Of a DNA stretch of 64,000 nucleotides, positions 1 through 64,000 are shown piece by piece. A program made the translations under genes and the position numbers. The first letter of the stretch is position 1. Each line of letters starts with the position of its first letter. This DNA is from an uncultured Spirochaetaceae bacterium (GTDB taxonomy: Bacteria > Spirochaetota > Spirochaetia > Sphaerochaetales > Sphaerochaetaceae), in contig CALXYL010000009.1 of NCBI GenBank assembly GCA_944392985.1, positions 1-64,000 on the forward strand. Reading direction: 5' to 3'. The notes under the pieces are model-generated. The model had not been told where the DNA came from. It saw only the letters and a list, made by a program, of their open reading frames with translations, and made no database searches.

Positions 1-129
1 GTTTGGCTAATGGTGCCGGCTTGTTTTTGGTTTTTCGTGTCGTCCTCGGTTGGCGTTTTGGTCCCGTCCCCAACAATGTACCGTCTAATTCTCCACGAAG
101 GAAGCCATAAAGAAAACCAAGTAAAATCA

Positions 130-333
130 ATGGCGGATATGAGATTTTTCAGTCTGATTTCTGAAAAAGAAAAAGAACAAACTGCAAAAGATATTCTTTG
201 TTTCATTTTCTTATTGAATAAAGAACATTTATTAAAACATCTAAATAGCATAGAAGAAAATAAGAATGAACCGATTGAAGCCAATCTAGAAAAACGCTGT
301 TCAGAAATAAAGAATTTCCTCATTACGAATTGA
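130..333 (+). CDS. Doubtful small hypothetical protein in AT-rich DNA
   Basis: A 67-residue lysine- and glutamate-rich reading frame starting at the ATG at 130; the frame is open upstream to position 10, but the upstream part looks non-coding. Codons are strongly A/T-ending (AAA, GAA, ATT, TTA), unlike every other gene in the window. No good ribosome-binding site is visible and I recognise no family. The 3' end overlaps the end of the convergent glycosyltransferase by 11 bp. It could be a horizontally acquired cassette, a gene remnant, or contig-edge sequence. Confidence 0.3.
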   Translation: MADMRFFSLISEKEKEQTAKDILCFIFLLNKEHLLKHLNSIEENKNEPIEANLEKRCSEIKNFLITN

Positions 334-1462
334 TTTCAGCCTTCCCCGTATCCTCCACCACCATCTCTGCCAGCTTCCTTGCGCTGTATTCAATGGGGAC
401 TCTGTCAAAGCATTCCTCCATTTGAGCGAGCTTCTGTGGATTGGAGATGAGATCCGTCACTATTGAAAGCTGTCCTGCCCTGTCATCGCTTGCATTCCAG
501 CCGACACCATGCTTCTCAACGAAGCGCGCTGACGGAATCACTGTGTAGACCAGCTCAGTGATAAGGAACGGACGGTGGGCGTAGATCGCCTCAAGGATCG
601 TATTGATGCCAGCCCTTCCCGCTATGATATCCGATGCCGCAAGGTACTCGCTGACATTGCTGACGAAGCCTCGGACTATGACCTTTGTTTTCCTTCCGTC
701 GTTTCCTGCGGCTAGCTGTTCAAGCCGATCCTTCATATTCTTGTGGATACCACCTACGATGACAACCTGTACAGGAAGATCATTGCTGATGATATCCTCC
801 AGAAGAGTGAGGGAGCCAAGTCCTTCTCCACCGAGGTTGAGCTGCATCGTGAAAAGCCCTTCATCCAGTTCCAGCTTCTTCCTTGCCTCGGCTTTGGAGA
901 GCCGTGGCTGGGAAGCAACGGAGCTCTGAAGCGGAAATGGACAGAGCTTCACCCTGTCCCGGGGCTGTCCCATTCTCACGACTTCCTCTATTCCCTCTTC
1001 CGTTGCGACGTAGAGCATCGAATCTGCACTGACAGAGGAACATGGTGCTGTGAATACATCCGTTGCGTAGTAGTAGACAGGGATATCCAGACCAAGATCC
1101 TTCACAAGCGCTGAAAGCACGCGCTCAGGATACGGGTGCGTGCAGAAGATGAAGTCTGGACGGAACCCGCTGAAGTTCCTCAGGAGTTTCTTCCTGCGGG
1201 TCTTCCTGACAATGCCGACAAAGGAACCGATAGCGAATGAAGCGTGATCTATGGATTTCACCACATGGCGCTCAAGGAACGGGATGCGCAGCATCATGCG
1301 CCAGAATGTCTGGTTGAACCACGCAAGCCCCTTGATATCCAGATAGCTGAAGAACTCCTCAAGCCTGCTCTCGACCCCGATCGCCTCAAGCTGCTCATGC
1401 ACAGCCCTCGCGGGAACGAAATGGCCTTTCCCTGCATTCACGTAAAGGCAAAGTCCCTTCAT
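323..1462 (-). CDS. GT28/MGDG-synthase-like glycosyltransferase
   Basis: A 379-residue two-domain (GT-B) glycosyltransferase of the type that adds hexose to diacylglycerol or related lipid carriers from a UDP-sugar. The N-terminal motif NAGKGHFVPARAV (residues 9-21) is the Gly/His acceptor-side loop of the MGDG synthase/UgtP group, and the AGRAGINTILEA stretch near residue 280 is the donor-binding glycine/glutamate region of GT28 proteins. A good Shine-Dalgarno site (GGAGG, 7-8 nt) precedes the start. It lies 15 bp after the UDP-galactopyranose mutase gene on the same strand, so the two are probably co-transcribed and serve envelope glycolipid or glycan synthesis. The exact acceptor and sugar cannot be read from the sequence. 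Confidence 0.75.
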   Translation of the reverse strand: MKGLCLYVNAGKGHFVPARAVHEQLEAIGVESRLEEFFSYLDIKGLAWFNQTFWRMMLRIPFLERHVVKSIDHASFAIGSFVGIVRKTRRKKLLRNFSGFRPDFIFCTHPYPERVLSALVKDLGLDIPVYYYATDVFTAPCSSVSADSMLYVATEEGIEEVVRMGQPRDRVKLCPFPLQSSVASQPRLSKAEARKKLELDEGLFTMQLNLGGEGLGSLTLLEDIISNDLPVQVVIVGGIHKNMKDRLEQLAAGNDGRKTKVIVRGFVSNVSEYLAASDIIAGRAGINTILEAIYAHRPFLITELVYTVIPSARFVEKHGVGWNASDDRAGQLSIVTDLISNPQKLAQMEECFDRVPIEYSARKLAEMVVEDTGKAEINS

Positions 1463-1477
1463 CGCATGCCCTCCATC

Positions 1478-2578
1478 CTAAAGAACGGCATCAGCCTTCT
1501 TCAGTGCCGCGGCAACGGTCTTGTCCATATCATAGTAGGCGTAATCAGCAAGGCGGCCTCCGATGATGAGCCTCTCCTCGCTTTCTGCCATCGCCCTGTA
1601 CTTCGCATAAATCATCTTATTGCGCTCATCGTTGACAGGATAGAATGGCTCGCCCGTCTTTTCATAGTCCACAGGATACTCACGGCTGATCCATGTGACA
1701 GGGGAAGAGGCACCATCGAAATGCTTATGCTCGATGATGCGCGTCCATGGGATTTCCCGCTCTGTATAGTTGACGACGGCATTGCCCTGGAAATCCTCTT
1801 CCTCAAGCCTTATCTCCTCGAATATCTCCGAGCGGTACTGGAGATTGCCCTCCGCATAGCCATAGAGCGCATCGAGGCAACCGGTGTAGAGCGTGCGGTC
1901 AGCCATTGCATCCCACTTCTTCCGCTCCGGGATATAGTCTGTATCCAGAATGATATCCGCACCTTCCGTGAGGCCCTCGATCAACCGGGTATAGCCGCCT
2001 TCCGGAATCCCCTGGTAGATATCGGTGAAGTAGTTATTGTCATATGTGAAGCGCACGGGGATGCGGCGGATGATCTCAGGGGGAAGCTCAGTGCAGCTCC
2101 TGCCCCACTGCTTCTCCGTGTATCCCTTCACCAGCGTCTGGTAGATATCGCGGCCGACAAGAGAGATCGCCTGCTCCTCCAGGTTCCTGGGTTCACCTGT
2201 GATCTCCTTCCTCTGCTCCTCAATGATCCTCCTCGCCTCCTCAGGCTTTGAGATATCCCACATGCGGGCGAAGGTGTTCATATTGAACGGCATGTTGTAG
2301 ACACGTCCCTTATAGAGGGCGATGGGGGAATTGATGAACGGACGGAAAGGCACGATTGAATTGACATAGTCCCAGACATCCTTGCGCGACGTATGGAAGA
2401 TATGTGCGCCATAGCGGTGGATGGTGATTCCGTCTCTGATCTCCGTGTAGACATTGCCACCCTTATGGCTGCGCTTATCGAGCATCAGAACGGAAAGCCC
2501 CTTCTTCATCGCCTCATTGGCGAATACCGCACCGTATAATCCAGTTCCTACTATCAGCAAGTCATAGTGATCCTTCAT
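1478..2578 (-). CDS. glf: UDP-galactopyranose mutase
   Basis: Flavoenzyme of 366 residues converting UDP-galactopyranose to UDP-galactofuranose for cell-surface glycans. It shows the FAD-binding GTGLYG motif at residues 11-16, the KGGN motif near residue 40, and the conserved RYGAHIFHT and GYTEKQWG segments of the family. The frame is open seven codons further upstream (to 2599), but the ATG at 2578 has a good Shine-Dalgarno site (AGAGG, 6 nt) and fits the usual N-terminus. The GT28-like transferase follows 15 bp downstream, suggesting galactofuranose or lipid-linked glycan assembly. Confidence 0.9.
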   Translation of the reverse strand: MKDHYDLLIVGTGLYGAVFANEAMKKGLSVLMLDKRSHKGGNVYTEIRDGITIHRYGAHIFHTSRKDVWDYVNSIVPFRPFINSPIALYKGRVYNMPFNMNTFARMWDISKPEEARRIIEEQRKEITGEPRNLEEQAISLVGRDIYQTLVKGYTEKQWGRSCTELPPEIIRRIPVRFTYDNNYFTDIYQGIPEGGYTRLIEGLTEGADIILDTDYIPERKKWDAMADRTLYTGCLDALYGYAEGNLQYRSEIFEEIRLEEEDFQGNAVVNYTEREIPWTRIIEHKHFDGASSPVTWISREYPVDYEKTGEPFYPVNDERNKMIYAKYRAMAESEERLIIGGRLADYAYYDMDKTVAAALKKADAVL

Positions 2579-2758
2579 TGCATCCCTCTTCTGTATCATA
2601 TTGGATTCACAGGGGTGAGAAAATCAAGGAAAAATGCGGTATTCAGAAGTACAGGCGAACCAGCAGTACATGCAGAATCGTTCTTATGCAGACTCAGAGC
2701 ACGGGCGCGCTTCCAATTAAGGCAATACACCAGCCAGGAGCCTTATACCCATAAAGGA

Positions 2759-3964
2759 TCAGAACGCAGCAATGAAATATGCCCCGAAGCTGACATCGAA
2801 ACCTCCGGTGCTTCCCTCCGGCACAAGATAGTCATAATAGACATCGGCTATCGCACGGAAAAGCCCCATGATGTAGAGCTCGAAACGCATCCCGACCGTT
2901 CCGTAAAGACAGGCTTCCCCGATCTCGCTGCTGCTGTTGAGAAGCCGTCCTGCCGCAAGCGCGTTCTCCACCACCGCCGTGATCTTCGGGTATGTGCCTA
3001 CAGAAAGGAATTCAGGACCGACTACGGAGAATCCGGCGCGCACATCGGCGATGAACGGACGGGGCGGGATGGAATCACCGCGGAAAGAGATAGACATCTC
3101 ATGCTGTGGAATCGCAGACCCGAAGAGCATCTGGCAGGCAAAGCTGAAATCCATGGAGAGGGAGAAGAGATTCATATCCGCATCCTCCTGATCAGCCTGC
3201 ATGAACGTATGGGCATACGATGCCGTGTAGTAGAGCTTCCAGTAATCGATCGTCGAGCTTGTATTGAACACAGTAGGATTGTTCAGCAGCCACCATGGCC
3301 CCATGATGAAGGAAAAGGAGAAATCATAGCCTTCAGGCGTCAGATAGTCATTGTCCTTGTTGTTGAACCGGAAGCTGAGAGTGACTGAATTGGATAGCGA
3401 ATACCTGTTCCCATTCAGTTCCGGCACCCCGATGACAGGGAGAGTCTCCCCGGATTCATCCTTCGGGAAGAAAAACGCGTCATCGAAGAATCCCGCATGA
3501 TCCCCTGACTGTATATCATCAAGCGAAGCGAACGCCTGCTCCCATCTCACACCGACGAGGAGGCTCATTGTGAGGAAGTCGGGCTTTCCTTCCGCAGGGT
3601 TGTCCACAAGCCCCTGCTCAAAACCGACAAGACCCTCGGAGAACACAACCGAATAGCGTTCCTGATTCTCCTTGTCAGTGATGATCGAGCCATCTGAAGG
3701 CATCTGATGCAGTGTCCTCTGCGCCAATCCTGCCTCCACCCTGACAAGGGCCTTCGTATTCAGATCAGGGAAGATATCAAGATGATCGATGCCGAACTCG
3801 CCCCAGAAGCTCACAGGGAAGGCGCTCATCGCGAAATCCGACAGGTAGGAAGCATTGATGATACGCGAATAGAACACCTCCTCCGCAGCAGCAGGGAACA
3901 GGAGTGCAATGGATATCAGTATGGCAAGCGCTATCTTCCGCATCCTTTGGATTGTACCTTCCAT
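2759..3964 (-). CDS. Secreted protein, probable outer-membrane barrel
   Basis: A 401-residue protein with an N-terminal signal peptide (hydrophobic core ALAILISIALLF, cleavage near AAAEE). The rest is rich in alternating aromatic and hydrophobic residues typical of amphipathic beta strands, and the last residue is Phe (AYFIAAF), the usual C-terminal signature of outer-membrane barrels. The start at 3964 has a good ribosome-binding site (AAGGTGG); a second ATG seven codons in would give a more typical signal peptide but has no spaced site. No family is recognised; similar orphan barrels are common in Sphaerochaeta-type genomes. Function unknown. Confidence 0.6.
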   Translation of the reverse strand: MEGTIQRMRKIALAILISIALLFPAAAEEVFYSRIINASYLSDFAMSAFPVSFWGEFGIDHLDIFPDLNTKALVRVEAGLAQRTLHQMPSDGSIITDKENQERYSVVFSEGLVGFEQGLVDNPAEGKPDFLTMSLLVGVRWEQAFASLDDIQSGDHAGFFDDAFFFPKDESGETLPVIGVPELNGNRYSLSNSVTLSFRFNNKDNDYLTPEGYDFSFSFIMGPWWLLNNPTVFNTSSTIDYWKLYYTASYAHTFMQADQEDADMNLFSLSMDFSFACQMLFGSAIPQHEMSISFRGDSIPPRPFIADVRAGFSVVGPEFLSVGTYPKITAVVENALAAGRLLNSSSEIGEACLYGTVGMRFELYIMGLFRAIADVYYDYLVPEGSTGGFDVSFGAYFIAAF

Positions 3965-3972
3965 AGCCCACC

Positions 3973-4002
3973 TTGTGCAATGAGATGCCTTTCTGCTATA
4001 GT
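3973..4002 (+). promoter_or_regulatory. Promoter of the queuosine-precursor transporter gene
   Basis: TTGTGC, an 18-nt spacer, then TATAGT preceded by TGC (extended -10). The -10 ends 9 nt before the ATG at 4012 and no Shine-Dalgarno sequence lies between, so the mRNA leader would be 0-3 nt. Confidence 0.6.
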
Positions 4003-4011
4003 GCAGCCACT

Positions 4012-4683
4012 ATGGAATACAAGGTACCGGACAACCCTTCTCAAAACCGGAACGGCAGCTTCACGCCTCTCGTGACAGTCACTGCCCTTCTGGTCACACT
4101 CTATCTAGTAGCCAATCTCATGGCAGTGAAGATCATCACGATAGGATCATTCTCCCTTTTCGATGCAGGAACCATCACATTCCCCTTCGCCTACATGCTC
4201 GGGGATGTCCTCGCTGAGGTGTGGGGCTATAGGACCGCAAGGAAAGTCATCTACCTGACATTCATCTGCAATGCCCTGCTTGTCGCATTCACTTCAATAG
4301 GCATCATCCTGCCCTATCCTGATTACATGCAGGGAATACAGGAAGCGTACACGATGATCTACACATATGTTCCGCGCATCGTCGTCGCCTCGCTTGTGTC
4401 CTTCCTCCTGGGTGAGCTCGCCAACGCGAAGGTCCTTGTCTGGATAAAGGAGAAGCAGAAGGATGGAAAGCATCTCTGGATCAGGACAATAGGGTCATCA
4501 GCCGTCGGATACCTCTTCGACACAGTTCTCTTCGTGCTCATCGCATTCACAGGCACATCCCCCGCCTCCGACATCCTTTCGATGATACTCATCCAGTATG
4601 CAGCGAAGCTCATAATCGAAGCCGTTGCAGGCACCCCGCTTGCATATGCCGCTGTCGGCTATCTGAAAAGGAGATGCGCATGA
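4012..4683 (+). CDS. Queuosine precursor transporter (YhhQ/VUT family)
   Basis: A 223-residue integral membrane protein with about six hydrophobic segments, matching the YhhQ/VUT family that imports queuosine precursors (preQ0/preQ1 in E. coli, queuine in Chlamydia). Visible family hallmarks are the loop after TM1 (VANLMAVKI), the FPFAYMLGDVLAEVWGYR motif in the middle, and a GYLFDTVLFVLIAF helix. The start at 4012 is chosen because the frame upstream overlaps the divergent gene and a promoter ends just before it. The stop overlaps the start of a radical-SAM gene (ATGA), so the two are translationally coupled; the pair suggests salvage of queuine or preQ1. Which base is imported cannot be told from sequence. 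Confidence 0.82.
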   Translation: MEYKVPDNPSQNRNGSFTPLVTVTALLVTLYLVANLMAVKIITIGSFSLFDAGTITFPFAYMLGDVLAEVWGYRTARKVIYLTFICNALLVAFTSIGIILPYPDYMQGIQEAYTMIYTYVPRIVVASLVSFLLGELANAKVLVWIKEKQKDGKHLWIRTIGSSAVGYLFDTVLFVLIAFTGTSPASDILSMILIQYAAKLIIEAVAGTPLAYAAVGYLKRRCA

Positions 4684-5369
4684 ACGGCCTTGTACGCTAC
4701 AGCAGGATCGACAAGGGCATGAAGAGGGAATTCCTCCTTCTGCAGGGGACAGGATGCCGCTGGAGGAAATGCACCTTCTGTGACTACCATCTCGACACAT
4801 CCTCCGATCCATATGCCATAAACAAGGAGATACTGGAAAATGTCACGGGATGCTACGGCGTGCTGGACATCATCAACTCCGGCTCCGCGATGGAGCTCGA
4901 TGAGGCGACAATCAGGGAAATCGCGAGGATCGTGGATGAAAAGCACATCAGCGATCTATGGTTTGAAGCCCACTGGATGTACCGCAACGATCTGGAAGCA
5001 TTCTCAAAGCACTTCCCATGCCGCGTCCATTACCGTACGGGAGTCGAGTCCTTCAACCCGAACCTCCGCCTGAGATGGCAGAAGGGTATCGGAAGGGATG
5101 TCACTCCAGAGGAGATAAGAAGATATTTCGAAGGAGTATGCCTCCTCGTCGGGCTTGAAGGCCAGACGGAGAAGGACATCATCGATTCTGCAGAGACAGC
5201 AGAAAGGCTGTTCGATTACTACTCCGTCAATCTATTCTGTCCCAACACATCCGCCGAGAAGCTCGACAAGGAACTCGCGAGAGCATTCATCACGCGCATC
5301 GCACCAGGGATAAGGAAAAGCGGAAAGGCGGAAGTGCTGATTGAGAATACCGATCTAGGGGTGGGCTGA
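4680..5369 (+). CDS. Radical-SAM enzyme, probable queuine lyase (QueL-like)
   Basis: A short radical-SAM protein of 229 residues. The iron-sulphur motif is CRWRKCTFC near residue 30, a C-x4-C-x2-C spacing instead of the usual C-x3-C-x2-C. A FEAHW stretch follows near residue 97. Established knowledge: a small radical-SAM subgroup in gut bacteria (QueL of Clostridioides difficile) turns queuine into preQ1, which then enters tRNA through TGT, QueA and QueG/QueH. Here the gene overlaps the queuosine-precursor transporter by 4 bp, with the GGAG site 6 nt before the ATG at 4680. The assignment rests on size, the cysteine spacing as I recall it, and context, so it is probable and not proven. Confidence 0.6.
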   Translation: MNGLVRYSRIDKGMKREFLLLQGTGCRWRKCTFCDYHLDTSSDPYAINKEILENVTGCYGVLDIINSGSAMELDEATIREIARIVDEKHISDLWFEAHWMYRNDLEAFSKHFPCRVHYRTGVESFNPNLRLRWQKGIGRDVTPEEIRRYFEGVCLLVGLEGQTEKDIIDSAETAERLFDYYSVNLFCPNTSAEKLDKELARAFITRIAPGIRKSGKAEVLIENTDLGVG

Positions 5370-5395
5370 ACACCCCCTCCCCATATCCCCTTCAA

Positions 5396-5425
5396 TTGAC
5401 AGATGCCCTATATAGATGGTAATTT
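5396..5425 (+). promoter_or_regulatory. Promoter upstream of the SurA-like gene
   Basis: TTGACA at 5396-5401 and TAATTT at 5420-5425 with an 18-nt spacer, in an AT-rich gap. A small GGGGTG/CACCCC hairpin just upstream may mark the end of the preceding operon. Confidence 0.5.
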
Positions 5426-5482
5426 TCTTTTCAGCTGTTTCTTCATTGAGCAGCCTCAGATTACACAGGAAGAGGTTTAAGG

Positions 5483-6994
5483 ATGCCTTCGGAAAATAAT
5501 GCAAATGGTGCAGTAATCCATGAAAAGGGAAAGAAGAACGGGAAAGGCAAGCATAGGAAGAGCCTAGGATGGATCATCGGAGTGGTGGTCCTCATCCTCA
5601 TCTCCGCCACCTTCATCCTTCCTACCACAGTATTCAGCTCTACGCCGAAGATCAGGTTCGGCAGCTATAATGGCAAGGATATCGTCCTTGAAGCGTCGTA
5701 TGACAACTACTTCTTCAATCAGCTGAACACGCTTTCCGCTGCATACCAGATGAATGCCCAGAATATGATGCAGATCTATTATCAGGCATTCTATCAGACT
5801 GTCCTCCAGACAGCGCTGCAGGAAATGGCGGATGAAGCAGGCATCTCCGTATCGAACAGGATGCTCAGCCAGGGCCTCATGCAGAGCGGTGCCTACCGCG
5901 CAGAGGATGGATCCTTCGACCTTGAGACATACAATGCCGCCTCCACTGTCGACAAGGACTACCTCATGGATCAGATCAGGGCGAACATCCCTTCTCAGAT
6001 GGTGTACCAGGATCTCACGTCCGTAAAGACATCGAATGCAGAGATGGAGTTTGTCTCCTCCCTCAGCAGCACACCTCGCACCTTCCAGTACATCACCGTT
6101 GACTACAGCAGCTATCCTGATGAGGAAGCCGTGGCATTCGTCAACGCTGACCCCGCGCCATTCACTGCAATGGAGCTTTCAGTGATCACGCTTCCAAGCG
6201 AGAGCGAAGCGGCGGAGGCAGCTCTAAGGATCCAGAATGGTGAAGCCACGTTCGAGGAAACAGCGGCGGAGAGCTCAACGGATTCCTATGCATCAGGAAA
6301 TGGCAGCATGGGCTCAGTCATGTACCACAACCTCGCCTCCATCCTCGTTGACAGTGCAGAGGCAGACACGGTATTCGCCACAGCTGAAGGCTCACTGACA
6401 GAGCCTATACAGGGCTACTCCGGCTGGATGGTATTCCGTGCCGATTCAGTTCCGGCCCTTGCAGACCTGTCCGATGCAGATGTGCTTGATGACGTAAAGC
6501 GCTATATCTCCGCAAACGACAGCGAGACGATGGATATCTTCCTCTCCGCGGAAGCCGATGCGATCTATGCGGAAGCTGCTGTTGATTTCGAGGGTGCAGC
6601 GGATGCACACGGACTTGCCATCACGGAAGTTGGAGCATCCTCCTACAACCCCGCCTATTCATCATTCATCCTTGACTTCGCCGGCAACGATCCGGAGGGA
6701 CTTCTCTACAACGCCGCTTCATCTGATCCCGACTTCTACAGCAGTCTCTTCACAGCAGAAGAAGGCACAGTGATGGCTCCTGAGTCGACAGGCACATCAT
6801 ACATCATCGCCCGCACCGGGGCAGAAGCAACGCCGAACCAGACGATGCTCTCCTACCTCAACATGATGTACCCATCATATGCACCGATTGTCGCAGGACA
6901 GGATATAGAGCAGTCGATACTCTCCTCGGAGAGCTTTGAGGACAACTTCCTCACGACCTACTTCTCCAAGATCATGGGCGTATCGGCACAGTAA
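5483..6994 (+). CDS. Membrane-anchored SurA/PpiD-like peptidyl-prolyl isomerase or chaperone
   Basis: A 503-residue protein with a basic N-terminus, one transmembrane anchor (about residues 29-48) and a large extracytoplasmic part. The region after the anchor (about residues 60-190), rich in Gln, Met and Tyr with a long helical pattern and ending in a QIRANIPSQMVYQDL-like segment, resembles the SurA N-terminal chaperone domain. A degenerate parvulin-like stretch follows (about residues 220-330, with ESEAAEAALRIQNGEATFEETAAESS resembling the domain start), so catalytic activity is uncertain. It probably helps fold exported or outer-membrane proteins. A Shine-Dalgarno-like AAGAGG precedes the ATG and a strong terminator follows the gene. 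Confidence 0.65.
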   Translation: MPSENNANGAVIHEKGKKNGKGKHRKSLGWIIGVVVLILISATFILPTTVFSSTPKIRFGSYNGKDIVLEASYDNYFFNQLNTLSAAYQMNAQNMMQIYYQAFYQTVLQTALQEMADEAGISVSNRMLSQGLMQSGAYRAEDGSFDLETYNAASTVDKDYLMDQIRANIPSQMVYQDLTSVKTSNAEMEFVSSLSSTPRTFQYITVDYSSYPDEEAVAFVNADPAPFTAMELSVITLPSESEAAEAALRIQNGEATFEETAAESSTDSYASGNGSMGSVMYHNLASILVDSAEADTVFATAEGSLTEPIQGYSGWMVFRADSVPALADLSDADVLDDVKRYISANDSETMDIFLSAEADAIYAEAAVDFEGAADAHGLAITEVGASSYNPAYSSFILDFAGNDPEGLLYNAASSDPDFYSSLFTAEEGTVMAPESTGTSYIIARTGAEATPNQTMLSYLNMMYPSYAPIVAGQDIEQSILSSESFEDNFLTTYFSKIMGVSAQ

Positions 6995-7016
6995 GGCTGA
7001 ACCATCGTCCAGAAAC

Positions 7017-7057
7017 GAAGCGGCATCCGAAGAAAGGTGCCGCTTCTTCTTTTTTTC
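7017..7057 (+). terminator. Intrinsic terminator after the SurA-like gene
   Basis: Nine-base-pair stem GAAGCGGCA/TGCCGCTTC (7017-7025 with 7038-7046) followed by a T-rich run. It ends directly at the extended -10 of the next gene. Confidence 0.85.
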
Positions 7058-7066
7058 TGCTACACT
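7058..7066 (+). promoter_or_regulatory. Extended -10 element of the DUF2804 gene
   Basis: TGC-TACACT ends exactly 6 nt before the ATG at 7073, so the transcription start would coincide with the start codon. No Shine-Dalgarno sequence is present. The -35 region lies in the terminator T-run and is weak. Confidence 0.5.
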
Positions 7067-7072
7067 TCCTAC

Positions 7073-8068
7073 ATGCTGCAGCCTATGAAAGAGATAAACG
7101 AACAGAGCCATGATGAATGGAGCCCATGCCCCATCTGGATATACAGACGGAAGGACAGCGGCAGATCCATAGTCCAGCGCGGCTGTGATGCCTATATGTT
7201 CACGGACATGGAGAAGAAGATCGCAGTCAGGGCTGTTTCCGCAGATCTCGGCATCGCATCCATCAATTCGATAACAGTCATAGACCTCAGCCGTGGTGCA
7301 GCCGCATCAGAGCGCTCAGTCAGCCGTCACAGGTACACAGACATGCATCTGCCGGAGTCTCCTGTGGATGACAGCAGCTTCTCCTTCTCCTGCGCTTCCA
7401 TGACACTCGCCGCATTCAAGCGCGGCAACAGGCGCAGACTGCTGATAACAGCACCTTTCCTTCATCTTCCTTCAGGGGAAGAGGGCTTCAAAGCTGATAT
7501 CACAATGACAGCGGAAGAGGAAGATCAGTGCAGTGCGTCTCTTCTCCATCCAGAAGGAAGCCGCGGCTTTTCATATCGTGTGGACTGCCTTCCACTCCGC
7601 GCTGAAGGCACGCTCTTCATCGGCGACACGATCTCCGGGCTATCAGAAGGAAGCCTCGCCTCGATGAGCTGGTACAGGAGCAGCGGAACATTCCGCTCGC
7701 AGCAGATCCTGCGCGCCTCATCATTTGGATGCACAGATGGGAGAAGATGGGGATTCTCCGTATCAAGCGGGAACGCAAAGGAGAATGCCATCATCATCGA
7801 CGGGAAGGCATACCAGATCGGGGAATGCATCTTCAGCCAGCATGACGGGAAGTGGACCATAAAGTCCGCAGACGGCCGCTTTGAAGCGATGATGGAAGCC
7901 TCTGCGCTTGAGCATACACATGGGGATATGCGGCTGCTCAAAGGTGAGTGCATCGATGCGTTCGGGCTCTTCTCAGGATACTGCAGAATCCCTGATGGCA
8001 ACACTCTCGGGTTCAGCGGCGCCTATGGCTTTGCCAGAATGCTCCGCGGCCAGGCACTCCATGGCTGA
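7073..8068 (+). CDS. DUF2804-family protein
   Basis: A 331-residue soluble protein with no signal peptide. The central Trp/Arg-rich SWYRSSGTFRSQQ segment, the NAIIIDGKAYQIG stretch and the C-terminal FGLFSGYCRIPDGNTLGFSGAYGFARM segment match my memory of DUF2804, a family of unknown function with a lipocalin-like or two-domain beta fold. It stands alone between a terminator and the AI-2E-type exporter 30 bp downstream, which may be co-transcribed. The ATG at 7073 is chosen because a predicted -10 lies just upstream; the open frame starts 12 codons earlier inside the terminator. Function unknown. Confidence 0.6.
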   Translation: MLQPMKEINEQSHDEWSPCPIWIYRRKDSGRSIVQRGCDAYMFTDMEKKIAVRAVSADLGIASINSITVIDLSRGAAASERSVSRHRYTDMHLPESPVDDSSFSFSCASMTLAAFKRGNRRRLLITAPFLHLPSGEEGFKADITMTAEEEDQCSASLLHPEGSRGFSYRVDCLPLRAEGTLFIGDTISGLSEGSLASMSWYRSSGTFRSQQILRASSFGCTDGRRWGFSVSSGNAKENAIIIDGKAYQIGECIFSQHDGKWTIKSADGRFEAMMEASALEHTHGDMRLLKGECIDAFGLFSGYCRIPDGNTLGFSGAYGFARMLRGQALHG

Positions 8069-8098
8069 TCATCCCCTCACTGGAAAAGGATCGATTGA

Positions 8099-9262
8099 AT
8101 GAAAAGAAAGGATTTCCTCACATATCTCCTCCTCGGCATCCTGCTTGCGGCAGCGGTGACATTCATATGGAACTACAGAACAACGCTCCCGTGGCTGAAG
8201 TCAAACTTCATATCGGGCATGCTGCCTCTCGCCGGAGGATTGGCGATAGGCTTCATCATGAACATCCCCGCATCATTTCTTGAAAGGAAGCTGGCAAAGC
8301 ATGGAACGGGCATCATAAAGCGCCACAGCAGGAGCATCGCCCTTCTTGTCTCGATCCTCATACTGATATTGCTGGCGGCATTCGTCATAATGCTCGTGCT
8401 CCCGGAACTCGTCAACGCGATCATACTGTTCGTTGCCTCTCTGAGGGACTTTGCCGAGAACAGCCATTTCTGGAATGACCTGGACATCGCCAGCATCCCG
8501 CTTCTGAGCACATTCTTCGACAGCGCAGACTCTGGAATCCTTACCCTGGCAGATGCCATTGAGCAGAAGATAAGCGAATACAGCCCGTCGATCATCTCCT
8601 TCACACTGTCAACGATACAGGCGATGGTATCCGATCTCGTCCTCTTCTTCGTATCCTTCGTATTCGCCGTCTACTTCATATCGAACAAGGAAAGGCTTCA
8701 GAGGCATATCAGGAAAGTGCTCTCGCTCATACTGAAGGCACCTACCCTCTCATATCTCGAGCATGCAGCGCATATCAGCTTCACGGCATTCTCCCGCTTC
8801 ATCACAGCCCAGGTCACGGAAGCCCTGATCATCGGCTCCCTCTGCTTTGTGGGAATGCTCGTCATAGGCTTCCCATATGCGATCACAATCGGTGTCCTGA
8901 CAGGCGTCATGGCGCTCATCCCGATATACGGAGCGATAATAGGCGCTCTCATCGGTGCCTTCATGATAGCAGTCGTCACACCTTGGCAAGGACTCTTCTT
9001 CCTGGTATTCATCATCGTCCTGCAGCAGCTTGAGGGGAACTTCATCTACCCGCGCGTCGTGGGAACGACCACAGGTGTTCCCTCAATCTACGTATTCACA
9101 TCCGTCACCATCGGAGGAGCGCTCTTCGGCATCCTGGGGATGCTTCTCTCAGTCCCTGTATTCTCCATCGCCTACACGCTCATAAAGGAAATTGCCGACA
9201 AGCGTGACGGGACTTCCCGAAAAGAAGATGACTCTATTGACACAGATGGGAAGAAAGTGTAG
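8099..9262 (+). CDS. AI-2E/PerM-family membrane transporter
   Basis: A 387-residue membrane protein with about eight hydrophobic segments. The arrangement is typical of the AI-2E (TqsA/PerM) family: two N-terminal helices with GGLAIGFIMNIP, a soluble helical stretch in the middle, and the conserved C-terminal block LIPIYGAIIGALIG ... QQLEGNFIYPRVVG ... GVPSIYVFTSVTIGGALFGILGMLLSVPV. Members export autoinducer-2 or act as sodium/proton antiporters, so the substrate is open. AAGGA stands 8 nt before the ATG. The 3' end contains the promoter of the downstream tRNA-Asn gene. Confidence 0.85.
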   Translation: MKRKDFLTYLLLGILLAAAVTFIWNYRTTLPWLKSNFISGMLPLAGGLAIGFIMNIPASFLERKLAKHGTGIIKRHSRSIALLVSILILILLAAFVIMLVLPELVNAIILFVASLRDFAENSHFWNDLDIASIPLLSTFFDSADSGILTLADAIEQKISEYSPSIISFTLSTIQAMVSDLVLFFVSFVFAVYFISNKERLQRHIRKVLSLILKAPTLSYLEHAAHISFTAFSRFITAQVTEALIIGSLCFVGMLVIGFPYAITIGVLTGVMALIPIYGAIIGALIGAFMIAVVTPWQGLFFLVFIIVLQQLEGNFIYPRVVGTTTGVPSIYVFTSVTIGGALFGILGMLLSVPVFSIAYTLIKEIADKRDGTSRKEDDSIDTDGKKV

Positions 9263-9265
9263 ATT
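9237..9265 (+). promoter_or_regulatory. Promoter of tRNA-Asn
   Basis: TTGACA, 17-nt spacer, TAGATT; an excellent sigma-70-type match located in the last codons of the AI-2E exporter gene and running past its stop. Predicted start about 9272, 17 nt before the mature tRNA. Confidence 0.7.
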
Positions 9266-9288
9266 CCTATTTGTTCGAAAGAACGCAT

Positions 9289-9361
<73 letters not shown>

Positions 9362-9372
9362 CTAAGCATAAA

Positions 9373-9404
9373 GCCCTCATCCAATCGGATCGAGGGTTTT
9401 TCCT
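9373..9404 (+). terminator. Terminator of tRNA-Asn
   Basis: Stem CCCTC-ATCC / GGAT-C-GAGGG with one bulged base, followed by TTTTT at 9397-9401. Confidence 0.8.
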
Positions 9405-9448
9405 TTCCTCAATCCCTCCAGAAACAGGAAAATCACTGCAGGATGGTG

Positions 9449-9470
9449 GAAAAAGCCGCATTCCTGCGGC
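9449..9470 (-). terminator. Terminator of tRNA-Val
   Basis: Read on the minus strand: stem GCCGCA/TGCGGC with a short loop, followed by TTTTTCC. Confidence 0.75.
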
Positions 9471-9495
9471 CCCATCCTTTTGCATACATGATTTC

Positions 9496-9567
9496 TGGGC
9501 GCGAGCAGGATCGAACTGCTGACCCCTACCGTGTGAAGGTAATGCTCTCCCGCTGAGCTACGCGCCC
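9496..9567 (-). tRNA. tRNA-Val (CAC)
   Basis: A 72-nt cloverleaf on the minus strand: acceptor stem GGGCGCG/CGCGCCC, D arm GCTC/GAGC, anticodon loop TTCACAC with anticodon CAC, T loop TTCGATC, discriminator A, no encoded CCA. It converges on tRNA-Asn, each gene having its own terminator. Confidence 0.92.
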
Positions 9568-9600
9568 AAATATCAGGATCGATAAATCACTGACAAAGGG

Positions 9601-9629
9601 ATTATGCCTATAATGCGCGGTATTGTAAA
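9601..9629 (-). promoter_or_regulatory. Promoter of tRNA-Val
   Basis: On the minus strand TTTACA, 17-nt spacer, CATAAT. The predicted start near 9594 is about 27 nt upstream of the mature tRNA end. Confidence 0.6.
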
Positions 9630-9672
9630 GCCTCTGGAACGGAAATCCTGTAAACCATATCACTGGAGTCGA

Positions 9673-9701
9673 TTTACAAGCGATCATATTGATGATACTC
9701 T
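9673..9701 (+). promoter_or_regulatory. Promoter of the ECF transporter operon
   Basis: TTTACA, 17-nt spacer, TGA-TACTCT (extended -10), ending 7 nt before the ATG at 9709. No Shine-Dalgarno sequence follows, so the first gene is predicted to be leaderless. Confidence 0.6.
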
Positions 9702-9708
9702 CCTCTTC

Positions 9709-10449
9709 ATGGACAGCGCCCTGCAGATCGATGGATTATCGCTGAGCATCAGCGGACACATGATACTGGATAGCATATCCTTCTCCCTTGGGAAAGGCTC
9801 CTTTGCTGCGCTATGCGGTCTCAATGGCGCTGGCAAAAGCCAACTGCTCCGGTGCATGAAAGGACTGAGGAAGATAGAGAGCGGACGCATCCTGCTAAAC
9901 GGACGGGAAGCAGATGGAAAGGAACGGATGAGAAGGATAGCCCTGGTCTTTCAGGATGCCGCGCTGCAGGTTGTCGGACAGACTGTGGAGAAGGACATCG
10001 CATTCGGCCCTGCGAACATGGGACTGCAGGAGGATGAAGTCCGGGAACGCACAAGGAAGGCAATCGACCTCATGGGGCTGAACGGAAAGGAAAGGAGAAG
10101 GCCGCAGTCGCTTTCTGGAGGAGAGCTCAGGAAGTGTGCTATCGCGGGCATACTCGCGATGGAACCGGAAGTGATCCTCCTTGACGAGCCGTTCGCGAAC
10201 CTCGATTACCCTTCCACCCTCAGCGTGATACAGGCCCTGCTGAGGCTTCACAGCGAAGGCTACACGATCATCACAGTCACACACGAGGCGGAGCGATTCC
10301 TAGCACATACGGACACCTTGCTCATCATGGAAGGAGGAAGGATGGTCGTGCAGGGACGCTCAAGGGATGTGTACAGAACCCTTCCCGACCATGGAATCTA
10401 CCTCCCCGCGGATACAGCTTTCGAGGATCTCACATGGCTCAGGCAGTGA
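9709..10449 (+). CDS. ecfA: ECF transporter ATP-binding subunit
   Basis: An ABC ATPase of 246 residues of the energy-coupling-factor (CbiO/EcfA) type, powering vitamin or metal uptake. Motifs: Walker A GLNGAGKS (residue ~39), Q-loop FQDAALQ with the EcfA-typical Q-x-V-G-Q segment, signature LSGGELRK, Walker B VILLDEPFANLD and the H-loop VTHEAE. The frame extends 35 codons upstream, but the ATG at 9709 gives the normal length and sits just after a promoter. It overlaps the EcfT gene by 16 bp. Only one A subunit is present, so it may act as a homodimer. No S subunit is encoded here, so the substrate is unknown. Confidence 0.85.
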   Translation: MDSALQIDGLSLSISGHMILDSISFSLGKGSFAALCGLNGAGKSQLLRCMKGLRKIESGRILLNGREADGKERMRRIALVFQDAALQVVGQTVEKDIAFGPANMGLQEDEVRERTRKAIDLMGLNGKERRRPQSLSGGELRKCAIAGILAMEPEVILLDEPFANLDYPSTLSVIQALLRLHSEGYTIITVTHEAERFLAHTDTLLIMEGGRMVVQGRSRDVYRTLPDHGIYLPADTAFEDLTWLRQ

Positions 10450-11147
10450 TCTTCCACTACAGGGACTCAGACAGCTTCCTCACACGCTGCAATCCCAATG
10501 CGAAGCTGGTGGCGCTTATATCATACTCAGTGATCATCGCCTCTGTGCCATGCGCCGCAGTATTCCCCATCGCCCTCCTCCCTGCCGCAGCAGCCGTAGC
10601 AATCAAGCTGCCCATCAAAGCATATATAAAGGAGAGCAAACCATTCATAGTGCTCGCACTCATAATGGCGGCAGCTTCAGTTATCACATGCGGAAATGCG
10701 CTGGAAGGCACCGCAAAAGCTACCGCTTTCCTCTCCACTGTCCTAGCGTCGATGCTGCTTACGGATACGACGATGCCCGATGAAGCGGCTTCCTCCCTTG
10801 GCGCCGCGCTTTACCATATCATCGGCAGAAGAGCATTCACGATGGCCTCCATTGTCGAGATAACGCTTAGCATGATACCGATGATCACCGATAGTGCAGT
10901 GACTATTTCCGAAGCGATGCAGTCCAGAGGCGCATCGCTGCATCACCATCCACTGCGCTTCCTCACGCAGTTCTCCTCAAGCATGCTGACTGACCTTCTC
11001 GATAGGGCTGAAGCCTATACCGATGCTCTCTACAGCCGCGGCTATGACGCTTCAATGCGGCGAAGAAGCGCACCATACAGGAAAAGGGATGCCGCGATGA
11101 TCGCAATAAGCGCAGCATCCCTTCTTGCCTCAGTCACATTGGCATAG
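10434..11147 (+). CDS. ecfT: ECF transporter transmembrane subunit
   Basis: A 237-residue membrane protein of the EcfT/CbiQ/BioN family, the scaffold linking the ATPases to a substrate-binding S subunit. About five transmembrane helices are visible, followed by the two coupling-helix motifs with the Ala/Ser-Arg-Gly signature: QSRGAS (residue ~163) and YSRGYD (residue ~202). GAGGA 6 nt before the ATG inside the ecfA end supports this start, and the 16-bp overlap implies translational coupling. The gene ends 9 bp before a convergent lipoprotein gene. No S component is in this window. Confidence 0.85.
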   Translation: MAQAVIFHYRDSDSFLTRCNPNAKLVALISYSVIIASVPCAAVFPIALLPAAAAVAIKLPIKAYIKESKPFIVLALIMAAASVITCGNALEGTAKATAFLSTVLASMLLTDTTMPDEAASSLGAALYHIIGRRAFTMASIVEITLSMIPMITDSAVTISEAMQSRGASLHHHPLRFLTQFSSSMLTDLLDRAEAYTDALYSRGYDASMRRRSAPYRKRDAAMIAISAASLLASVTLA

Positions 11148-11156
11148 CCCACATCA

Positions 11157-12524
11157 TCAGAATGCGAATCCTATCCCGGCATCAACGTAGAACGAATTCG
11201 GTATGCGGTACGTGAGAATCAGGTTGAAGGCCAGGAAGTTCGTGATGAAGAGCGCACCTGCATTGAATCCGATGCCGAGTGAATTATTCGAGTCAAGCCA
11301 TACAGGATCATCAATCGTCGTCACTTCCCCGTCCTCGCTCTCTCGGTATGAGAGCTTCGCCTCTACGAACTGCTCAGAGTCGAAGAACAGTTCAGACCCG
11401 AGGATGAATGTCGTATAGGGGAACGCATTGTACGAGAAACCAGCCCCGATTCCGACAGACTTCCGGAATTCCCTTCCTGTAGCCTCCCCATGGAAATCCC
11501 AGCTGTCACCATAGCCATTGCTTTCGATATACGACTGGCTGATGTTCACATTATCGAATCCTTTCCTCAGGAAAGCCTCGCTACCTGATATCTGTATCCT
11601 GTCCGATGTCAGGAATCCTGTGAATGAAAGGATACCGTACGCGCTCAGGCCCCTGTAGTTCACTCCTGTGACAGTGACGGAAAAGCGATCGCCGTTGACA
11701 GCATGGCCGAGGGTGATGGCGACGCGGCTGCGTGTCTGGTCAAGCCATGGATTGATGACCGAGGCCCTGTCACTGCGCTGGAATACGAACTCGCGCTCGA
11801 AGCCCTCGTCGCATGTGTATACAACCTTGTAATCCGGGGATTTCCTGTCCGGCTCGAAATAGAGCAGTCCCCTGTATGCGGTACCTGCCTCGATCGTCTC
11901 ATCATGCAGCTTCCCAAGGCTGAGGCCGAACTTGCGCTCATATGGCGTAAGCTGTATCTCCTCTCCATCCTCATCAACCAAACTGGATGATATCACTGCG
12001 ATAGCAGGTGAAAGAGCGGTCGCGATCTCCGCCTGCATCTCCGCCGTGACAGAGGCGACATGGGGAGCCAGTGCGTTTACTGCCGAGCCGACAGCGATTC
12101 CAGTCACCGTTCCAACGGGATTGGATAGGAACGAAAGCGCGCCGAGAAAAGCCAATCCGAACCCGCCGCTCTTTTCCTCCTCTTCCACATATGGCATGAT
12201 TTCTGCCCACTCTCCTGTATCGCTGTTGCCCTTGTAGAGCGAGAAGCAGCCGAGGCTGAAATCAATATCCTCATCTGTAGGGTTCTCAAGCCCTATGCTC
12301 AGCTCTATCAGGCCGGAAGAGGCATCAGGAACTGCCAGCATGGCAATCTCGAAACCGCTTCTGCCAGTGCTCGAAAGATATTCCATGTCCCCATCCTCAA
12401 CGACCTTCGTATTCCCTTGGTCGATAGGAACCATATCCACATGATCAAGCTGCACCGTATTGCATGAGACCAGAAAAAGAAGAACCATCAGGATGGCCAC
12501 AAGGCCGGAAAACCTCTTCCCCAT
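11157..12524 (-). CDS. Large lipoprotein of unknown function
   Basis: A 455-residue lipoprotein with signal LVAILMVLLFLVSC (lipobox LVSC near residue 20). The mature part contains an alanine/glycine-rich hydrophobic stretch in the first half (GGFGLAFLGALSFLSNPVGTVTGIAVGSAVNALAP), possibly a membrane-inserting hairpin, then beta-rich sequence with a Phe-terminated C-terminus (YVDAGIGFAF), as in barrel proteins. The start at 12524 has GGAGG 5 nt upstream; the frame extends further but without such support. It is convergent with ecfT. I recognise no family. Confidence 0.6.
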   Translation of the reverse strand: MGKRFSGLVAILMVLLFLVSCNTVQLDHVDMVPIDQGNTKVVEDGDMEYLSSTGRSGFEIAMLAVPDASSGLIELSIGLENPTDEDIDFSLGCFSLYKGNSDTGEWAEIMPYVEEEEKSGGFGLAFLGALSFLSNPVGTVTGIAVGSAVNALAPHVASVTAEMQAEIATALSPAIAVISSSLVDEDGEEIQLTPYERKFGLSLGKLHDETIEAGTAYRGLLYFEPDRKSPDYKVVYTCDEGFEREFVFQRSDRASVINPWLDQTRSRVAITLGHAVNGDRFSVTVTGVNYRGLSAYGILSFTGFLTSDRIQISGSEAFLRKGFDNVNISQSYIESNGYGDSWDFHGEATGREFRKSVGIGAGFSYNAFPYTTFILGSELFFDSEQFVEAKLSYRESEDGEVTTIDDPVWLDSNNSLGIGFNAGALFITNFLAFNLILTYRIPNSFYVDAGIGFAF

Positions 12525-12607
12525 ATTCCCTCCACTGTGCCTCCATTCTACCAGCAGATACACAGATGATGAAGATTTATTTCCTTTTCTATTGCTGTAT
12601 ATCAGCT

Positions 12608-12613
12608 TACAAT
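12608..12613 (+). promoter_or_regulatory. -10 element of the DUF3320-like gene
   Basis: TACAAT ends exactly 6 nt before the ATG at 12620 (spacer CTGGAT, no Shine-Dalgarno). The -35 region is T-rich but weak. Predicted leaderless transcript. Confidence 0.5.
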
Positions 12614-12619
12614 CTGGAT

Positions 12620-13159
12620 ATGGCAACGAAGAAGGAATACGTAAGTGCAGATCTGAGCCTAATCAGCGCAACACCGGATGAGATAATCTCCGGTTCCCTC
12701 GATGATGAGATCAGGAGCAGGATGATCCAGACTGTCGAGACAGAGGCGCCGATACTCGAAAGCCTGCTTTTCAAGAGGGTGATAAACTCCTTCTCGCTGA
12801 AGAAGGTCGGCTCACGGATACTCCCTGTATTCGACAGGATTGCATCCACCCTGCCATTCAGGATAGAGGAGGACTGCGGGGAGCGCGTGTTCATCAAGGA
12901 TGGAAATGATGACTCCTTCCGCCCCACCCCGGATTCCGCAGTCCGGTACTCCTACCAGATACCTACGGAAGAGGCGGCTTCGTGCATCATCTCCATACTG
13001 GAGAGGGAGGACAGGACTGTCACGAAGTCTGAGCTTTCAAAGCTCTTTCTCGAAGAGTTGGGATACGAAAGGATGGGAGCCCAGGTCGAGGCGCTGTTCC
13101 GAAGGGCTTCAAAGAATCCGAGAATCAAACGCACAGGCAACGGAAGATTTACGAAATAA
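12620..13159 (+). CDS. Stand-alone DUF3320-like winged-helix protein
   Basis: A 179-residue protein. Residues ~35-85 (a TVETEAPILESLLFKRVINS segment, then KKVGSRILPVFDRIASTLPF) match the pattern of DUF3320, a small helical domain normally found at the C-terminus of large superfamily-1 helicases. The second half (residues ~120-179; IISILEREDRTVTKSELSKLF ... YERMGAQVEALFRRA) looks like a second copy of a similar helical domain. No helicase motifs are present. It is the first gene after a predicted leaderless promoter, divergent from the lipoprotein gene. A nucleic-acid-binding role is an inference. Confidence 0.55.
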   Translation: MATKKEYVSADLSLISATPDEIISGSLDDEIRSRMIQTVETEAPILESLLFKRVINSFSLKKVGSRILPVFDRIASTLPFRIEEDCGERVFIKDGNDDSFRPTPDSAVRYSYQIPTEEAASCIISILEREDRTVTKSELSKLFLEELGYERMGAQVEALFRRASKNPRIKRTGNGRFTK

Positions 13160-13201
13160 CTCGAACTTGGTTTGTTTTTTGCGATAAACCTCAATTATTT
13201 C

Positions 13202-13229
13202 TTTACAATCTGCAAAGCACCTATATACT
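13202..13229 (+). promoter_or_regulatory. Promoter of the PLP-enzyme gene pair
   Basis: TTTACA, 16-nt spacer, TATACT, followed by a short leader with AGGAGG 5 nt before the ATG at 13247. Confidence 0.6.
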
Positions 13230-13246
13230 CAGATTCAGGAGGCAAT

Positions 13247-14710
13247 ATGCTTATAAACCTCAGGAAAAAGAACGCAATCATCGAGAAGAATGCTGCAAGA
13301 TGCAGGGAGAAAGGCATAAAGCTCCCTACATTCGCACAGATGAAGGACCCCTCCCTCATCCCGGAGGATATCAAGCAGAAGCTCGGCAGCGTAGGGCTGT
13401 GGGACGTCAACCCCCTCAACCTGTACCGCATCAACTGGCATAACCAGCCACAGGAACACGGAGGAGGCTTCGGAGGCGTCAATTTCATAGAGATCCCCAG
13501 GGAGATCACGGGCACGAAGGCTCGCATCCTCGCCCTCGCCGGCAAATGGTTCCCGTGCGGAGTCCATAAGGTAGGAGCGACATACGCTTGCCTCGCACCG
13601 GCTCTTGTCACCGGCAACTTCGATGCCACAGAGCAGCAGGCAGTATGGCCCTCGACAGGCAATTACTGCAGGGGCGGCGCATACAACAGCGCCCTTCTTG
13701 GCTGCAGCAGCATCGCGATCCTTCCAGAGGACATGTCACAGGAGCGCTTCAACTGGCTCAAGACTGTCGCGGGCGAGATCATCGCAACCCCAGGATGCGA
13801 ATCCAACGTCAAGGAGATATTCGACAAATGCCATGAGCTGGATGCGGAACGCGGCAAGCATATCGTCATCTTCAACCAGTTCGAGCAGTTCGAGAACTAC
13901 CTCTGGCACTATGAGGTCACAGGCTCCGCTATCATCGAGGTGCTCAAGGAACTCGGCATAAGGAAGGAGAACATAAAGGCATATGCCTCATCGACAGGAT
14001 CCGGCGGAACGCTCGCCGCGGGAGATCATCTGAAGAGGAAGTATCCTGGGATAAAGATCGGCGCGGGAGAGGCTCTGCAGTGCCCGACGCTGCTCCGCAA
14101 CGGTTTCGGCGCTCACAGGATAGAGGGAATCGGCGACAAGCATGTCCCATGGATCCACAATGTGAGGAATACCGATATGGTTCTCTCCATCGATGACCAG
14201 GACTGCATGGATATCTACAGGCTCTTCAATGAGGAGAATGGAAGGAAGTACCTCTCTTCAATCGGTGTCTCCGATGCTGATATCCAGAACCTTGCCCTAT
14301 TCGGCATCTCGGGAATCGGAAACCTCCTGAGCGCGATAAAGATGGCGAAATACTACGAGATGGAAGAGGATGATGTCGTGTTCACTATCCTCACGGACAG
14401 CTCCGTCATGTACACATCCCGCCTTGCAGAGCTGACAGCTGAGCAGGGAGCATTCACTGAGACGGAGGCCGCGCGTGTCCATGCTGCAGCGCTCCTGCAT
14501 CAGGGAATCGACAATGCGCTGGAACTCGGATACTACGACAGGCTGAGGATCCACAACCTCAAATACTACACATGGGTGGAGCAGCAGGGAAAGACCTACG
14601 AGGAGCTCAACAGGCAGTGGTATGACAGGAATTACTGGACAGCCCTGCCGAAGCTCACGAAGAAGATCGACAGCCTCATCACAGAATTCAACAGCATGAT
14701 CGATGGCTGA
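13247..14710 (+). CDS. PLP-dependent enzyme of the tryptophan-synthase-beta fold
   Basis: A 487-residue fold-type II pyridoxal-phosphate enzyme. The probable Schiff-base lysine is in GVHKVGATYA (near residue 113), followed by the substrate/Asn loop in PSTGNYCRGGAYNSALLG (near residue 145) and a glycine-rich phosphate-binding loop STGSGGTLAAGDH (near residue 248). It is longer than cysteine synthases (about 310 residues) and has an unusual N-terminal extension. Similar spirochaete and clostridial proteins are usually just called PLP-dependent protein subunit beta. AGGAGG stands 5 nt before the start. A threonine-synthase-like gene follows 46 bp downstream, so a lyase or synthase role in amino-acid metabolism is likely; the reaction is unknown. 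Confidence 0.7.
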   Translation: MLINLRKKNAIIEKNAARCREKGIKLPTFAQMKDPSLIPEDIKQKLGSVGLWDVNPLNLYRINWHNQPQEHGGGFGGVNFIEIPREITGTKARILALAGKWFPCGVHKVGATYACLAPALVTGNFDATEQQAVWPSTGNYCRGGAYNSALLGCSSIAILPEDMSQERFNWLKTVAGEIIATPGCESNVKEIFDKCHELDAERGKHIVIFNQFEQFENYLWHYEVTGSAIIEVLKELGIRKENIKAYASSTGSGGTLAAGDHLKRKYPGIKIGAGEALQCPTLLRNGFGAHRIEGIGDKHVPWIHNVRNTDMVLSIDDQDCMDIYRLFNEENGRKYLSSIGVSDADIQNLALFGISGIGNLLSAIKMAKYYEMEEDDVVFTILTDSSVMYTSRLAELTAEQGAFTETEAARVHAAALLHQGIDNALELGYYDRLRIHNLKYYTWVEQQGKTYEELNRQWYDRNYWTALPKLTKKIDSLITEFNSMIDG

Positions 14711-14756
14711 AGCGGAGTGCCGGCTATGCCGGCATTCCTTTCATGAGGACGCGCCA

Positions 14757-15977
14757 ATGAGATTCCACTACAGGTGCTCCGACTGCGGTCGCGAGTACCA
14801 TACCGAGGGGCTGATGTATCAGTGCCCTGAATGCAGCAAGGACAATGACGGAACACATTTCCCCAAAGGCAACCTGATCGTCGAGCTGGAGGAGGATGTG
14901 CTCAGAGCCGCAGCTGCGAAGAGCCATGTGACTCCCGATGACTTCTACCCCTACCCGTCGGATGACAAGGATGCATATCCTGTCGGCGTGACCCCGCTGA
15001 TGCGCCCCAGGAGGATACAGGAAAGGCTCTCTCTTCCCAATCTCTCATTCAAGCTGGATACACAGCTTGTGTCGGGGTCATTCAAGGACAGGGCAAGCTA
15101 CGAAGTCGCATTGCAGGCCAAAGCGCTGGGAGAGAACAGGATCGTCCTCGCCTCCACAGGAAACGCAGGGGCCGCGGCTTCTGCCGTAGGTGCGGCAATG
15201 GGACTGGATATCATCCTGTTCGTTCCTGCAAGCGCTCCTATCAACAAGCTGATGCAGAGCGTCCTGTATGGAGCGAAGGTCGTACCTGTCAAAGGCAGCT
15301 ATGACGATGCATTCGCCCTCTCAATCGAATACACGAAACGCCATGGCGGGATAAACAGGAACACAGCGTACAACCCCATGACAATCGAAGGGAAGAAGTC
15401 CATTTCCATAGAGCTGTTTGAGCAGATGGGACGGAAAGCTCCGGATGCAATCTATGTGCCTGTGGGAGACGGCTGCATCATCGCAGGGGTCGCAAAGGGA
15501 TTCTCCGATCTGGAGAAGGCCGGACTGATCGAGAGGATGCCAAGGCTCATAGCCTGCCAGTCTGAATCATCAGATGCCATCACCAGGGCGATCCGGGATG
15601 ATGATACGCGCGCGGTGCATGCCACGACACGTGCCGATTCGATATCAGTGGATCTCCCCGCAAACGGAAGGATGGCCGCGTCATACGTGAAGCAGTCCAG
15701 AGGATGGGCCGTGACAGTCAGTGATGAGGAGATACTCAGCTCCCAGCTTACGCTGACAAAGCTCGCAGGAGTGCTTGCAGAGCCCGCTGCCGCCTGCGCA
15801 TATGCCTCGCTTGAGAAGGACAGGGATCACGCTGCATCCGAGCTTGGCAAGGATGCGGAAATCGTCGTGCTCCTCACAGGCACAGGATTCAAGGACATGA
15901 AGGCGTTCGACGGACGCGTCACGATCCCACCCGCGATCGAGAATTCAGCAGAAGCCCTGGAAAGCCTTCCCTTCTGA
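14757..15977 (+). CDS. Threonine-synthase-like PLP enzyme with zinc ribbon
   Basis: A 406-residue fold-type II PLP enzyme resembling threonine synthase, which converts O-phosphohomoserine to threonine. The N-terminus carries a four-cysteine zinc ribbon (C-x2-C ... C-x2-C, residues 6-32). The active-site motif SGSFKDR lies near residue 107, with STGNAGAAAS (near residue 135) binding the cofactor phosphate. GAGGA is 8 nt before the chosen ATG; an upstream in-frame ATG at 14703 would overlap the previous gene. Because the neighbour is another PLP enzyme and no hom or thrB gene is near, an alternative substrate (for example a diamino or hydroxy amino acid) is possible. A strong hairpin follows the stop. 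Confidence 0.72.
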   Translation: MRFHYRCSDCGREYHTEGLMYQCPECSKDNDGTHFPKGNLIVELEEDVLRAAAAKSHVTPDDFYPYPSDDKDAYPVGVTPLMRPRRIQERLSLPNLSFKLDTQLVSGSFKDRASYEVALQAKALGENRIVLASTGNAGAAASAVGAAMGLDIILFVPASAPINKLMQSVLYGAKVVPVKGSYDDAFALSIEYTKRHGGINRNTAYNPMTIEGKKSISIELFEQMGRKAPDAIYVPVGDGCIIAGVAKGFSDLEKAGLIERMPRLIACQSESSDAITRAIRDDDTRAVHATTRADSISVDLPANGRMAASYVKQSRGWAVTVSDEEILSSQLTLTKLAGVLAEPAAACAYASLEKDRDHAASELGKDAEIVVLLTGTGFKDMKAFDGRVTIPPAIENSAEALESLPF

Positions 15978-15985
15978 CGGGAAAA

Positions 15986-16016
15986 TGCGCCTGAGGCGGG
16001 TCACTCCCCAGGCGCA
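15986..16016. terminator. Hairpin between convergent genes
   Basis: Eight-base-pair perfect stem TGCGCCTG/CAGGCGCA with additional inner GG/CC pairing, without a T-run. It lies between the threonine-synthase-like gene and the convergent secreted-protein gene and probably ends transcription on one or both strands. Confidence 0.5.
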
Positions 16017-16033
16017 GATGCCGCATTGCAGCC

Positions 16034-17188
16034 TTACACGATGGTCACTGTGAAATCAGCAGACCATGCATCGCCATCCCTGTCGGTCGCCGTGATGCTG
16101 AGCACATGATCCCCAGCAGCCGTTCCTACGATCCTTATTCCCTGGACCGTGACGGAATCGCCGGCATCGACGGAACGTATCGTTCCATTGCCACGAAGGA
16201 CGGTCAGCCCCTCGTCGCCCGTGCATTCGATATCCAATGACCTGAGATCCTCGGTTCCTCCATTTGTGATGGTGAATGTCAGATCAGCCTGTGTGTTCAC
16301 CGGAATCGCCGCCGCATCATAATGACGTGGCTCGAGATCAGAGATCCCTGCGTTCTTCCAGAGCGCTTCGAAGATCGCTCCATTGCCTTCCAGCACGACC
16401 TCTGTATCATCGGGTGCGATATACTCGCCCGTTGTCCTGTCAACCCAGCCTGCGAATACCATCGAATCATCGGAAGGATTGACCGCGGGGACTGCAATCG
16501 TATCACCGGAAACAGCATCGGTCACGGTGGATTCAGTGCCGGACATTGGATCAATGAAATCAACCCTCGTCTCCCAGACTGCGTAGAGCGTCTGGTCCGT
16601 ATATGGAGCCTCGATCGTCTCCCCTGCCTGGTATGTCACCTCGCCAGGTACGACTCCCCATCCGGTTAGGACACCCGCCGCAGCTGTATTGACGCGGATA
16701 TCATCGGCATCCGGCAGCGTGATCTCCCCGCCGGGCATCACAGTCTGAGAGGATGTGTAGCTGAAGCTGTATCCTTCTCCTGACGTAGACCAGCTATAGG
16801 TGATCGAAGGGGAATAGTATCTGCTATGGAGCCTGAGCCACTGGGCATCCTCTGCCTTCCTGTCACCATCCTCCGCGATGATGAGGGAAAGAAGCTCATT
16901 CGTCTCCTCTTCCGTCATTCCCTGATAGAGCGAAGCCCTCATATCACTGCGCGCTTCGGAGGCTTTCCTCATATTCCCGGCATCCAGCGCCTTCTCATAG
17001 CTCCGCTGGGCCTTCTGATAAGCCTTCTGGGAGGCTTCGATCATCTCCTCATAGCTCTCAATCGCCGCTGCCGCATCTCCTGAGGCAAGGGCATCCGTGA
17101 AATCATTCCTAAGCGATGCAGTGTCTGCAGCCATCAGCATGGAAGCTGACAGCATGACAGAAAGCATCACAGCAAGCACTTTCTTCAT
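16034..17188 (-). CDS. Secreted repeat-containing protein of unknown function
   Basis: A 384-residue exported protein with a clear signal peptide (residues 1-20, ...LSASMLMAADTAS). Residues ~25-120 are alpha-helical with Ala/Glu/Lys heptad-like spacing. Around residues 160-210 is a Listeria-Bacteroides (InlB B-type) repeat-like segment (LTGWGVVPGEVTYQAGE, TLYAVWE), with a second partial one ending FEALWK near residue 275. The C-terminal ~95 residues (LTFTITNGGTEDLRSL ...) resemble a CARDB/immunoglobulin-like beta domain. AGGAGG precedes the start. Probably periplasmic or surface-located; the function is unknown. Confidence 0.6.
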   Translation of the reverse strand: MKKVLAVMLSVMLSASMLMAADTASLRNDFTDALASGDAAAAIESYEEMIEASQKAYQKAQRSYEKALDAGNMRKASEARSDMRASLYQGMTEEETNELLSLIIAEDGDRKAEDAQWLRLHSRYYSPSITYSWSTSGEGYSFSYTSSQTVMPGGEITLPDADDIRVNTAAAGVLTGWGVVPGEVTYQAGETIEAPYTDQTLYAVWETRVDFIDPMSGTESTVTDAVSGDTIAVPAVNPSDDSMVFAGWVDRTTGEYIAPDDTEVVLEGNGAIFEALWKNAGISDLEPRHYDAAAIPVNTQADLTFTITNGGTEDLRSLDIECTGDEGLTVLRGNGTIRSVDAGDSVTVQGIRIVGTAAGDHVLSITATDRDGDAWSADFTVTIV

Positions 17189-17280
17189 CTTCCCGTTTCC
17201 TCCTGATGATAATGTAACAGCACAAGGGTGAAGAATGCAGAAAGCATCTGTGTATCTGATGTGAAGAGGATATGATCACA

Positions 17281-17308
17281 GAAAAGGAAATCTCCCCTTG
17301 CGGGGAGA
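17281..17308 (-). terminator. Terminator of the ABC exporter operon
   Basis: Seven-base-pair stem TCTCCCC/GGGGAGA (17291-17297 with 17302-17308), followed on the minus strand by TTTCCTTTTC. Confidence 0.75.
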
Positions 17309-17315
17309 CCACCTA

Positions 17316-19220
17316 TCATTCAAGCTCTACAGCTCCTGTGTAGAGCTGGTAGTAAACACCATGCTGGGCGATAAGGGAATCATGGTCACCCCGCTCGATG
17401 ATGCGGCCATGATCAAGGACCATGATCGCATTGGAGTTACGTACGGTGGAGAGGCGATGGGCGATCACGAACACCGTCCTGCCCTCCATCAGCTTGTCCA
17501 TGCCACTCTGGACAAGGGCTTCGGTATGGGTATCAATTGATGATGTCGCCTCATCCATGACAAGCACGGGAGGATCCGCGATCGCCGCGCGGGCAATCGA
17601 CAGTAGCTGGCGCTGTCCCTGTGACAGGCTCTCCCCGTTGTTCGTGATCATCGTGTCATAGCCATCGGGCATCATCATTATGAAATCATGTGCATTGGCC
17701 AGCTTCGCGGCAGCGATAACCTCCTCATCGGTGGCATCGAGCTTCCCGAACCTTATGTTCTCCTTGATCGTTCCCGTGAAGAGGTTCGTGTCCTGGAGGA
17801 TCATGCCAAGCGAACGCCTGAGATCAGCCTTCTTGATCTTGTTGATATTGATGCCATCGAATCGGATCTTCCCATCCTGGATATCATAGAAGCGGTTGAG
17901 GAGATTCGTGATCGTCGTCTTTCCCGCTCCCGTTGAGCCGACAAAGGCGATCTTCTGCCCGGGCTTGGCATAGAGGGAGATGTTGTGCAGGACTGTCTTG
18001 TCCGGCACATAGCCAAAATCGACATCCAGCATCACGATATCACCCTTGAGAGGCGTGTACGTGACAGGAGAGCCATCATGATGGGGATGCTTCCATGCCC
18101 ACTGGCCAGTCCTTTCCTTTGTCTCAGTGATCGTGCCATCGCTCTCCGTCTTTGAATTGACGAGCATTACATAGCCATCATCAACCTCGCTTTCCTCATC
18201 CAGAAGCTCGAATATGCGCTCCGCTCCGGCGAGGGCAAGAAGAACCATGTTCATCTGCTGCGATATCTGGTTGACGTTATTGGAGAATGAGCGTGAAAGC
18301 TGCAGGAATGCAGCAAGGAGACCGATCGTGTAGCCAGCGGCGGCACCGCCTGAAAGTATGACGACGACAGCTCCTATCACGACGAGGGCAACATACTGGA
18401 TATTGCCGATATTCATCGTCACCGGCCCCATGGCATTCGCGAACGCATTGCCTTTCGTCATGGACTTCCTCAGCTTCTCATTGAGAGCGTTGAAATCCTC
18501 CTTGCTCTGCCCCTCATGGCAGAACACCTTTATGACGCGCTGGCCATTCATCATCTCCTCTATGAATCCATTGACAGAGGCGAGATCTGCCTGCTGGGTG
18601 GCGAACTGCCGTCCAGAGCGCTTTGCGATCGAAGATGAAGCCTTCATTGTCAGCAGTGCAAAGGCAATGACGACAAGCGTCAGTATCCAGGAATTCATCA
18701 GCATCGATACAAAGACCATCACAAGCGTGATCACTGCCTGCATCAGCTGCACAAGGGAGTTCGATATGAACTGGTTGAGTGTATCAGTATCATTCGAGAA
18801 ACGCGACATGATCGTACCATGCTGGTTCTGATCGAAATAGGACAGCGGAAGCGAGTCGAGCTTCCTGAACATCCTGATGCGGATATCATACAGTGTATCC
18901 TGCGATATCCCGACCATGATACGCGACAGAAGGTAATTGAACACGACGGAGAAGCTGACAATGCACGCGAACTTCACAAGCGACATGATGACAGGTTCCC
19001 AGTCAGGGTTCTCAACCCCGACAAGCGGCGTCACGAAGCCATCGATGAACTCTCCGAGGAAATTCGAAGAGTAGACAATCGAGAATGCCGAGATAAGGAT
19101 GCATACCACTATGAATACGAACTGGGGCTTGCGCGATCCGAACACGATCGACAGAACGCGCTTCATAGCCTTCTTCGGGTCCTTTGCCCTGGCTCCTCCT
19201 GCGTTTCTTCCCCTAATCAT
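17316..19220 (-). CDS. ABC exporter half-transporter, catalytic NBD
   Basis: A 634-residue type IV ABC half-exporter with six transmembrane helices and a C-terminal nucleotide-binding domain. Motifs: Walker A GSTGAGKTT, Q-loop LQDTNLF, signature LSQGQRQ, Walker B VLVMDEATSSID with the catalytic Glu intact, and H-loop IAHRLS. An insertion of about 40 residues (charged, ...KTESDGTITETKERTGQWAW...) separates the membrane part from the NBD. It overlaps its partner gene by 8 bp (ATGATTAG) with GGAGG upstream, fixing the start at 19220. With the partner it should form a heterodimeric multidrug or lipid exporter (TM287/288, BmrCD type). Confidence 0.88.
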   Translation of the reverse strand: MIRGRNAGGARAKDPKKAMKRVLSIVFGSRKPQFVFIVVCILISAFSIVYSSNFLGEFIDGFVTPLVGVENPDWEPVIMSLVKFACIVSFSVVFNYLLSRIMVGISQDTLYDIRIRMFRKLDSLPLSYFDQNQHGTIMSRFSNDTDTLNQFISNSLVQLMQAVITLVMVFVSMLMNSWILTLVVIAFALLTMKASSSIAKRSGRQFATQQADLASVNGFIEEMMNGQRVIKVFCHEGQSKEDFNALNEKLRKSMTKGNAFANAMGPVTMNIGNIQYVALVVIGAVVVILSGGAAAGYTIGLLAAFLQLSRSFSNNVNQISQQMNMVLLALAGAERIFELLDEESEVDDGYVMLVNSKTESDGTITETKERTGQWAWKHPHHDGSPVTYTPLKGDIVMLDVDFGYVPDKTVLHNISLYAKPGQKIAFVGSTGAGKTTITNLLNRFYDIQDGKIRFDGININKIKKADLRRSLGMILQDTNLFTGTIKENIRFGKLDATDEEVIAAAKLANAHDFIMMMPDGYDTMITNNGESLSQGQRQLLSIARAAIADPPVLVMDEATSSIDTHTEALVQSGMDKLMEGRTVFVIAHRLSTVRNSNAIMVLDHGRIIERGDHDSLIAQHGVYYQLYTGAVELE

Positions 19221-20940
19221 CCAGGTTGCCTCCTCTCGTCTGCGTCTCATAGAGATCGCGGTAGTTCTCATTGCGCTCCAGAAGCTCCGAATGCGTTCCC
19301 ACATCCTCGATGCTACCATTGTTCATGATGATGATCTGATCAGCATCCATTACGGAGGAGAGGCGCTGGCTGATGATGATCTTCGTCAGATCCTTCACAT
19401 CCTCCCTGAGGGCCTTCCTTATCTGCATATCAGTTGCTGTATCAACAGCGGATGTCGAATCATCCATGATCAGGATGCGGGGCTTCTTGAGCAGGGCGCG
19501 GGCGATGCAGAGCCTCTGTCTCTGTCCGCCTGAGAAGTTCGTTCCTCCCTGCTCCACATGGCTCTGGTAGCCATCCTTCATCGACTCAACAAACGGGGAT
19601 GCGGAAGCCACATCGCAAGCTGATTTGATCTCCTCATCCGTCGCCTCAGGATTGCCCCATCTGAGGTTCTCGGCAACAGTGCCAGAGAAGAGCGTGTTCT
19701 TCTGGAGCACGACTGAAACCTCATTCCTAAGGGCTTCAAGGCTGTACTCCCTGACATCCCTGTCGCCGACCTTCACTGTGCCCTCCGAGGCATCGTAGAG
19801 CCTTGCGATGAGCGACACAAGCGTCGTCTTGCCCGATCCTGTGTTGCCGATCACACCGATCATCTGGCCACTCTCGATCCTGAGATTGATGTCATGAAGC
19901 ACACTGGATCTGCCGCCATAGCCGAAGGAGACATGATCGAACTCCACCGAGCCATCTGCAACTTCCCTCACTCCATCGGGATTGGTATCCATGCTGGGCT
20001 TCGTGTTCAGTACCGCGGCAATACGCACCATCGATGCGTGGGATATCGAGAGCATGACGATGATCATGCCCGTCATGACAAGCGATGAGAGGATCTGGCC
20101 TGTGTAGGTATAGATGCTCATCAGTTCGCCTGTTGCCATGTGCCCGACATTGATCAGCCTCGCTCCGATATATGAGATGGCGATCATGCAGCAGTAGGTG
20201 ACGAACATCATCAGAGGTCCCATCAGAGCCATGATGGTCTGGCCCCTGCGGAAGTTGGATCTTATGACTTCCGCGCTCTCCTCGAACTTCCCGAGCTGCT
20301 CCTCCTCCCTGACGTATGCCTTCACTGTCCTGATGCCATTGAGGTTCTCCTGCACAACGCGGTTGAAGGCATCGTAGCCTCTGAACGCATTGTTGAAGGA
20401 GGAGTACGTGCTTCTGAAAAGCAGGAAGATGCAGAATGCGACGATTGGGATCGCCACAGCGAATACCAGGGAAAGCGCTCCGCCGTTATGATAGACCATG
20501 ATGATCGCGAAGATGAACATGATCGGAGAGCGGAAGCAGATGCGTATCATCATCTGGAACGACTGCTGTACGTTCTGGACATCAGTCGTCATCCTCGTGA
20601 TCAGGGAGGATGTGGAGAACTTGTCGACGTCGGAGAACGAGAAGTCCATGATCTTCGAATAAAGATCCTTCCTGATGTTGGTCGCGAATCCCGCAGAGGC
20701 CTTCGAGGCTGTCCATGCACCGGCAACGCCGAAGGACAGCGAAAGGAAAGCCGCGATTATGATCAGCACTCCCATCCTGAATACATAGTCCATATCCTGA
20801 TTGGTCACACCGACATCAACGATGGCCGCCATCAGTGTCGGTATCAAAACCTCCATAGCGACCTCTCCTATCATCAGAAGGGGCGTTATAAATGCGTACT
20901 TCTTGTATTCCCTGACGCGGGAAAGCAGTGTTTTCAGCAT
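19213..20940 (-). CDS. ABC exporter half-transporter, degenerate NBD
   Basis: A 575-residue ABC half-exporter with six transmembrane helices. The NBD has Walker A GNTGSGKTT and signature FSGGQRQ, but the residue after Walker B is Asp (ILIMDDSTSAVD) where a catalytic Glu is usual, and the switch region reads IISQRLS where His is normally present (Q instead of H). These changes mark the non-catalytic site half of heterodimeric exporters. The ATG at 20940 has GGAGG 8 nt upstream; the frame upstream lies in the leader. First gene of a two-gene operon. Confidence 0.88.
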   Translation of the reverse strand: MLKTLLSRVREYKKYAFITPLLMIGEVAMEVLIPTLMAAIVDVGVTNQDMDYVFRMGVLIIIAAFLSLSFGVAGAWTASKASAGFATNIRKDLYSKIMDFSFSDVDKFSTSSLITRMTTDVQNVQQSFQMMIRICFRSPIMFIFAIIMVYHNGGALSLVFAVAIPIVAFCIFLLFRSTYSSFNNAFRGYDAFNRVVQENLNGIRTVKAYVREEEQLGKFEESAEVIRSNFRRGQTIMALMGPLMMFVTYCCMIAISYIGARLINVGHMATGELMSIYTYTGQILSSLVMTGMIIVMLSISHASMVRIAAVLNTKPSMDTNPDGVREVADGSVEFDHVSFGYGGRSSVLHDINLRIESGQMIGVIGNTGSGKTTLVSLIARLYDASEGTVKVGDRDVREYSLEALRNEVSVVLQKNTLFSGTVAENLRWGNPEATDEEIKSACDVASASPFVESMKDGYQSHVEQGGTNFSGGQRQRLCIARALLKKPRILIMDDSTSAVDTATDMQIRKALREDVKDLTKIIISQRLSSVMDADQIIIMNNGSIEDVGTHSELLERNENYRDLYETQTRGGNLDD

Positions 20941-21070
20941 GATGGCGCCTCCAGCACGTTGAATATATGCATAGTTTTCTTCCTTCTCTCCTGGCAGGAC
21001 AAAGGGTTCCTGCATGAAGCCATGGAATGGCAATGGAAACAGGGAGCTACCCTGTTCTTATCATCTGAAT

Positions 21071-21099
21071 GATATATTTGAGGGGCGCCAGTCGGTCAA
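21071..21099 (-). promoter_or_regulatory. Promoter of the ABC exporter operon
   Basis: On the minus strand TTGACC, 17-nt spacer, TATATC. The -35 is embedded in the inverted repeat CGGT-TG-ACCG, a possible repressor operator. The leader of about 125 nt contains a perfect AACAGGG/CCCTGTT hairpin (21038-21056). Confidence 0.6.
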
Positions 21100-21130
21100 C
21101 CGGTTTCATGCAATCTACATATTCAGCGAA

Positions 21131-21154
21131 GGAAAAGCTCCCCCGAAGGGGAGC
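21131..21154 (-). terminator. Terminator of the OadB operon
   Basis: Stem GCTCCCC/GGGGAGC (21137-21143 with 21148-21154), followed on the minus strand by CTTTTCC. Confidence 0.75.
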
Positions 21155-21177
21155 CCTGAAGCAAGTCCAAGACTGGC

Positions 21178-21300
21178 TTATTCATCATCCTTCTTCCTGC
21201 CAGTGACCTTGTTGAGGATCACGAGGGCAACGAAGAGGATGCCAAGAGCACAGGCAAGAAGGCCCCAGCTCTGGAATGCTATGACAATCGCATTAGGCAT
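21178..21300 (-). CDS. 40-residue single-pass membrane protein
   Basis: A small gene of 40 codons directly after the decarboxylase beta subunit (14-bp gap) and before the operon terminator. It starts with an almost perfect ribosome-binding site (AAGGAGG, 6 nt) and encodes one hydrophobic helix (about residues 4-29) followed by a basic and then acidic tail (TGRKKDDE). The position and topology resemble the gamma (OadG-type) subunits that hold sodium-pumping decarboxylases together, but it is half their usual length and no sequence match is claimed. Confidence 0.65.
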   Translation of the reverse strand: MPNAIVIAFQSWGLLACALGILFVALVILNKVTGRKKDDE

Positions 21301-21314
21301 ATGCTACCTCCTTA

Positions 21315-22415
21315 TCAACCGAAGATCGGGATGAGCTCCGAGAGAAGGAGTCCGCCTGCGAGAACGGACGCGATCTGGCCGGAGACATTGGCGCCGAGTG
21401 CGAATGGAAGCAGGTGATTCTGCTTGTTCGCCTCGATACCGACCTTCTGGACAACACGCGACGACATCGGGAATGCGGAGATTCCAGCACCTCCGATGAG
21501 AGGATTGATCTTCTTGTCCTTGGGCAGGAAGATGTTGACTATCTTGAGGAAGATGACACCGCAGGCTGTGTCGAAGATGAATGCGACAAGTCCGAATGCC
21601 ATAATCATCAGCGTAGCAGGCTGCAGAAGCGCAGGGCCTGACATCATCGGGGAGATCGCAAGGCCGAGCATCAGCGTGATGAGCGGTGAAAGCATATCCT
21701 GGGCAGCCCTTGAGAGGCTATCAAGGACACCGCACTCCCTGAGAAGGTTGCCGAACATCAGCATACCTACAAGAGCAGCTGAATCCGGAGCGAGGATACC
21801 GCAGACAATCGTTGTGACGATCGGGAAGATGATCCTTGTCGTCTTTGTCACGGCACCGGCTGAGTAGTGCATCTGGATTGCCCTCTCCTTCTTCGTTGTC
21901 GTTGCCTTGAGGACAATCGGCTGGATCATCGGGACAAGAGCCATATAGCAGTATGCCACGACAAGGATAGCCGCAACGTAGTTGGAGTGGAGACGCTGTG
22001 AAACGAGGATCGCCGTCGGTCCATCCGCTGCGCCGATGATACCGATTGAAGCAGCATCATTGAGCGGGAATCCCAGAAGGGAGGCAATTATCATCGAGAT
22101 GAAGATACCACCCTGCCCTGCGGCGCCGATGAAGATCAGCCAGGGCTTTGAGATGAGGGGACCGAAATCGATCATAGCTCCGATTCCGATGAAGAGAAGA
22201 AGCGGGAATGCTTCCGCGCTCTCGATACCCACGTTATACAGCCACTGCAGGATCGCATTGTCCTGGAGCATGACCGAACCCGGGAGGTTGACGAGAATCG
22301 CTCCGAAACCCATTGGAAGGAGGAGTGTCGGCTCCATGCCCTTCTTGATCGCCAGATAGATCAGGATGAGACCTACCACGATCATTATCAACTGATAAAC
22401 CAATTCGGTATTCAT
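21315..22415 (-). CDS. Sodium-pumping decarboxylase beta subunit
   Basis: A 366-residue polytopic membrane protein of the OadB/MmdB/GcdB family, the sodium channel subunit that couples decarboxylation of a biotin-bound carboxyl group to sodium export. Family hallmarks include FIGIGAMIDFGPL, the GIIGAADGPTAI segment, SAGAVTKTTRIIFPI, and the C-terminal GANVSGQIASVLAGG block. The ATG at 22415 is chosen because upstream residues are uncharacteristic and a promoter lies 10 nt before it; there is no Shine-Dalgarno site. The carboxyltransferase and biotin carrier subunits are not in the window, so the substrate (oxaloacetate, methylmalonyl-CoA or glutaconyl-CoA) is open. Confidence 0.88.
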   Translation of the reverse strand: MNTELVYQLIMIVVGLILIYLAIKKGMEPTLLLPMGFGAILVNLPGSVMLQDNAILQWLYNVGIESAEAFPLLLFIGIGAMIDFGPLISKPWLIFIGAAGQGGIFISMIIASLLGFPLNDAASIGIIGAADGPTAILVSQRLHSNYVAAILVVAYCYMALVPMIQPIVLKATTTKKERAIQMHYSAGAVTKTTRIIFPIVTTIVCGILAPDSAALVGMLMFGNLLRECGVLDSLSRAAQDMLSPLITLMLGLAISPMMSGPALLQPATLMIMAFGLVAFIFDTACGVIFLKIVNIFLPKDKKINPLIGGAGISAFPMSSRVVQKVGIEANKQNHLLPFALGANVSGQIASVLAGGLLLSELIPIFG

Positions 22416-22425
22416 AACAAAGAAG

Positions 22426-22454
22426 ATTCTAACGTAATGTGCGCATCTTGTCAC
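22426..22454 (-). promoter_or_regulatory. Promoter of the OadB-like gene
   Basis: On the minus strand GTGACA, 17-nt spacer, TAGAAT, ending 10 nt before the ATG at 22415; predicted leader about 3-4 nt and no Shine-Dalgarno sequence. Confidence 0.5.
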
Positions 22455-22485
22455 GGCAAAGAAGGAACAGGATATAGAAAGCTAT

Positions 22486-24624
22486 TCATCTTTCTTCCCA
22501 AAGCGATCCTGAAAGCACCTCCCTTATCAAATCAACGCCAATCTGCACACGATCATAGGAATCATAACCCTGTCCATCATCAGGAATACTCTCAGTATGA
22601 ACCTCTCCTTCTGACTCAAGTACCAGAGCATGCCGTCTATTCGACATTACATAGCTCCTGCCTGATCCATCATGGAATGACAGCCGTCTGCTCTCAAGCG
22701 AAACAGAATACTTCTCTACAGTCTCCAGCGAAAGGAGCTGCACTATCGCATACAGAATGGAATCGCAGGAATTCCCGCTTACCCTTGTGGCAGTATTCAT
22801 TATCACGGCTTCATAATAATCCCCATCAGGTATCCAATAACAACCATAAGCTGCCTTTTCCATAATCCCTGGATATCGCAGGAAATAATATCGCCAATCC
22901 TTTGGCATTGAATCCAGGTCTGTCTCTTCAATCACCCTAGCAAGTCCATCGTCGCTTATATCTCCATCCAGAAGCTCAAGCAGTCTGATGATTGCCTTGC
23001 TGATTCCCTCGAAACCTGAGACATTCACTGTCTCATGGGTAAGTGCACGCATCATCTCAAGCTGCGTGGAACCCAGCTGCATCCTCCACCCTCTGTAGAG
23101 CTGATGATAATCCCACGCGGAAAGCAAGGCATGAATCAGTTTCCTGGAATTGAGTGAAAGGAGCTTGTCAGCTTCAATGAAGAGACTATGGTTCTCCAGC
23201 CCAATGGCAGCAATCGAACCGGTCAGGATCCTATTGTCCTCAAGTCGATACAGGGCTTCTGCTTCTCCCTCATTGGAGCGGATCCATTTATCCTTGCTCC
23301 TCTCCTCTTCTACCTGTCGGGCGCCGAATGCACTCTTTCTTTCAGAAGGCGTGCCGAAAAGGACGTTTTCCCTGACGACAGCAAGAAGTGCTCCCATATT
23401 CTCACCGCGCATGATATCAGGCGAATTGAATATAAGATTCCTTGAAATACGCAGTCCCCGGCGGAATGCAGCTCCATCAATCGATGATGGATCCATTTCC
23501 CTCACCATGAAGCAATACAGCATCAGCGCCTTGTTGAATCCAAAATCCTCTCCCCTTATGCACGAGGCGAACAGATCGGTATTCCAATCGAACACTGCGG
23601 TCTTACCAGGCTCATATCCTCCGGCGAGATAGCCACTGAAATATTCCTTACTGAATACCATGCTGCAATCAAACATCCGTTCAAGCCTTTCCAAATGCCC
23701 TGCATCCCTATAGACATATTCAAGGGCACTTGGATCAAGTGATTGGATGCTGACTGTATCGATGGCGTCCTCATAGCATATTATGTCAGTGCAATACTGG
23801 AAAAAACGCAGGAAACGATTGTCAATCAGGTTTGCTTCATCCCTATATGGCCAGAACATATCCGTCCATATTCCATCTATTTTCTGGAGTATCCTCGTAG
23901 CCGAGACCTCATCATTACCATAGGTTTCCTTGACTATGTCCTCAAAAATAACCTTGAATTTCTCGAATTGCGTAAGGGGAAGTCCTCGCGAATTCATCTT
24001 GATATAGATATCATCCGTCATTCCAAGATCATCGATATCAAAGAACATGAATACAATTGCCCTTCCACAGACAAGCCGTTCCCAAAGCTCCTCATATGAA
24101 TCAGAGAAATGGTCATCAATGGAATCAAGCATGACAAGCATCGATGAAATCGAAGGATCCTCATTCCATTCATAAGGGAACCAGGGCTGATCCTCAAGCT
24201 GCCAGGAGATTGCCATACCGGAGCCGAATGCAATTGCATCAAAACCAATCAGCTTGCGGATGAAATCCTGGGTACTCGTCCGCGTCTCATAGGAAAAACG
24301 TGACAAGGACGACGAGATACTGTCCAGATTGCCAGTTCTGACAGCCGCATACCAATGCAGCAGGAAAAGGGTTGTAAGACGCTGCTGCCCATCAAGCGGT
24401 ATGAACAGCCCCCGTTTATCGCGCGTCCCATATATGAAATCAAGAGACAGATGTCCATCCGGATTGACGATTGTCCCATGTATTGCCGAAAGGAAGTCAT
24501 CCCTTATTGATTTCACCTCCGGCCTGCCCTGTGCATAATCCCTCTGTATCCTTGGGATGCATATGCCATTGTCCTCTTCTGCAAGAAGCTCAATGAATGT
24601 CATCTCACCATTCTGATCAGCCAT
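22486..24624 (-). CDS. DUF262 protein B (defence-island type)
   Basis: A 712-residue protein whose N-terminus is a DUF262 domain: IPRIQRDYAQGR (residues ~23-34) and the hallmark LDGQQRLTTLFLLH (residues ~77-90). DUF262 has a ParB/sulfiredoxin-like fold and occurs in GmrS, SspE and BrxU, proteins that use nucleotides to license DNA cleavage. No HNH motif is visible in the long, mostly helical C-terminal half. The start overlaps the end of the other DUF262 gene by 8 bp (ATGGCTGA), so both are made from one mRNA in coupled fashion. Codon use is more A/T-ending than in neighbours, suggesting transfer. A role in restriction of foreign DNA is an inference from the family. Confidence 0.75.
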   Translation of the reverse strand: MADQNGEMTFIELLAEEDNGICIPRIQRDYAQGRPEVKSIRDDFLSAIHGTIVNPDGHLSLDFIYGTRDKRGLFIPLDGQQRLTTLFLLHWYAAVRTGNLDSISSSLSRFSYETRTSTQDFIRKLIGFDAIAFGSGMAISWQLEDQPWFPYEWNEDPSISSMLVMLDSIDDHFSDSYEELWERLVCGRAIVFMFFDIDDLGMTDDIYIKMNSRGLPLTQFEKFKVIFEDIVKETYGNDEVSATRILQKIDGIWTDMFWPYRDEANLIDNRFLRFFQYCTDIICYEDAIDTVSIQSLDPSALEYVYRDAGHLERLERMFDCSMVFSKEYFSGYLAGGYEPGKTAVFDWNTDLFASCIRGEDFGFNKALMLYCFMVREMDPSSIDGAAFRRGLRISRNLIFNSPDIMRGENMGALLAVVRENVLFGTPSERKSAFGARQVEEERSKDKWIRSNEGEAEALYRLEDNRILTGSIAAIGLENHSLFIEADKLLSLNSRKLIHALLSAWDYHQLYRGWRMQLGSTQLEMMRALTHETVNVSGFEGISKAIIRLLELLDGDISDDGLARVIEETDLDSMPKDWRYYFLRYPGIMEKAAYGCYWIPDGDYYEAVIMNTATRVSGNSCDSILYAIVQLLSLETVEKYSVSLESRRLSFHDGSGRSYVMSNRRHALVLESEGEVHTESIPDDGQGYDSYDRVQIGVDLIREVLSGSLWEER

Positions 24625-26431
24625 TTATCCTTTCCTCCCTCAGATACGGATCGAGAACACGATCGATTTCATCAAGATAAGCCCTCCGGTCATACTCGCT
24701 CCAGAAATGGGGGTTCGGATCAGCAGATGAAGTGTAATACTTGAGGAACGCCAGCCTCGTACAATGAGGTATATATTCCCCTTTCTGCTCCTTAAGACGA
24801 AGGATCTGCCGCTTAACATCGAATACGGAATTGCTTATTGCCGCATTGTTCCGAAGATCAAGCAAAGCCATATTGCCGAGCTGATCAATGTAATATGTCC
24901 TGTCATTCGGAGAAAGCACCTTGAACACATCCTCTGACACCTTTCTGAAATCTTCCAACGAAAGATCCTTGGATCCAAGCATGGTTGAAATCCTGGCAAT
25001 CAGGTCCTTCCTGCTTGCATCATCAACGGATCCGATGCCTTCCAACTCCTCAAGAGCCTTTCTGTGGTACTCCAGCCAAGCCATCTGGTCTTTCCTTGAA
25101 GTGAGGATTTCCGCATTCTGGGCATGTATATGCTCCAGCGTCCATTTCTCAGCTTTGTAACGACGGAAATCAAAACGAACAATATGAGTGTATTTCCCTT
25201 TATCGGCATCGAACGGCATCAATGACATGATATTGAAAAGGAGGAGAATCCTTTCCATCAGATCATGATCCGCCTTGATATGATAATCCAGTTCACTGTA
25301 CGGCTTTTTTGCAGCTATCCTTTCCCTGATCATATCATCGATGATTGCTATCACCTCGGATTTCCTTCTGCCAATCACCATCTTCCGCAGTTTCAGTATC
25401 GAGTTCCCGCTGACATCCGAAGCAACCAGATATCCGATTTTATTGTACAGCTCATCATTCTCATACCAGTTCAGGATCTCAAAATAGAATAGCCTGAATT
25501 CCTCCCAGATCCTCGCCATATCACAGTCTCTGGAATGCATGAATTCCGAAAAACGGAAAAACAGGGCATAACGATCGATATCACCATGCACCTCTGTCTC
25601 CAGGAAAAGCTCAAACAGACGGTCAATTCTTGTCGGATATCCGGCAGGATCACGGTTCGTTATGAAATACCACAGACCATCATCGTTGAGCCTATGGGAC
25701 ATCTCATCCCATTCTCGCGCAATCCTTGCCTTATCCCTCTCGTCTGAGCCAGCCTCCTCCTGAAGCAGAAGAGCCTTGATCAGCTCAGAATCAGTCAAAG
25801 GTATCTTGCCGATGTTCAATCGTTTGAATAGCCCAGAAGTATCATTCTCCTCTGTCTCATACCATATGATGCCTGTTCCGCCGCCACTGCCATTTCCAGA
25901 AAGGCCATTCTCAAGGAACCAGCAGATCCTTCCTGTATTCTTCTCATTGAGATCCCTGGTTTTCTTCTCAAGCCAATCCTCTATAGCCTCATACGCTTGG
26001 AACATGAAGTAGAAATCAATATTCCGCTCTGATTCCTCCTTCATCTTCGTACGGGCTTCCTCATTAAACGGATCCAACGAGCCCAGCCTTTCCAGAAAAT
26101 CCCTGGATCCTTCCCTTACCCTGTATTCAATCCTGAAATCCGGTGAGGACTGCGTTATTCTCGCTAAGCGGCTCCTAAGAAGGAAAAGCGTAGTCATACG
26201 CTGCTGTCCATCTATAAGCTCATACTCCTTCTCTCCAATCATCCTTACCACAACTGGCTGAAGGCAATAGCTGCCATTCCTATGGGCATAGCAATCATCA
26301 AGAAGCAGCTTCACTTCCTGTGGACGCCATCTGTACCCGCGCTGATAAGGCATGATCACAAATGTCCCATCTATGTGCATCACATTCCTGATTTCTGGCT
26401 TCATCGATATAATCTCCCGGAAAACATCCAA
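24617..26431 (-). CDS. DUF262-DUF1524 (GmrSD-like) nuclease A
   Basis: A 604-residue fusion. Residues ~20-90 hold the DUF262 motif pair (PYQRGYRW, IDGQQRMTTLFLL); the C-terminal ~170 residues hold the DUF1524 HNH-type nuclease pattern, with LEHIHAQN at 432-439 and LGNMALLD plus the downstream Asn/Lys segment (SNSVFDVKR) at about 518-541. This is the architecture of GmrSD, a type IV enzyme cutting modified phage DNA. The canonical H-I-x-P-Q is H-I-H-A-Q here. Two starts are possible: 26431 (after an extended -10, TGCTATAGT) or 26404 (with GGGAG 9 nt upstream). The gene pair sits between unrelated metabolic operons. Confidence 0.78.
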   Translation of the reverse strand: MDVFREIISMKPEIRNVMHIDGTFVIMPYQRGYRWRPQEVKLLLDDCYAHRNGSYCLQPVVVRMIGEKEYELIDGQQRMTTLFLLRSRLARITQSSPDFRIEYRVREGSRDFLERLGSLDPFNEEARTKMKEESERNIDFYFMFQAYEAIEDWLEKKTRDLNEKNTGRICWFLENGLSGNGSGGGTGIIWYETEENDTSGLFKRLNIGKIPLTDSELIKALLLQEEAGSDERDKARIAREWDEMSHRLNDDGLWYFITNRDPAGYPTRIDRLFELFLETEVHGDIDRYALFFRFSEFMHSRDCDMARIWEEFRLFYFEILNWYENDELYNKIGYLVASDVSGNSILKLRKMVIGRRKSEVIAIIDDMIRERIAAKKPYSELDYHIKADHDLMERILLLFNIMSLMPFDADKGKYTHIVRFDFRRYKAEKWTLEHIHAQNAEILTSRKDQMAWLEYHRKALEELEGIGSVDDASRKDLIARISTMLGSKDLSLEDFRKVSEDVFKVLSPNDRTYYIDQLGNMALLDLRNNAAISNSVFDVKRQILRLKEQKGEYIPHCTRLAFLKYYTSSADPNPHFWSEYDRRAYLDEIDRVLDPYLREERING

Positions 26432-26531
26432 GAACTGACTATAGCAGTATTTCCCCTGAAAACCGACAGTATAACTGGATTTCCGAAATAAACGAGCCAG
26501 AATCAGGCCGAGAAACTTGCCAAAGATTTTA

Positions 26532-26561
26532 GTTGACCGGTAAACAAAACCGATTTATCAT
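26532..26561 (+). promoter_or_regulatory. Promoter and LacI-type operator of the maltodextrin operon
   Basis: TTGACC (26533-26538), 17-nt spacer, TATCAT (26556-26561). The -35 lies inside the imperfect palindrome GTTGACCGGTAAAC (26532-26545) with central CG, the typical shape of a LacI/GalR-family operator. Binding by the regulator encoded as fourth gene of the operon would block the polymerase. Confidence 0.7.
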
Positions 26562-26600
26562 TCTTTCTGACAGGGAAATCCTGTACAAAAGGAGAAAAAC

Positions 26601-27962
26601 ATGAAAAAGACAATGAGCATCATCATTGCTGCTCTCCTCGTCCTGTCGATGCCTGCTTTCGCAGGTGGTGCCGGCGAGGCTGCCTCCGGAGAAGTGTACT
26701 TCCTCAACTTCAAGCCGGAAATCGCAGAAGTATATACAAATGAGGTCGCGCCTGCATTCGAGGAGGCAACAGGAATCCCTCTGAAGGTCGTCACTGCTGC
26801 TTCAAACCAGTATGAAGCGACGCTCAGGAGCGAGATCTCGAAGTCAGAGCCGCCTACGATCTTCCAGATCAATGGACCTGTCGGCCTGCAGAACTGGAAG
26901 GACTATGCCGCCCCGCTTGATGATACTGCTTTCTACGGCATGCTCTCCGACCCATCGATGGCACTCTCCGATGGCGGACAGGTGCTGGCTGTTCCTTATA
27001 CAGTGGAAGGCTATGGCATCATCTATAATGACGCGATCATGCGCGCTTACTTTGCGCTCCCTGACAAGGCTGTCTCGATCAGCTCTGCAGAGGAGATCAC
27101 CGATTTCGCTACGCTCAAGGCTGTTGTCGAGGATATGACAGCGCACAAGGATGAGCTTGGTATCCAGGGCGTATTCGCCTCCACATCGATGGCACCGGGC
27201 AGCGACTGGAGATGGCAGACCCACCTCTTCAACGTACCTCTCTGGGCAGAATTCCGCGACAAGGCCGGCGGAGACAGCTCACAGGCACTTGCAACGGCAT
27301 TCGCAGCGAAGACCTTCGATTTCACATACAACGAGAACTTCAGGAACCTCTGGGATCTCTATCTCAACAACTCCGTATCACCGAAGGGCCTCGTCGGAGG
27401 AAAGAATGATGCCGATTCGATGGCTGAGTTCGCCCTCGGACAGTGCGCGATGGTCCAGAATGGCAACTGGGGCGCTTCCCAGATCCTCGGAGTCCCGGGA
27501 AATACCGTTGCCGACAGCGATATCAAGTTCCTGCCCCTCTACATGGGACTTGATGGTGAGGAAGGGCTTGGCATCTGCGTAGGAACAGAGAACTATCTCT
27601 GCATCAACAAGCAGGCATCCCCTGAGGCACAGGCCAACGCGCTTGTATTCCTCGAATGGCTCTTCTCCTCCGATGAAGGCAAGGACCTCGTGACCAACAG
27701 CCTTGGATTCATCACGCCGTTCAATACCTTCGCAGAAGATGAGCAGCCGACCGATCCTCTTGCACGCCAGGTCACGAAATGGATGGCAAAGGGCGATGTG
27801 AAGTCCATCCCATGGACATTCGCCGGAATCCCATCAGAGCAGTGGAAGGCAGACTTCGGCGCAGCGCTTCTTGAGTACATCAACGGAAGGATGAGCTGGG
27901 AGGACACCGCACAGGTAGCAGTAGATGCCTGGGCACGCGAAGCTGAGCTTGCAGGAAGGTAA
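26601..27962 (+). CDS. Sugar ABC transporter substrate-binding protein (MalE-like)
   Basis: A 453-residue family 1 solute-binding protein with a signal peptide (residues 1-22, cleavage near AFAGGAGEAA, typical of spirochaete binding proteins). Signature-like segments include VAPAFEEATGIPLKVV near the start, PYTVEGYGIIYND (near residue 132) and the C-terminal WEDTAQVAVDAW. The strong AGGAG site and its position as first gene, followed by a hairpin, fit high expression relative to the permeases. The operon also encodes 4-alpha-glucanotransferase, so maltose or maltodextrin is the likely ligand, though this is by context. Confidence 0.82.
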   Translation: MKKTMSIIIAALLVLSMPAFAGGAGEAASGEVYFLNFKPEIAEVYTNEVAPAFEEATGIPLKVVTAASNQYEATLRSEISKSEPPTIFQINGPVGLQNWKDYAAPLDDTAFYGMLSDPSMALSDGGQVLAVPYTVEGYGIIYNDAIMRAYFALPDKAVSISSAEEITDFATLKAVVEDMTAHKDELGIQGVFASTSMAPGSDWRWQTHLFNVPLWAEFRDKAGGDSSQALATAFAAKTFDFTYNENFRNLWDLYLNNSVSPKGLVGGKNDADSMAEFALGQCAMVQNGNWGASQILGVPGNTVADSDIKFLPLYMGLDGEEGLGICVGTENYLCINKQASPEAQANALVFLEWLFSSDEGKDLVTNSLGFITPFNTFAEDEQPTDPLARQVTKWMAKGDVKSIPWTFAGIPSEQWKADFGAALLEYINGRMSWEDTAQVAVDAWAREAELAGR

Positions 27963-27972
27963 ACCTGATTGA

Positions 27973-27999
27973 GGCCGCCTCCCGAAGGCGGCCTTTCCA
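27973..27999 (+). terminator. Intra-operon hairpin after the binding-protein gene
   Basis: Nine-base-pair perfect stem AGGCCGCCT/AGGCGGCCT followed by TTTCC, between the malE-like and malF-like genes. Probably partial termination or 3' protection that raises binding-protein mRNA over the permease part. Confidence 0.65.
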
Positions 28000-28010
28000 A
28001 AGGAGTCGAA

Positions 28011-28856
28011 ATGGAAAAATCAATAAGGAAGTGGTTCGCCCTGTTCGCGCTGCCGGGAATGATCTGCTTCTCTGTCGCATTCCTTATACCATTTGTATGG
28101 GCATTCATCCTCTCTTTCTGCTCATTCACAACAATAACGAACGCATCTTTTGTGGGAATCGAGAACTACATCAGAGCATTCACAGTGGACAATTACTTCA
28201 CTCAGGCATTCTGGTTCACTCTCGCATTCACCATAGTCAGCGTAGTGCTGATCAACATCATCGCATTCACCTTCGCGCTCCTTCTGACAAAGGATGTGCC
28301 GGGAACGAATGCCTTCCGCACGATAATCTTCATGCCCAATCTCATCGGAGGCATCGTCCTCGGATGGATATGGAATGTGATCATAAACGGAGTCCTTGCC
28401 CAGTTCGGACTGAACATCATGTCTGATTCGAAATTCGGCTTCTGGGGCCTTGTCGTCCTGATGCTATGGCAGAATGCCGGCTACATGATGGTCATCTACA
28501 TCGCGGCCATACAGAACATCCCGCAGGATGAGCTGGAAGCCGCCTCCATCGATGGCGCATCATGGTGGACAACCCTTACCAGGATCATCATCCCGAGCGT
28601 CATGCCATCAATCACGATCTGCCTCTTCCTCACGCTGACAAACGGCTTCAAGCTATACGATCAGAACCTCGCACTGACAGCCGGTCAGCCTAACCATGGA
28701 ACGGAAATGCTCGCAATGAACATCTTCAACACATTCTACAGCAGGGTCGGCTTCGAAGGTGTCGGACAGGCCAAGGCCGTCATATTCACCATCATAGTGG
28801 CCGCCATCGCCCTTCTGCAGCTCTTCTTCACGAGGAAGAAGGAGGAGGCGCTCTGA
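28011..28856 (+). CDS. Sugar ABC transporter permease (MalF-type)
   Basis: A 281-residue permease with six hydrophobic segments and the EAA loop EAASIDGASWWTTLTRIIIP (around residue 190) that docks on the ATPase. The ATG at 28011 has AAAGGAG 6 nt upstream; the frame starts earlier inside the intergenic hairpin. Its stop overlaps the start of the next permease (TGATG). No ATPase gene is in the operon, so a shared MsmK/UgpC-type ATPase encoded elsewhere must power it. Confidence 0.88.
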   Translation: MEKSIRKWFALFALPGMICFSVAFLIPFVWAFILSFCSFTTITNASFVGIENYIRAFTVDNYFTQAFWFTLAFTIVSVVLINIIAFTFALLLTKDVPGTNAFRTIIFMPNLIGGIVLGWIWNVIINGVLAQFGLNIMSDSKFGFWGLVVLMLWQNAGYMMVIYIAAIQNIPQDELEAASIDGASWWTTLTRIIIPSVMPSITICLFLTLTNGFKLYDQNLALTAGQPNHGTEMLAMNIFNTFYSRVGFEGVGQAKAVIFTIIVAAIALLQLFFTRKKEEAL

Positions 28857-29692
28857 TGCAGGTTTCAAGGAAATACACGAGATGGATTGCATTCGCCGTG
28901 CTCGTTCTCGTTTCAGCATATGTGATCTTCCCCATCCTCGTCGTTGTGATGAACTCATTCAAGTCGAGGCTGTTCATATCGAACATGCCGTTCTCATTGC
29001 CTGACAGCCAGACATTCGTAGGTCTCACCAACTACACGCAGGGCCTTATGAAAACGGGATTCTTCTCCGCATTCGGCTACTCCCTCTGGATAACGCTGGC
29101 CTCGGTGTTCTTCATTCTCCTGTGCACCAGCATGCTGGCATGGTACATCACCCGCGTCACAGGAAAGGCGACGAGCACGATCTACTACCTTCTGACATTC
29201 TCCATGATCGTGCCATTCCAGATGGTCATGTTCACAATGAGCAAGTTCGCCAACATGATCGGAATCGACAACCCTGTCGGAATCGTCCTGCTTTATGTCG
29301 GGTTCGGATGCGGCATGGCGACATTCATGTTCGCAGGATTCATCAAATCGATACCGCTTGCGCTTGAGGAAGCGGCAATGATTGACGGAGCCAACCCACC
29401 GCAGGTATTCTTCCTTGTCGTTATGCCTATGCTCAAGAGCACCGCGATAACCATCGCGATCCTCGAGACGATGTGGGTATGGAATGACTATCTCATGCCC
29501 TATCTGACGATTGGAACGGAATACAGGACGATCCCTGTTGCGATCCAGTACCTCAGAGGAGGATATGGAGCTGTTGACATGGGAGCGATGATGGCAATGC
29601 TCTTCCTCGCGATGCTGCCTGTCATCGTATTCTATCTTATCTGCCAGAAATACATCATAAAGGGTGTTCTTGCAGGTGCTGTGAAGGGATGA
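28856..29692 (+). CDS. Sugar ABC transporter permease (MalG-type)
   Basis: A 278-residue permease with six transmembrane segments and EAA loop EEAAMIDGANPPQVFFLVVMP (near residue 175). It starts within the stop codon of the preceding permease and is followed after 1 nt by the LacI gene, so the genes are co-translated. Partner of the MalF-type subunit in a carbohydrate uptake (CUT1) transporter. Confidence 0.88.
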   Translation: MQVSRKYTRWIAFAVLVLVSAYVIFPILVVVMNSFKSRLFISNMPFSLPDSQTFVGLTNYTQGLMKTGFFSAFGYSLWITLASVFFILLCTSMLAWYITRVTGKATSTIYYLLTFSMIVPFQMVMFTMSKFANMIGIDNPVGIVLLYVGFGCGMATFMFAGFIKSIPLALEEAAMIDGANPPQVFFLVVMPMLKSTAITIAILETMWVWNDYLMPYLTIGTEYRTIPVAIQYLRGGYGAVDMGAMMAMLFLAMLPVIVFYLICQKYIIKGVLAGAVKG

Positions 29693-29693
29693 T

Positions 29694-30719
29694 ATGGGAA
29701 CGAAACGGGTTACGATCCAGGATATAGCAAGAAAGACAGGCTACTCAAAGACCGCTGTATCCTTTGCATTCAACTGTCCCTCGAGGATTTCAGAGGCTGC
29801 GGTGGAGAAGATCCTCAGCGCGGCGAAGGAGCTGGATTATATCCCCGATCCGATGGCCCGCAACTTCTCACTTGGAAAGCACATGGCATTGGGTTTCCTC
29901 CTGCCCCAGAAAGCAGGGACATCGCTTGGGAACCCATATATCCACTCAGTCATCAAGGGAATCGCCGCAGAATGCCAGAGCAAGGGGTATATGCTCACCC
30001 TGATACCTCCCCTGCACTCATCTGTGCAGGAAGCGGTGAAGAACGCTACGGTCGACGGGATCATCACGATCGGAATCGAGATCGACAGGAGCCTTAGGGG
30101 AATCCTCCGCAGACGAGGGATGCCGATCGTGGCCATCGACGGGAGCGAGGATGATGAGGCCATCAGCTCAGTCTCCATCGACGACGAAGGAGCGGCAGAG
30201 ATGCAGATGCTGAAGGTGCTTGAGAGGGGACACAGGAAGATTGCCGTGATCACCCTCCCCGGAGATGCATACAGCAGCTCATCAGCGAAGCCCGGCTCAA
30301 CTCTTGAGAAGCGCAAAGCGGGATACGCAAAGGCGCTGAAGCAGTATTCCATGACCCTCAGCGACGTCACCCTCCTCTCCTCTGACACAACGATAATGGC
30401 AGGAAGGAAAGCCGCAGAAAGCATCCTGAGCTCATTCACCCCTACCTGCTTCGTCTCGATGTCTGACGCCGTGGCAATGGGAATCCAGGAAGTGCTGAGT
30501 GAACGCAAGATGGATGATGTCTCAGTCATCGGCTTCGACGGCATCGAGGAAGAGGAATACAGGACACAGTATCTGACGACGATTGTCCAGAGCGGAAGCG
30601 AGAAAGGGAGAGTAAGCGCACAGATGCTGCTTGCCATGATAGAGGACAGGCAGAGTCCGGTGATGCACAGGACTGTGGAATACAGCTTTCAGGAAGGAAG
30701 GACACTGGGATGGATATAA
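29694..30719 (+). CDS. LacI-family regulator of the operon
   Basis: A 341-residue LacI/GalR-family repressor. The N-terminal helix-turn-helix is VTIQDIARKTGYSKTAVSFA (residues 5-24), followed by the hinge helix SAAKELDYIPDPMARNF and a periplasmic-binding-protein-like sugar domain with SSVSIDDEGAAEMQ and FVSMSDAVAMGIQE. It is the fourth gene of the operon and very likely binds the GTTGACCGGTAAAC palindrome over the operon promoter, giving autoregulation; the inducer would be maltose or a maltodextrin product. The stop overlaps the start of the glucanotransferase gene. Confidence 0.87.
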   Translation: MGTKRVTIQDIARKTGYSKTAVSFAFNCPSRISEAAVEKILSAAKELDYIPDPMARNFSLGKHMALGFLLPQKAGTSLGNPYIHSVIKGIAAECQSKGYMLTLIPPLHSSVQEAVKNATVDGIITIGIEIDRSLRGILRRRGMPIVAIDGSEDDEAISSVSIDDEGAAEMQMLKVLERGHRKIAVITLPGDAYSSSSAKPGSTLEKRKAGYAKALKQYSMTLSDVTLLSSDTTIMAGRKAAESILSSFTPTCFVSMSDAVAMGIQEVLSERKMDDVSVIGFDGIEEEEYRTQYLTTIVQSGSEKGRVSAQMLLAMIEDRQSPVMHRTVEYSFQEGRTLGWI

Positions 30720-32257
30720 GCGGAAAGCGATCATCTGGAATACTGCTTCACATCACATCGCTGCCATCGGAATACGGCATAGGTGATCTCGGCCCTGAAG
30801 CACTGGATATGGCTGAGAGGATCGCCGCATCCGGAGCGACCCTCTGGCAGCTCCTGCCCCTCGGCCCCACAGGATACGGGAACAGTCCCTATGCCCAGCG
30901 AAGCGCCTTCGCGGGAAACGAGATGCTTCTTTCCCCCGAACTGCTGTACAGGGATGGCTACCTGAAGAAGGAGGATCTTCTGCATCCTGACTTCCCTTCG
31001 GATCGTGTCTGCTTCAGCTGTGTCTCGGAATGGAAGATGCCGCGCCTGATGAAGGCCGGCTGGAATGCGCTGCACGGAAAGGAACGCGACGCGATCGAGG
31101 CCTTCCGCCTCAATGAGCGGTTCTGGATTGATGACTATGCCCTCTTCATGGCCCTTTATGACAAATATGGGGATGCCCGGTGGCATACAGTCTGGAACAA
31201 GGAGGAAGGAAGAAGGGAAAAGGCAGCGCTGGAAAGCGCAAGGCATACCCTCAGGAATGAGATTGAGGTATATATCGCGCTGCAGTATCTCTTCTCGAAG
31301 CAGATGCACAGCCTGAGGGAACGCACATCCTCGCTCGGGCTGAAGCTCATCGGAGACATCCCCATATTCGCGGCCGCGGACAGTGCCGACACATGGTCGC
31401 ATCTGGAGCTGTTCAAGACCGATGCGAAGGGACGCTACAGCGCTGTATCAGGGGTGCCGCCAGATAACTTCTCCGCCACAGGACAGCTTTGGGGAAATCC
31501 TGTCTATGACTGGAAAGTACACGAGAAGGAAGGTTTCAGATGGTGGAAGGAACGCATCAGGCGCTGTCTGGAGATGACTGATATCATCAGGATCGATCAT
31601 TTCAGAGGCTTCGACGCCTATTATGAGATAAAGGCCAATGCAAAGACCGCGGAGCATGGCATCTGGAAGCGCTCTCCCGGCAAGGCCTTCTTCACCTCTC
31701 TGGAGAAGGACATGGGCACGATCCCGATCATCGCGGAGGATCTAGGATGGATGACGCCATCAGTCGCTGCCCTGCGCGAGCGGTTCGGCTTTCCTGGGAT
31801 GAAGATCGCTCAGTTCGGCTTCTCCTGGAACGAGGACGGCAGCCTGAACACATATGATGATTTCCTCCCCCACAACTACTCCAGGGATTTCGTTGCATAT
31901 ACCGGGACGCATGACAACGATACCATCAGAGGATGGTACGGAAAGCTCCCTGATACGGAGAAGCACGCTGTACGGGAGTATCTTTCATCCCCGGATGAGG
32001 AAATCGTCTGGTCAATGATCCGAAGTGTCATGATGTCGAATGCGGACACCGCCATCATCCCGATGCAGGATGTGCTGGAGAAAGGGAGCGAAGCAAGGAT
32101 GAACTTCCCTTCAACATGCAATGACATGAACTGGACGTGGCGAATGGACAGCACTGGATTCAATGACTACAGGATCGGCCGCTTCCATTTCCTGTCACGT
32201 ATCTCCGGACGCAACGGGCTCACTGCAGAGGAAGCCAGGGAAAGAAGAGTGCGCTGA
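30710..32257 (+). CDS. malQ: 4-alpha-glucanotransferase
   Basis: A 515-residue GH77 amylomaltase that transfers glucan segments between maltodextrins and releases glucose. Visible are the N-terminal LLPLGPTGYGNSPYAQRSAFAGN signature, the nucleophile region IIRIDHFRGF (Asp near residue 295), the acid/base Glu in PIIAEDLG (near residue 345), and the third carboxylate in TGTHDNDT (near residue 397). It overlaps the LacI gene by 10 bp. It processes sugars delivered by the upstream transporter. Confidence 0.93.
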   Translation: MDISGKRSSGILLHITSLPSEYGIGDLGPEALDMAERIAASGATLWQLLPLGPTGYGNSPYAQRSAFAGNEMLLSPELLYRDGYLKKEDLLHPDFPSDRVCFSCVSEWKMPRLMKAGWNALHGKERDAIEAFRLNERFWIDDYALFMALYDKYGDARWHTVWNKEEGRREKAALESARHTLRNEIEVYIALQYLFSKQMHSLRERTSSLGLKLIGDIPIFAAADSADTWSHLELFKTDAKGRYSAVSGVPPDNFSATGQLWGNPVYDWKVHEKEGFRWWKERIRRCLEMTDIIRIDHFRGFDAYYEIKANAKTAEHGIWKRSPGKAFFTSLEKDMGTIPIIAEDLGWMTPSVAALRERFGFPGMKIAQFGFSWNEDGSLNTYDDFLPHNYSRDFVAYTGTHDNDTIRGWYGKLPDTEKHAVREYLSSPDEEIVWSMIRSVMMSNADTAIIPMQDVLEKGSEARMNFPSTCNDMNWTWRMDSTGFNDYRIGRFHFLSRISGRNGLTAEEARERRVR

Positions 32258-32303
32258 TTCACCATAAGGAACCCCTGAAGCGCATAAGCATCAGGAGGTC
32301 CTT

Positions 32304-33554
32304 ATGATACGACGATACGTACTTTCTGCCCTGATTGCCGCTGCATTGCTTTCTGCATGCATCCCTTTTCCTGACCGCAAGGCCACATCGCTTGAGGATG
32401 GAGCAGCCTCAGCTGCGGGAGCATTCTTCATGGATGCGCTCTCCCCTCTCTTCATAGAGGACATCAACAGAAGCCTTGATGGCGGAGCTGATGGCTTAGA
32501 AGTCACTCCCAAAGGGATTTCATCGCTCTCGATTGCTCTCTCAGGCTATGGATGCTCAGATTCCGAAGGGCTCATCGAACTCCATTTCATCGAAGGAAGG
32601 GACGCAATGGCCTATAGGATGGAAGGGAATGTCACGGCAAATGGGCTGGAACTCTCCATCAATGTCGAGGGCATGACTGAAGATCTCTCGATAGTCACAG
32701 GTGGAACAATCAGCGCGATCATAGGAGAAGGTGCGCTGCTCGCGCCGCAGAGCGGAACGATCGGATGCGGCGATATGGCATCAGAAGCGCAAAGCATCAT
32801 CCCCGCAGGTTCTTTCTCCCTTCCCGCCAACACGCTCTCAGAAGCAGTCCAGCTCGTCCGTGATGCCTTTGCCCTCTTTCCGTTCATCCCTGACGATGGC
32901 GAGACAAGACAGGATGGCCCGCTTGCGGCACTTCTGACTGCAAGCGAAAGTGGCTGGGAGCTTCATGCTGCGGAGAACGGGATAGAGGTCATCATGTCCT
33001 CATCCAGAAGGGAAGCGCGCATCATGCACAGCAGGACCGAGGCGATCATCGGTGCCCATACGCTTCTGGAGGGACTTTCCATCCCTCCTGGAGAGGATGA
33101 GTACATGGAAGCAATGATATCCGACAGCCTCTCATTCCTCTGGAGCTACAGCATGCTGATAGACATCCGCAACTGCATCAATGGAATGCAGATGGAGGAT
33201 ATCGCGGTGAGTACAGCTTCTCTTGAGGATTCATCGGCGGCTATCACGATCACGCTGCATAGCTACTGCGGCGCAAGCGGAGTCATCGAGATGGAAATGG
33301 AAGGGGAAAGCGATGGCCTCTCCTTCACTGCAATGCGCTATGGGATGGAATCAGAGCGGCTTTCCTTTGATGATGGGATGGATATCACGCTGATCGGGGC
33401 CGAAGGCACGCTTGGAAGCGGCCTCATGCTCAGGATGATAGGAGATGAGCTCTATGCACAGGTGGATGCCTCATCAACGATATCACAGCCTGAAAGCGGC
33501 AGCGCCGTCTCAGGCCGGCATACCATCATCTTCCCTTCTTCCTCTCCACGATGA
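32304..33554 (+). CDS. Lipoprotein of unknown function
   Basis: A 416-residue lipoprotein: signal ALIAAALLSAC with lipobox at LSAC (Cys near residue 19) and AGGAGG before the ATG. The mature protein seems to consist of two related halves, each with an alternating beta pattern and acidic Ser/Gly-rich turns (compare LSIALSGYGCSDSEGLIELHF around residue 75 with AAITITLHSYCGASGVIEMEM around residue 315), suggesting an internal duplication. The 3' end overlaps the convergent MFS gene by 29 bp. No family recognised. Confidence 0.55.
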   Translation: MIRRYVLSALIAAALLSACIPFPDRKATSLEDGAASAAGAFFMDALSPLFIEDINRSLDGGADGLEVTPKGISSLSIALSGYGCSDSEGLIELHFIEGRDAMAYRMEGNVTANGLELSINVEGMTEDLSIVTGGTISAIIGEGALLAPQSGTIGCGDMASEAQSIIPAGSFSLPANTLSEAVQLVRDAFALFPFIPDDGETRQDGPLAALLTASESGWELHAAENGIEVIMSSSRREARIMHSRTEAIIGAHTLLEGLSIPPGEDEYMEAMISDSLSFLWSYSMLIDIRNCINGMQMEDIAVSTASLEDSSAAITITLHSYCGASGVIEMEMEGESDGLSFTAMRYGMESERLSFDDGMDITLIGAEGTLGSGLMLRMIGDELYAQVDASSTISQPESGSAVSGRHTIIFPSSSPR

Positions 33555-34695
33555 GCTTGGCAATCATCAGAATCACCATGATCGCCATGGCAACTGAAAT
33601 CGTTGCGATTCCGCCCTCGATACCCGCTCTTTCTGCAACTGTGCCAACGACTGACGGCATGATGATCGCACCGACAGTGGCTGTCCCTATGCAGAGGCCG
33701 GTCGCTACTGTAGAGCTGTTGTAGCGCTGCTCCATCGTTGACAGCGTCGTAGGATAGATGCCGCTCATCGACAGCCCTACGAGGAAAACCGCAGCTGCAA
33801 TGACTGCTGGACTTGTTGCTGTGATCATCAGAACGAAGGAGGATGTCATCATCAGGCCAAGGATCAGGATGAGCACATTCCTGTTCAGCTTCGGAGAGAT
33901 CACAGCACACACAAGCCGCCCTATGAGGATCATGATCCACAGCAGTGACTGCATCGCTGTTGATACAGCCTCCGGGAAGATCCCCGCATCCTGGAAATAT
34001 GTGACAAGCCAGCCGATGAGGGATGCCTCCGAGCAGAGATAGAAGAACATTATGGCTGTATTGAGCCAGAAGCGGATAGAACGCGGTAATGCCCCATCAT
34101 CCTTCTCCTTTCTGGAGCGCGCCGAGGAAAGGCGGCTGAGAAGCACAAGAAGGAGTGCTGCAGCCATCAAAAGCGAGATACACCATGGCGCGATACGCCA
34201 CTCTGAGGGGATCACGGCGATGGCGATGATCGGAGAAAGGAACGCACCTATGGCAAATGACGCATGCAGAAGATTCAGGCCCGCAGCCTTGTTGTCGGCA
34301 TTCTCCCCAACGACGACATTCGTGATGTTGCTCATCGTACCCCGTCCTATGCCAGTAAGGAGGAATGCAGTGAAAAGCAATGCAGGGATCGGGGTGAATG
34401 TCAGCAGCAGGAGACCTGCGACGATGCAGCTTCCGAGGATGACTGTACTCTGCTTGCGCCCGATGAGGTAAGGTATGAACCCCGCCGCGATGACAGCTGT
34501 GAGGTTCCCTATCTGATGGGCAGAGAGCAGCAGTCCCTGGAATGAATAGCTGAGGCCGTACTCCTCACCCATCTCCGGCAGTATGGCCCCAAGAAGGGTG
34601 CTCATAGCGCCGGAAGCGAAGAAAACGAAATACATCCGGTATAGAAGGGAGCGGTTCTCCTTCCTGACACCGAGGAAATCACCAAGAGAGAACAT
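33526..34695 (-). CDS. Major facilitator superfamily transporter
   Basis: A 389-residue membrane protein with about 12 hydrophobic segments. The first cytoplasmic loop has a weak MFS A-motif (GFIPYLIGRKQST), and the sequence has the layout of FucP-like or YfkF-like sugar/drug permeases. A MMTSSFVLMITATSP helix and QSLLWIMILIGRLVCAVISPKLNR in the middle define the second half. The start at 34695 follows a TATAAT box by 7 nt and lacks a Shine-Dalgarno site. Substrate unknown. Confidence 0.78.
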   Translation of the reverse strand: MFSLGDFLGVRKENRSLLYRMYFVFFASGAMSTLLGAILPEMGEEYGLSYSFQGLLLSAHQIGNLTAVIAAGFIPYLIGRKQSTVILGSCIVAGLLLLTFTPIPALLFTAFLLTGIGRGTMSNITNVVVGENADNKAAGLNLLHASFAIGAFLSPIIAIAVIPSEWRIAPWCISLLMAAALLLVLLSRLSSARSRKEKDDGALPRSIRFWLNTAIMFFYLCSEASLIGWLVTYFQDAGIFPEAVSTAMQSLLWIMILIGRLVCAVISPKLNRNVLILILGLMMTSSFVLMITATSPAVIAAAVFLVGLSMSGIYPTTLSTMEQRYNSSTVATGLCIGTATVGAIIMPSVVGTVAERAGIEGGIATISVAMAIMVILMIAKLIVERKKGR

Positions 34696-34702
34696 ACCGG
34701 TG

Positions 34703-34731
34703 ATTATACCGATACAATCTCAGAGCGTGAA
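34703..34731 (-). promoter_or_regulatory. Promoter of the MFS gene
   Basis: On the minus strand TTCACG, 17-nt spacer, perfect TATAAT ending 7 nt before the ATG at 34695. The -35 lies in the last codons of the flavodoxin gene. Predicted leaderless mRNA. Confidence 0.65.
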
Positions 34732-35253
34732 GCCGGCTTTCTCCAGATAATCCCTCAGCTTTGCCACTGCATCAGCCCTGTTCTCCTGCACTGATGTGCC
34801 GCGGATAGCGATGCCAGGCATTATCCTTGCCTTCGGATACACGCCTGAAAGGCAGCGGTCAGTCATGCCCAGCCCATTTCCTTCGTGGGTGCACACAGGA
34901 TAAACCATAAGCCCATCGGTATTGATTCCATCGAGGAAGGTATAGACAGGCATCGGAAGATCTCCCCACCAGTTCGGATAGACAAGGATCAATGACTCGA
35001 GGCCGCTGCTATCGGGCAGCGGGAAGCGGAGGGAAGGACGCTCATTTGAATCGCGCTCAGCCTTCGCAGCCTTGCTGCACTCTTCATAATCCTCTGGATA
35101 GCCCTTTTCGGAAGCGATCTCGTAAACAGGAGCGGAAAGCATCGATGCAGCCTCCTTGGCAAGGATCTCCCCATTGCCCTCCTTTATCGAACCGACAAGA
35201 TAATTCTCCCCCTTCCTGGAGAAGAAAGCCACAAGTGTTCTGCTGTTATCCAT
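34720..35253 (-). CDS. Flavodoxin-family protein
   Basis: A 177-residue flavodoxin-like protein. The N-terminus TLVAFFSRKGENY contains the FMN phosphate-binding loop (usual form S-x-T-G-N-T/S) in a modified form, and PNWWGDLPMPVYTFLDG (residues ~95-112) is the aromatic isoalloxazine loop of the long-chain YqcA/BF3738-type flavodoxins. AAGGAG stands 6 nt before the ATG at 35253. It is the last gene of the amino-acid ABC operon, 10 bp after the binding-protein gene, and may serve redox reactions linked to the imported amino acid. Confidence 0.8.
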   Translation of the reverse strand: MDNSRTLVAFFSRKGENYLVGSIKEGNGEILAKEAASMLSAPVYEIASEKGYPEDYEECSKAAKAERDSNERPSLRFPLPDSSGLESLILVYPNWWGDLPMPVYTFLDGINTDGLMVYPVCTHEGNGLGMTDRCLSGVYPKARIMPGIAIRGTSVQENRADAVAKLRDYLEKAGFTL

Positions 35254-35263
35254 AATATGCTCC

Positions 35264-36070
35264 TTATTCCGCTGCTGCGGAGATGTCATTGCCGAAATAC
35301 TTCACAGAAAGAGCGGAAAGTTCCCCTGAAGCGCGCATCTGGCTGATGGCCTCATTGATTGCCTGAAGCAGGGATGCGCTGTCCTCACCCTTCCTTACAG
35401 GAATCGAGACGATGGATGCATCATCGGTGAGTGCCGCGATGCGGATCGGGGCATCTGGATGCTGGGCCATGTAATCATAGTAGGTAACCTCTGCATTCAG
35501 CGTCGCATCGACCCTTCCTGCCATGAGAAGCTCGATTGTCTGGGCAAGATCATCAACGCCAGTAGCTGTCGCTCCATAGCTTTCGGCAAGTGCGGCATAT
35601 GTGCTTGCAAGCGTATTCGCCGTGGTCTTTCCATCCAGATCCTCGAAGGAGGAAATAGACTCATCCCCATCGCGCACGATGATCGCGGTCCTGATGTATG
35701 CATAGGGATCGGAGAAGTCATAAGCCCCTCTTCTCTCGTCAGTGACCTCAACACCGTTGGCGACGATATCATAGCGTGCGGCATTCAATCCAGCGAAAAG
35801 CCCATCCCATTCACCTTCCACGAACTCCGCCTCGACGCCGAGATGCTTTGCAATGCCCTTCGCGACCTCTACATCATAGCCGACGAGAACATCGTTCTCA
35901 TCATGATACGTCCATGGCGCCCATGTACCCTCTGTCGCCACGATAAGGGTACCGCGCTCCTTTATCCTCTCAAGAAGATCGCCATCGCTCTCCTCTTCCC
36001 TGCTGCATGAAACAGCAAGGACCATCATCAGGGCCACTGCGATGGCCACTGCCTTATATGCTCTCCTCAT
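35264..36070 (-). CDS. Amino-acid ABC transporter binding lipoprotein
   Basis: A 268-residue family 3 solute-binding protein with a lipoprotein signal (MVLAVSC, Cys near residue 22). Typical features are GTLIVATEGTWAPWTYHDENDVLVGYDVEVAKGIA (residues ~40-74, given here in part as the motif start GTLIVATEG), the DGLFAGLNAARYDIVANGV segment and the STYAALAESYGA region. It overlaps the ATPase gene by 4 bp. Polar or sulphur amino acids such as cystine are common ligands of this subfamily; the specific ligand is not decidable here. Confidence 0.86.
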   Translation of the reverse strand: MRRAYKAVAIAVALMMVLAVSCSREEESDGDLLERIKERGTLIVATEGTWAPWTYHDENDVLVGYDVEVAKGIAKHLGVEAEFVEGEWDGLFAGLNAARYDIVANGVEVTDERRGAYDFSDPYAYIRTAIIVRDGDESISSFEDLDGKTTANTLASTYAALAESYGATATGVDDLAQTIELLMAGRVDATLNAEVTYYDYMAQHPDAPIRIAALTDDASIVSIPVRKGEDSASLLQAINEAISQMRASGELSALSVKYFGNDISAAAE

Positions 36071-36807
36071 CTGTGATCCTCCAGCCTGAGAAACGCCCGT
36101 GTCCTTTCCTCACGGGGCGAAGAGAAGAATGCCTCTGTGCGGCCCGTCTCCACAACGGTGCCGCCTTCCATGAATACAACATGCCTTGAGACATTCCTCG
36201 CGAAATCCATTGCATGGGTGACAACGACCATCGTCATGCCCTCCTCTGCAAGCATCCTCATCACCGACAGCACCTCATCCGCAAGTTCCGGATCCAGTGC
36301 CGACGTCGGCTCATCAAAATATACTATCTCGGGATCGGAGGCTATCGCGCGGGCTATCGCGACGCGCTGCTGCTGGCCGCCGGAGAGCTCAGAAGGATAG
36401 TGCCTCGCCCAATCCTTCATGCCCACCTTCTCCAGTGTCGCCTCCGCCTTCTCCACCGCTTCCTTCTTCGGCATATGGCGTACGACGATGAGCCCCTCCG
36501 TCACATTCTCCAGCGCGCTCTTATTGCGGAAGAGATTGAAGTTCTGGAACACGAAGCCCGTTCTCCTCCTGACAGCCGCCGCATCGCGCTTTGTCATGGA
36601 ACTCATATCATAGCGCTCCCCGGAGAACTCCATCACGCCCCTGCCCGCGCTCTCAAGGAAGTTCATGCATCGCAGCAACGTGGTCTTGCCGGAGCCGCTG
36701 GGGCCAAGAAGTGCGACGACATCGCCTTTCCCAACCTCCAGGCTGATCCCCTTCAGGACCTCCGTCCCGCCGAAGGACTTATGCACATCGCTTATGCTGA
36801 GAATCAT
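36067..36807 (-). CDS. Amino-acid ABC transporter ATPase (GlnQ-type)
   Basis: A 246-residue ATPase of the polar amino-acid uptake family. Walker A GPSGSGKTT (residues ~35-43), Q-loop FVFQNFNLF, signature LSGGQQQR, Walker B IVYFDEPTSALDPE and H-loop VTHAM are all intact. It overlaps the permease gene upstream and the binding-protein gene downstream by 4 bp each, so the three are made in fixed ratio. Confidence 0.92.
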   Translation of the reverse strand: MILSISDVHKSFGGTEVLKGISLEVGKGDVVALLGPSGSGKTTLLRCMNFLESAGRGVMEFSGERYDMSSMTKRDAAAVRRRTGFVFQNFNLFRNKSALENVTEGLIVVRHMPKKEAVEKAEATLEKVGMKDWARHYPSELSGGQQQRVAIARAIASDPEIVYFDEPTSALDPELADEVLSVMRMLAEEGMTMVVVTHAMDFARNVSRHVVFMEGGTVVETGRTEAFFSSPREERTRAFLRLEDHR

Positions 36808-37469
36808 ATCCTGTACCTCCCCAGCTTCTTCTCACCATAACGCTGCAGCCGTGTAAGGACGGTGCAGAAGATGAGGTATATGATCCCGACCTCGATATAA
36901 AGCGCCAGCGGTTCATAGGTGCGGGCAACGATGCGCTGTGTCGCCATGAACATCTCAGTCACCGTTATGTTAGCGGCAAGGGATGTGTCCTTTGTCATCG
37001 ATATCACGGAGTTGGCAAGCGTCGGGAATGAGATCCGGAGCGCCTGGGGCAGCAGGATCCTCCTCATGATCTGCATATAGGACATCCCGATGCATTCCCC
37101 CGCCTCCATCTGCCCATATGGAACAGCCTCCAGTCCGGCGCGGATCGTTTCCGCACAGTAAGCTCCCTCATTGATCGCAAAGACGATGACGGCCGCCGGA
37201 AACGGATCGATCAGTATCCCGATATTAGGCAAGCCATAGAACACGACAAAAAGCTGGACAAGCAGCGGCGTTCCCCTGATGACCCAGACGTAGAATCGCG
37301 CGATATCCTTCAGCACCCTCACCTTCGCGTACTGTATCAGGGCAACGACGATTGCGATGACAAGCGCGAGGGCAAAGGAAATCACAGTCAGAGGTATAGT
37401 GACTGTCAGTCCCGGTATGAGGATCCTGAAGAACGAATCTGCAAGGATCGACAGAACACGCTCGCTCAT
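36804..37469 (-). CDS. Amino-acid ABC transporter permease
   Basis: A 221-residue His/Glu/Gln/Arg-type permease with about five hydrophobic segments; the RGTPLLVQLFVVFYGLP motif (residues ~65-81) and the EAA-type loop (GQMEAGECIGMSYMQIMRRI, near residue 120) are characteristic. GGAGG stands 5 nt before the ATG. First gene of the operon permease-ATPase-binding protein-flavodoxin. Confidence 0.9.
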   Translation of the reverse strand: MSERVLSILADSFFRILIPGLTVTIPLTVISFALALVIAIVVALIQYAKVRVLKDIARFYVWVIRGTPLLVQLFVVFYGLPNIGILIDPFPAAVIVFAINEGAYCAETIRAGLEAVPYGQMEAGECIGMSYMQIMRRILLPQALRISFPTLANSVISMTKDTSLAANITVTEMFMATQRIVARTYEPLALYIEVGIIYLIFCTVLTRLQRYGEKKLGRYRI

Positions 37470-37561
37470 GCCATCCTCCCATATATATCCATCAAAGCCA
37501 ATGAATTCTCCTTATGACTTCATCATAGATGAAGAGGCAGCGCTTTCCGCCACCGATAGCA

Positions 37562-37590
37562 AATATAGCGGAGAAAGCGCGATACAGCAA
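37562..37590 (-). promoter_or_regulatory. Promoter of the amino-acid ABC operon
   Basis: On the minus strand TTGCTG, 17-nt spacer, TATATT. The spacer and downstream region carry the inverted repeat CGCTTTC(N)CGC / GCG(N)GAAAGCG (37541-37579), which could be an operator or form an RNA hairpin. A second hairpin CTTCATC-TAT-GATGAAG is in the 85-nt leader. Confidence 0.6.
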
Positions 37591-37692
37591 ATGCCCGATC
37601 ATCCCCCTCAGCGGGAATAACATTGCCAGATCCTGTCAATTTCTTGCTATATAGGAAATAGCATCATCACATTGTTATTGTACTCAGAATAA

Positions 37693-37709
37693 TTAACAGA
37701 TTACTAACA
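37693..37709 (+). promoter_or_regulatory. PHO-box-like direct repeat before the Pit gene
   Basis: TTAACA-N5-CTAACA, two copies with an 11-bp period, the geometry of PhoB/PhoP response-regulator sites. It lies 75 bp upstream of the Pit phosphate transporter gene. Binding is an inference. Confidence 0.4.
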
Positions 37710-37782
37710 CTTTCAGGCCCTTGGAATGTTTACATGGATTTAACTGTTGCTTTACGATTCCTACGGAGGAAGGATCACAGGA

Positions 37783-38835
37783 ATGGATGTAACATTCTCA
37801 TACTTCTGGCAGCAGGTGCTATCCTCACCCGCTCTGATGATAACATCGCTCCTGACGCTTGGCGTCATCTTCGTCAACGGCTGGACCGATGCCCCCAATG
37901 CAATCGCGACCTGCATCACCACACGATGCATGAGGCCGCGGCCAGCAATCATGATGAGCGCTGCATTCAACTTCCTCGGCGTATTCATCATGACCCATAT
38001 CAACGCATCGGTTGCCTCCACGATAAGCAACATGGTGGATTTCGGAAATGACACGCATACAGCGCTTCTTGCCCTTTCCGCCGCCCTGTTCTCAATCGTC
38101 GTCTACAGCACCGCCGCCTCCCATTTCGGGATCCCGACCAGCGAAAGCCATAGCCTGATCGCGGGCCTTACCGGGGCCGCAATCGCTGCCGGAGAGGGGC
38201 TGGGATCGATAAACGGGCATGAGTGGATCAAGGTCATATACGGTCTTGTGCTATCGCTCGCGCTTGGCTTTGTGATGGGCTTCCTGGTCTGCAGGCTCGT
38301 AGTAGCGATCTGCCGCCGTATGGACAGGAGACGCACGAACAGGGTATTCAGGCTCGCCCAGATCGCAGGAGCTGCGGCGATGAGCTTCATGCATGGCGCT
38401 CAGGACGGACAGAAATTCATCGGCGTCCTCTTCCTTGGAATCGCATTCGCCAATGGGGAGTCGAGCGTGCATGGCGTTCTGATCCCGGTATGGCTGATGG
38501 TGCTCTGCTCCATCGTCATGGGCGTGGGAACAAGTGTCGGAGGGGAGAAGATCATCCGCTCTGTAGGGATGGATATGGTCAAGCTGGAGAAGTACCAGGG
38601 ATTCAGCGCGGATGCCGCGGCATCGCTTTGCCTCCTCTTCTCCTCCGTATTCGGCATTCCAGTATCGACAACGCATACAAAGACCAGCGCGATCATGGGG
38701 GTGGGCGCATCCCGCCGTCTGAGCGCAATCAATTTCGGCGTCGTCAGGGACATGATGCTCACATGGGTATTCACATTCCCTGGCTGCGGAATCATCAGCT
38801 TCCTGATGGCCAAGCTCTTCCTGGCCATCTTCTAA
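37783..38835 (+). CDS. pit: Inorganic phosphate transporter (PiT family)
   Basis: A 350-residue membrane protein of the Pit (SLC20) family, importing phosphate with a cation. The two inverted-repeat signatures are visible: GWTDAPNAIATCITTR in the first TM region (residues ~33-48) and GVGTSVGGEKIIRSVG with the GIPVSTTHTKTSAIMGVG block (about residues 255-320), plus the STAASHFGIPTSESH motif in the middle. A GGA-rich site precedes the ATG at 37783; the open frame starts 12 codons earlier. The DUF47 partner gene follows 10 bp downstream. Confidence 0.9.
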   Translation: MDVTFSYFWQQVLSSPALMITSLLTLGVIFVNGWTDAPNAIATCITTRCMRPRPAIMMSAAFNFLGVFIMTHINASVASTISNMVDFGNDTHTALLALSAALFSIVVYSTAASHFGIPTSESHSLIAGLTGAAIAAGEGLGSINGHEWIKVIYGLVLSLALGFVMGFLVCRLVVAICRRMDRRRTNRVFRLAQIAGAAAMSFMHGAQDGQKFIGVLFLGIAFANGESSVHGVLIPVWLMVLCSIVMGVGTSVGGEKIIRSVGMDMVKLEKYQGFSADAAASLCLLFSSVFGIPVSTTHTKTSAIMGVGASRRLSAINFGVVRDMMLTWVFTFPGCGIISFLMAKLFLAIF

Positions 38836-38845
38836 GGAGGGAAAA

Positions 38846-39469
38846 ATGGCAAAGAAGCAGGACACATTCTATTTTGACACATTCGCGCTCTGCGCTAAGC
38901 ACGCAGTCGAGGCCGCCGCGATCCTCAAGCGCTGCATCTCGGAATACGATCCGGATAACCTTTCACCGGTCCTGGATGAGATACACAGGACAGAGCATGA
39001 TGCAGACATGAAGAAGCATGAGCTGATGAACGTGCTCGCAAAGGCTTTCATCACCCCGATCGAGAGGGATGACATCATCCTTCTCAGCCAGTGCCTCGAT
39101 GAGGTCGTGGACCAGATCGAGGATGTCGTGCTCCGCCTCTACTGCGATAACGTCCGATCAATCCGTCCGGAGATGCCCGCCGCTGTCGATGTCGTGGAAC
39201 GCTGCTGCATCGAGATGGAGAAGATGATGGATGACTTCCGCGACTTCAAGCATTCATCGACGCTCAAGGAGAGGATCATCAGCATCAACACGATGGAGGA
39301 GGAAGCCGACAGGCTCTTCATAGAGAGCATGAGGAATATCCACACGACGGAAACGGATCCCCTGCAGATCATCATCTGGCGCGATATCTTCCGCTACCTC
39401 GAGCAGTGCGCGGATGCCTGTGAGCATGTCGCGGATGCATGCGAGAAAGCATACATGAACAACACGTGA
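38846..39469 (+). CDS. PhoU-like DUF47 protein
   Basis: A 207-residue all-helical protein of the DUF47/PhoU-like family, which accompanies Pit transporters and is thought to control phosphate uptake. The paired acidic metal-site motifs (HRTEHDAD near residue 50 and NTMEEEADRLF near residue 150) are present. AAGGAGGG precedes the ATG. Only 10 bp separate it from pit, so both act as one unit. Confidence 0.88.
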   Translation: MAKKQDTFYFDTFALCAKHAVEAAAILKRCISEYDPDNLSPVLDEIHRTEHDADMKKHELMNVLAKAFITPIERDDIILLSQCLDEVVDQIEDVVLRLYCDNVRSIRPEMPAAVDVVERCCIEMEKMMDDFRDFKHSSTLKERIISINTMEEEADRLFIESMRNIHTTETDPLQIIIWRDIFRYLEQCADACEHVADACEKAYMNNT

Positions 39470-39473
39470 GATA

Positions 39474-39502
39474 TTGGTGTTTCAATATCCTTGTGCAATA
39501 AT
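39474..39502 (+). promoter_or_regulatory. Promoter of the small barrel gene
   Basis: TTGGTG, 17-nt spacer, TGC-AATAAT (extended -10) ending exactly 6 nt before the ATG at 39509. No Shine-Dalgarno. Predicted leaderless. Confidence 0.6.
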
Positions 39503-39508
39503 CACAGT

Positions 39509-40087
39509 ATGAAAAGACGCATATCAGTGGCAGTTGCCATCATCATGCTGCTTGCAGCTTCGCTTTCAGCCGCCCCCCTGTTCCAGATAGGAGGGCTTGT
39601 CTCCTACAACAAGTCGATCGCAGATATAAAGGAGGATGAAGGCGTTGTCCTCAGCTTCGGCAATTTCTCCCTTGGAGCTGATGCCCGCCTGACGCTCTTC
39701 AAGCATCTCAACCTCGACATCCCCGCAACCATCGGCTTCGGCGAAGGGAACTTCACCATCGCAACGATTCCGACGGTGAACTTCAACCTGCCCATCACGC
39801 CGTTCTTCGACCTTGCAGTCGGCGCCGGCACACAGCTCGATTTCGTCAGGTCCGATGGCGCTTGGTCTGTCAATGGACGTGAATTCGACAGCTTTGGAGA
39901 GGCTATCGCATCATCAAAGCTCGTTTACAGGGCCGCTCTGACAGTCAACGTCACCATGGTCAGCATCGGTCTATCCGCAGTTTTCCCTGGAAGCGAGACT
40001 TTCAACGGAGGCGATGTCCTTGGCATCTTCACCCCATCATGGGAAAACTCCAGGATATCAGCCTCAGTGCTCTTCAACTTCCTCTGA
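39509..40087 (+). CDS. Small secreted beta-barrel-like protein
   Basis: A 192-residue protein with a signal peptide (residues 1-22, ...LAASLSAAP). The mature sequence consists of alternating hydrophobic/polar strands and ends with VLFNFL, like small outer-membrane barrels. The start at 39509 follows a predicted promoter directly. It converges on the SIS-domain gene. No family recognised. Confidence 0.6.
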   Translation: MKRRISVAVAIIMLLAASLSAAPLFQIGGLVSYNKSIADIKEDEGVVLSFGNFSLGADARLTLFKHLNLDIPATIGFGEGNFTIATIPTVNFNLPITPFFDLAVGAGTQLDFVRSDGAWSVNGREFDSFGEAIASSKLVYRAALTVNVTMVSIGLSAVFPGSETFNGGDVLGIFTPSWENSRISASVLFNFL

Positions 40088-40098
40088 GCCACACGGCC

Positions 40099-41151
40099 TT
40101 ACACCTTCGTCCCCAGCTCTGACGCGATCCTCCTGAAACGACGCGCACCCTCATCTGCATCCCCGCTTATCCCGGGGATGCATGCTGATACGACCTGCAG
40201 CGGGAGGATGAATGCAAATGGATGGAGGTACTCCTTTCCCTGCGTATCGAGAGTGAGATGATGCCCCTCATAGGACGGGATGCCAGAAGAGATCGTGAAT
40301 ACGCTTCCTGAAGATCTGCTGTGCATTGAGGCTATCCTCTCGATCCGACCCCTCTCAGGGCATCCTGCCTCCGGAAGCAGATAGAAGCCTCCGACGCTCT
40401 CCGAAACCGAACAGAAGGCTCCATGGAGATACTCCTCCGCCTCAAATGCCGCAGCTGGCATAAGGATTGTCTCCATCATCTTCAGCGCGCCTTCAGCTGC
40501 AATAGGATAATCGATGCCCTGACCTACAACATACCTTACCGATGGAGAATCAAGCGCATCGGCGTTCTCTTCCACCCATCGCTCAGAGACAAGGATATTC
40601 CTCTCCGTGATGGAAGCCTGTGCTGAGAGCTCGTTGAGGATGTGCCTGCACTCTCCTTCGCTGATCCTCCCCATAGCCCTGGCTGCCGAGAGAGCAAGAA
40701 GATAAAGGATAGCCACTGTAGCTGTATAGCCCTTCGTCCTCGCACCAACGCTCTCCTCCCCGGCTGGCATGAGGATATGACCATCTGTATGGCTGCAAAG
40801 CGGACTGCTGCTGTCAGCAGTCACGGAGAATGAACGGCAGCTGCAGCGGTCAGCGGCTGCGATTGTGTTCATGGATGCCCCGCTCTGGGAGATGAAGAAA
40901 GCCAGTGACGATGGATGCGATGAGACATAGCGTGAAGAAAGGAAAAGATGCACGGGGATGCCGAGCATCCTCTCCATGAATGGAACAGCGGCATAGGAAG
41001 CGTTCCAGCTCGTTCCGCTCCCGATGAGATCAACAGATGAAATACCTTCACCGAATGCCTCTGAAAAAGGCGCGCAGAGATCCTTCCATCCTTCGACGGC
41101 GCCTGCGAGCACCATCCCCTGCTCCCGGATGCAGTCAATCATCCTGACCAT
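40099..41151 (-). CDS. SIS-domain phosphosugar isomerase/deaminase-like protein
   Basis: A 350-residue protein with two sugar-isomerase (SIS) domains as in the C-terminal half of GlmS and in AgaS or FrlB. First domain: DLIGSGTSWNASYA (phosphosugar loop) and FFISQSGASMNT; second: VVGQGIDYPIAAEGALKMMET with the GALK-x-x-E signature. GAGGAGG stands 5 nt before the ATG at 41151. Last gene of the nine-gene operon; it may deaminate or isomerise an amino-sugar phosphate made from the imported substrate. Confidence 0.8.
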   Translation of the reverse strand: MVRMIDCIREQGMVLAGAVEGWKDLCAPFSEAFGEGISSVDLIGSGTSWNASYAAVPFMERMLGIPVHLFLSSRYVSSHPSSLAFFISQSGASMNTIAAADRCSCRSFSVTADSSSPLCSHTDGHILMPAGEESVGARTKGYTATVAILYLLALSAARAMGRISEGECRHILNELSAQASITERNILVSERWVEENADALDSPSVRYVVGQGIDYPIAAEGALKMMETILMPAAAFEAEEYLHGAFCSVSESVGGFYLLPEAGCPERGRIERIASMHSRSSGSVFTISSGIPSYEGHHLTLDTQGKEYLHPFAFILPLQVVSACIPGISGDADEGARRFRRIASELGTKV

Positions 41152-41161
41152 GCTTGCCTCC

Positions 41162-41839
41162 TCAGGATACGGGCTCCTTGAGCCACATGTACTTCTCGGT
41201 GAAATGGAATTCAAGCGCCTTGATGTACGCCTCGAAATCCTTTCTCTCCAGCGCCTCGACTATGCGCGCGTGCTTGAGATACCTCACGTCAAGATCCTCA
41301 TCGATGAACTTGTCCTTGATGAATTTATTGCACGCCCATGTGGAATCAACGAAGGCGGAAAGGACGCTGTTGCCTATTCCGGAAAGAAGGACGTGATGGA
41401 ATTCCTCATCCAGGCTGTAGAAATCCTTGAATGGTTCTGCGGTCCTCATGCGCTCAGTAAGGTCCTTCAGCTTCTCAAGCCCCTCCGGCGACAGGGAATC
41501 AAAGCTCGCCCGAGCGAACCCGATCTCCAGCACCTGCCTCACCTGCATCGACTGCACGACAATGGCAGTCTCGCTTCCGAGGAGATTGAGGAACATGCAG
41601 CTTGAGATGAATCCGGAATCGAACTGGTTGATGATCTTGCCTACCCCGTTACGGGAGGAGACAACACCCATGATCTCCAAAGCCTTCGTAGCCTCTCTCA
41701 GCACGTTGCGGGAAACACCGAACATCCTCATCATCTCCATCTCTGATGGAAGCACATCCCCTGGCTGCAGGTTATTCTTTATGATGTAGTCCTTGATCTC
41801 ATTGTAGACGTACTGATACAGCTTCTGTCCCTTCTCCAT
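41162..41839 (-). CDS. GntR/FadR-family transcription regulator
   Basis: A 225-residue regulator: N-terminal winged helix with LPSEMEMMRMFGVSRNVLREATKAL (residues ~30-54, key residues PSE and SRNVLREA) and a C-terminal FCD ligand domain (EFHHVLL, HARIVEALERKDFEAY). NanR of E. coli belongs to this subfamily. It is encoded within the sialate-type operon and probably binds the TTGTACTACAA-like sites before the first gene, whose sequence fits the subfamily consensus TnGTnnnACnA. The effector could be a sialic acid or its breakdown product. Confidence 0.85.
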   Translation of the reverse strand: MEKGQKLYQYVYNEIKDYIIKNNLQPGDVLPSEMEMMRMFGVSRNVLREATKALEIMGVVSSRNGVGKIINQFDSGFISSCMFLNLLGSETAIVVQSMQVRQVLEIGFARASFDSLSPEGLEKLKDLTERMRTAEPFKDFYSLDEEFHHVLLSGIGNSVLSAFVDSTWACNKFIKDKFIDEDLDVRYLKHARIVEALERKDFEAYIKALEFHFTEKYMWLKEPVS

Positions 41840-41854
41840 CGAAGTCTCCCCCTG

Positions 41855-42775
41855 TTATGGCGCCTCCGAGAAGAATGGGGCTGTCTGTTCCAGCTTCATC
41901 CTGAAATACGGAGCACGATCCGGATCAATAGAATCATAAGGGAAACGGACCTTGTTCGCAAATCCAGGAAGATAGCTGCCTACAACAGCCAGAAACTTAT
42001 CAATCACGAAATTCGCATACCCCTCTCCGGCTATGAGAGGATCGATATACGTCTCGAAGAAACACCTCAGATCCTTCTCCAATGCAAGAGCCGACACGAT
42101 ATCCTCCCTCATCATCCGGTACCATGCCTGAGAGGCCTTCGGCGCAAGGCATGCAACGTTGGAATATGATCCCGCGGCACCGTGCATGATACCAGTTGCA
42201 AGATGGTGGCCCGGAACGAATACAGGAACCCTCTCCATCACACCCTGCATCCCCCTATACCATGCCTCATCCCCATCGGCGACCTTGATGCTGCCAAGAG
42301 GTACCCGTTCTGAGATCATCAGCAAGGTCTCAGGAGAGAGCCGCCTCTTCGCATGAGGAGGATTGTAAAGGGTGATGGGGATACCTCCTGATACCGCACA
42401 GCACGCATCAAGGAAGGCAAGCGCTTCCCTATCCGTCACTGGAAACCAGTCAGGGAGTATCACCTGGATGGCTGACGGGGACAGGGAAGAGGCGAACCTG
42501 ATCCGGGAAAGGCTTGTCTGGGCCGACGGATGGCTGCACCCGATCTGGAACGGCATCCCCGCACTGGCACATTCAGATGCAAGGAGGACTGAGGTCACCC
42601 TGAATTCCTCCTCGCTGAGGGAGATGAACTCCCCTGCCGTCCCATTGGAATAGATACCGCTCACTCCAGCCGAGACGAGATACCGGATCTCCCTCACAAG
42701 CAGGGGATAATCAATGCTCTCATCGGCATTGAGGGGCAGCAGCAGAGTTGCCCAGTTCCCTTCTATCCTGCCCAT
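41855..42775 (-). CDS. Dihydrodipicolinate-synthase-family aldolase
   Basis: A 306-residue TIM-barrel class I aldolase or lyase. The Schiff-base lysine is in GSIKVADG (near residue 163) and the proton-relay tyrosine in TLYNPPH (near residue 135); NGTAGEFISLSEEE (near residue 44) is the family signature with an atypical NGTAGE in place of GTTGE. It is not a housekeeping DapA by context: it overlaps the start of its paralogue by 1 bp in a sugar-acid operon. Substrate unknown, likely a 2-keto acid such as a 2-keto-3-deoxy-sugar. Confidence 0.78.
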   Translation of the reverse strand: MGRIEGNWATLLLPLNADESIDYPLLVREIRYLVSAGVSGIYSNGTAGEFISLSEEEFRVTSVLLASECASAGMPFQIGCSHPSAQTSLSRIRFASSLSPSAIQVILPDWFPVTDREALAFLDACCAVSGGIPITLYNPPHAKRRLSPETLLMISERVPLGSIKVADGDEAWYRGMQGVMERVPVFVPGHHLATGIMHGAAGSYSNVACLAPKASQAWYRMMREDIVSALALEKDLRCFFETYIDPLIAGEGYANFVIDKFLAVVGSYLPGFANKVRFPYDSIDPDRAPYFRMKLEQTAPFFSEAP

Positions 42776-43695
42776 TATCTGCCAAGATACTTCATAGGCA
42801 CTTCAGGATGCTCCGCCTTCATCTTCCGGCAGAATGCCCTGATTTCATCCATCGTCGATGGATCCGGCATATGGAATGGACGCCTTGAATATCCTGCATC
42901 GAGGCCAGCTTCCGTCATAAGCGTCTTCATGATGGGGAAGAAATCCCACTGGACAAGATACTTTATGACTGTCGTGGCAGTCTTCTGGATCTCGAACGCG
43001 GCCTTGAAATCACCCTTGGAGGCAAGGCTGTAGATTGCCTTGAAGGTATCAGGCATCATGTTGTAGAACGATCCTATGATGCCATCAGCACCGGCAAGCA
43101 GCCCCTGTGTCGCCATCTCATCGCATCCGGAATAGATCATGAAATCCGGGCCAAGCTCCATCTTGAGCGCACACATGTCATCGTGATCACGGGCAGTGAA
43201 CTTCAGTCCCTTCACACCATCGATAGTCGCAAGACGGCGCACAAGGCCACTGTCCATCAATCCGGCAAGCGAGATATTGTAGACGATCATCGGTATACCC
43301 ACCGATGATGAGATGTCCCTGTAATATGAGTAGATATCATCGGAGGAGAAATGATAGTAGAACGGCGGCACGGATGAGATCGCATCAGCCCCGATTCTCT
43401 CCGCATGCTCCGCAAGCTCAATCGATTTCCTCGTTCCTATATCCCCGACATGGACGATGACCGGCACACGCCCCGCAGCAGTCCTTATGACCGCTTCGGC
43501 AAAGGCCTTGCGCTCCTCACCCGTCATCAGGAAGCCCTCTCCCGTGCTGCCTGTGATGTAAAGGCCGTCGACACCCTCCTTTATAAGGGCTTCAGTCAGC
43601 GCCTCCGCCCGCTTCAGGTCAACATCCTCATTCTCGTCGAATGTCGTGATCATTGCAGGAATGACGCCTTTCACCTTTCTGATTTCGATGCTCAT
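42775..43695 (-). CDS. nanA: N-acetylneuraminate-lyase-like aldolase
   Basis: A 306-residue class I aldolase of the DapA/NanA family. The signature GSTGEGFLMTGEERK (residues ~48-62) and the Schiff-base segment GLKFTARD (Lys near 167) with the tyrosine of IVYNISL match N-acetylneuraminate lyase, which splits sialic acid into ManNAc and pyruvate, better than DapA. It overlaps the ATPase gene upstream by 4 bp. Dpp-family transporters import sialic acid in Haemophilus ducreyi (SatABCD), which supports sialate as the operon substrate. NanE and NanK are not in the window. Confidence 0.68.
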   Translation of the reverse strand: MSIEIRKVKGVIPAMITTFDENEDVDLKRAEALTEALIKEGVDGLYITGSTGEGFLMTGEERKAFAEAVIRTAAGRVPVIVHVGDIGTRKSIELAEHAERIGADAISSVPPFYYHFSSDDIYSYYRDISSSVGIPMIVYNISLAGLMDSGLVRRLATIDGVKGLKFTARDHDDMCALKMELGPDFMIYSGCDEMATQGLLAGADGIIGSFYNMMPDTFKAIYSLASKGDFKAAFEIQKTATTVIKYLVQWDFFPIMKTLMTEAGLDAGYSRRPFHMPDPSTMDEIRAFCRKMKAEHPEVPMKYLGR

Positions 43696-44720
43696 GCATT
43701 GCCTCCTTTTCCCTCTATTTCCGCAAGGAATTCCTCTGCCCTATGGCAGCAGACATAATGCTCCTTTCCAGTCCCCTCCAGACGGCGGAGAACCGGGATT
43801 TCCGTCCTGCACCTGTCCTGGCAGAAGCTGCAGCGCGGATGGAACGGACATCCCGATGGAGGATTCACCGGACTCGGCACATCCCCCTGAAGCGGTATCC
43901 TCTTCCTCTTCTTCGTGATATCCGCGATCGGAATCGCTGAAAGAAGAGCCTTTGTATATGGATGTATCGTATCACGGAACAGCTCATCAGTCTCAGCGAG
44001 CTCAACGACCTTTCCCAGATACATGACGGCGATGCGGTCAGAGACATACTCGACAACGGAAAGATCATGCGTGATGAAGATATATGTCAGCGATCGCTCC
44101 TCCTGCAGCTCCTTCAGCAGCTTCAGCACCTGCGCCTGTATCGACACATCCAGCGCGGAGACTGCCTCATCGCAGATGATCAGCTCAGGGGAAACGGAAA
44201 GCGCCCTTGCAATCCCTATCCTCTGCCGCTGGCCACCTGAGAACTCGTTCGGATAGCGTGTCATATAGGATCGCGGAAGGTTCACTGCCTCAAGCAGATC
44301 CCCGACCAGCTTCTCCCTGTCCTTCCGGGATCTCACTCCGAACTTCCTCAGCGGATCGGAGAAGGAGCCGAAGATTGTGAATGCCGGATTAAGCGATGAA
44401 TATGGATCCTGGAACACGATCTGAAGCCGCTTGCGGACATCATCCAGTTCCTTGCCTTTCATCGTCATGAGATCGTGGACACCATCGGGGAATGAATACT
44501 CGACCTTGCCGGCTGTCGGATGGCAGAGCTGCAGGATCGACTTGCCTAGCGTCGTCTTGCCGCAGCCTGACTCCCCTACGATCCCGAGCGTCTCGCCGCG
44601 ATACACATCGAGGCTTACATCATCCACAGCCTTCACATAGCCGACCGTGCGCTTGAATACCCCCTTCTTCACAGGGAAGTACGTCTTAAGACCCTTTACG
44701 CTGAGAAGAACCTCGCTCAT
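43692..44720 (-). CDS. Dpp/Opp-type ABC ATPase (F subunit)
   Basis: A 342-residue ATPase of the peptide/nickel/opine uptake family. Walker [11 protein letters not shown]-loop [11 protein letters not shown], signature FSGGQRQR, Walker [13 protein letters not shown] and H-loop ITHDLS are present, and a C-terminal iron-sulphur-like cysteine cluster ([15 protein letters not shown]) is typical of OppF/DppF. The ATG at 44720 has AAGGAGG 6 nt upstream and overlaps the stop of the D-subunit gene. Confidence 0.9.
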
Positions 44721-45718
44721 CAGACCACCTCCTTGCAACGGCAGCACCGGACCATATGCGTTCCAGATACGATGACCTCCTCAGGCATAGCCAGCGAACA
44801 CTCAGGACACGAGAAGCCGCATCTCGGCTCGAACTGACAGCCATGGGGCCTGTCGAAGGGATCGGGAGTGGAACCCTTTATCGGCTGGAGATCCTGGTTG
44901 TGCCCCCGGCCAAGCACCGGTATCGAGGCAAGAAGCGCCTTTGTGTATGGATGCCGCGGGGAGCCAAGAACCTCTTCCGCCGTCCCGCTCTCAACGATGT
45001 TCCCCATATACATGACAGCCACATCATCAGCCATCTCAGCCACAACTCCCATATCATGGGTTATGAGCAGGATCGCCATGTCATTCTTCTCCTTCAGCTC
45101 AAGCATCAGGTCGAAGATCTGCGCCTGGATGGTGACATCAAGCGCTGTTGTAGGCTCATCTGCGATGAGTATCTTCGGCTTGCAGGCCATCGCCATCGCG
45201 ATCATCGCCCTCTGCCTCATTCCGCCTGAGAACTGATGCGGATACTCATGCACACGCTGCTCAGGAAGAGGAACTCCCATATCCTTCAGAAGCTCGACAG
45301 AGCGTGCCATCGCCTCCTTTTCGGAAATCCTCATATGGGCTCGCAGCATCTCAGAGATCTGGTATCCCACGGTGAATACAGGATTGAGTGCCGTCATCGG
45401 ATCCTGGAAGATCATAGCGATCTCCTCGCCACGGAGAGCCCTCATCTGGGAGGAGTTCTTCCCGAGCTTGTCAATCCGCACTTCCTCATCCCTGTACCTG
45501 TATGTGATCGAACCGCCTTCTATCCTGGAAAGCTCAGGAAGGAGCTGCATCACCGAAGATGCCGTGACGCTCTTTCCACAGCCGGACTCTCCGACAACGC
45601 AAAGCGTCTTTCCTTTCCTCAGGCTGAACGAGATGCCGCGCAGGACATTGTTGCAGCGCTGGTTCGTGTAGAAGCTGACATTGAGATCCTTTACTTCAAG
45701 AACTGTATCTTTTTCCAT
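44720..45718 (-). CDS. Dpp/Opp-type ABC ATPase (D subunit)
   Basis: A 332-residue ATPase of the same family. Walker A GESGCGKSV, Q-loop IFQDPMTALNP, signature FSGGMRQR, Walker B ILIADEPTTALD, H-loop ITHDMG and the C-terminal cysteine cluster (GCQFEPRCGFSCPEC) identify an OppD/DppD subunit. It starts 1 nt after the C-subunit permease stop. Confidence 0.9.
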   Translation of the reverse strand: MEKDTVLEVKDLNVSFYTNQRCNNVLRGISFSLRKGKTLCVVGESGCGKSVTASSVMQLLPELSRIEGGSITYRYRDEEVRIDKLGKNSSQMRALRGEEIAMIFQDPMTALNPVFTVGYQISEMLRAHMRISEKEAMARSVELLKDMGVPLPEQRVHEYPHQFSGGMRQRAMIAMAMACKPKILIADEPTTALDVTIQAQIFDLMLELKEKNDMAILLITHDMGVVAEMADDVAVMYMGNIVESGTAEEVLGSPRHPYTKALLASIPVLGRGHNQDLQPIKGSTPDPFDRPHGCQFEPRCGFSCPECSLAMPEEVIVSGTHMVRCCRCKEVV

Positions 45719-45719
45719 A

Positions 45720-46634
45720 TCAGCCTACCTGTGTCGGATCCGCCGCATCCCGGAGTCCATCGCCCATGAAATTTATAGCGAGAACGAATACCGTTATCAC
45801 TATACCGACCGGAAGCCAGGTCCACCATGCGCTTCTGAGTATGGTGAGATCCTGCGCGATATTCAGGATATTCCCCCATGTCGCCTGCTCCAGCGGAACA
45901 CCAAGGCCAAGGAACGACAGGGATGCTTCCTGAAGGATGAACATCGCTGTAGACAGCGTGATATTCACAAACGTCGGGCCGATGGCATTGGGAAGCATGT
46001 GCTTGAATGCGATCACATACCTCGGGATGCCGAACGCCTTCAGCGCCTGGATGTACTCCTCTTCCCTGATCGAAAGCATCTGGGAGCGCGCCATGCGGTA
46101 CATGCTCGGCCAGCCTGTCAGTATGAATATGAAGAAGAGGTTCCACAGGCTCTGACCAACAATCGTCACGAGAAGGGACACGAGGATGATCTGCGGAAAG
46201 CTGATCATGACCTCGCTTATCTTCATGATGACGGAATCAAGCCATCCTCCACGATAACCTGCATATGTTCCCAGCGAAACACCGATGAGCGCCGATCCAA
46301 GGGCGGATCCTACGCCGATGAATATCGAGATGCGCCCGCCATACAGGATGCGCGCCCACACATCCCGCCCGATCTGATCGGTTCCAAGGATATGCTCCCG
46401 GCTCGGCGGAGAGAGCCTGTTGCGAAGATCGATCGCATTCGGATCATACTGCGTGAAAAGGAATGCGAATACGGAGAGGAAAACCATGACGATGAAGAGG
46501 AATGCACCGATCAGCGCCAGTTTGTTGGAAGTGAGCTTGCGCAGCGTGCGGCTCCTGTTGCTTGTCTCAAGCAGCCCGGCCTTCTCCTTCCTCTGCAGCT
46601 CATCCATCTTCCTGTTGAGTGACTTACTATTCAT
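45720..46634 (-). CDS. Dpp/Opp-type ABC permease (C subunit)
   Basis: A 304-residue permease with a cytoplasmic N-terminus (about residues 1-35), then six transmembrane segments and the conserved HILGTDQIGRDVWARILYGGR signature of DppC/OppC (around residue 80; its core is GTDQIGRDV). The EAA loop is QALKAFGIPRYVIAFKHMLP. The ATG at 46634 is favoured by GAGGGG 8 nt upstream. Confidence 0.9.
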   Translation of the reverse strand: MNSKSLNRKMDELQRKEKAGLLETSNRSRTLRKLTSNKLALIGAFLFIVMVFLSVFAFLFTQYDPNAIDLRNRLSPPSREHILGTDQIGRDVWARILYGGRISIFIGVGSALGSALIGVSLGTYAGYRGGWLDSVIMKISEVMISFPQIILVSLLVTIVGQSLWNLFFIFILTGWPSMYRMARSQMLSIREEEYIQALKAFGIPRYVIAFKHMLPNAIGPTFVNITLSTAMFILQEASLSFLGLGVPLEQATWGNILNIAQDLTILRSAWWTWLPVGIVITVFVLAINFMGDGLRDAADPTQVG

Positions 46635-46644
46635 TGCACACCCC

Positions 46645-47604
46645 TCATGAGAGCTTGACACGCGGATCAAGGAGCGCGGTGACTATATCGATGAGAATAC
46701 TCGCGATAAGGACAATCAACACACTGAAGAACGCGACCATCATGATGACTGGCGTGTTCTGCGTACGCACCGCAGCCACGAACATCTGCCCCACACCAGG
46801 CCACTGGAACACCTGCTCGATGACAACAGCGCCACCGATAAGCATCGGGAGGCGGAAGCCTATGAGAACGACAACCGGAGAAAGCGCTACGCGGAGACCA
46901 TGCAGGAGATTGACCCTCCACTCCGGAAGTCCCTTGCTCCTTGCTGTCTTTATGAAGTCCTTGCCAAGCGAATCAAGCATGCTGGCCCTGGAATAGCGCA
47001 TGACACCTGCTGTCATCGATAGCCCAAGCACGACTGCCGGGAGTATCAGGTGATCAAGACGCTGGAAGAAAGCCTCATGGCCAGGCGTCATGCGTCCTCC
47101 CACCGGAAGCCATCCGAGGTTGAAAACGAATACTATTATCATGATCAGTCCGAAGAGGAACTGGGGAATTGCGACACCAATCATGCCTGCCACTGTCAGA
47201 ATGTTATCGCCGATACTGCCCTTCTTCAGCGCTGAGACAACGCCGAGGAGCGTACCGAATAGTGTTGAGATGAAAAGAGCGGCAACAGAAAGCTCCAGTG
47301 TTGCCGGAAGCGTATTGGCAAGAAGCGTGGAGACGGGGACACCGCTCTGGATGCTGTAACCGAAATCCCCATGGAGGATCCCGACAAGCCAGTTGAAGAA
47401 CCTTATGAGAAATGGATCATTCAGTCCAAGCTCCTCACGGAGTATCTCAAGCTCCTGAGGATTCATCGTAGCCAAGGCGTCCGGCGGGAGAAGGAAATCC
47501 ACCGCATCACCTGGCATAAGCTCGATTCCCGCATAGATGAGAAAGCTGATGACAAGCATCATGGGAATCAGCAGAAGAACCTTCCTGATGATGAAATTAA
47601 CCAT
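46645..47604 (-). CDS. Dpp/Opp-type ABC permease (B subunit)
   Basis: A 319-residue permease of the DppB/OppB family: N-terminal helix, an extracytoplasmic loop with LGLNDPFLIRFFNWLVGILHGDFG, five more helices and the coupling loop ARSKGLPEWRVNLLHGLR. AGGAGG stands 4 nt before the ATG. Partner of the C subunit. Confidence 0.9.
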   Translation of the reverse strand: MVNFIIRKVLLLIPMMLVISFLIYAGIELMPGDAVDFLLPPDALATMNPQELEILREELGLNDPFLIRFFNWLVGILHGDFGYSIQSGVPVSTLLANTLPATLELSVAALFISTLFGTLLGVVSALKKGSIGDNILTVAGMIGVAIPQFLFGLIMIIVFVFNLGWLPVGGRMTPGHEAFFQRLDHLILPAVVLGLSMTAGVMRYSRASMLDSLGKDFIKTARSKGLPEWRVNLLHGLRVALSPVVVLIGFRLPMLIGGAVVIEQVFQWPGVGQMFVAAVRTQNTPVIMMVAFFSVLIVLIASILIDIVTALLDPRVKLS

Positions 47605-47625
47605 CTGACCTCCTTTTGCGTGTAA

Positions 47626-47657
47626 AGGAAAAGGAGCCAGCCGGGTGGCCGGCTCCT
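47626..47657 (-). terminator. Hairpin after the binding-protein gene of the nine-gene operon
   Basis: On the minus strand AGGAGCC(g)GCC / GGC(t)GGCTCCT followed by TTTTCC, between the binding-protein and B-subunit genes. Probably a partial terminator that favours the binding protein. Confidence 0.65.
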
Positions 47658-47670
47658 AGGGGATGCATCG

Positions 47671-49338
47671 TTACTTGATGTTAGCCGGGTGCGGAAACTC
47701 GTTGACGAAGAACAGCCTTGTGTAACGGATGTTGACCGGATGGACTGTCATATTGTCAAGAAGCTCGATGCCCTGCGTATCGGTAACGTTCTTGCTGAAT
47801 GCATAGTCGATCTGCCCGCTCTCAGCATTCTTGATGAGATTCGCATCATTCTCGTTGCTGGCGAACATGAAGATCCTCTGGATGTTTCCGGTACCGGTTC
47901 TGTAGTAGCCCTCATACCTGTCGAGGATCGCGTAGTTTCCAAGCACCGTCTCAGAGACCTTGAACGGACCTGTTCCGATTGGATGCTGCCAGAACTCATT
48001 CTGCTGGGCCGTGACAGGATTGACGCTGCCAAGGAGATGCTCAGGAAGGATCGGCCACTGGCTGAATGTCAGGAGCGCGTTCGGATCGATGCGCTCGAAT
48101 GTCACCGTCACGGTATTGCCATCGACTGTGACACCCTCAACGCTCTCCGCCGTTCCATCAGCATAGGCTGCTGCGCCCTTGATTGCCCTGAACGTGTTGA
48201 GTGCGACTGCATTGAGACCTGGGGACTTGAGGTAGAACTCAATCGTGAAGGTCACATCATCCGCTGTGAACGGCTCTCCATCATGCCATGTCACATCATC
48301 GCGGAGGTTGAATACGATCTGCATTCCATCGGGAGAGACCTCATAGCTCTCTGCGAGCATTCCACCAGTCGGATTGAGGGATGCATCCGCATTCACGAGC
48401 TTGTCGAAGAGGAATTCCTGATACGGGAACTGTCCCGGGTTGACGTTAGGAGCCTGATAGAACTCCATCGGTCCACAGTTCGTGTACATCATTCCATCGG
48501 GGGAATCAATCGTCCAGTCGAGGATGTTCTTCTCATAGGAATACTGATCGTTGCCGACTGCATTGCCTTTCATATCAAGGCGATCACTGGTGTAGACGAA
48601 TGCGATCTGATGGTAGAGAGGTATGACAAGCATGTTATCGCTGATGTACTTCTGGAGCTCCTTGAATGCCGCCTTCTGCACCTCTGTGTCCGCACTTGCC
48701 CTTGTTGCCTGTACAAGCTCGTCGAGCTTGGCGTCGTATGGTATCGAGGAGTTGTTTGTCGCTGTGCTCTCGAAGCGGTCATAGAACTCGCTCTCGGAAA
48801 GTGCCGCGATAGCCGCATATGCGATATCCCACTTCACCTCGGAAGGGCCATTGACCATATCAGCTGGAGGGATCCAGAGCTGGGAGGTTAGATCGCCTTC
48901 GAGCTTCCTGAATGATGATTTGACACCGACCGCTGCCCAATACTGCTGGATGATCGCCATCAGATCAACCGTCTGCTGATCAGAGTAGTAGTACACGACA
49001 TCAAGCGTGTAGTCCTTCGGCCACCCGGCTTCCTCAAGAAGCTGCTTGGCAAGCTCAGGGTTGTACTCATACTCATTCAGCCCATCAGCCAGCCAGTCCC
49101 CAGGAGAGGTCAGTGAAACCGCTGTCTGGGCCATTCCCTCGAAGAGGGTATCGACAATGGTGTCCATATCGATGGCATACCTGAGAGCCTGTCTGACGCG
49201 CACATCAGCAAGCGGAGTGCCCTTGCTGACCCACTCCGGCTCAGCAGCAGATGAAGCAGATGCCGCTTCCTGGCTTCCGCCTGCAAAGACGGAGACGCTG
49301 ATCAGAAGAACAAGAAGCAATGATAATAACTTCTTCAC
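47671..49338 (-). CDS. Solute-binding protein, circularly permuted SBP family 5
   Basis: A 555-residue exported binding protein starting with GTG (GGAGG 5 nt upstream); signal peptide at residues 1-19, mature end AGGSQEAAS. It feeds the Dpp/Opp-type transporter encoded next. The order of family 5 motifs is inverted. Residues 41-275 (PLADVRVRQALRYAID at 42-57, EYNPELAKQLLEEAGW, VVYYYSDQQTVDLMAIIQQYW, LVIPLYHQIAFVYTS) correspond to the second, normally C-terminal, lobe. Residues ~280-555 (FDKLV, MLAESYEVSPDG at 327-338, LRDDVTWHDGEPFTADDV at 345-362, PIGTGPFK at 453-460, LFFVNEFPHPANIK at the end) correspond to the normally N-terminal lobe, ending where PLADVRVRQAL would usually continue. One open frame covers both, so this reads as a circular permutation. 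Confidence 0.82.
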   Translation of the reverse strand: MKKLLSLLLVLLISVSVFAGGSQEAASASSAAEPEWVSKGTPLADVRVRQALRYAIDMDTIVDTLFEGMAQTAVSLTSPGDWLADGLNEYEYNPELAKQLLEEAGWPKDYTLDVVYYYSDQQTVDLMAIIQQYWAAVGVKSSFRKLEGDLTSQLWIPPADMVNGPSEVKWDIAYAAIAALSESEFYDRFESTATNNSSIPYDAKLDELVQATRASADTEVQKAAFKELQKYISDNMLVIPLYHQIAFVYTSDRLDMKGNAVGNDQYSYEKNILDWTIDSPDGMMYTNCGPMEFYQAPNVNPGQFPYQEFLFDKLVNADASLNPTGGMLAESYEVSPDGMQIVFNLRDDVTWHDGEPFTADDVTFTIEFYLKSPGLNAVALNTFRAIKGAAAYADGTAESVEGVTVDGNTVTVTFERIDPNALLTFSQWPILPEHLLGSVNPVTAQQNEFWQHPIGTGPFKVSETVLGNYAILDRYEGYYRTGTGNIQRIFMFASNENDANLIKNAESGQIDYAFSKNVTDTQGIELLDNMTVHPVNIRYTRLFFVNEFPHPANIK

Positions 49339-49365
49339 TCTTTCCTCCTTTTTTGCGTGTTTAGT

Positions 49366-49376
49366 TTGTACTACAA
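49366..49376. promoter_or_regulatory. Putative GntR operator, proximal copy
   Basis: TTGTACTACAA, a perfect inverted repeat around one base (TTGTA-C-TACAA), matching the FadR-subfamily pattern TnGTnnnACnA. It lies 28 bp upstream of the GTG start. Confidence 0.55.
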
Positions 49377-49602
49377 TCTCGCTATATTCAGGCTCTCACG
49401 GCTTTTGCGGGCTGTCAACCAAATTCTGATGGCGCGAAAATAAAAAATAGCATCAGCATAATTACCTATATATAAATAACTTATTCGTAATAACCGACAC
49501 AGGGCAATGTTTGTGTAAAAGAAAAATGATCAAAAGCGATTGCGGCAGGAAAGAGGGAACATCCAGCCATTCGTGTAACAATGATGTCTCATTTTGTTTA
49601 AT

Positions 49603-49613
49603 TTATACTACAA
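49603..49613. promoter_or_regulatory. Putative GntR operator, distal copy
   Basis: TTATACTACAA, one mismatch from the proximal site and 237 bp further upstream; the spacing would allow DNA looping. On the minus strand it includes TATAA, a possible -10. Confidence 0.45.
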
Positions 49614-49632
49614 AGTTTCAGCCGCATATGAC

Positions 49633-49665
49633 GAAAAAAAGATCGCTGCCAGTAAGACAGCGATC
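49633..49665 (-). terminator. Terminator of the enolase gene
   Basis: Perfect 8-bp stem GATCGCTG/CAGCGATC followed by TTTTTTT on the minus strand. Confidence 0.92.
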
Positions 49666-49684
49666 CCATTGCAGCAATCAGATC

Positions 49685-51004
<1,320 letters not shown>

Positions 51005-51010
51005 TTACTG

Positions 51011-51041
51011 ATAATATCTTCCGAAACATGCTAAAAGTCAA
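51011..51041 (-). promoter_or_regulatory. Promoter of the enolase gene
   Basis: On the minus strand TTGACT followed by GATATT at 17-nt spacing (or TATTAT at 19 nt). The leader of about 25 nt contains AGGAG. Confidence 0.55.
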
Positions 51042-51135
51042 GGAAAGCAGCAGAGGACAGGAAAGAGCGGCACCTATGTCATGAAGCCGCGTTAATCCTT
51101 CTGATGGATGGATTTGCCACCCCTAATATGAAGGG

Positions 51136-51162
51136 CAGCGCCAAGGCTGGGCCAAGGCGCTG
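51136..51162 (-). terminator. Hairpin downstream of the 71-residue ORF
   Basis: Seven-base-pair stem CAGCGCC/GGCGCTG without a T-run. It may end the transcript of the small ORF. Confidence 0.4.
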
Positions 51163-51177
51163 TCACTGCTTCCGGGA

Positions 51178-51393
51178 TCAGAGTGCGGTAACATGGACCG
51201 TATTGCCGGTCCTTGCGACCTCATAATCCCCATAACTGCCTTCGGGCGTCTCTTCCGTCACCGGCTCCGGCGGCACATACAGCGTTATGTGCAGCGTTGC
51301 CTGAGCAATGACATTCCCGCTCCAGAGCGGAAACAACCGAAGGGCTCCGATAAAGATGAGAAGCAGTATCACCCCTGACCACTTCCTTCCCAC
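51178..51393 (-). CDS. Small secreted or membrane-anchored hypothetical protein
   Basis: A 71-codon frame starting at GTG: one hydrophobic segment near the N-terminus (residues ~8-24, GVILLLIFIGALRLFPLW) and a short polar tail (THVTL-type beta pattern, TEETPEGSYGDYEVARTGN). No spaced Shine-Dalgarno sequence is visible, so the start is uncertain. A very short upstream ORF (nine codons, with GAGGAGG almost touching its ATG) ends 12 nt before it and might couple translation. No family recognised. Confidence 0.4.
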   Translation of the reverse strand: MGRKWSGVILLLIFIGALRLFPLWSGNVIAQATLHITLYVPPEPVTEETPEGSYGDYEVARTGNTVHVTAL

Positions 51394-51532
51394 GATATCG
51401 AATCAATTCCTGCGCTCCCACCTCAGTCGCATGCCTCCTCTTTCAAAGAGACCTCAGGGTATAACAGAGCTGTAGACCACAGAAGCCGTAGCAAAATCAA
51501 TCACTACTGGATGAAAGTGTAATATCATTGCG

Positions 51533-51559
51533 GAAAAAGACAAGGGGTGCACACCCTTG
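51533..51559 (-). terminator. Terminator of the SLC13-type transporter gene
   Basis: On the minus strand the near-palindrome CAAGGG-TGTGCAC-CCCTTG followed by TCTTTTTCC. Confidence 0.75.
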
Positions 51560-51592
51560 CCCAAGCGATGTTTTCCAGATTTCCAGGAAACA

Positions 51593-52699
51593 TCAGGATA
51601 TGATCATCGAAAAAGCGAGAAGGACAGCGAGCATCGCGAAGTTCAGGACAAGGAAAAGCGCCATATACCCTCCCTTCCTGCCTCCTCGGCGCGCGAAATA
51701 GAACTTCAGGGATATCAGGGAGGCAAGCGAGGCAACAGGCGTGCCAAGCCCTCCGATGTCGGTGCCGACAAGCACTCCCTCAAACGAGGATGCGAATGGG
51801 GAAAGGAGGATTGCCGCGGGAACATTGCTTATCACCTGCGAGACAAGTGCGGAAACCGCGACAGGCGCGCTCTGCATCGGGCCGGAAAGCAGGTTGCGCA
51901 CACCCTCGATCGTCCCCATGTTCTCGCTGAAGATGAAGAAGCAGACGAATGTCAGAAGAAGGATATAGTCGATCCTGAGCAGTATTCTCCTGTCGAAGAG
52001 CAGGAGGAATATGATCTCAATCCCAGCAAGGATCTCCCATGGCAGGACACGGAAAACAGAGAACAGCGCCAGCATGAGGAATACGCAGTACGCCGCAGTC
52101 CTTGGCATATCGGTATCATGGCCGCCATCCTCCTCCGGCTTTATCGCCTTCCTTCCTGCAAGCAGAAACCTCCATGAAGCAAGCACGAGAAGAGCGGAAG
52201 CCGCAGAATACGGCAGTATAGTCCTGAAGAAAGGCCATGCACCGACATTGAAGAATGAGCAGATATAGAGATTCTGCGGATTGCCCACAGGCGTTGTCAT
52301 GGAACCGAGGTTGGCTGCGATCGTCTCCAGTACGACAAGCCTTATGATAAGGCCCTCATCCTCACCTTCCCTGTCGAGAAGGGAGATGGTGAACGGCACG
52401 AACATGATCAGGGAGACATCATTCGTGAAGAGCATCGAGGAGAGGAATACCGCCGACACGAGAAGCAGGGACAGCCGCCTTGTATCTCCGGAGCGCTTGA
52501 GCAGAGCGCTTGACGCGGCATCGAAAAGGCCTGAAGCCTTCAGCCCCTCAGAGACGCCCATCAACGAGAAAAGAAGCCCGATCGTCCTGAAATCCACAGC
52601 TTCCACCCATTCCCGGGAAGGAGGATTGAAGAATGCGGTTACAGCAGCGGCTGCAAGCGCTATGACGAACACGATCTCCCTTTTCACGAAACCAACCAT
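51593..52699 (-). CDS. ArsB/NhaD/SLC13-type anion or ion transporter
   Basis: A 368-residue membrane protein with about ten hydrophobic segments. The conserved blocks LFSLMGVSEGLKASGLFD, FLSSMLFTNDVSLIMFVP (near residue 85), TIAANLGSMTTPVGNPQN (near residue 128) and VSQVISNVPAAILLSPF with the matching GTDIGGLGTPVASLASLI place it in the ion-transporter (IT) superfamily with two inverted repeats. ArsB, CitMHS and NhaD are relatives; the substrate is unknown. The ATG follows a divergent promoter region by 10 nt and has no clear ribosome-binding site. Confidence 0.8.
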   Translation of the reverse strand: MVGFVKREIVFVIALAAAAVTAFFNPPSREWVEAVDFRTIGLLFSLMGVSEGLKASGLFDAASSALLKRSGDTRRLSLLLVSAVFLSSMLFTNDVSLIMFVPFTISLLDREGEDEGLIIRLVVLETIAANLGSMTTPVGNPQNLYICSFFNVGAWPFFRTILPYSAASALLVLASWRFLLAGRKAIKPEEDGGHDTDMPRTAAYCVFLMLALFSVFRVLPWEILAGIEIIFLLLFDRRILLRIDYILLLTFVCFFIFSENMGTIEGVRNLLSGPMQSAPVAVSALVSQVISNVPAAILLSPFASSFEGVLVGTDIGGLGTPVASLASLISLKFYFARRGGRKGGYMALFLVLNFAMLAVLLAFSMIIS

Positions 52700-52709
52700 A
52701 ACGCGCCTG

Positions 52710-52761
52710 ATGATATATGCTTAGCGCGGCCATTGGAAGAGGACGCACAATGATTTACCAT
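52710..52761. promoter_or_regulatory. Back-to-back promoters sharing one -35 hexamer
   Basis: TTGGAA at 52733-52738 is the -35 for TACCAT at 52756-52761 (17-nt spacer, ung, plus strand), and its complement TTCCAA is the -35 for TATCAT (52710-52715, 17-nt spacer, transporter, minus strand). Polymerase could use the element in only one direction at a time. Confidence 0.5.
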
Positions 52762-52767
52762 ACAGCT

Positions 52768-53427
52768 ATGATCAATGTTGGCAACGACTGGCAACCGCTC
52801 TTCGATATCGAGCAGCACAAGCCCTATTATCTTGCGCTCAGGGCCTTCCTGAAGGATGAATACAGGACAAGGACCATCTATCCCCCGATGGATGAGATCT
52901 TCGCCGCTTTCCGCCTCACGCCTTTCAGCATGACCAAGGTGATCATAGTCGGACAGGATCCCTACCATGAGGAAGGACAGGCAATGGGACTCTCCTTCTC
53001 AGTGCGTGAGACAACAGCAGAACCGCCATCGCTCAGGAACATACACCAGGAAATCATCAGCGAAGGGGTTGAGCAGGGGCCATGGTCTCCTGATCTGACC
53101 AGATGGGCGCGTCAGGGAGTGCTCCTGCTGAACAGCACGCTCACCGTTGAGGCGCATCGGGCGGCTTCGCACGCAGGGAAGGGATGGGAGACATTCACCG
53201 ACAACGCGATTGCCGCACTCGGCAGCGATCCGCGTCCGAAGGTTTTCATGCTGTGGGGCCGCTACGCAAGAAGCAAGAAGGCCCTGATCACCGATCCATC
53301 GCATCTCATACTCGAATCAGCCCACCCGAGCCCGCTCAGTGCCAGCAATGGCTTCTTCGGCAATGGACATTTCAGGAAATGCAATGAATTCCTTGAATCA
53401 ACAGGGCAGAAGGCTATCGTATGGTAG
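52768..53427 (+). CDS. ung: Uracil-DNA glycosylase
   Basis: A 219-residue family 1 UDG that removes uracil from DNA. The catalytic water-activating loop is VGQDPYHEEGQAMGLSFSV (Asp near residue 63), the uracil-binding strand follows (LLLNSTLTVE), and the minor-groove intercalation loop is HPSPLSA. The start at 52768 gives the usual N-terminus (INVGNDWQPLF) and lies exactly 6 nt after a TACCAT box with no Shine-Dalgarno sequence; the frame is open 17 codons further upstream. Confidence 0.95.
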   Translation: MINVGNDWQPLFDIEQHKPYYLALRAFLKDEYRTRTIYPPMDEIFAAFRLTPFSMTKVIIVGQDPYHEEGQAMGLSFSVRETTAEPPSLRNIHQEIISEGVEQGPWSPDLTRWARQGVLLLNSTLTVEAHRAASHAGKGWETFTDNAIAALGSDPRPKVFMLWGRYARSKKALITDPSHLILESAHPSPLSASNGFFGNGHFRKCNEFLESTGQKAIVW

Positions 53428-53507
53428 CCTCCCCCATTTTCCACAGGATGTCCATACAGCTAAGCCCCGTTTTCTGATATACTCCGGAAACAGGAAGGAA
53501 TAACACT

Positions 53508-54956
53508 GTGGATATCATCAGGCAGCTGAAGGAAGTCTCATTGTCCGTGCTCCCCATCGGCTTCTTCGCTCTCGTGCTCTCAGCGGCCACGGGGGTGATG
53601 AGCGGTGCGGAGGCTATGCGCTTCATCATCTCATGCCTGCTTGTGATCATCGGCCTGACGATCTTCCTCACAGGAGTGGAGACAGGCATCACCCCGCTTG
53701 GAAGCAGAATAGGCGCAACCCTTACGAAAAGCCGCTCACTCATCATCATGCTTCTAGCGGCAGTGCTGCTGGGATTCATCATCACGATGCCTGAGCCTGA
53801 TGTGCAGGTCCTTGCTTCGGAAGTGCATCAGGTCAGTCCCGCCATTCCGGTAAGGACGCTCATCTATTCAATCGCCATCGGTGTCGGGCTCTTCTTCGCA
53901 ATCTCCCTTGCCCGTACCGTGCTGAAATGGCCAATGAAGCTCGTGTTCCTGATCTGCTATCTCCTCATCTTCGCTGTTGCGTCCTTCACAGACGGATTCT
54001 TCGTCTCCATCGCCTTCGATTCAGGAGGTGCAACCACGGGGCCGCTCTCCGTCCCATTTGTGATGGCGCTCGGCATGGGTGTGGCGGCGATGCAGAAGCA
54101 TGATGCGGAATCCGAGTTCGGTTATGTCGCCCTCTCCTCCATCGGGCCGGTGCTCTTCGTCCTCATCCTGGGAATCATCTTCGGCAGTGCCCCCGAGACA
54201 GGCGCGGTGCTTGAGGAGGCAACCTACCCCGCATTCCTCAGCCTGCTGGGGGAGAAATCCAGGGAAGTCGGGATCTCGCTGCTTCCTCTTGCGGCGGTCT
54301 GCCTGCTGATGCAGATCCTCTTCATACGGATGCCGCGTACAGAGGCGATCAGGGAATTCTCCGGACTCTTCTATGCTTATATCGGGATCGTCATATTCTT
54401 CACCGGTGTGGAATACTCATTCTCGAACGTGGCGAGGGAACTCGGAAGCGCTCTTATCGGGATGAATCCGCTGCTTCTATACGCCGCAGGATTCATATTC
54501 GGCTTATGCGTGGTCCTTGCAGAGCCCGCCGTCATCGTCCTTACTGGGCAGGTCGAGGATGCCAGCAGCGGCAGGATACCTCGCTCTGCGATGCTCCTAG
54601 CGCTTGCACTTGGCGTAGGGCTTGCCGTTGTCATGGCGCTCATAAGGACGGTTCATTCCCTGTCCATCTGGACATTCCTGCTGCCCGGGTACGCGATCAT
54701 CATGCTTCTGATGATCAGGACACCGGGGCTGTTCTCAGCTATTGCATTCGATTCAGGAGGAGTGGCCACGGGGCCGATGAGCTCTGCATTCCTGCTGCCG
54801 CTTGCAATGGGGGCAGCGTCAGGTTCTGAAGGCGCGACGCTTGCGTCATCATTCGGAATGATCGCGATGATTGCCATGATGCCGATACTCCTGATCGAGG
54901 TGCTTGGCATCATCTACCAGGCAAGAATGAGAAAAGCGGAAAGAGGTGGAAAATGA
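53508..54956 (+). CDS. DUF1538 membrane protein with internal duplication
   Basis: A 482-residue protein with about 12-14 transmembrane segments, starting with GTG (AGGAAGGA 8 nt upstream). It is two repeats of a DUF1538 unit: FLTGVETGITPLGSRIG (residues ~53-69) with IAFDSGGATTGPLSVPF (168-184), and FFTGVEYSFSNVARELG (297-313) with IAFDSGGVATGPMSSAF (412-428). The repeated D-S-G-G-x-x-T-G-P motif probably lines a transport path. The family is annotated as a putative transporter of unknown substrate. An extended -10 (TGATATACT) precedes it. It overlaps the PII gene by 4 bp, suggesting that the PII protein gates it. Confidence 0.82.
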   Translation: MDIIRQLKEVSLSVLPIGFFALVLSAATGVMSGAEAMRFIISCLLVIIGLTIFLTGVETGITPLGSRIGATLTKSRSLIIMLLAAVLLGFIITMPEPDVQVLASEVHQVSPAIPVRTLIYSIAIGVGLFFAISLARTVLKWPMKLVFLICYLLIFAVASFTDGFFVSIAFDSGGATTGPLSVPFVMALGMGVAAMQKHDAESEFGYVALSSIGPVLFVLILGIIFGSAPETGAVLEEATYPAFLSLLGEKSREVGISLLPLAAVCLLMQILFIRMPRTEAIREFSGLFYAYIGIVIFFTGVEYSFSNVARELGSALIGMNPLLLYAAGFIFGLCVVLAEPAVIVLTGQVEDASSGRIPRSAMLLALALGVGLAVVMALIRTVHSLSIWTFLLPGYAIIMLLMIRTPGLFSAIAFDSGGVATGPMSSAFLLPLAMGAASGSEGATLASSFGMIAMIAMMPILLIEVLGIIYQARMRKAERGGK

Positions 54957-55543
54957 GTGCATCGGCATTGATTGCAATCGTCAGGAAAGGCCAGGTGAAG
55001 GATGTCATGGCAGCAGCAAGGGAAGCTGGGGCACCAGGTGGCACTGTCTGCCTTGCAAGGGGAACTGCTTCCAGCACGATCCTCGCCGCTCTGGGCCTTG
55101 GGGACACACGGCAGGAAGTCCTTACAAGCCTGATAAAGAAGGACAAGGCGGATGCCGTACTCAACGCGGTGCATCAGGCAAAGGCAAAGGGCATCGCAAT
55201 CGTCATTGAGTCAGATATGGAGGACAGTATGAACTGCAGGTGGGTGCTTGTGGAAGTGATCTGCGAGGAAGGATACAGCGAGGATATCATGGCGGCGGCA
55301 AGGAAGGCGGGAGCCGGCGGCGGCACTGTGATCAACGCGCACGGGACAAGCACAGAGGATGATGTGAAGTTCTTCGGCGCCCCGCTTATCCCCGAGAAGG
55401 AGATACTCCTGATCGTACTGCCAAAAGATAAGGCAGACGCTGTCACTGAAGCAATCAGCAGCATGGAAATCATGAAGAAGAGAGGCGGCGGGATAATCTT
55501 CACGCTGCCCGTTAGCAGCTTCGTGAATCTGGGGAAGGAGTGA
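54953..55543 (+). CDS. Tandem PII-family regulatory protein
   Basis: A 196-residue protein made of two PII-like ferredoxin-fold domains (residues ~1-95 and ~96-196). Each has a beta strand opening (ALIAIVRKGQ; WVLVEVICEEG), the helix AAREAGAPGGTV / AARKAGAGGGTV, a T-loop (36-53; 130-148) and a core strand ending in LPKDKAD in copy 2 and IKKDKAD in copy 1. Classical PII proteins are single-domain trimers of 112 residues with Tyr51 in the T-loop; none is present here. The T-loops differ (GTASSTILAALG versus GTSTEDDVKFFG), so the halves may have different ligands or partners. It starts inside the DUF1538 stop (ATGA). Confidence 0.85.
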   Translation: MSASALIAIVRKGQVKDVMAAAREAGAPGGTVCLARGTASSTILAALGLGDTRQEVLTSLIKKDKADAVLNAVHQAKAKGIAIVIESDMEDSMNCRWVLVEVICEEGYSEDIMAAARKAGAGGGTVINAHGTSTEDDVKFFGAPLIPEKEILLIVLPKDKADAVTEAISSMEIMKKRGGGIIFTLPVSSFVNLGKE

Positions 55544-55721
55544 ACCCTGTAACAAAGCAGCGCGATAATCGCAAAATCCTTCTATCGGCTGTCATGCACT
55601 CAGGATTCTGATTTCCCCAGAACACGCTGGAAATACAGAATCAACACTTCTGATTGTTACATCTGATCTCTGATATGCAACATCATAAATGCTCATCAGA
55701 GGTGTATTTCCGCCCTTGAAA

Positions 55722-55761
55722 CCCCTCCTTTACTCATGCAAAGTAGAACAGAAAGGAGGGG
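55722..55761 (+). promoter_or_regulatory. Perfect hairpin sequestering a ribosome-binding site
   Basis: CCCCTCCTTT (55722-55731) and AAAGGAGGGG (55752-55761), a perfect 10-bp inverted repeat with a 20-nt loop. The right arm is the Shine-Dalgarno site of the gene starting at 55767. In the folded mRNA the site is closed, so translation should need melting, a trans factor or upstream ribosomes. Confidence 0.75.
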
Positions 55762-55766
55762 ATCTG

Positions 55767-56300
55767 ATGAAAAGGAATTCATCATTATTCACACGTGTAT
55801 CGCTTCTGCATCTGCTGCTCTACTATGCCGCCAATGACACGAAGCCACGGGTGTCGATCGGATATATATCAAGCATGAAGGGGAACTACTGGAACCCGCT
55901 TCTCAGCACACTGGAAGCGCTTGCCTATCCTCTGGGAATCAACCTGTGTGATTTCATCAGGAACCTTGAGAGCGATTCCACGCTCTCCACATTGACCCCA
56001 TCGAAGGATTTCCTGCCGATCATCCATGACAGGAGGAAGCTATTGAGGGTGATCCAGCAGATGATGAAGGAGCGGACAGGATCCAATCAGTGCCGCGCCC
56101 TGCTCAAACGGAATCTTGGAACGGATCTGGCATATGTGGGATGTGATTTCCGCAGCAGGAGCAAGACGATCACGATGCTCAAGGTCGAGGAGTATTCATG
56201 GGCGGCAGGGCTATGCCTCAGCGATGTATTCCGACGCTATCTGGAGGTCTATGGATGCGATGAGCGTAATCTGGACTACAGCTCCTATCCGACAAGATGA
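55767..56300 (+). CDS. Unrecognised HTH-like protein
   Basis: A 177-residue protein, basic and without signal or membrane segments. Residues ~25-65 (RVSIGYISSMKGNYWNPLLS then TLEALAYPLGINLCDFIR) follow the helix pattern of an XRE-type helix-turn-helix (x-GYIS-x-x-E/K-x-G ... LEALA-x-x-LGI). The second half has a similar-looking segment ending CLSDVFRRYLEVYG but is too divergent to call. The ATG at 55767 is 6 nt after AAGGAGGGG; an in-frame ATG at 55689 reads through the hairpin and is less likely. A MATE efflux gene follows, which it may regulate. Low certainty on function. Confidence 0.5.
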   Translation: MKRNSSLFTRVSLLHLLLYYAANDTKPRVSIGYISSMKGNYWNPLLSTLEALAYPLGINLCDFIRNLESDSTLSTLTPSKDFLPIIHDRRKLLRVIQQMMKERTGSNQCRALLKRNLGTDLAYVGCDFRSRSKTITMLKVEEYSWAAGLCLSDVFRRYLEVYGCDERNLDYSSYPTR

Positions 56301-56330
56301 CCATTCCATTTCTGCCTCTTAGGATGCAGA

Positions 56331-57728
56331 ATGGAGAGTAGAGGCACTATGGGAAGGAAGCTGTCAGAAGAGGAATTCATGGCATACTCTACATCCGGCA
56401 ACCTCTTCTGCATCATAGTGCGCATCGGTGCGCCTCTGGCTGTATTCGCGCTATTCTCACAGCTTTTCACGATACTCGACACGATGATGGCAAGCCATCT
56501 GGGAACCATAGCGGTATCCACGGTGGCTTATATCAACCAGATCAGGAGAATACTCAACGCCATCGGAACAGGACTCGTCACAGGCTCGATGATCCTGGTC
56601 AACAGGGCATATGGCGCCGGGGAGAAGGAGAAAACGAACGAGCTGCTGAACACGCTTATGCGCATCATCGCAGCAGTCTCGGCGCTGTTCCTGCTCATGA
56701 TACCGCTCTCCCCATGGATACTCGGCGCCATCAACGCGCCCCAGGAATTCATCGATGAAGGAACACAGTACCTGAGGATCATGATCGCGGCAACGATCAT
56801 CAATTTCATCAACCTCATATGCATCAATGTGGAGAAATCAAGGGGACGCACGGGAATCATCATGGTCGTCAATCTCGCCTCCATGATCCTCAAGCTCCTC
56901 CTCACGGCCCTCGCTGTCTATGTCCTTGACCTTGGAATCGAAAGCATCGGCATGGCGACGCTCATCACCTACTCCGCTTTCGCGCTCTATTCGATCACCC
57001 ATCTGACAAGGAAGGGAAGCATCTTCCGCATCTCCCTTTCCTCGATCATCCGCAGCCGCGGCCACAGCAGGGAACTCATCGCGATATCCTATCCCGTGAC
57101 TGTGGAGGATGCCGCCTTCTCGCTTGGAAAGACAATCGTAAGCTCGATGGCTGCGGGATACGGAGCCCAGATGGTTGGCGCCCTGGGGATATCAAACAGC
57201 ATCTCAGGTATGGCAACCACCTTCGAGAATGGCTTCTCCGACGCCTCAAGCGCCGTTGTCAGCCAGAACGCGGGAGCTGGGAGGATGGACAGGGCTGTCG
57301 GAGCATACAAGGCGAACGTGCTCATCACATTCCTTGTAAGCCTTATCGCGATCGTCCTCATCATCCTGCTCCGAGATCCCCTTATCACGCTCTTTGCCAC
57401 AAGCAGGGAAGGCCTGGACGAGGCATTCAGGGAGGACATCAGGAACATTTTCATCTACGATGGACTCAGCTGTCTGGTGCTTTCAATCAATGGTGCTGGT
57501 ATGGACTTCCTGCTGGGACTTGGAAAGACGAAGATCACACTGTTCCTGAATGCAGCCCGCATCTTCCTCTTCCGGATTCCCGTCCTTCTCCTGCTGCAGC
57601 ATCTCATCGCCGATGGCGCGACCGCACTGGGGCTCATGATGATGATCTCGAACAGCAGCATCACGATCGTCACGACAGCAATCTGCATCATCATGGCAAA
57701 ACGGATCATGAAAGGCTCTGGTCACTGA
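56331..57728 (+). CDS. MATE-family efflux transporter
   Basis: A 465-residue membrane protein with 12 hydrophobic segments, in the MATE (multidrug and toxic compound extrusion) family. Hallmarks: APLAVFALFSQLFTILDTMMASHLG in the first helices, YGAGEKEKTNELLNT in the loop after TM3, and in the second half LGKTIVSSMAAGYGAQMVGALGISNSISGMA and SQNAGAGRMDRAVG. Two starts are possible: 56331 (AGGA 6 nt upstream) or 56349 (TAGAGG close upstream). The first lies in a CCATTTCTGC/GCAGAATGG hairpin (56306-56334). Confidence 0.88.
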   Translation: MESRGTMGRKLSEEEFMAYSTSGNLFCIIVRIGAPLAVFALFSQLFTILDTMMASHLGTIAVSTVAYINQIRRILNAIGTGLVTGSMILVNRAYGAGEKEKTNELLNTLMRIIAAVSALFLLMIPLSPWILGAINAPQEFIDEGTQYLRIMIAATIINFINLICINVEKSRGRTGIIMVVNLASMILKLLLTALAVYVLDLGIESIGMATLITYSAFALYSITHLTRKGSIFRISLSSIIRSRGHSRELIAISYPVTVEDAAFSLGKTIVSSMAAGYGAQMVGALGISNSISGMATTFENGFSDASSAVVSQNAGAGRMDRAVGAYKANVLITFLVSLIAIVLIILLRDPLITLFATSREGLDEAFREDIRNIFIYDGLSCLVLSINGAGMDFLLGLGKTKITLFLNAARIFLFRIPVLLLLQHLIADGATALGLMMMISNSSITIVTTAICIIMAKRIMKGSGH

Positions 57729-57742
57729 TTGCCCCATGGTTG

Positions 57743-57748
57743 TAGACT
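57743..57748 (+). promoter_or_regulatory. -10 element of the M18 aminopeptidase gene
   Basis: TAGACT ending exactly 6 nt before the ATG at 57755; possible -35 TGGTCA at 57719-57724 (18-nt spacer). No Shine-Dalgarno sequence. Predicted leaderless. Confidence 0.45.
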
Positions 57749-57754
57749 CAGGCC

Positions 57755-59032
57755 ATGAACGGAAGAATCGTCACATCAAAGGAGCTCTGCGCTTTCATCA
57801 GCAAGAGCCCTACACAGTTCCATGCCGTGAGGAACATGGAGAGTATCCTCAGCTCTGCCGGATTCCAGCGCCTTGACGAGAGGGAGCGCTGGTATCTGGA
57901 GAAAGGCAGATCTTACTACGTCACGAGGAACGGCTCGGCATTGGCATCCTTCCGTATCCCCTCCTCTTCTTTCAGAGGCTTCTCAATAGCCGCGGCACAT
58001 ACCGACAGCCCCTCATTCAGGGTCAAGGCTGATCCTGAAGTGACATCATCGGGAATCTGCACAACGCTCAATACAGAGGTGTATGGCGGCCTTCTGATGG
58101 CACCTTGGTTCGACAGGCCGCTTTCAATAGCAGGCCGTGTCTATGTCAGGAACGATGGAGGCATAGAGGAGCGCCTCATTGACTTCGGCCGTCCCGTGGC
58201 GCTCATTCCGAGCCTTGCCATACATATGGACAGGAAAGCGAACGAAGGCCACAGCTACAGCGCCCAGAAGGAACTACTGCCGATCATTTGCAGCGGTGTG
58301 GAGAAAGGGCGGTGGGGGAAATCAATCGCGGCTCTAGCAGGGTGCGGGACAGAGGATCTTCTTGAGTATGATCTCTACCTCTACCCAAGGATGGAAGCCT
58401 CATTCTGGGGGCTTGATGGGGAGTTCTTCTCATCTCCAAGGATCGATGACCTGATGTGCGCCTATACAGCGCTTATGGCCATAGCGGAGACGGAAGGAAA
58501 CAGCAATATGCCTCTAGTGGCCCTCTTTGATAACGAGGAGACAGGGAGCGGGACAAAGCAGGGCGCCCTTTCCGATTTCCTTCCATCAATCATCACCCGT
58601 ATCGAGGCTTCTCTTGGCATGGATGAGGAGGAAAGGCTGATGAAGCAGGCTTCATCGTTCATGATCAGCGCTGACAACTGCCACGCGATGCATCCGAACT
58701 ATCCCGAGAAGTGCGATATCACCACAAAGGCAAGGATGAACGGAGGAGTCGCAATCAAGTACAGCGCCGCGCAGAAGTATTCCACAGATGCCGCAAGCGC
58801 GAGCTGGATCAGGGTCCTGATGGAGAAGGAAGGCATCCCGTACCAGCGCTTCGTCAACCACACTGACATCCCCGGTGGCTCAACGCTTGGCAACCTCTCT
58901 GCCCAGAAGCTGAGCATCCCCACAGTTGACATCGGCGCGGCACAGCTCGCGATGCACTCACCATATGAAAGCGCGGGAACGGAGGATACAGAAGCGCTGT
59001 CGAGGCTCTTCACGGCATTCCTCTCACTGTAA
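57755..59032 (+). CDS. M18-family aspartyl aminopeptidase
   Basis: A 425-residue zinc aminopeptidase, forming dodecamers in relatives, that removes acidic N-terminal residues. Metal and catalytic motifs: AAHTDSPSF (His near residue 82), the WFDRPLS loop, DNEETGS (bridging Asp and catalytic Glus near residue 250), SADNCHAMHPNY (near residue 308) and the C-terminal AMHSPYE (His near residue 405). Full length. The start coincides with a predicted transcription start. Confidence 0.92.
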   Translation: MNGRIVTSKELCAFISKSPTQFHAVRNMESILSSAGFQRLDERERWYLEKGRSYYVTRNGSALASFRIPSSSFRGFSIAAAHTDSPSFRVKADPEVTSSGICTTLNTEVYGGLLMAPWFDRPLSIAGRVYVRNDGGIEERLIDFGRPVALIPSLAIHMDRKANEGHSYSAQKELLPIICSGVEKGRWGKSIAALAGCGTEDLLEYDLYLYPRMEASFWGLDGEFFSSPRIDDLMCAYTALMAIAETEGNSNMPLVALFDNEETGSGTKQGALSDFLPSIITRIEASLGMDEEERLMKQASSFMISADNCHAMHPNYPEKCDITTKARMNGGVAIKYSAAQKYSTDAASASWIRVLMEKEGIPYQRFVNHTDIPGGSTLGNLSAQKLSIPTVDIGAAQLAMHSPYESAGTEDTEALSRLFTAFLSL

Positions 59033-59038
59033 AGGAAA

Positions 59039-59062
59039 GGGAGCGACGATACAGCCGCTCCC
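59039..59062. terminator. Hairpin between convergent M18 and C59-type genes
   Basis: Perfect 7-bp stem GGGAGCG/CGCTCCC. On the minus strand it is followed by TTTCCTTTAC, so it mainly ends the minus-strand gene. Confidence 0.65.
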
Positions 59063-59082
59063 CCTCCAGCTACAGGCAATGA

Positions 59083-60150
59083 TCAGATAACGTGATTCAC
59101 ATCCTCTTCAATCGGAATCGGATAGAACGCGATCGTCTCTCCCTCTGCCATGGCAGCAAGGGCATTGATTACGCTGTAGGCGTTGATGCGCCTGTTCTCA
59201 GCAGGTGAGAAGTAGTAGGTGCGGCTCTCGGCGCACATTGCCGTCGTGCAGAGCGTCCTCTCATATTCATCGTGGTCAGCGCTCTCCTTGAGCATTCCAT
59301 CAGGAACGTAGACAACTGAGAACGTGTCGAACATGCGCGTGATTCCATCAAGCTCATTCTTCCCGAGCGGTGCGAAATCCTTTGCGAACGCAAGACGCAC
59401 GAAACGATCCGGCGATGAGTAGCTGCCAGGAAGGCCGAAGCTGCCGCCAGTACCGTTTCCGAATGTGGAGACAGTCTCGCCAAGAAGCTCACGCGGCGGG
59501 GTATGCACGTTGGATACAGCCACATAGTTCTTCAGGTTGGTGTGCTGCCAGTCATAGCCAGGAGCATTCGTCATAACACCGATCGTGTTGCGATGGACTG
59601 TGATCCCGCCCTCATCGGGCTCGATGATGATCGCTTCCCCTGTCTCGTCTGAGAAGATGTAATGCACTGACATATTCGCGCCGAAGATCAGCTCATCGGT
59701 GAGATTGAGGTGCTTCACAGCTTCGGCAACCTCCTCGACAGAGGTGCAGGTACCAAGCATGTACGGCACGAAGAATGCTGGGTGAAGATCGAGATTGCCT
59801 TCCTCCTGCTGGGTGTTGTAATGGCCATAGCCGGGGAAGTTCTGCAGAGTTCCCATCAGCCCCTTCTCGTTGATGCCATCTGTGAAGATCGGAGCAGCCG
59901 CCCCCTGGATGGCATTGCCGATGAAACCATACTCCATTTCCACAGTACCGCCATTGCCAGAAGGTGATGTGTTGAGCTCATACCCGGGAGCGATGACAGT
60001 GATCTTATTGCCGCTCAGGTCACCGAACATATCGTATGTACGTCCGAGAAGATGGCATCCATCCTCCGTATGCCAGGCAAATCCTGAACAACCGAAAACA
60101 TATGAGGCAGCGGCCAGAGAGACCGCGGCAACCGCTAATGCTTTTCTCAT
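59083..60150 (-). CDS. Choloylglycine-hydrolase-family enzyme (bile salt hydrolase or penicillin V acylase type)
   Basis: A 355-residue exported Ntn-hydrolase that cleaves an amide bond, in relatives releasing glycine or taurine from bile salts or acting on acyl-homoserine lactones. The nucleophile is Cys21, directly after the signal peptide (SYVFG|CSG), so signal peptidase cleavage would expose it. The other catalytic residues keep the usual spacing: Arg and Asp in GRTYD at +16 and +19 from the Cys, Asn in NEKGL/LQNFPG, Asn in MTNAPGY and Arg in PDRFVRLAF. The VFGC sequence also looks like a lipobox. AAGGAG before the ATG lies in an inverted repeat. Follows trkH by 48 bp. Confidence 0.87.
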   Translation of the reverse strand: MRKALAVAAVSLAAASYVFGCSGFAWHTEDGCHLLGRTYDMFGDLSGNKITVIAPGYELNTSPSGNGGTVEMEYGFIGNAIQGAAAPIFTDGINEKGLMGTLQNFPGYGHYNTQQEEGNLDLHPAFFVPYMLGTCTSVEEVAEAVKHLNLTDELIFGANMSVHYIFSDETGEAIIIEPDEGGITVHRNTIGVMTNAPGYDWQHTNLKNYVAVSNVHTPPRELLGETVSTFGNGTGGSFGLPGSYSSPDRFVRLAFAKDFAPLGKNELDGITRMFDTFSVVYVPDGMLKESADHDEYERTLCTTAMCAESRTYYFSPAENRRINAYSVINALAAMAEGETIAFYPIPIEEDVNHVI

Positions 60151-60153
60151 AAA

Positions 60154-60196
60154 GTGTTCTCCTTTCCTATAGTGTACACCCGAAAGGAGAAAACAC
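60154..60196 (-). promoter_or_regulatory. Inverted repeat covering the ribosome-binding site of the hydrolase gene
   Basis: Read on the minus strand: GTGTTTTCTCCTTTC ... GAAAGGAGAACAC, 13 bp paired with a 2-nt bulge. The downstream arm is the Shine-Dalgarno site. The loop contains TACACT/CTATAG, possible -10 elements. Confidence 0.6.
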
Positions 60197-60198
60197 CA

Positions 60199-61641
60199 TC
60201 ATCTCTTCCAGAAATCCCGGGTGAACAGTGCAAACACCGTAAAGAGCTCAAGACGCCCTACCAGCATCAGGAATGATCCGACAGAGAGGATCGCATCGGA
60301 GAAGATGGAGAAATTGCCGGAAGGCCCGACATCCCCAAGCCCTATTCCGATGTTGCCGAGAAGCAGGAATGCTGCGGTGAAACAGGTCTCGAAGTCGCGT
60401 CCAGAGAGGGAAAAGAGGATCGTCCCTATGAACCCTGTGGTGATGTAGGCGCCGACGAATCCGGCAATGGAAAGCATGACGCTCTTATCCACAGTGCTGT
60501 CGCCGAGCTTGAGGGGAACGACTGCACTCGGATGAAGGCGCGTCTTGATCGCATTGCGCGCAAGGGACATCATCGCCCTGACCCTGATGACCTTGATACC
60601 GCCGCCAGCCGAACCAGCACAGCCGCCGATGAAGAACAGCACGACAAGAAGAACCTTCGAGAACGTGGGCCAGAAATTGTAGTCATAGGTGGCGAATCCT
60701 GTCGTCGTTATGATCGACGCAACATGGAATGCGGCATAGCGCAGCGCAGTGAGGAAGCTGCCGTATGTATCAGCGACATCAAGGGCTATGAGGACGGAGA
60801 AAACAGCGATTACAGCAAGGTAAAGATGGAGCTCCTTATCCTTTCCAGCCTCCCTTATATGCCCTTTGATCGCCTTGAAGTAAAGGGAGAAATTGGAACC
60901 TGCGATAACCATGAAGATCGTCACGATGATATCAACATAGGCGGAATTATAGCTGCCGATCGAGGAGTTCCTGGGGGCGAATCCAGCCGCTCCCATCGTT
61001 CCGAACATGACTGTCACTGAGTCATAAAGGGGGATCTTTATCCAGAGAAGCAGTACCTGCATAACTGAGAATACGGTGTAGATTGCCCAGAGCGCGAAAG
61101 CAGTATGCTGGATCTTCGGCGTCAGCTTGTCCTTTGTAGGGCCGACAGACTCAGCATTGACGAGGCTGGTGCCCCTGATTCTCACGAACGGGATCAAGGC
61201 GACGAAGAGAACAACGATTCCCATTCCCCCGAGCCAGTTTGTCATGCCGCGCCAGAAGAGGATCGACTTCAGCTTGTCCTCGATTGAGGAAAGCGCGGTC
61301 GCACCAGTTGTAGTGAAGCCCGACATGATCTCGAAATAGCAGCTCAGGTATGTATCTAGGGTGCCTGTCAGATAGAGCGGAAGCGCTCCGAATGCAGTCG
61401 CAATGACCCAGACAAGCGTTACAAGCAGATAGCTGTCCCTCGCCTTGATCGTCACTTCCTCATTGCGTGTCGCTATCAATGTGACAGCGGCGAATACGAG
61501 TATCGCGGTCTCTGTCACGGCAAAGGCCTCAATCGCGGCAGTTTCATCATAGTAGAAGGCAAGCGCGAGGGGCACGAGCATGCAGAAGCCCACGAGGATC
61601 TGGATCAGTGCAAGGAAGCGGAATACGGACTTTATATGCAT
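60199..61641 (-). CDS. trkH: Trk/Ktr potassium uptake membrane subunit
   Basis: A 480-residue potassium channel-like subunit with four M1-P-M2 repeats. The selectivity-filter segments are GFTTTGATALS, GAAGFAPRNSS, ITTTGFATYD and NIGIGLGDVGPSG, and the FIGGCAGSAGGGIKVIRV block after the third repeat is conserved. Its start overlaps the TrkA stop by 1 bp. Works with TrkA in potassium uptake driven by ion gradients. Confidence 0.93.
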   Translation of the reverse strand: MHIKSVFRFLALIQILVGFCMLVPLALAFYYDETAAIEAFAVTETAILVFAAVTLIATRNEEVTIKARDSYLLVTLVWVIATAFGALPLYLTGTLDTYLSCYFEIMSGFTTTGATALSSIEDKLKSILFWRGMTNWLGGMGIVVLFVALIPFVRIRGTSLVNAESVGPTKDKLTPKIQHTAFALWAIYTVFSVMQVLLLWIKIPLYDSVTVMFGTMGAAGFAPRNSSIGSYNSAYVDIIVTIFMVIAGSNFSLYFKAIKGHIREAGKDKELHLYLAVIAVFSVLIALDVADTYGSFLTALRYAAFHVASIITTTGFATYDYNFWPTFSKVLLVVLFFIGGCAGSAGGGIKVIRVRAMMSLARNAIKTRLHPSAVVPLKLGDSTVDKSVMLSIAGFVGAYITTGFIGTILFSLSGRDFETCFTAAFLLLGNIGIGLGDVGPSGNFSIFSDAILSVGSFLMLVGRLELFTVFALFTRDFWKR

Positions 61642-62996
61642 CAGCGGAAGAGCTCCTTGAGATAACCGCTCTCATCATGGCGGATGGAAAGGATCAGGCT
61701 GTCACCTTCGGCGAATACGTACTCACCATCCGGGACGAGCGAAGTACCGTCCGCACGGCGTACGCCAGCGATGACGACACGGCTGCGGAAATGCACCTGC
61801 TTCAGGGCCTTACCGATGAATGGGAAGCTATCCTGGACCACATACTCATAGACTTCCAGCTCCCCTTCAAAGAGCGTATGCATCGCAGAGATCCCATCTC
61901 CACGGAGATAGCGGATAAGGGAATCGACGGTGACATCCGTGATGGAAAGCGCCACATCCACTCCAAGGGATAGCGCGAACTGGCTGTAGTTCGTATTGGA
62001 CTTCACCTCGGCAATCGTTTTCTTCGCACCGATCCGCCGGGCATAGCCAGCGGTGACGATGTTGAGCTCATCATTGTCGGTGAGGCTGACGAAGAGATCC
62101 GTGCCTCCAAGATCCTCGTCCTCCCAGATGCTCTCATCGGTAATGGAGGCATTGAGCACTGTGATCTCGGGGAAGATCGCGGAGAACTCCTCTGCCGCTG
62201 CCGTATCCTTCTCGATAAGGCGCACCCGCTTCCTTTCCTTCGGAGAGAAGGCGTAGAGGAGGAACCGTGTGATCCTCGTCGCCCCGAGTATGACGATATC
62301 ATCGGGCTCGGAATAGACTTCGCGCTCTGCGGATCCGCTGATCGCGGCATATGCCTTGTCGCTGTCGGTGATGACCACCGCGATATCCCCCTGCCGGATC
62401 TCAGTATCTCCAGAGGGGATGATGACTGCACCGCGCCTGTAGAGTGCCGCTATGACGAAGTTCTCAGGTATCTTCTTCCTCAGCCCCGCAATGTTGTCGC
62501 CACGCTTCACGAAGCCGCCTTCCTGCACCGTGAAGATCATGAAATCAGTGCCGGGGAAGATCAGAGTATCGCGGTAAAGGCCGTAATGGATCGTATCAAG
62601 GAGGCGCTGGGCACCTTCCTGATCCGGATTGATTATATGCGTGATGCCAAGGATCCTGGGAGGAAGCCCTTCCTCGCCTAGATATCCGGCACTCCTGATA
62701 GCCGCTATTGTGTTGACCACCGAAGGGAATTCAGTGGCGATGATGCCGCATGAGACGATGTTGACCTCGTCGGAGTCGGTAACGGCAATGACTGTGTCAG
62801 CATTCTCCGCACCGGCTTCACGCAGCTTGGAAAGATCTGTTCCGGAACCGCATACGGCAAGGCAGTCAACCTTAGCCTCAGCTGCACGGCATCGTGAGAT
62901 AGAGCGGTCAAGGAACGTTATTGAGGAGCCTTCAGCTGCCAGATGGCGTCCGATACGGACACCTCTCCTGCCTGCTCCGATGATAAGTACATTCAT
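61641..62996 (-). CDS. trkA: Trk potassium uptake regulatory subunit
   Basis: A 451-residue cytoplasmic RCK protein with two NAD-binding/TrkA-C units. First Rossmann motif GAGRRGVRIGRHL (residues 7-19), second degenerate VILGATRITRFLL (near residue 229), each followed by a TrkA-C domain. It gates TrkH. The ATG at 62996 has no Shine-Dalgarno sequence: the upstream mRNA is the T-rich tail of the preceding terminator (TTTTGTTTTTGGTTT). The promoter was not found. Confidence 0.9.
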   Translation of the reverse strand: MNVLIIGAGRRGVRIGRHLAAEGSSITFLDRSISRCRAAEAKVDCLAVCGSGTDLSKLREAGAENADTVIAVTDSDEVNIVSCGIIATEFPSVVNTIAAIRSAGYLGEEGLPPRILGITHIINPDQEGAQRLLDTIHYGLYRDTLIFPGTDFMIFTVQEGGFVKRGDNIAGLRKKIPENFVIAALYRRGAVIIPSGDTEIRQGDIAVVITDSDKAYAAISGSAEREVYSEPDDIVILGATRITRFLLYAFSPKERKRVRLIEKDTAAAEEFSAIFPEITVLNASITDESIWEDEDLGGTDLFVSLTDNDELNIVTAGYARRIGAKKTIAEVKSNTNYSQFALSLGVDVALSITDVTVDSLIRYLRGDGISAMHTLFEGELEVYEYVVQDSFPFIGKALKQVHFRSRVVIAGVRRADGTSLVPDGEYVFAEGDSLILSIRHDESGYLKELFR

Positions 62997-63000
62997 AAAC

Positions 63001-63038
63001 CAAAAACAAAAGCATGCCCGCCCCGAAACGGAGCGGGC
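63001..63038 (-). terminator. Terminator of the TRAP permease gene
   Basis: Stem GCCCGC(CCC)/(CGG)AGCGGGC (63016-63038) followed on the minus strand by ATGCTTTTGTTTTTGG. It lies only 5 bp upstream of the trkA start codon. Confidence 0.8.
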
Positions 63039-63044
63039 GGAGAA

Positions 63045-64000
63045 TCAAAGTGCGCTTACGTACTCGATAAGGTCGTCAACAAGGCCGTCAAGCTCTGCCG
63101 CAACGACATCAGCGGTGTACTCAGCTGGATACGTGAGCGTCAGGGATCCTGCATCTCCGAATGCATAGGAGACACCGAGATCACTGAAGCCATAGACACC
63201 ATCCTCATAGGCGAAGAATGCATTGACCTCATCCTCAGTGATGAATGACGGGTATGCAAGCACTGTGGAACCATCCTCGATTGTCGCAGTAAGCTCATAG
63301 CCAGCATAGGAATATGTCTTCACGACAGCTTCCTCCGCAACCGGCCCGACATAGGCGACGAGATCCTCGAAGAGGTTGTCTACCTCAGCTGCGACCATCT
63401 CAGGATCAAGCTCGGCAGGATATGTGAACTGAGCAATGCCCTCGCCCTCAAGCGAATAGACAACTCCCATGTCACCATAACCATACCTTGCGTTCTCCAC
63501 TGCGATGAATGCCTCAGCCTCAGCATCCGTTATGAATGCAGGATACTCAAGGACAGCCGATCCCTCATCAATCGTCGCAGTAAGCTCATAACCAGCATAG
63601 CTGTATGTCCTGACAATCGCGGAATCCTCCTCAACAGGCGCAGGCGCTGGTGCTGGTTCCTCAGCTGGAGCTTCAGCTGCCGTGGCCGCTGCAGGAGCCG
63701 TCTGAGGCGCCACTGCTGTGATCTCAACAGGCTTCTCATAGCCGAAGAGAGGGATCTTCGCCATGAACGGCACATAGGTGAATACCAGAAGGAGGATAAC
63801 CATGACCGTGAAGAGCGGAAGCATCTTCTTTGCCGTGTTCTCGATCGTCGTTTTTCCAACAGCGCATCCAACGAAGAGGGCGGATCCGACAGGAGGAGTG
63901 CAGAGACCGATCGCGAGGTTGAAGATGATGATGATACCGAAGTGGACATCAGTCATTCCCAGCTTCTGGACGACAGGCAGCAGAATCGGCGTCATGATCA
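63045..64000 (-). CDS. TRAP transporter large permease (DctM), 3' part, with C-terminal repeat extension
   Basis: Partial gene; the 5' part lies beyond the window. The first ~85 visible residues are the end of a DctM-type TRAP permease (MTPILLPVVQKLGMTDVHFG, then GLCTPPVGSALFVGCAVG and the last hydrophobic helices). A Pro/Ala/Glu-rich linker (residues ~97-125) follows, and then two ~90-residue repeats (127-216 and 225-313 of the visible part) that I do not recognise. Both repeats start with TYSYAGYELTAT and contain YPAFIT/YPSFIT and LTYPAE/FTYPAE. DctM normally ends shortly after its last helix. The repeats are acidic with Tyr, and may bind a ligand or partner; the side of the membrane is unknown. 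Confidence 0.8.
   Translation of the reverse strand, partial: IMTPILLPVVQKLGMTDVHFGIIIIFNLAIGLCTPPVGSALFVGCAVGKTTIENTAKKMLPLFTVMVILLLVFTYVPFMAKIPLFGYEKPVEITAVAPQTAPAAATAAEAPAEEPAPAPAPVEEDSAIVRTYSYAGYELTATIDEGSAVLEYPAFITDAEAEAFIAVENARYGYGDMGVVYSLEGEGIAQFTYPAELDPEMVAAEVDNLFEDLVAYVGPVAEEAVVKTYSYAGYELTATIEDGSTVLAYPSFITEDEVNAFFAYEDGVYGFSDLGVSYAFGDAGSLTLTYPAEYTADVVAAELDGLVDDLIEYVSAL
63057..63617 (-). repeat. Two tandem ~90-codon repeats in the TRAP permease gene
   Basis: Copy 1 at 63348-63617 and copy 2 at 63057-63323, period about 294 bp. They share more than half their residues and stretches of DNA such as GTCGCAGTAAGCTCATA, suggesting fairly recent duplication. Confidence 0.8.

Follow-up and report, generated by a model that had tools for sequence, protein, structure and literature searches.

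The binding-protein gene and its operon

The window, that is, the whole stretch of 64,000 nucleotides that was analysed, contains on its minus strand a gene encoding a circularly permuted family 5 (cluster C) solute-binding protein, with its two halves in swapped order (47671..49338). The gene is a single uninterrupted frame running from 49338 to 47671, as had been read in an earlier note on this DNA, and encodes 555 amino acids. Its GTG start is preceded, at a distance of five bases, by a Shine-Dalgarno-like site GGAGG (49344..49348, minus strand) identified in the sequence. Residues 1-19 (49282..49338), ending in VSVFA and followed by GGSQE, form a candidate signal peptide, called by inspection of the sequence rather than by a dedicated predictor; hydrophobic segments are likewise placed in the homologues. 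Residues 42-275 (48514..49215) correspond to the ancestral second half of the protein, consisting of domain III and the C-terminal strand of domain I, which is now N-terminal. They are followed by the linker TIDSPDG (residues 276-282, 48493..48513), which in the alignment with normal-order members seals the ancestral C- and N-termini. The ancestral first half is now C-terminal (residues 283-555, 47674..48492); it comprises domains I and II and extends to the first hinge strand.

All downstream genes are on the same strand. The binding-protein gene and dppB are separated by a stable stem-loop with a T tail (47632..47657, minus strand; z -3.5 for the intergenic region). This is a candidate attenuator or mRNA-stabilising element that could provide for differential expression of the binding protein and dppB. 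Then follow genes encoding DppB/OppB-type (46645..47604) and DppC/OppC-type (45720..46670) permeases and DppD/OppD-type (44720..45718) and DppF/OppF-type (43692..44747) ATPases. DppB, DppD and DppF were assigned by profile matches; the best profile for DppC is Opp4C, with a score of 322 bits, below the cut-off of 350. The order binding protein-B-C-D-F is retained across phyla, in permuted and normal-order loci alike. The protein carries an export signal, as judged by inspection, and the genes for its Dpp/Opp-type permeases and ATPases lie directly downstream. In the genome carrying the homologue L062 (G147), dppD and dppF lie about 1 kb from dppC (L116, 6684-7667, minus-strand count), unlike the other examined operons.

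The next gene encodes a NanA-like lyase of the DHDPS superfamily, a conserved partner in these operons (42775..43695). It overlaps by one base with the gene of a second, divergent DHDPS-superfamily protein (41855..42775; 55 bits to the Pfam model), the two genes together occupying 41855-43695. Being very divergent, the second protein may have changed its activity or lost it. Further downstream are genes for a GntR/FCD (FadR-type) regulator (41162..41839) and an SIS-domain protein similar to the isomerase half of GlmS (40099..41214), the latter being a possible end of the operon. Elsewhere in the window (53508-55543), a gene for a 482-aa membrane protein with an internal repeat is followed by that for a 196-aa protein whose halves resemble each other. 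By eye, this pair looks like a transporter and a sensor.

Motif order and profile matches

The order of conserved motifs is swapped relative to Dpp/Opp-type proteins, and the motifs occupy the positions at which the earlier note had reported them. PLADVRVRQAL, with which the second half begins in an ordinary family 5 protein, is found from residue 42, past the signal peptide. The first-half motifs occur late in the chain: MLAESYEVSPDG starts at residue 327, WHDGEPFTADDV at residue 351, and PIGTGPFK at residue 453. The C-terminal end of the protein is RLFFVNEFPHPANIK-555.

The only Pfam family identified in the protein is SBP_bac_5 (224 bits against a gathering score of 32.4). It is represented by two partial stretches in swapped order, exactly as had been predicted for such a search; the best stretch aligns residues 327-541 with profile positions 5-202. 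A single full-length match in the canonical order, the outcome that would contradict a permutation, is absent, as the native chain has no in-order match. Similarly, phmmer produced swapped two-piece matches to DppA, NikA, Lmo0135, 8upi and other proteins in the PDB. In the case of 8upi, residues 309-511 align with positions 42-239, and residues 41-147 with positions 281-386.

The sequence was then rotated in silico at residues 42/283, and only after this rotation does it follow the canonical N- to C-terminal order of SBP_bac_5: residues 45-381 form one in-order match to profile positions 5-327, and the score is 237 bits compared to 224 bits for the native protein. The two-piece matches to PDB proteins fuse into single ones, with the scores changing from 94.9 to 108.6 bits for Lmo0135, from 106 to 110 bits for 8upi, and from 86 to 94 bits for 1dpe.

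By profile and predicted fold the protein is a member of SBP_bac_5. It is not an equivalog of DppA, Opp4A or NikA; its NCBIfam scores are far below the respective cut-offs (Opp4A 183/650, DppA 91/1005, NikA 108/393). Membership in cluster Bc, that is, similarity to TpMglB-2, was considered and rejected: the protein does not have the type I / cluster B fold, its only Pfam family is SBP_bac_5, and the listed fold matches belong to cluster C. At the place aligned with the DppA/OppA residue that holds the amino group of the peptide, no Asp was found in two alignments, which conflict with each other and are locally poor.

Predicted structure

The AlphaFold2 model of the permuted protein, constructed from an alignment of 36 family sequences, has a mean pLDDT of 90.1 and a pTM of 0.86, with block means of pLDDT of 95 and 91 in the linker region. 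It has the three-domain fold of cluster C. Foldseek, which aligns structures in chain order, matched this model to cluster C structures from the PDB over approximately 215-305 columns with TM 0.30-0.40, each match covering about half of the chain. None of the best 50 matches listed spans the permuted chain from end to end. For the model of the normal-order Clostridia protein L051 (pLDDT 76.8), matches to these families span 527-590 columns, and TM to the target reaches 0.85. Half-chain matches for the permuted protein and full-length matches for L051 are what circular permutation predicts, and the structure prediction, which the earlier note had proposed as a check, agrees with its reading.

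Given the assignment of domains from the OppA fold, the long strands that make up the hinge between the lobes are the C-terminal one at 530-545 and that at 238-251. A two-strand hinge has been described in SatA (PMC11364026).

Homologues with the permuted order

One scan of species-representative genomes produced 45 loci. Intact permuted homologues, 42-72% identical to the protein along the full length, were found in 39 of them. The hosts include Sphaerochaeta, one of the groups in which the earlier note had proposed to look for the same order, and other spirochaetes, a KSB3 bacterium, Devosia, Rhodobacteraceae and other proteobacteria, as well as the Lachnospiraceae isolate Porcincola and Breznakiella homolactica, in whose complete chromosome the gene is at locus L022. 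Two more permuted members, L062 and L064, come from genomes of the same class as the window. All these proteins except L037 have a hydrophobic signal-like segment before the N-PLSDVRVRQA start. The family is under purifying selection, with dN/dS of 0.03-0.08 between the tested pairs of close homologues, and invariant residues are distributed across both halves.

Two Devosia loci are damaged. In L037 (Devosia rhodophyticola, 5913-7533) the signal peptide and the mature part are in separate frames because of a frameshift, whereas L050 (D. algicola) has frameshifts throughout. In these strains the gene may be decaying, or the frameshifts may be sequencing errors. A search of plasmids with the Devosia member as a query gave only matches below 60% identity. 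Those listed, from a set with 2153 more, are in two or three pieces, and no close permuted homologue is evident among them.

These data bear on two explanations in which there is no functional permuted protein. One possibility is that a normal gene was rearranged in assembly or binning: the genome is a draft of 39 contigs, and the gene is present in only 1 of 48 genomes of the genus. However, 39 intact homologues sequenced in independent projects have this order too, among them genes of isolates and that on the Breznakiella chromosome. Thus misassembly, which the earlier note had named as fatal to its reading, is rejected, and we regard an artefact as practically excluded. The other possibility is a pseudogene or a non-functional remnant, as could be suspected from the frameshifted Devosia genes. 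On the other hand, in the window the frame is intact and the ribosome-binding site is strong, the operon is conserved, dN/dS between homologues is low, and both halves retain invariant residues, so that loss of function is very improbable.

Normal-order sisters

Thirteen proteins from Clostridia (L051 from Oscillospiraceae, L088, and L092-L102) have the canonical order. They have lipoprotein-type signals. L051 is 45-61% identical to the permuted members in the second half and 39-48% identical in the first half. In the normal-order proteins the segment YTRLFYLNKFDRKDGTPSPLADVRVRQA is continuous, and it is here that the chain of the permuted proteins begins and ends; the alignment places the new termini within approximately 15 residues around it. 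In the permuted proteins a linker, for example WTIDSPDGMMYTN or WTVEPDANGKVLYTN, connects the old ends. The operon of the normal-order proteins contains DppBCDF and the NanA-like gene, as in the permuted loci. With this matching operon, the sisters are a natural control for the permutation.

Thus the sequence, the predicted structure and the comparison with normal-order sisters agree in supporting circular permutation, as suggested in the earlier note. It is highly probable that the protein represents the OppA/DppA (SBP_bac_5, cluster C) fold in a naturally permuted form and serves the Dpp/Opp-type ABC importer encoded downstream.

Origin of the permutation

The chain would have been opened after the first hinge strand, where it passes from domain I to domain III. 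The old C-terminus would have been sealed to the old N-terminus via a short linker, and a signal peptide placed before the new N-terminus. We infer that the permuted fold still closes on the ligand and docks to DppBC, and that one of the two connections between domains I and III at the hinge is no longer covalent at the domain III end. Permutation by duplication would be the simplest origin, after which the gene would have reached several phyla, probably to some extent through horizontal transfer. In the tree, a Lachnospiraceae gene is sister to the Sphaerochaetaceae group; together with the occurrence of the gene in a single genome of the window's genus, this makes horizontal transfer likely.

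Permutation by duplication is the standard model of circular permutation, the alternative being fission-fusion (PMC3320104). Tandem duplication followed by trimming, the route proposed in the earlier note, may account for the family, and no tandem-duplicate intermediate of it was found. The signal peptide may have been retained, as the note had it, or re-acquired; the two readings look alike. On contig 13 of the same genome (L060), three family 5 genes approximately 85% identical in DNA are situated beside one Dpp operon (3525-5141, 6896-8473, 8489-10066), interleaved with copies of a gene for a TPR-type protein. The last two of them follow each other head to tail, in the same frame and only 15 bases apart. 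This pair can illustrate how the raw material for permutation by duplication arises.

Two other histories have to be weighed against a single permutation by duplication. Fission-fusion or domain shuffling would have brought together two half-genes or two domains that differ in origin. Fission-fusion is an accepted route (PMC3320104) and agrees with the lack of a duplicate intermediate. However, no separate half-proteins were seen at any homologous locus, and both halves align lengthwise with the same normal-order sister; hence this origin is improbable. The other history is suggested by the trees, which have very distant outgroups without a single clean root. In the binding-protein tree, built from rotated sequences, the normal-order clade (100/100) is placed among the permuted members, next to L062 (94/86); further nesting has support of 91-93. 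The DppBCDF tree is likewise not rooted on the normal-order clade. Then the permuted ancestor would have spread over phyla and one lineage of Clostridia would have reverted to the normal order, or permutation would have occurred more than once at the same hinge site, making the permutation state labile. On the other hand, with such distant outgroups, a single permuted clade is not rejected by the AU test either for the binding protein (p = 0.08, 0.095, 0.114) or for DppBCDF (p = 0.06), and one event is the simplest reading. We therefore consider reversal or recurrence rather unlikely.

Candidate ligand

The NanA-like gene follows the transporter genes or diverges from them in most loci. The closest solved structures to its product are N-acetylneuraminate lyases (2e-54), and orthologues with at least 40% identity to it retain the motifs GSTGE, YN, GxKxT, DEM and GSxYN. 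The NCBIfam cut-off for N-acetylneuraminate lyase is passed by one orthologue, and the protein from the window is below it (252/281). Since most of these operons come with a NanA-like lyase, the ligand could, tentatively, be an ulosonic acid or another sugar-acid compound.

Several permuted loci, e.g. L021, L029 and L046, have no NanA-like gene within the sampled flanks or one that matches poorly. The neighbours in other lineages are genes for sulfatases, Gfo/Idh oxidoreductases, RraA-like proteins and an HpaI-like aldolase, which fits catabolism of carbohydrate acids. As the neighbouring genes vary and the NanA-like gene is patchy, the ligand may differ between lineages.

Comparison with known systems

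Of the receptors that serve ABC importers, those of cluster C rank with the most abundant and the best studied, and the two-strand hinge is central to their closure and to hand-over of the ligand. A permutant cut at the hinge, together with roughly half-identical normal-order sisters in the same type of operon, is a natural experiment. It asks whether both covalent connections at the hinge are needed, and whether the position of the N-terminal tether is needed. Such a family is easily overlooked, because annotation and structure searches that presuppose chain order detect no more than one half of the protein at a time.

The protein resembles DppA, OppA, NikZ, Lmo0135/CtaP and SatA, all of family 5/cluster C, in a Pfam score far above the cut-off, the predicted fold of each half, and the operon with a Dpp/Opp-type permease and ATPases. 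Unlike them, it has the rotated N- to C-terminal order, and it is below every NCBIfam equivalog cut-off. SatA (PDB 5z99), the binding protein of the sialic acid ABC transporter SatABCD, is matched by sequence as a protein of the same fold, and the operon considered here includes a NanA-like lyase. SatA has the normal order and is a weak relative, with 53 bits after rotation compared to 110 bits for the best PDB match. The Clostridia sister group is closer, with 39-61% identity per half for L051 and the same operon; it differs in the canonical order and the lipoprotein-type signals.

In the open-licence literature, no permutation of family 5, cluster C, OppA- or DppA-type proteins was found beyond that of TpMglB-2 from cluster B. 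TpMglB-2 (Tp0684) of Treponema pallidum, assigned to "Type Ic / Cluster Bc", is a natural circular permutant among ABC binding proteins, with a reported crystal structure and glucose binding, and has homologues in treponemes and Gram-positive bacteria (PMC4990184). Like the protein considered here, it is a naturally permuted binding protein of an ABC transporter and occurs in spirochaetes. Unlike it, TpMglB-2 belongs to cluster B/type I, the chain is cut at a different site, and a smaller portion of the chain has been relocated. Thus, as far as we could find, natural permutation in SBP_bac_5/cluster C has not been reported previously, being nevertheless of a known kind, and with the present family, natural permutation among binding proteins would reach beyond cluster B into cluster C.
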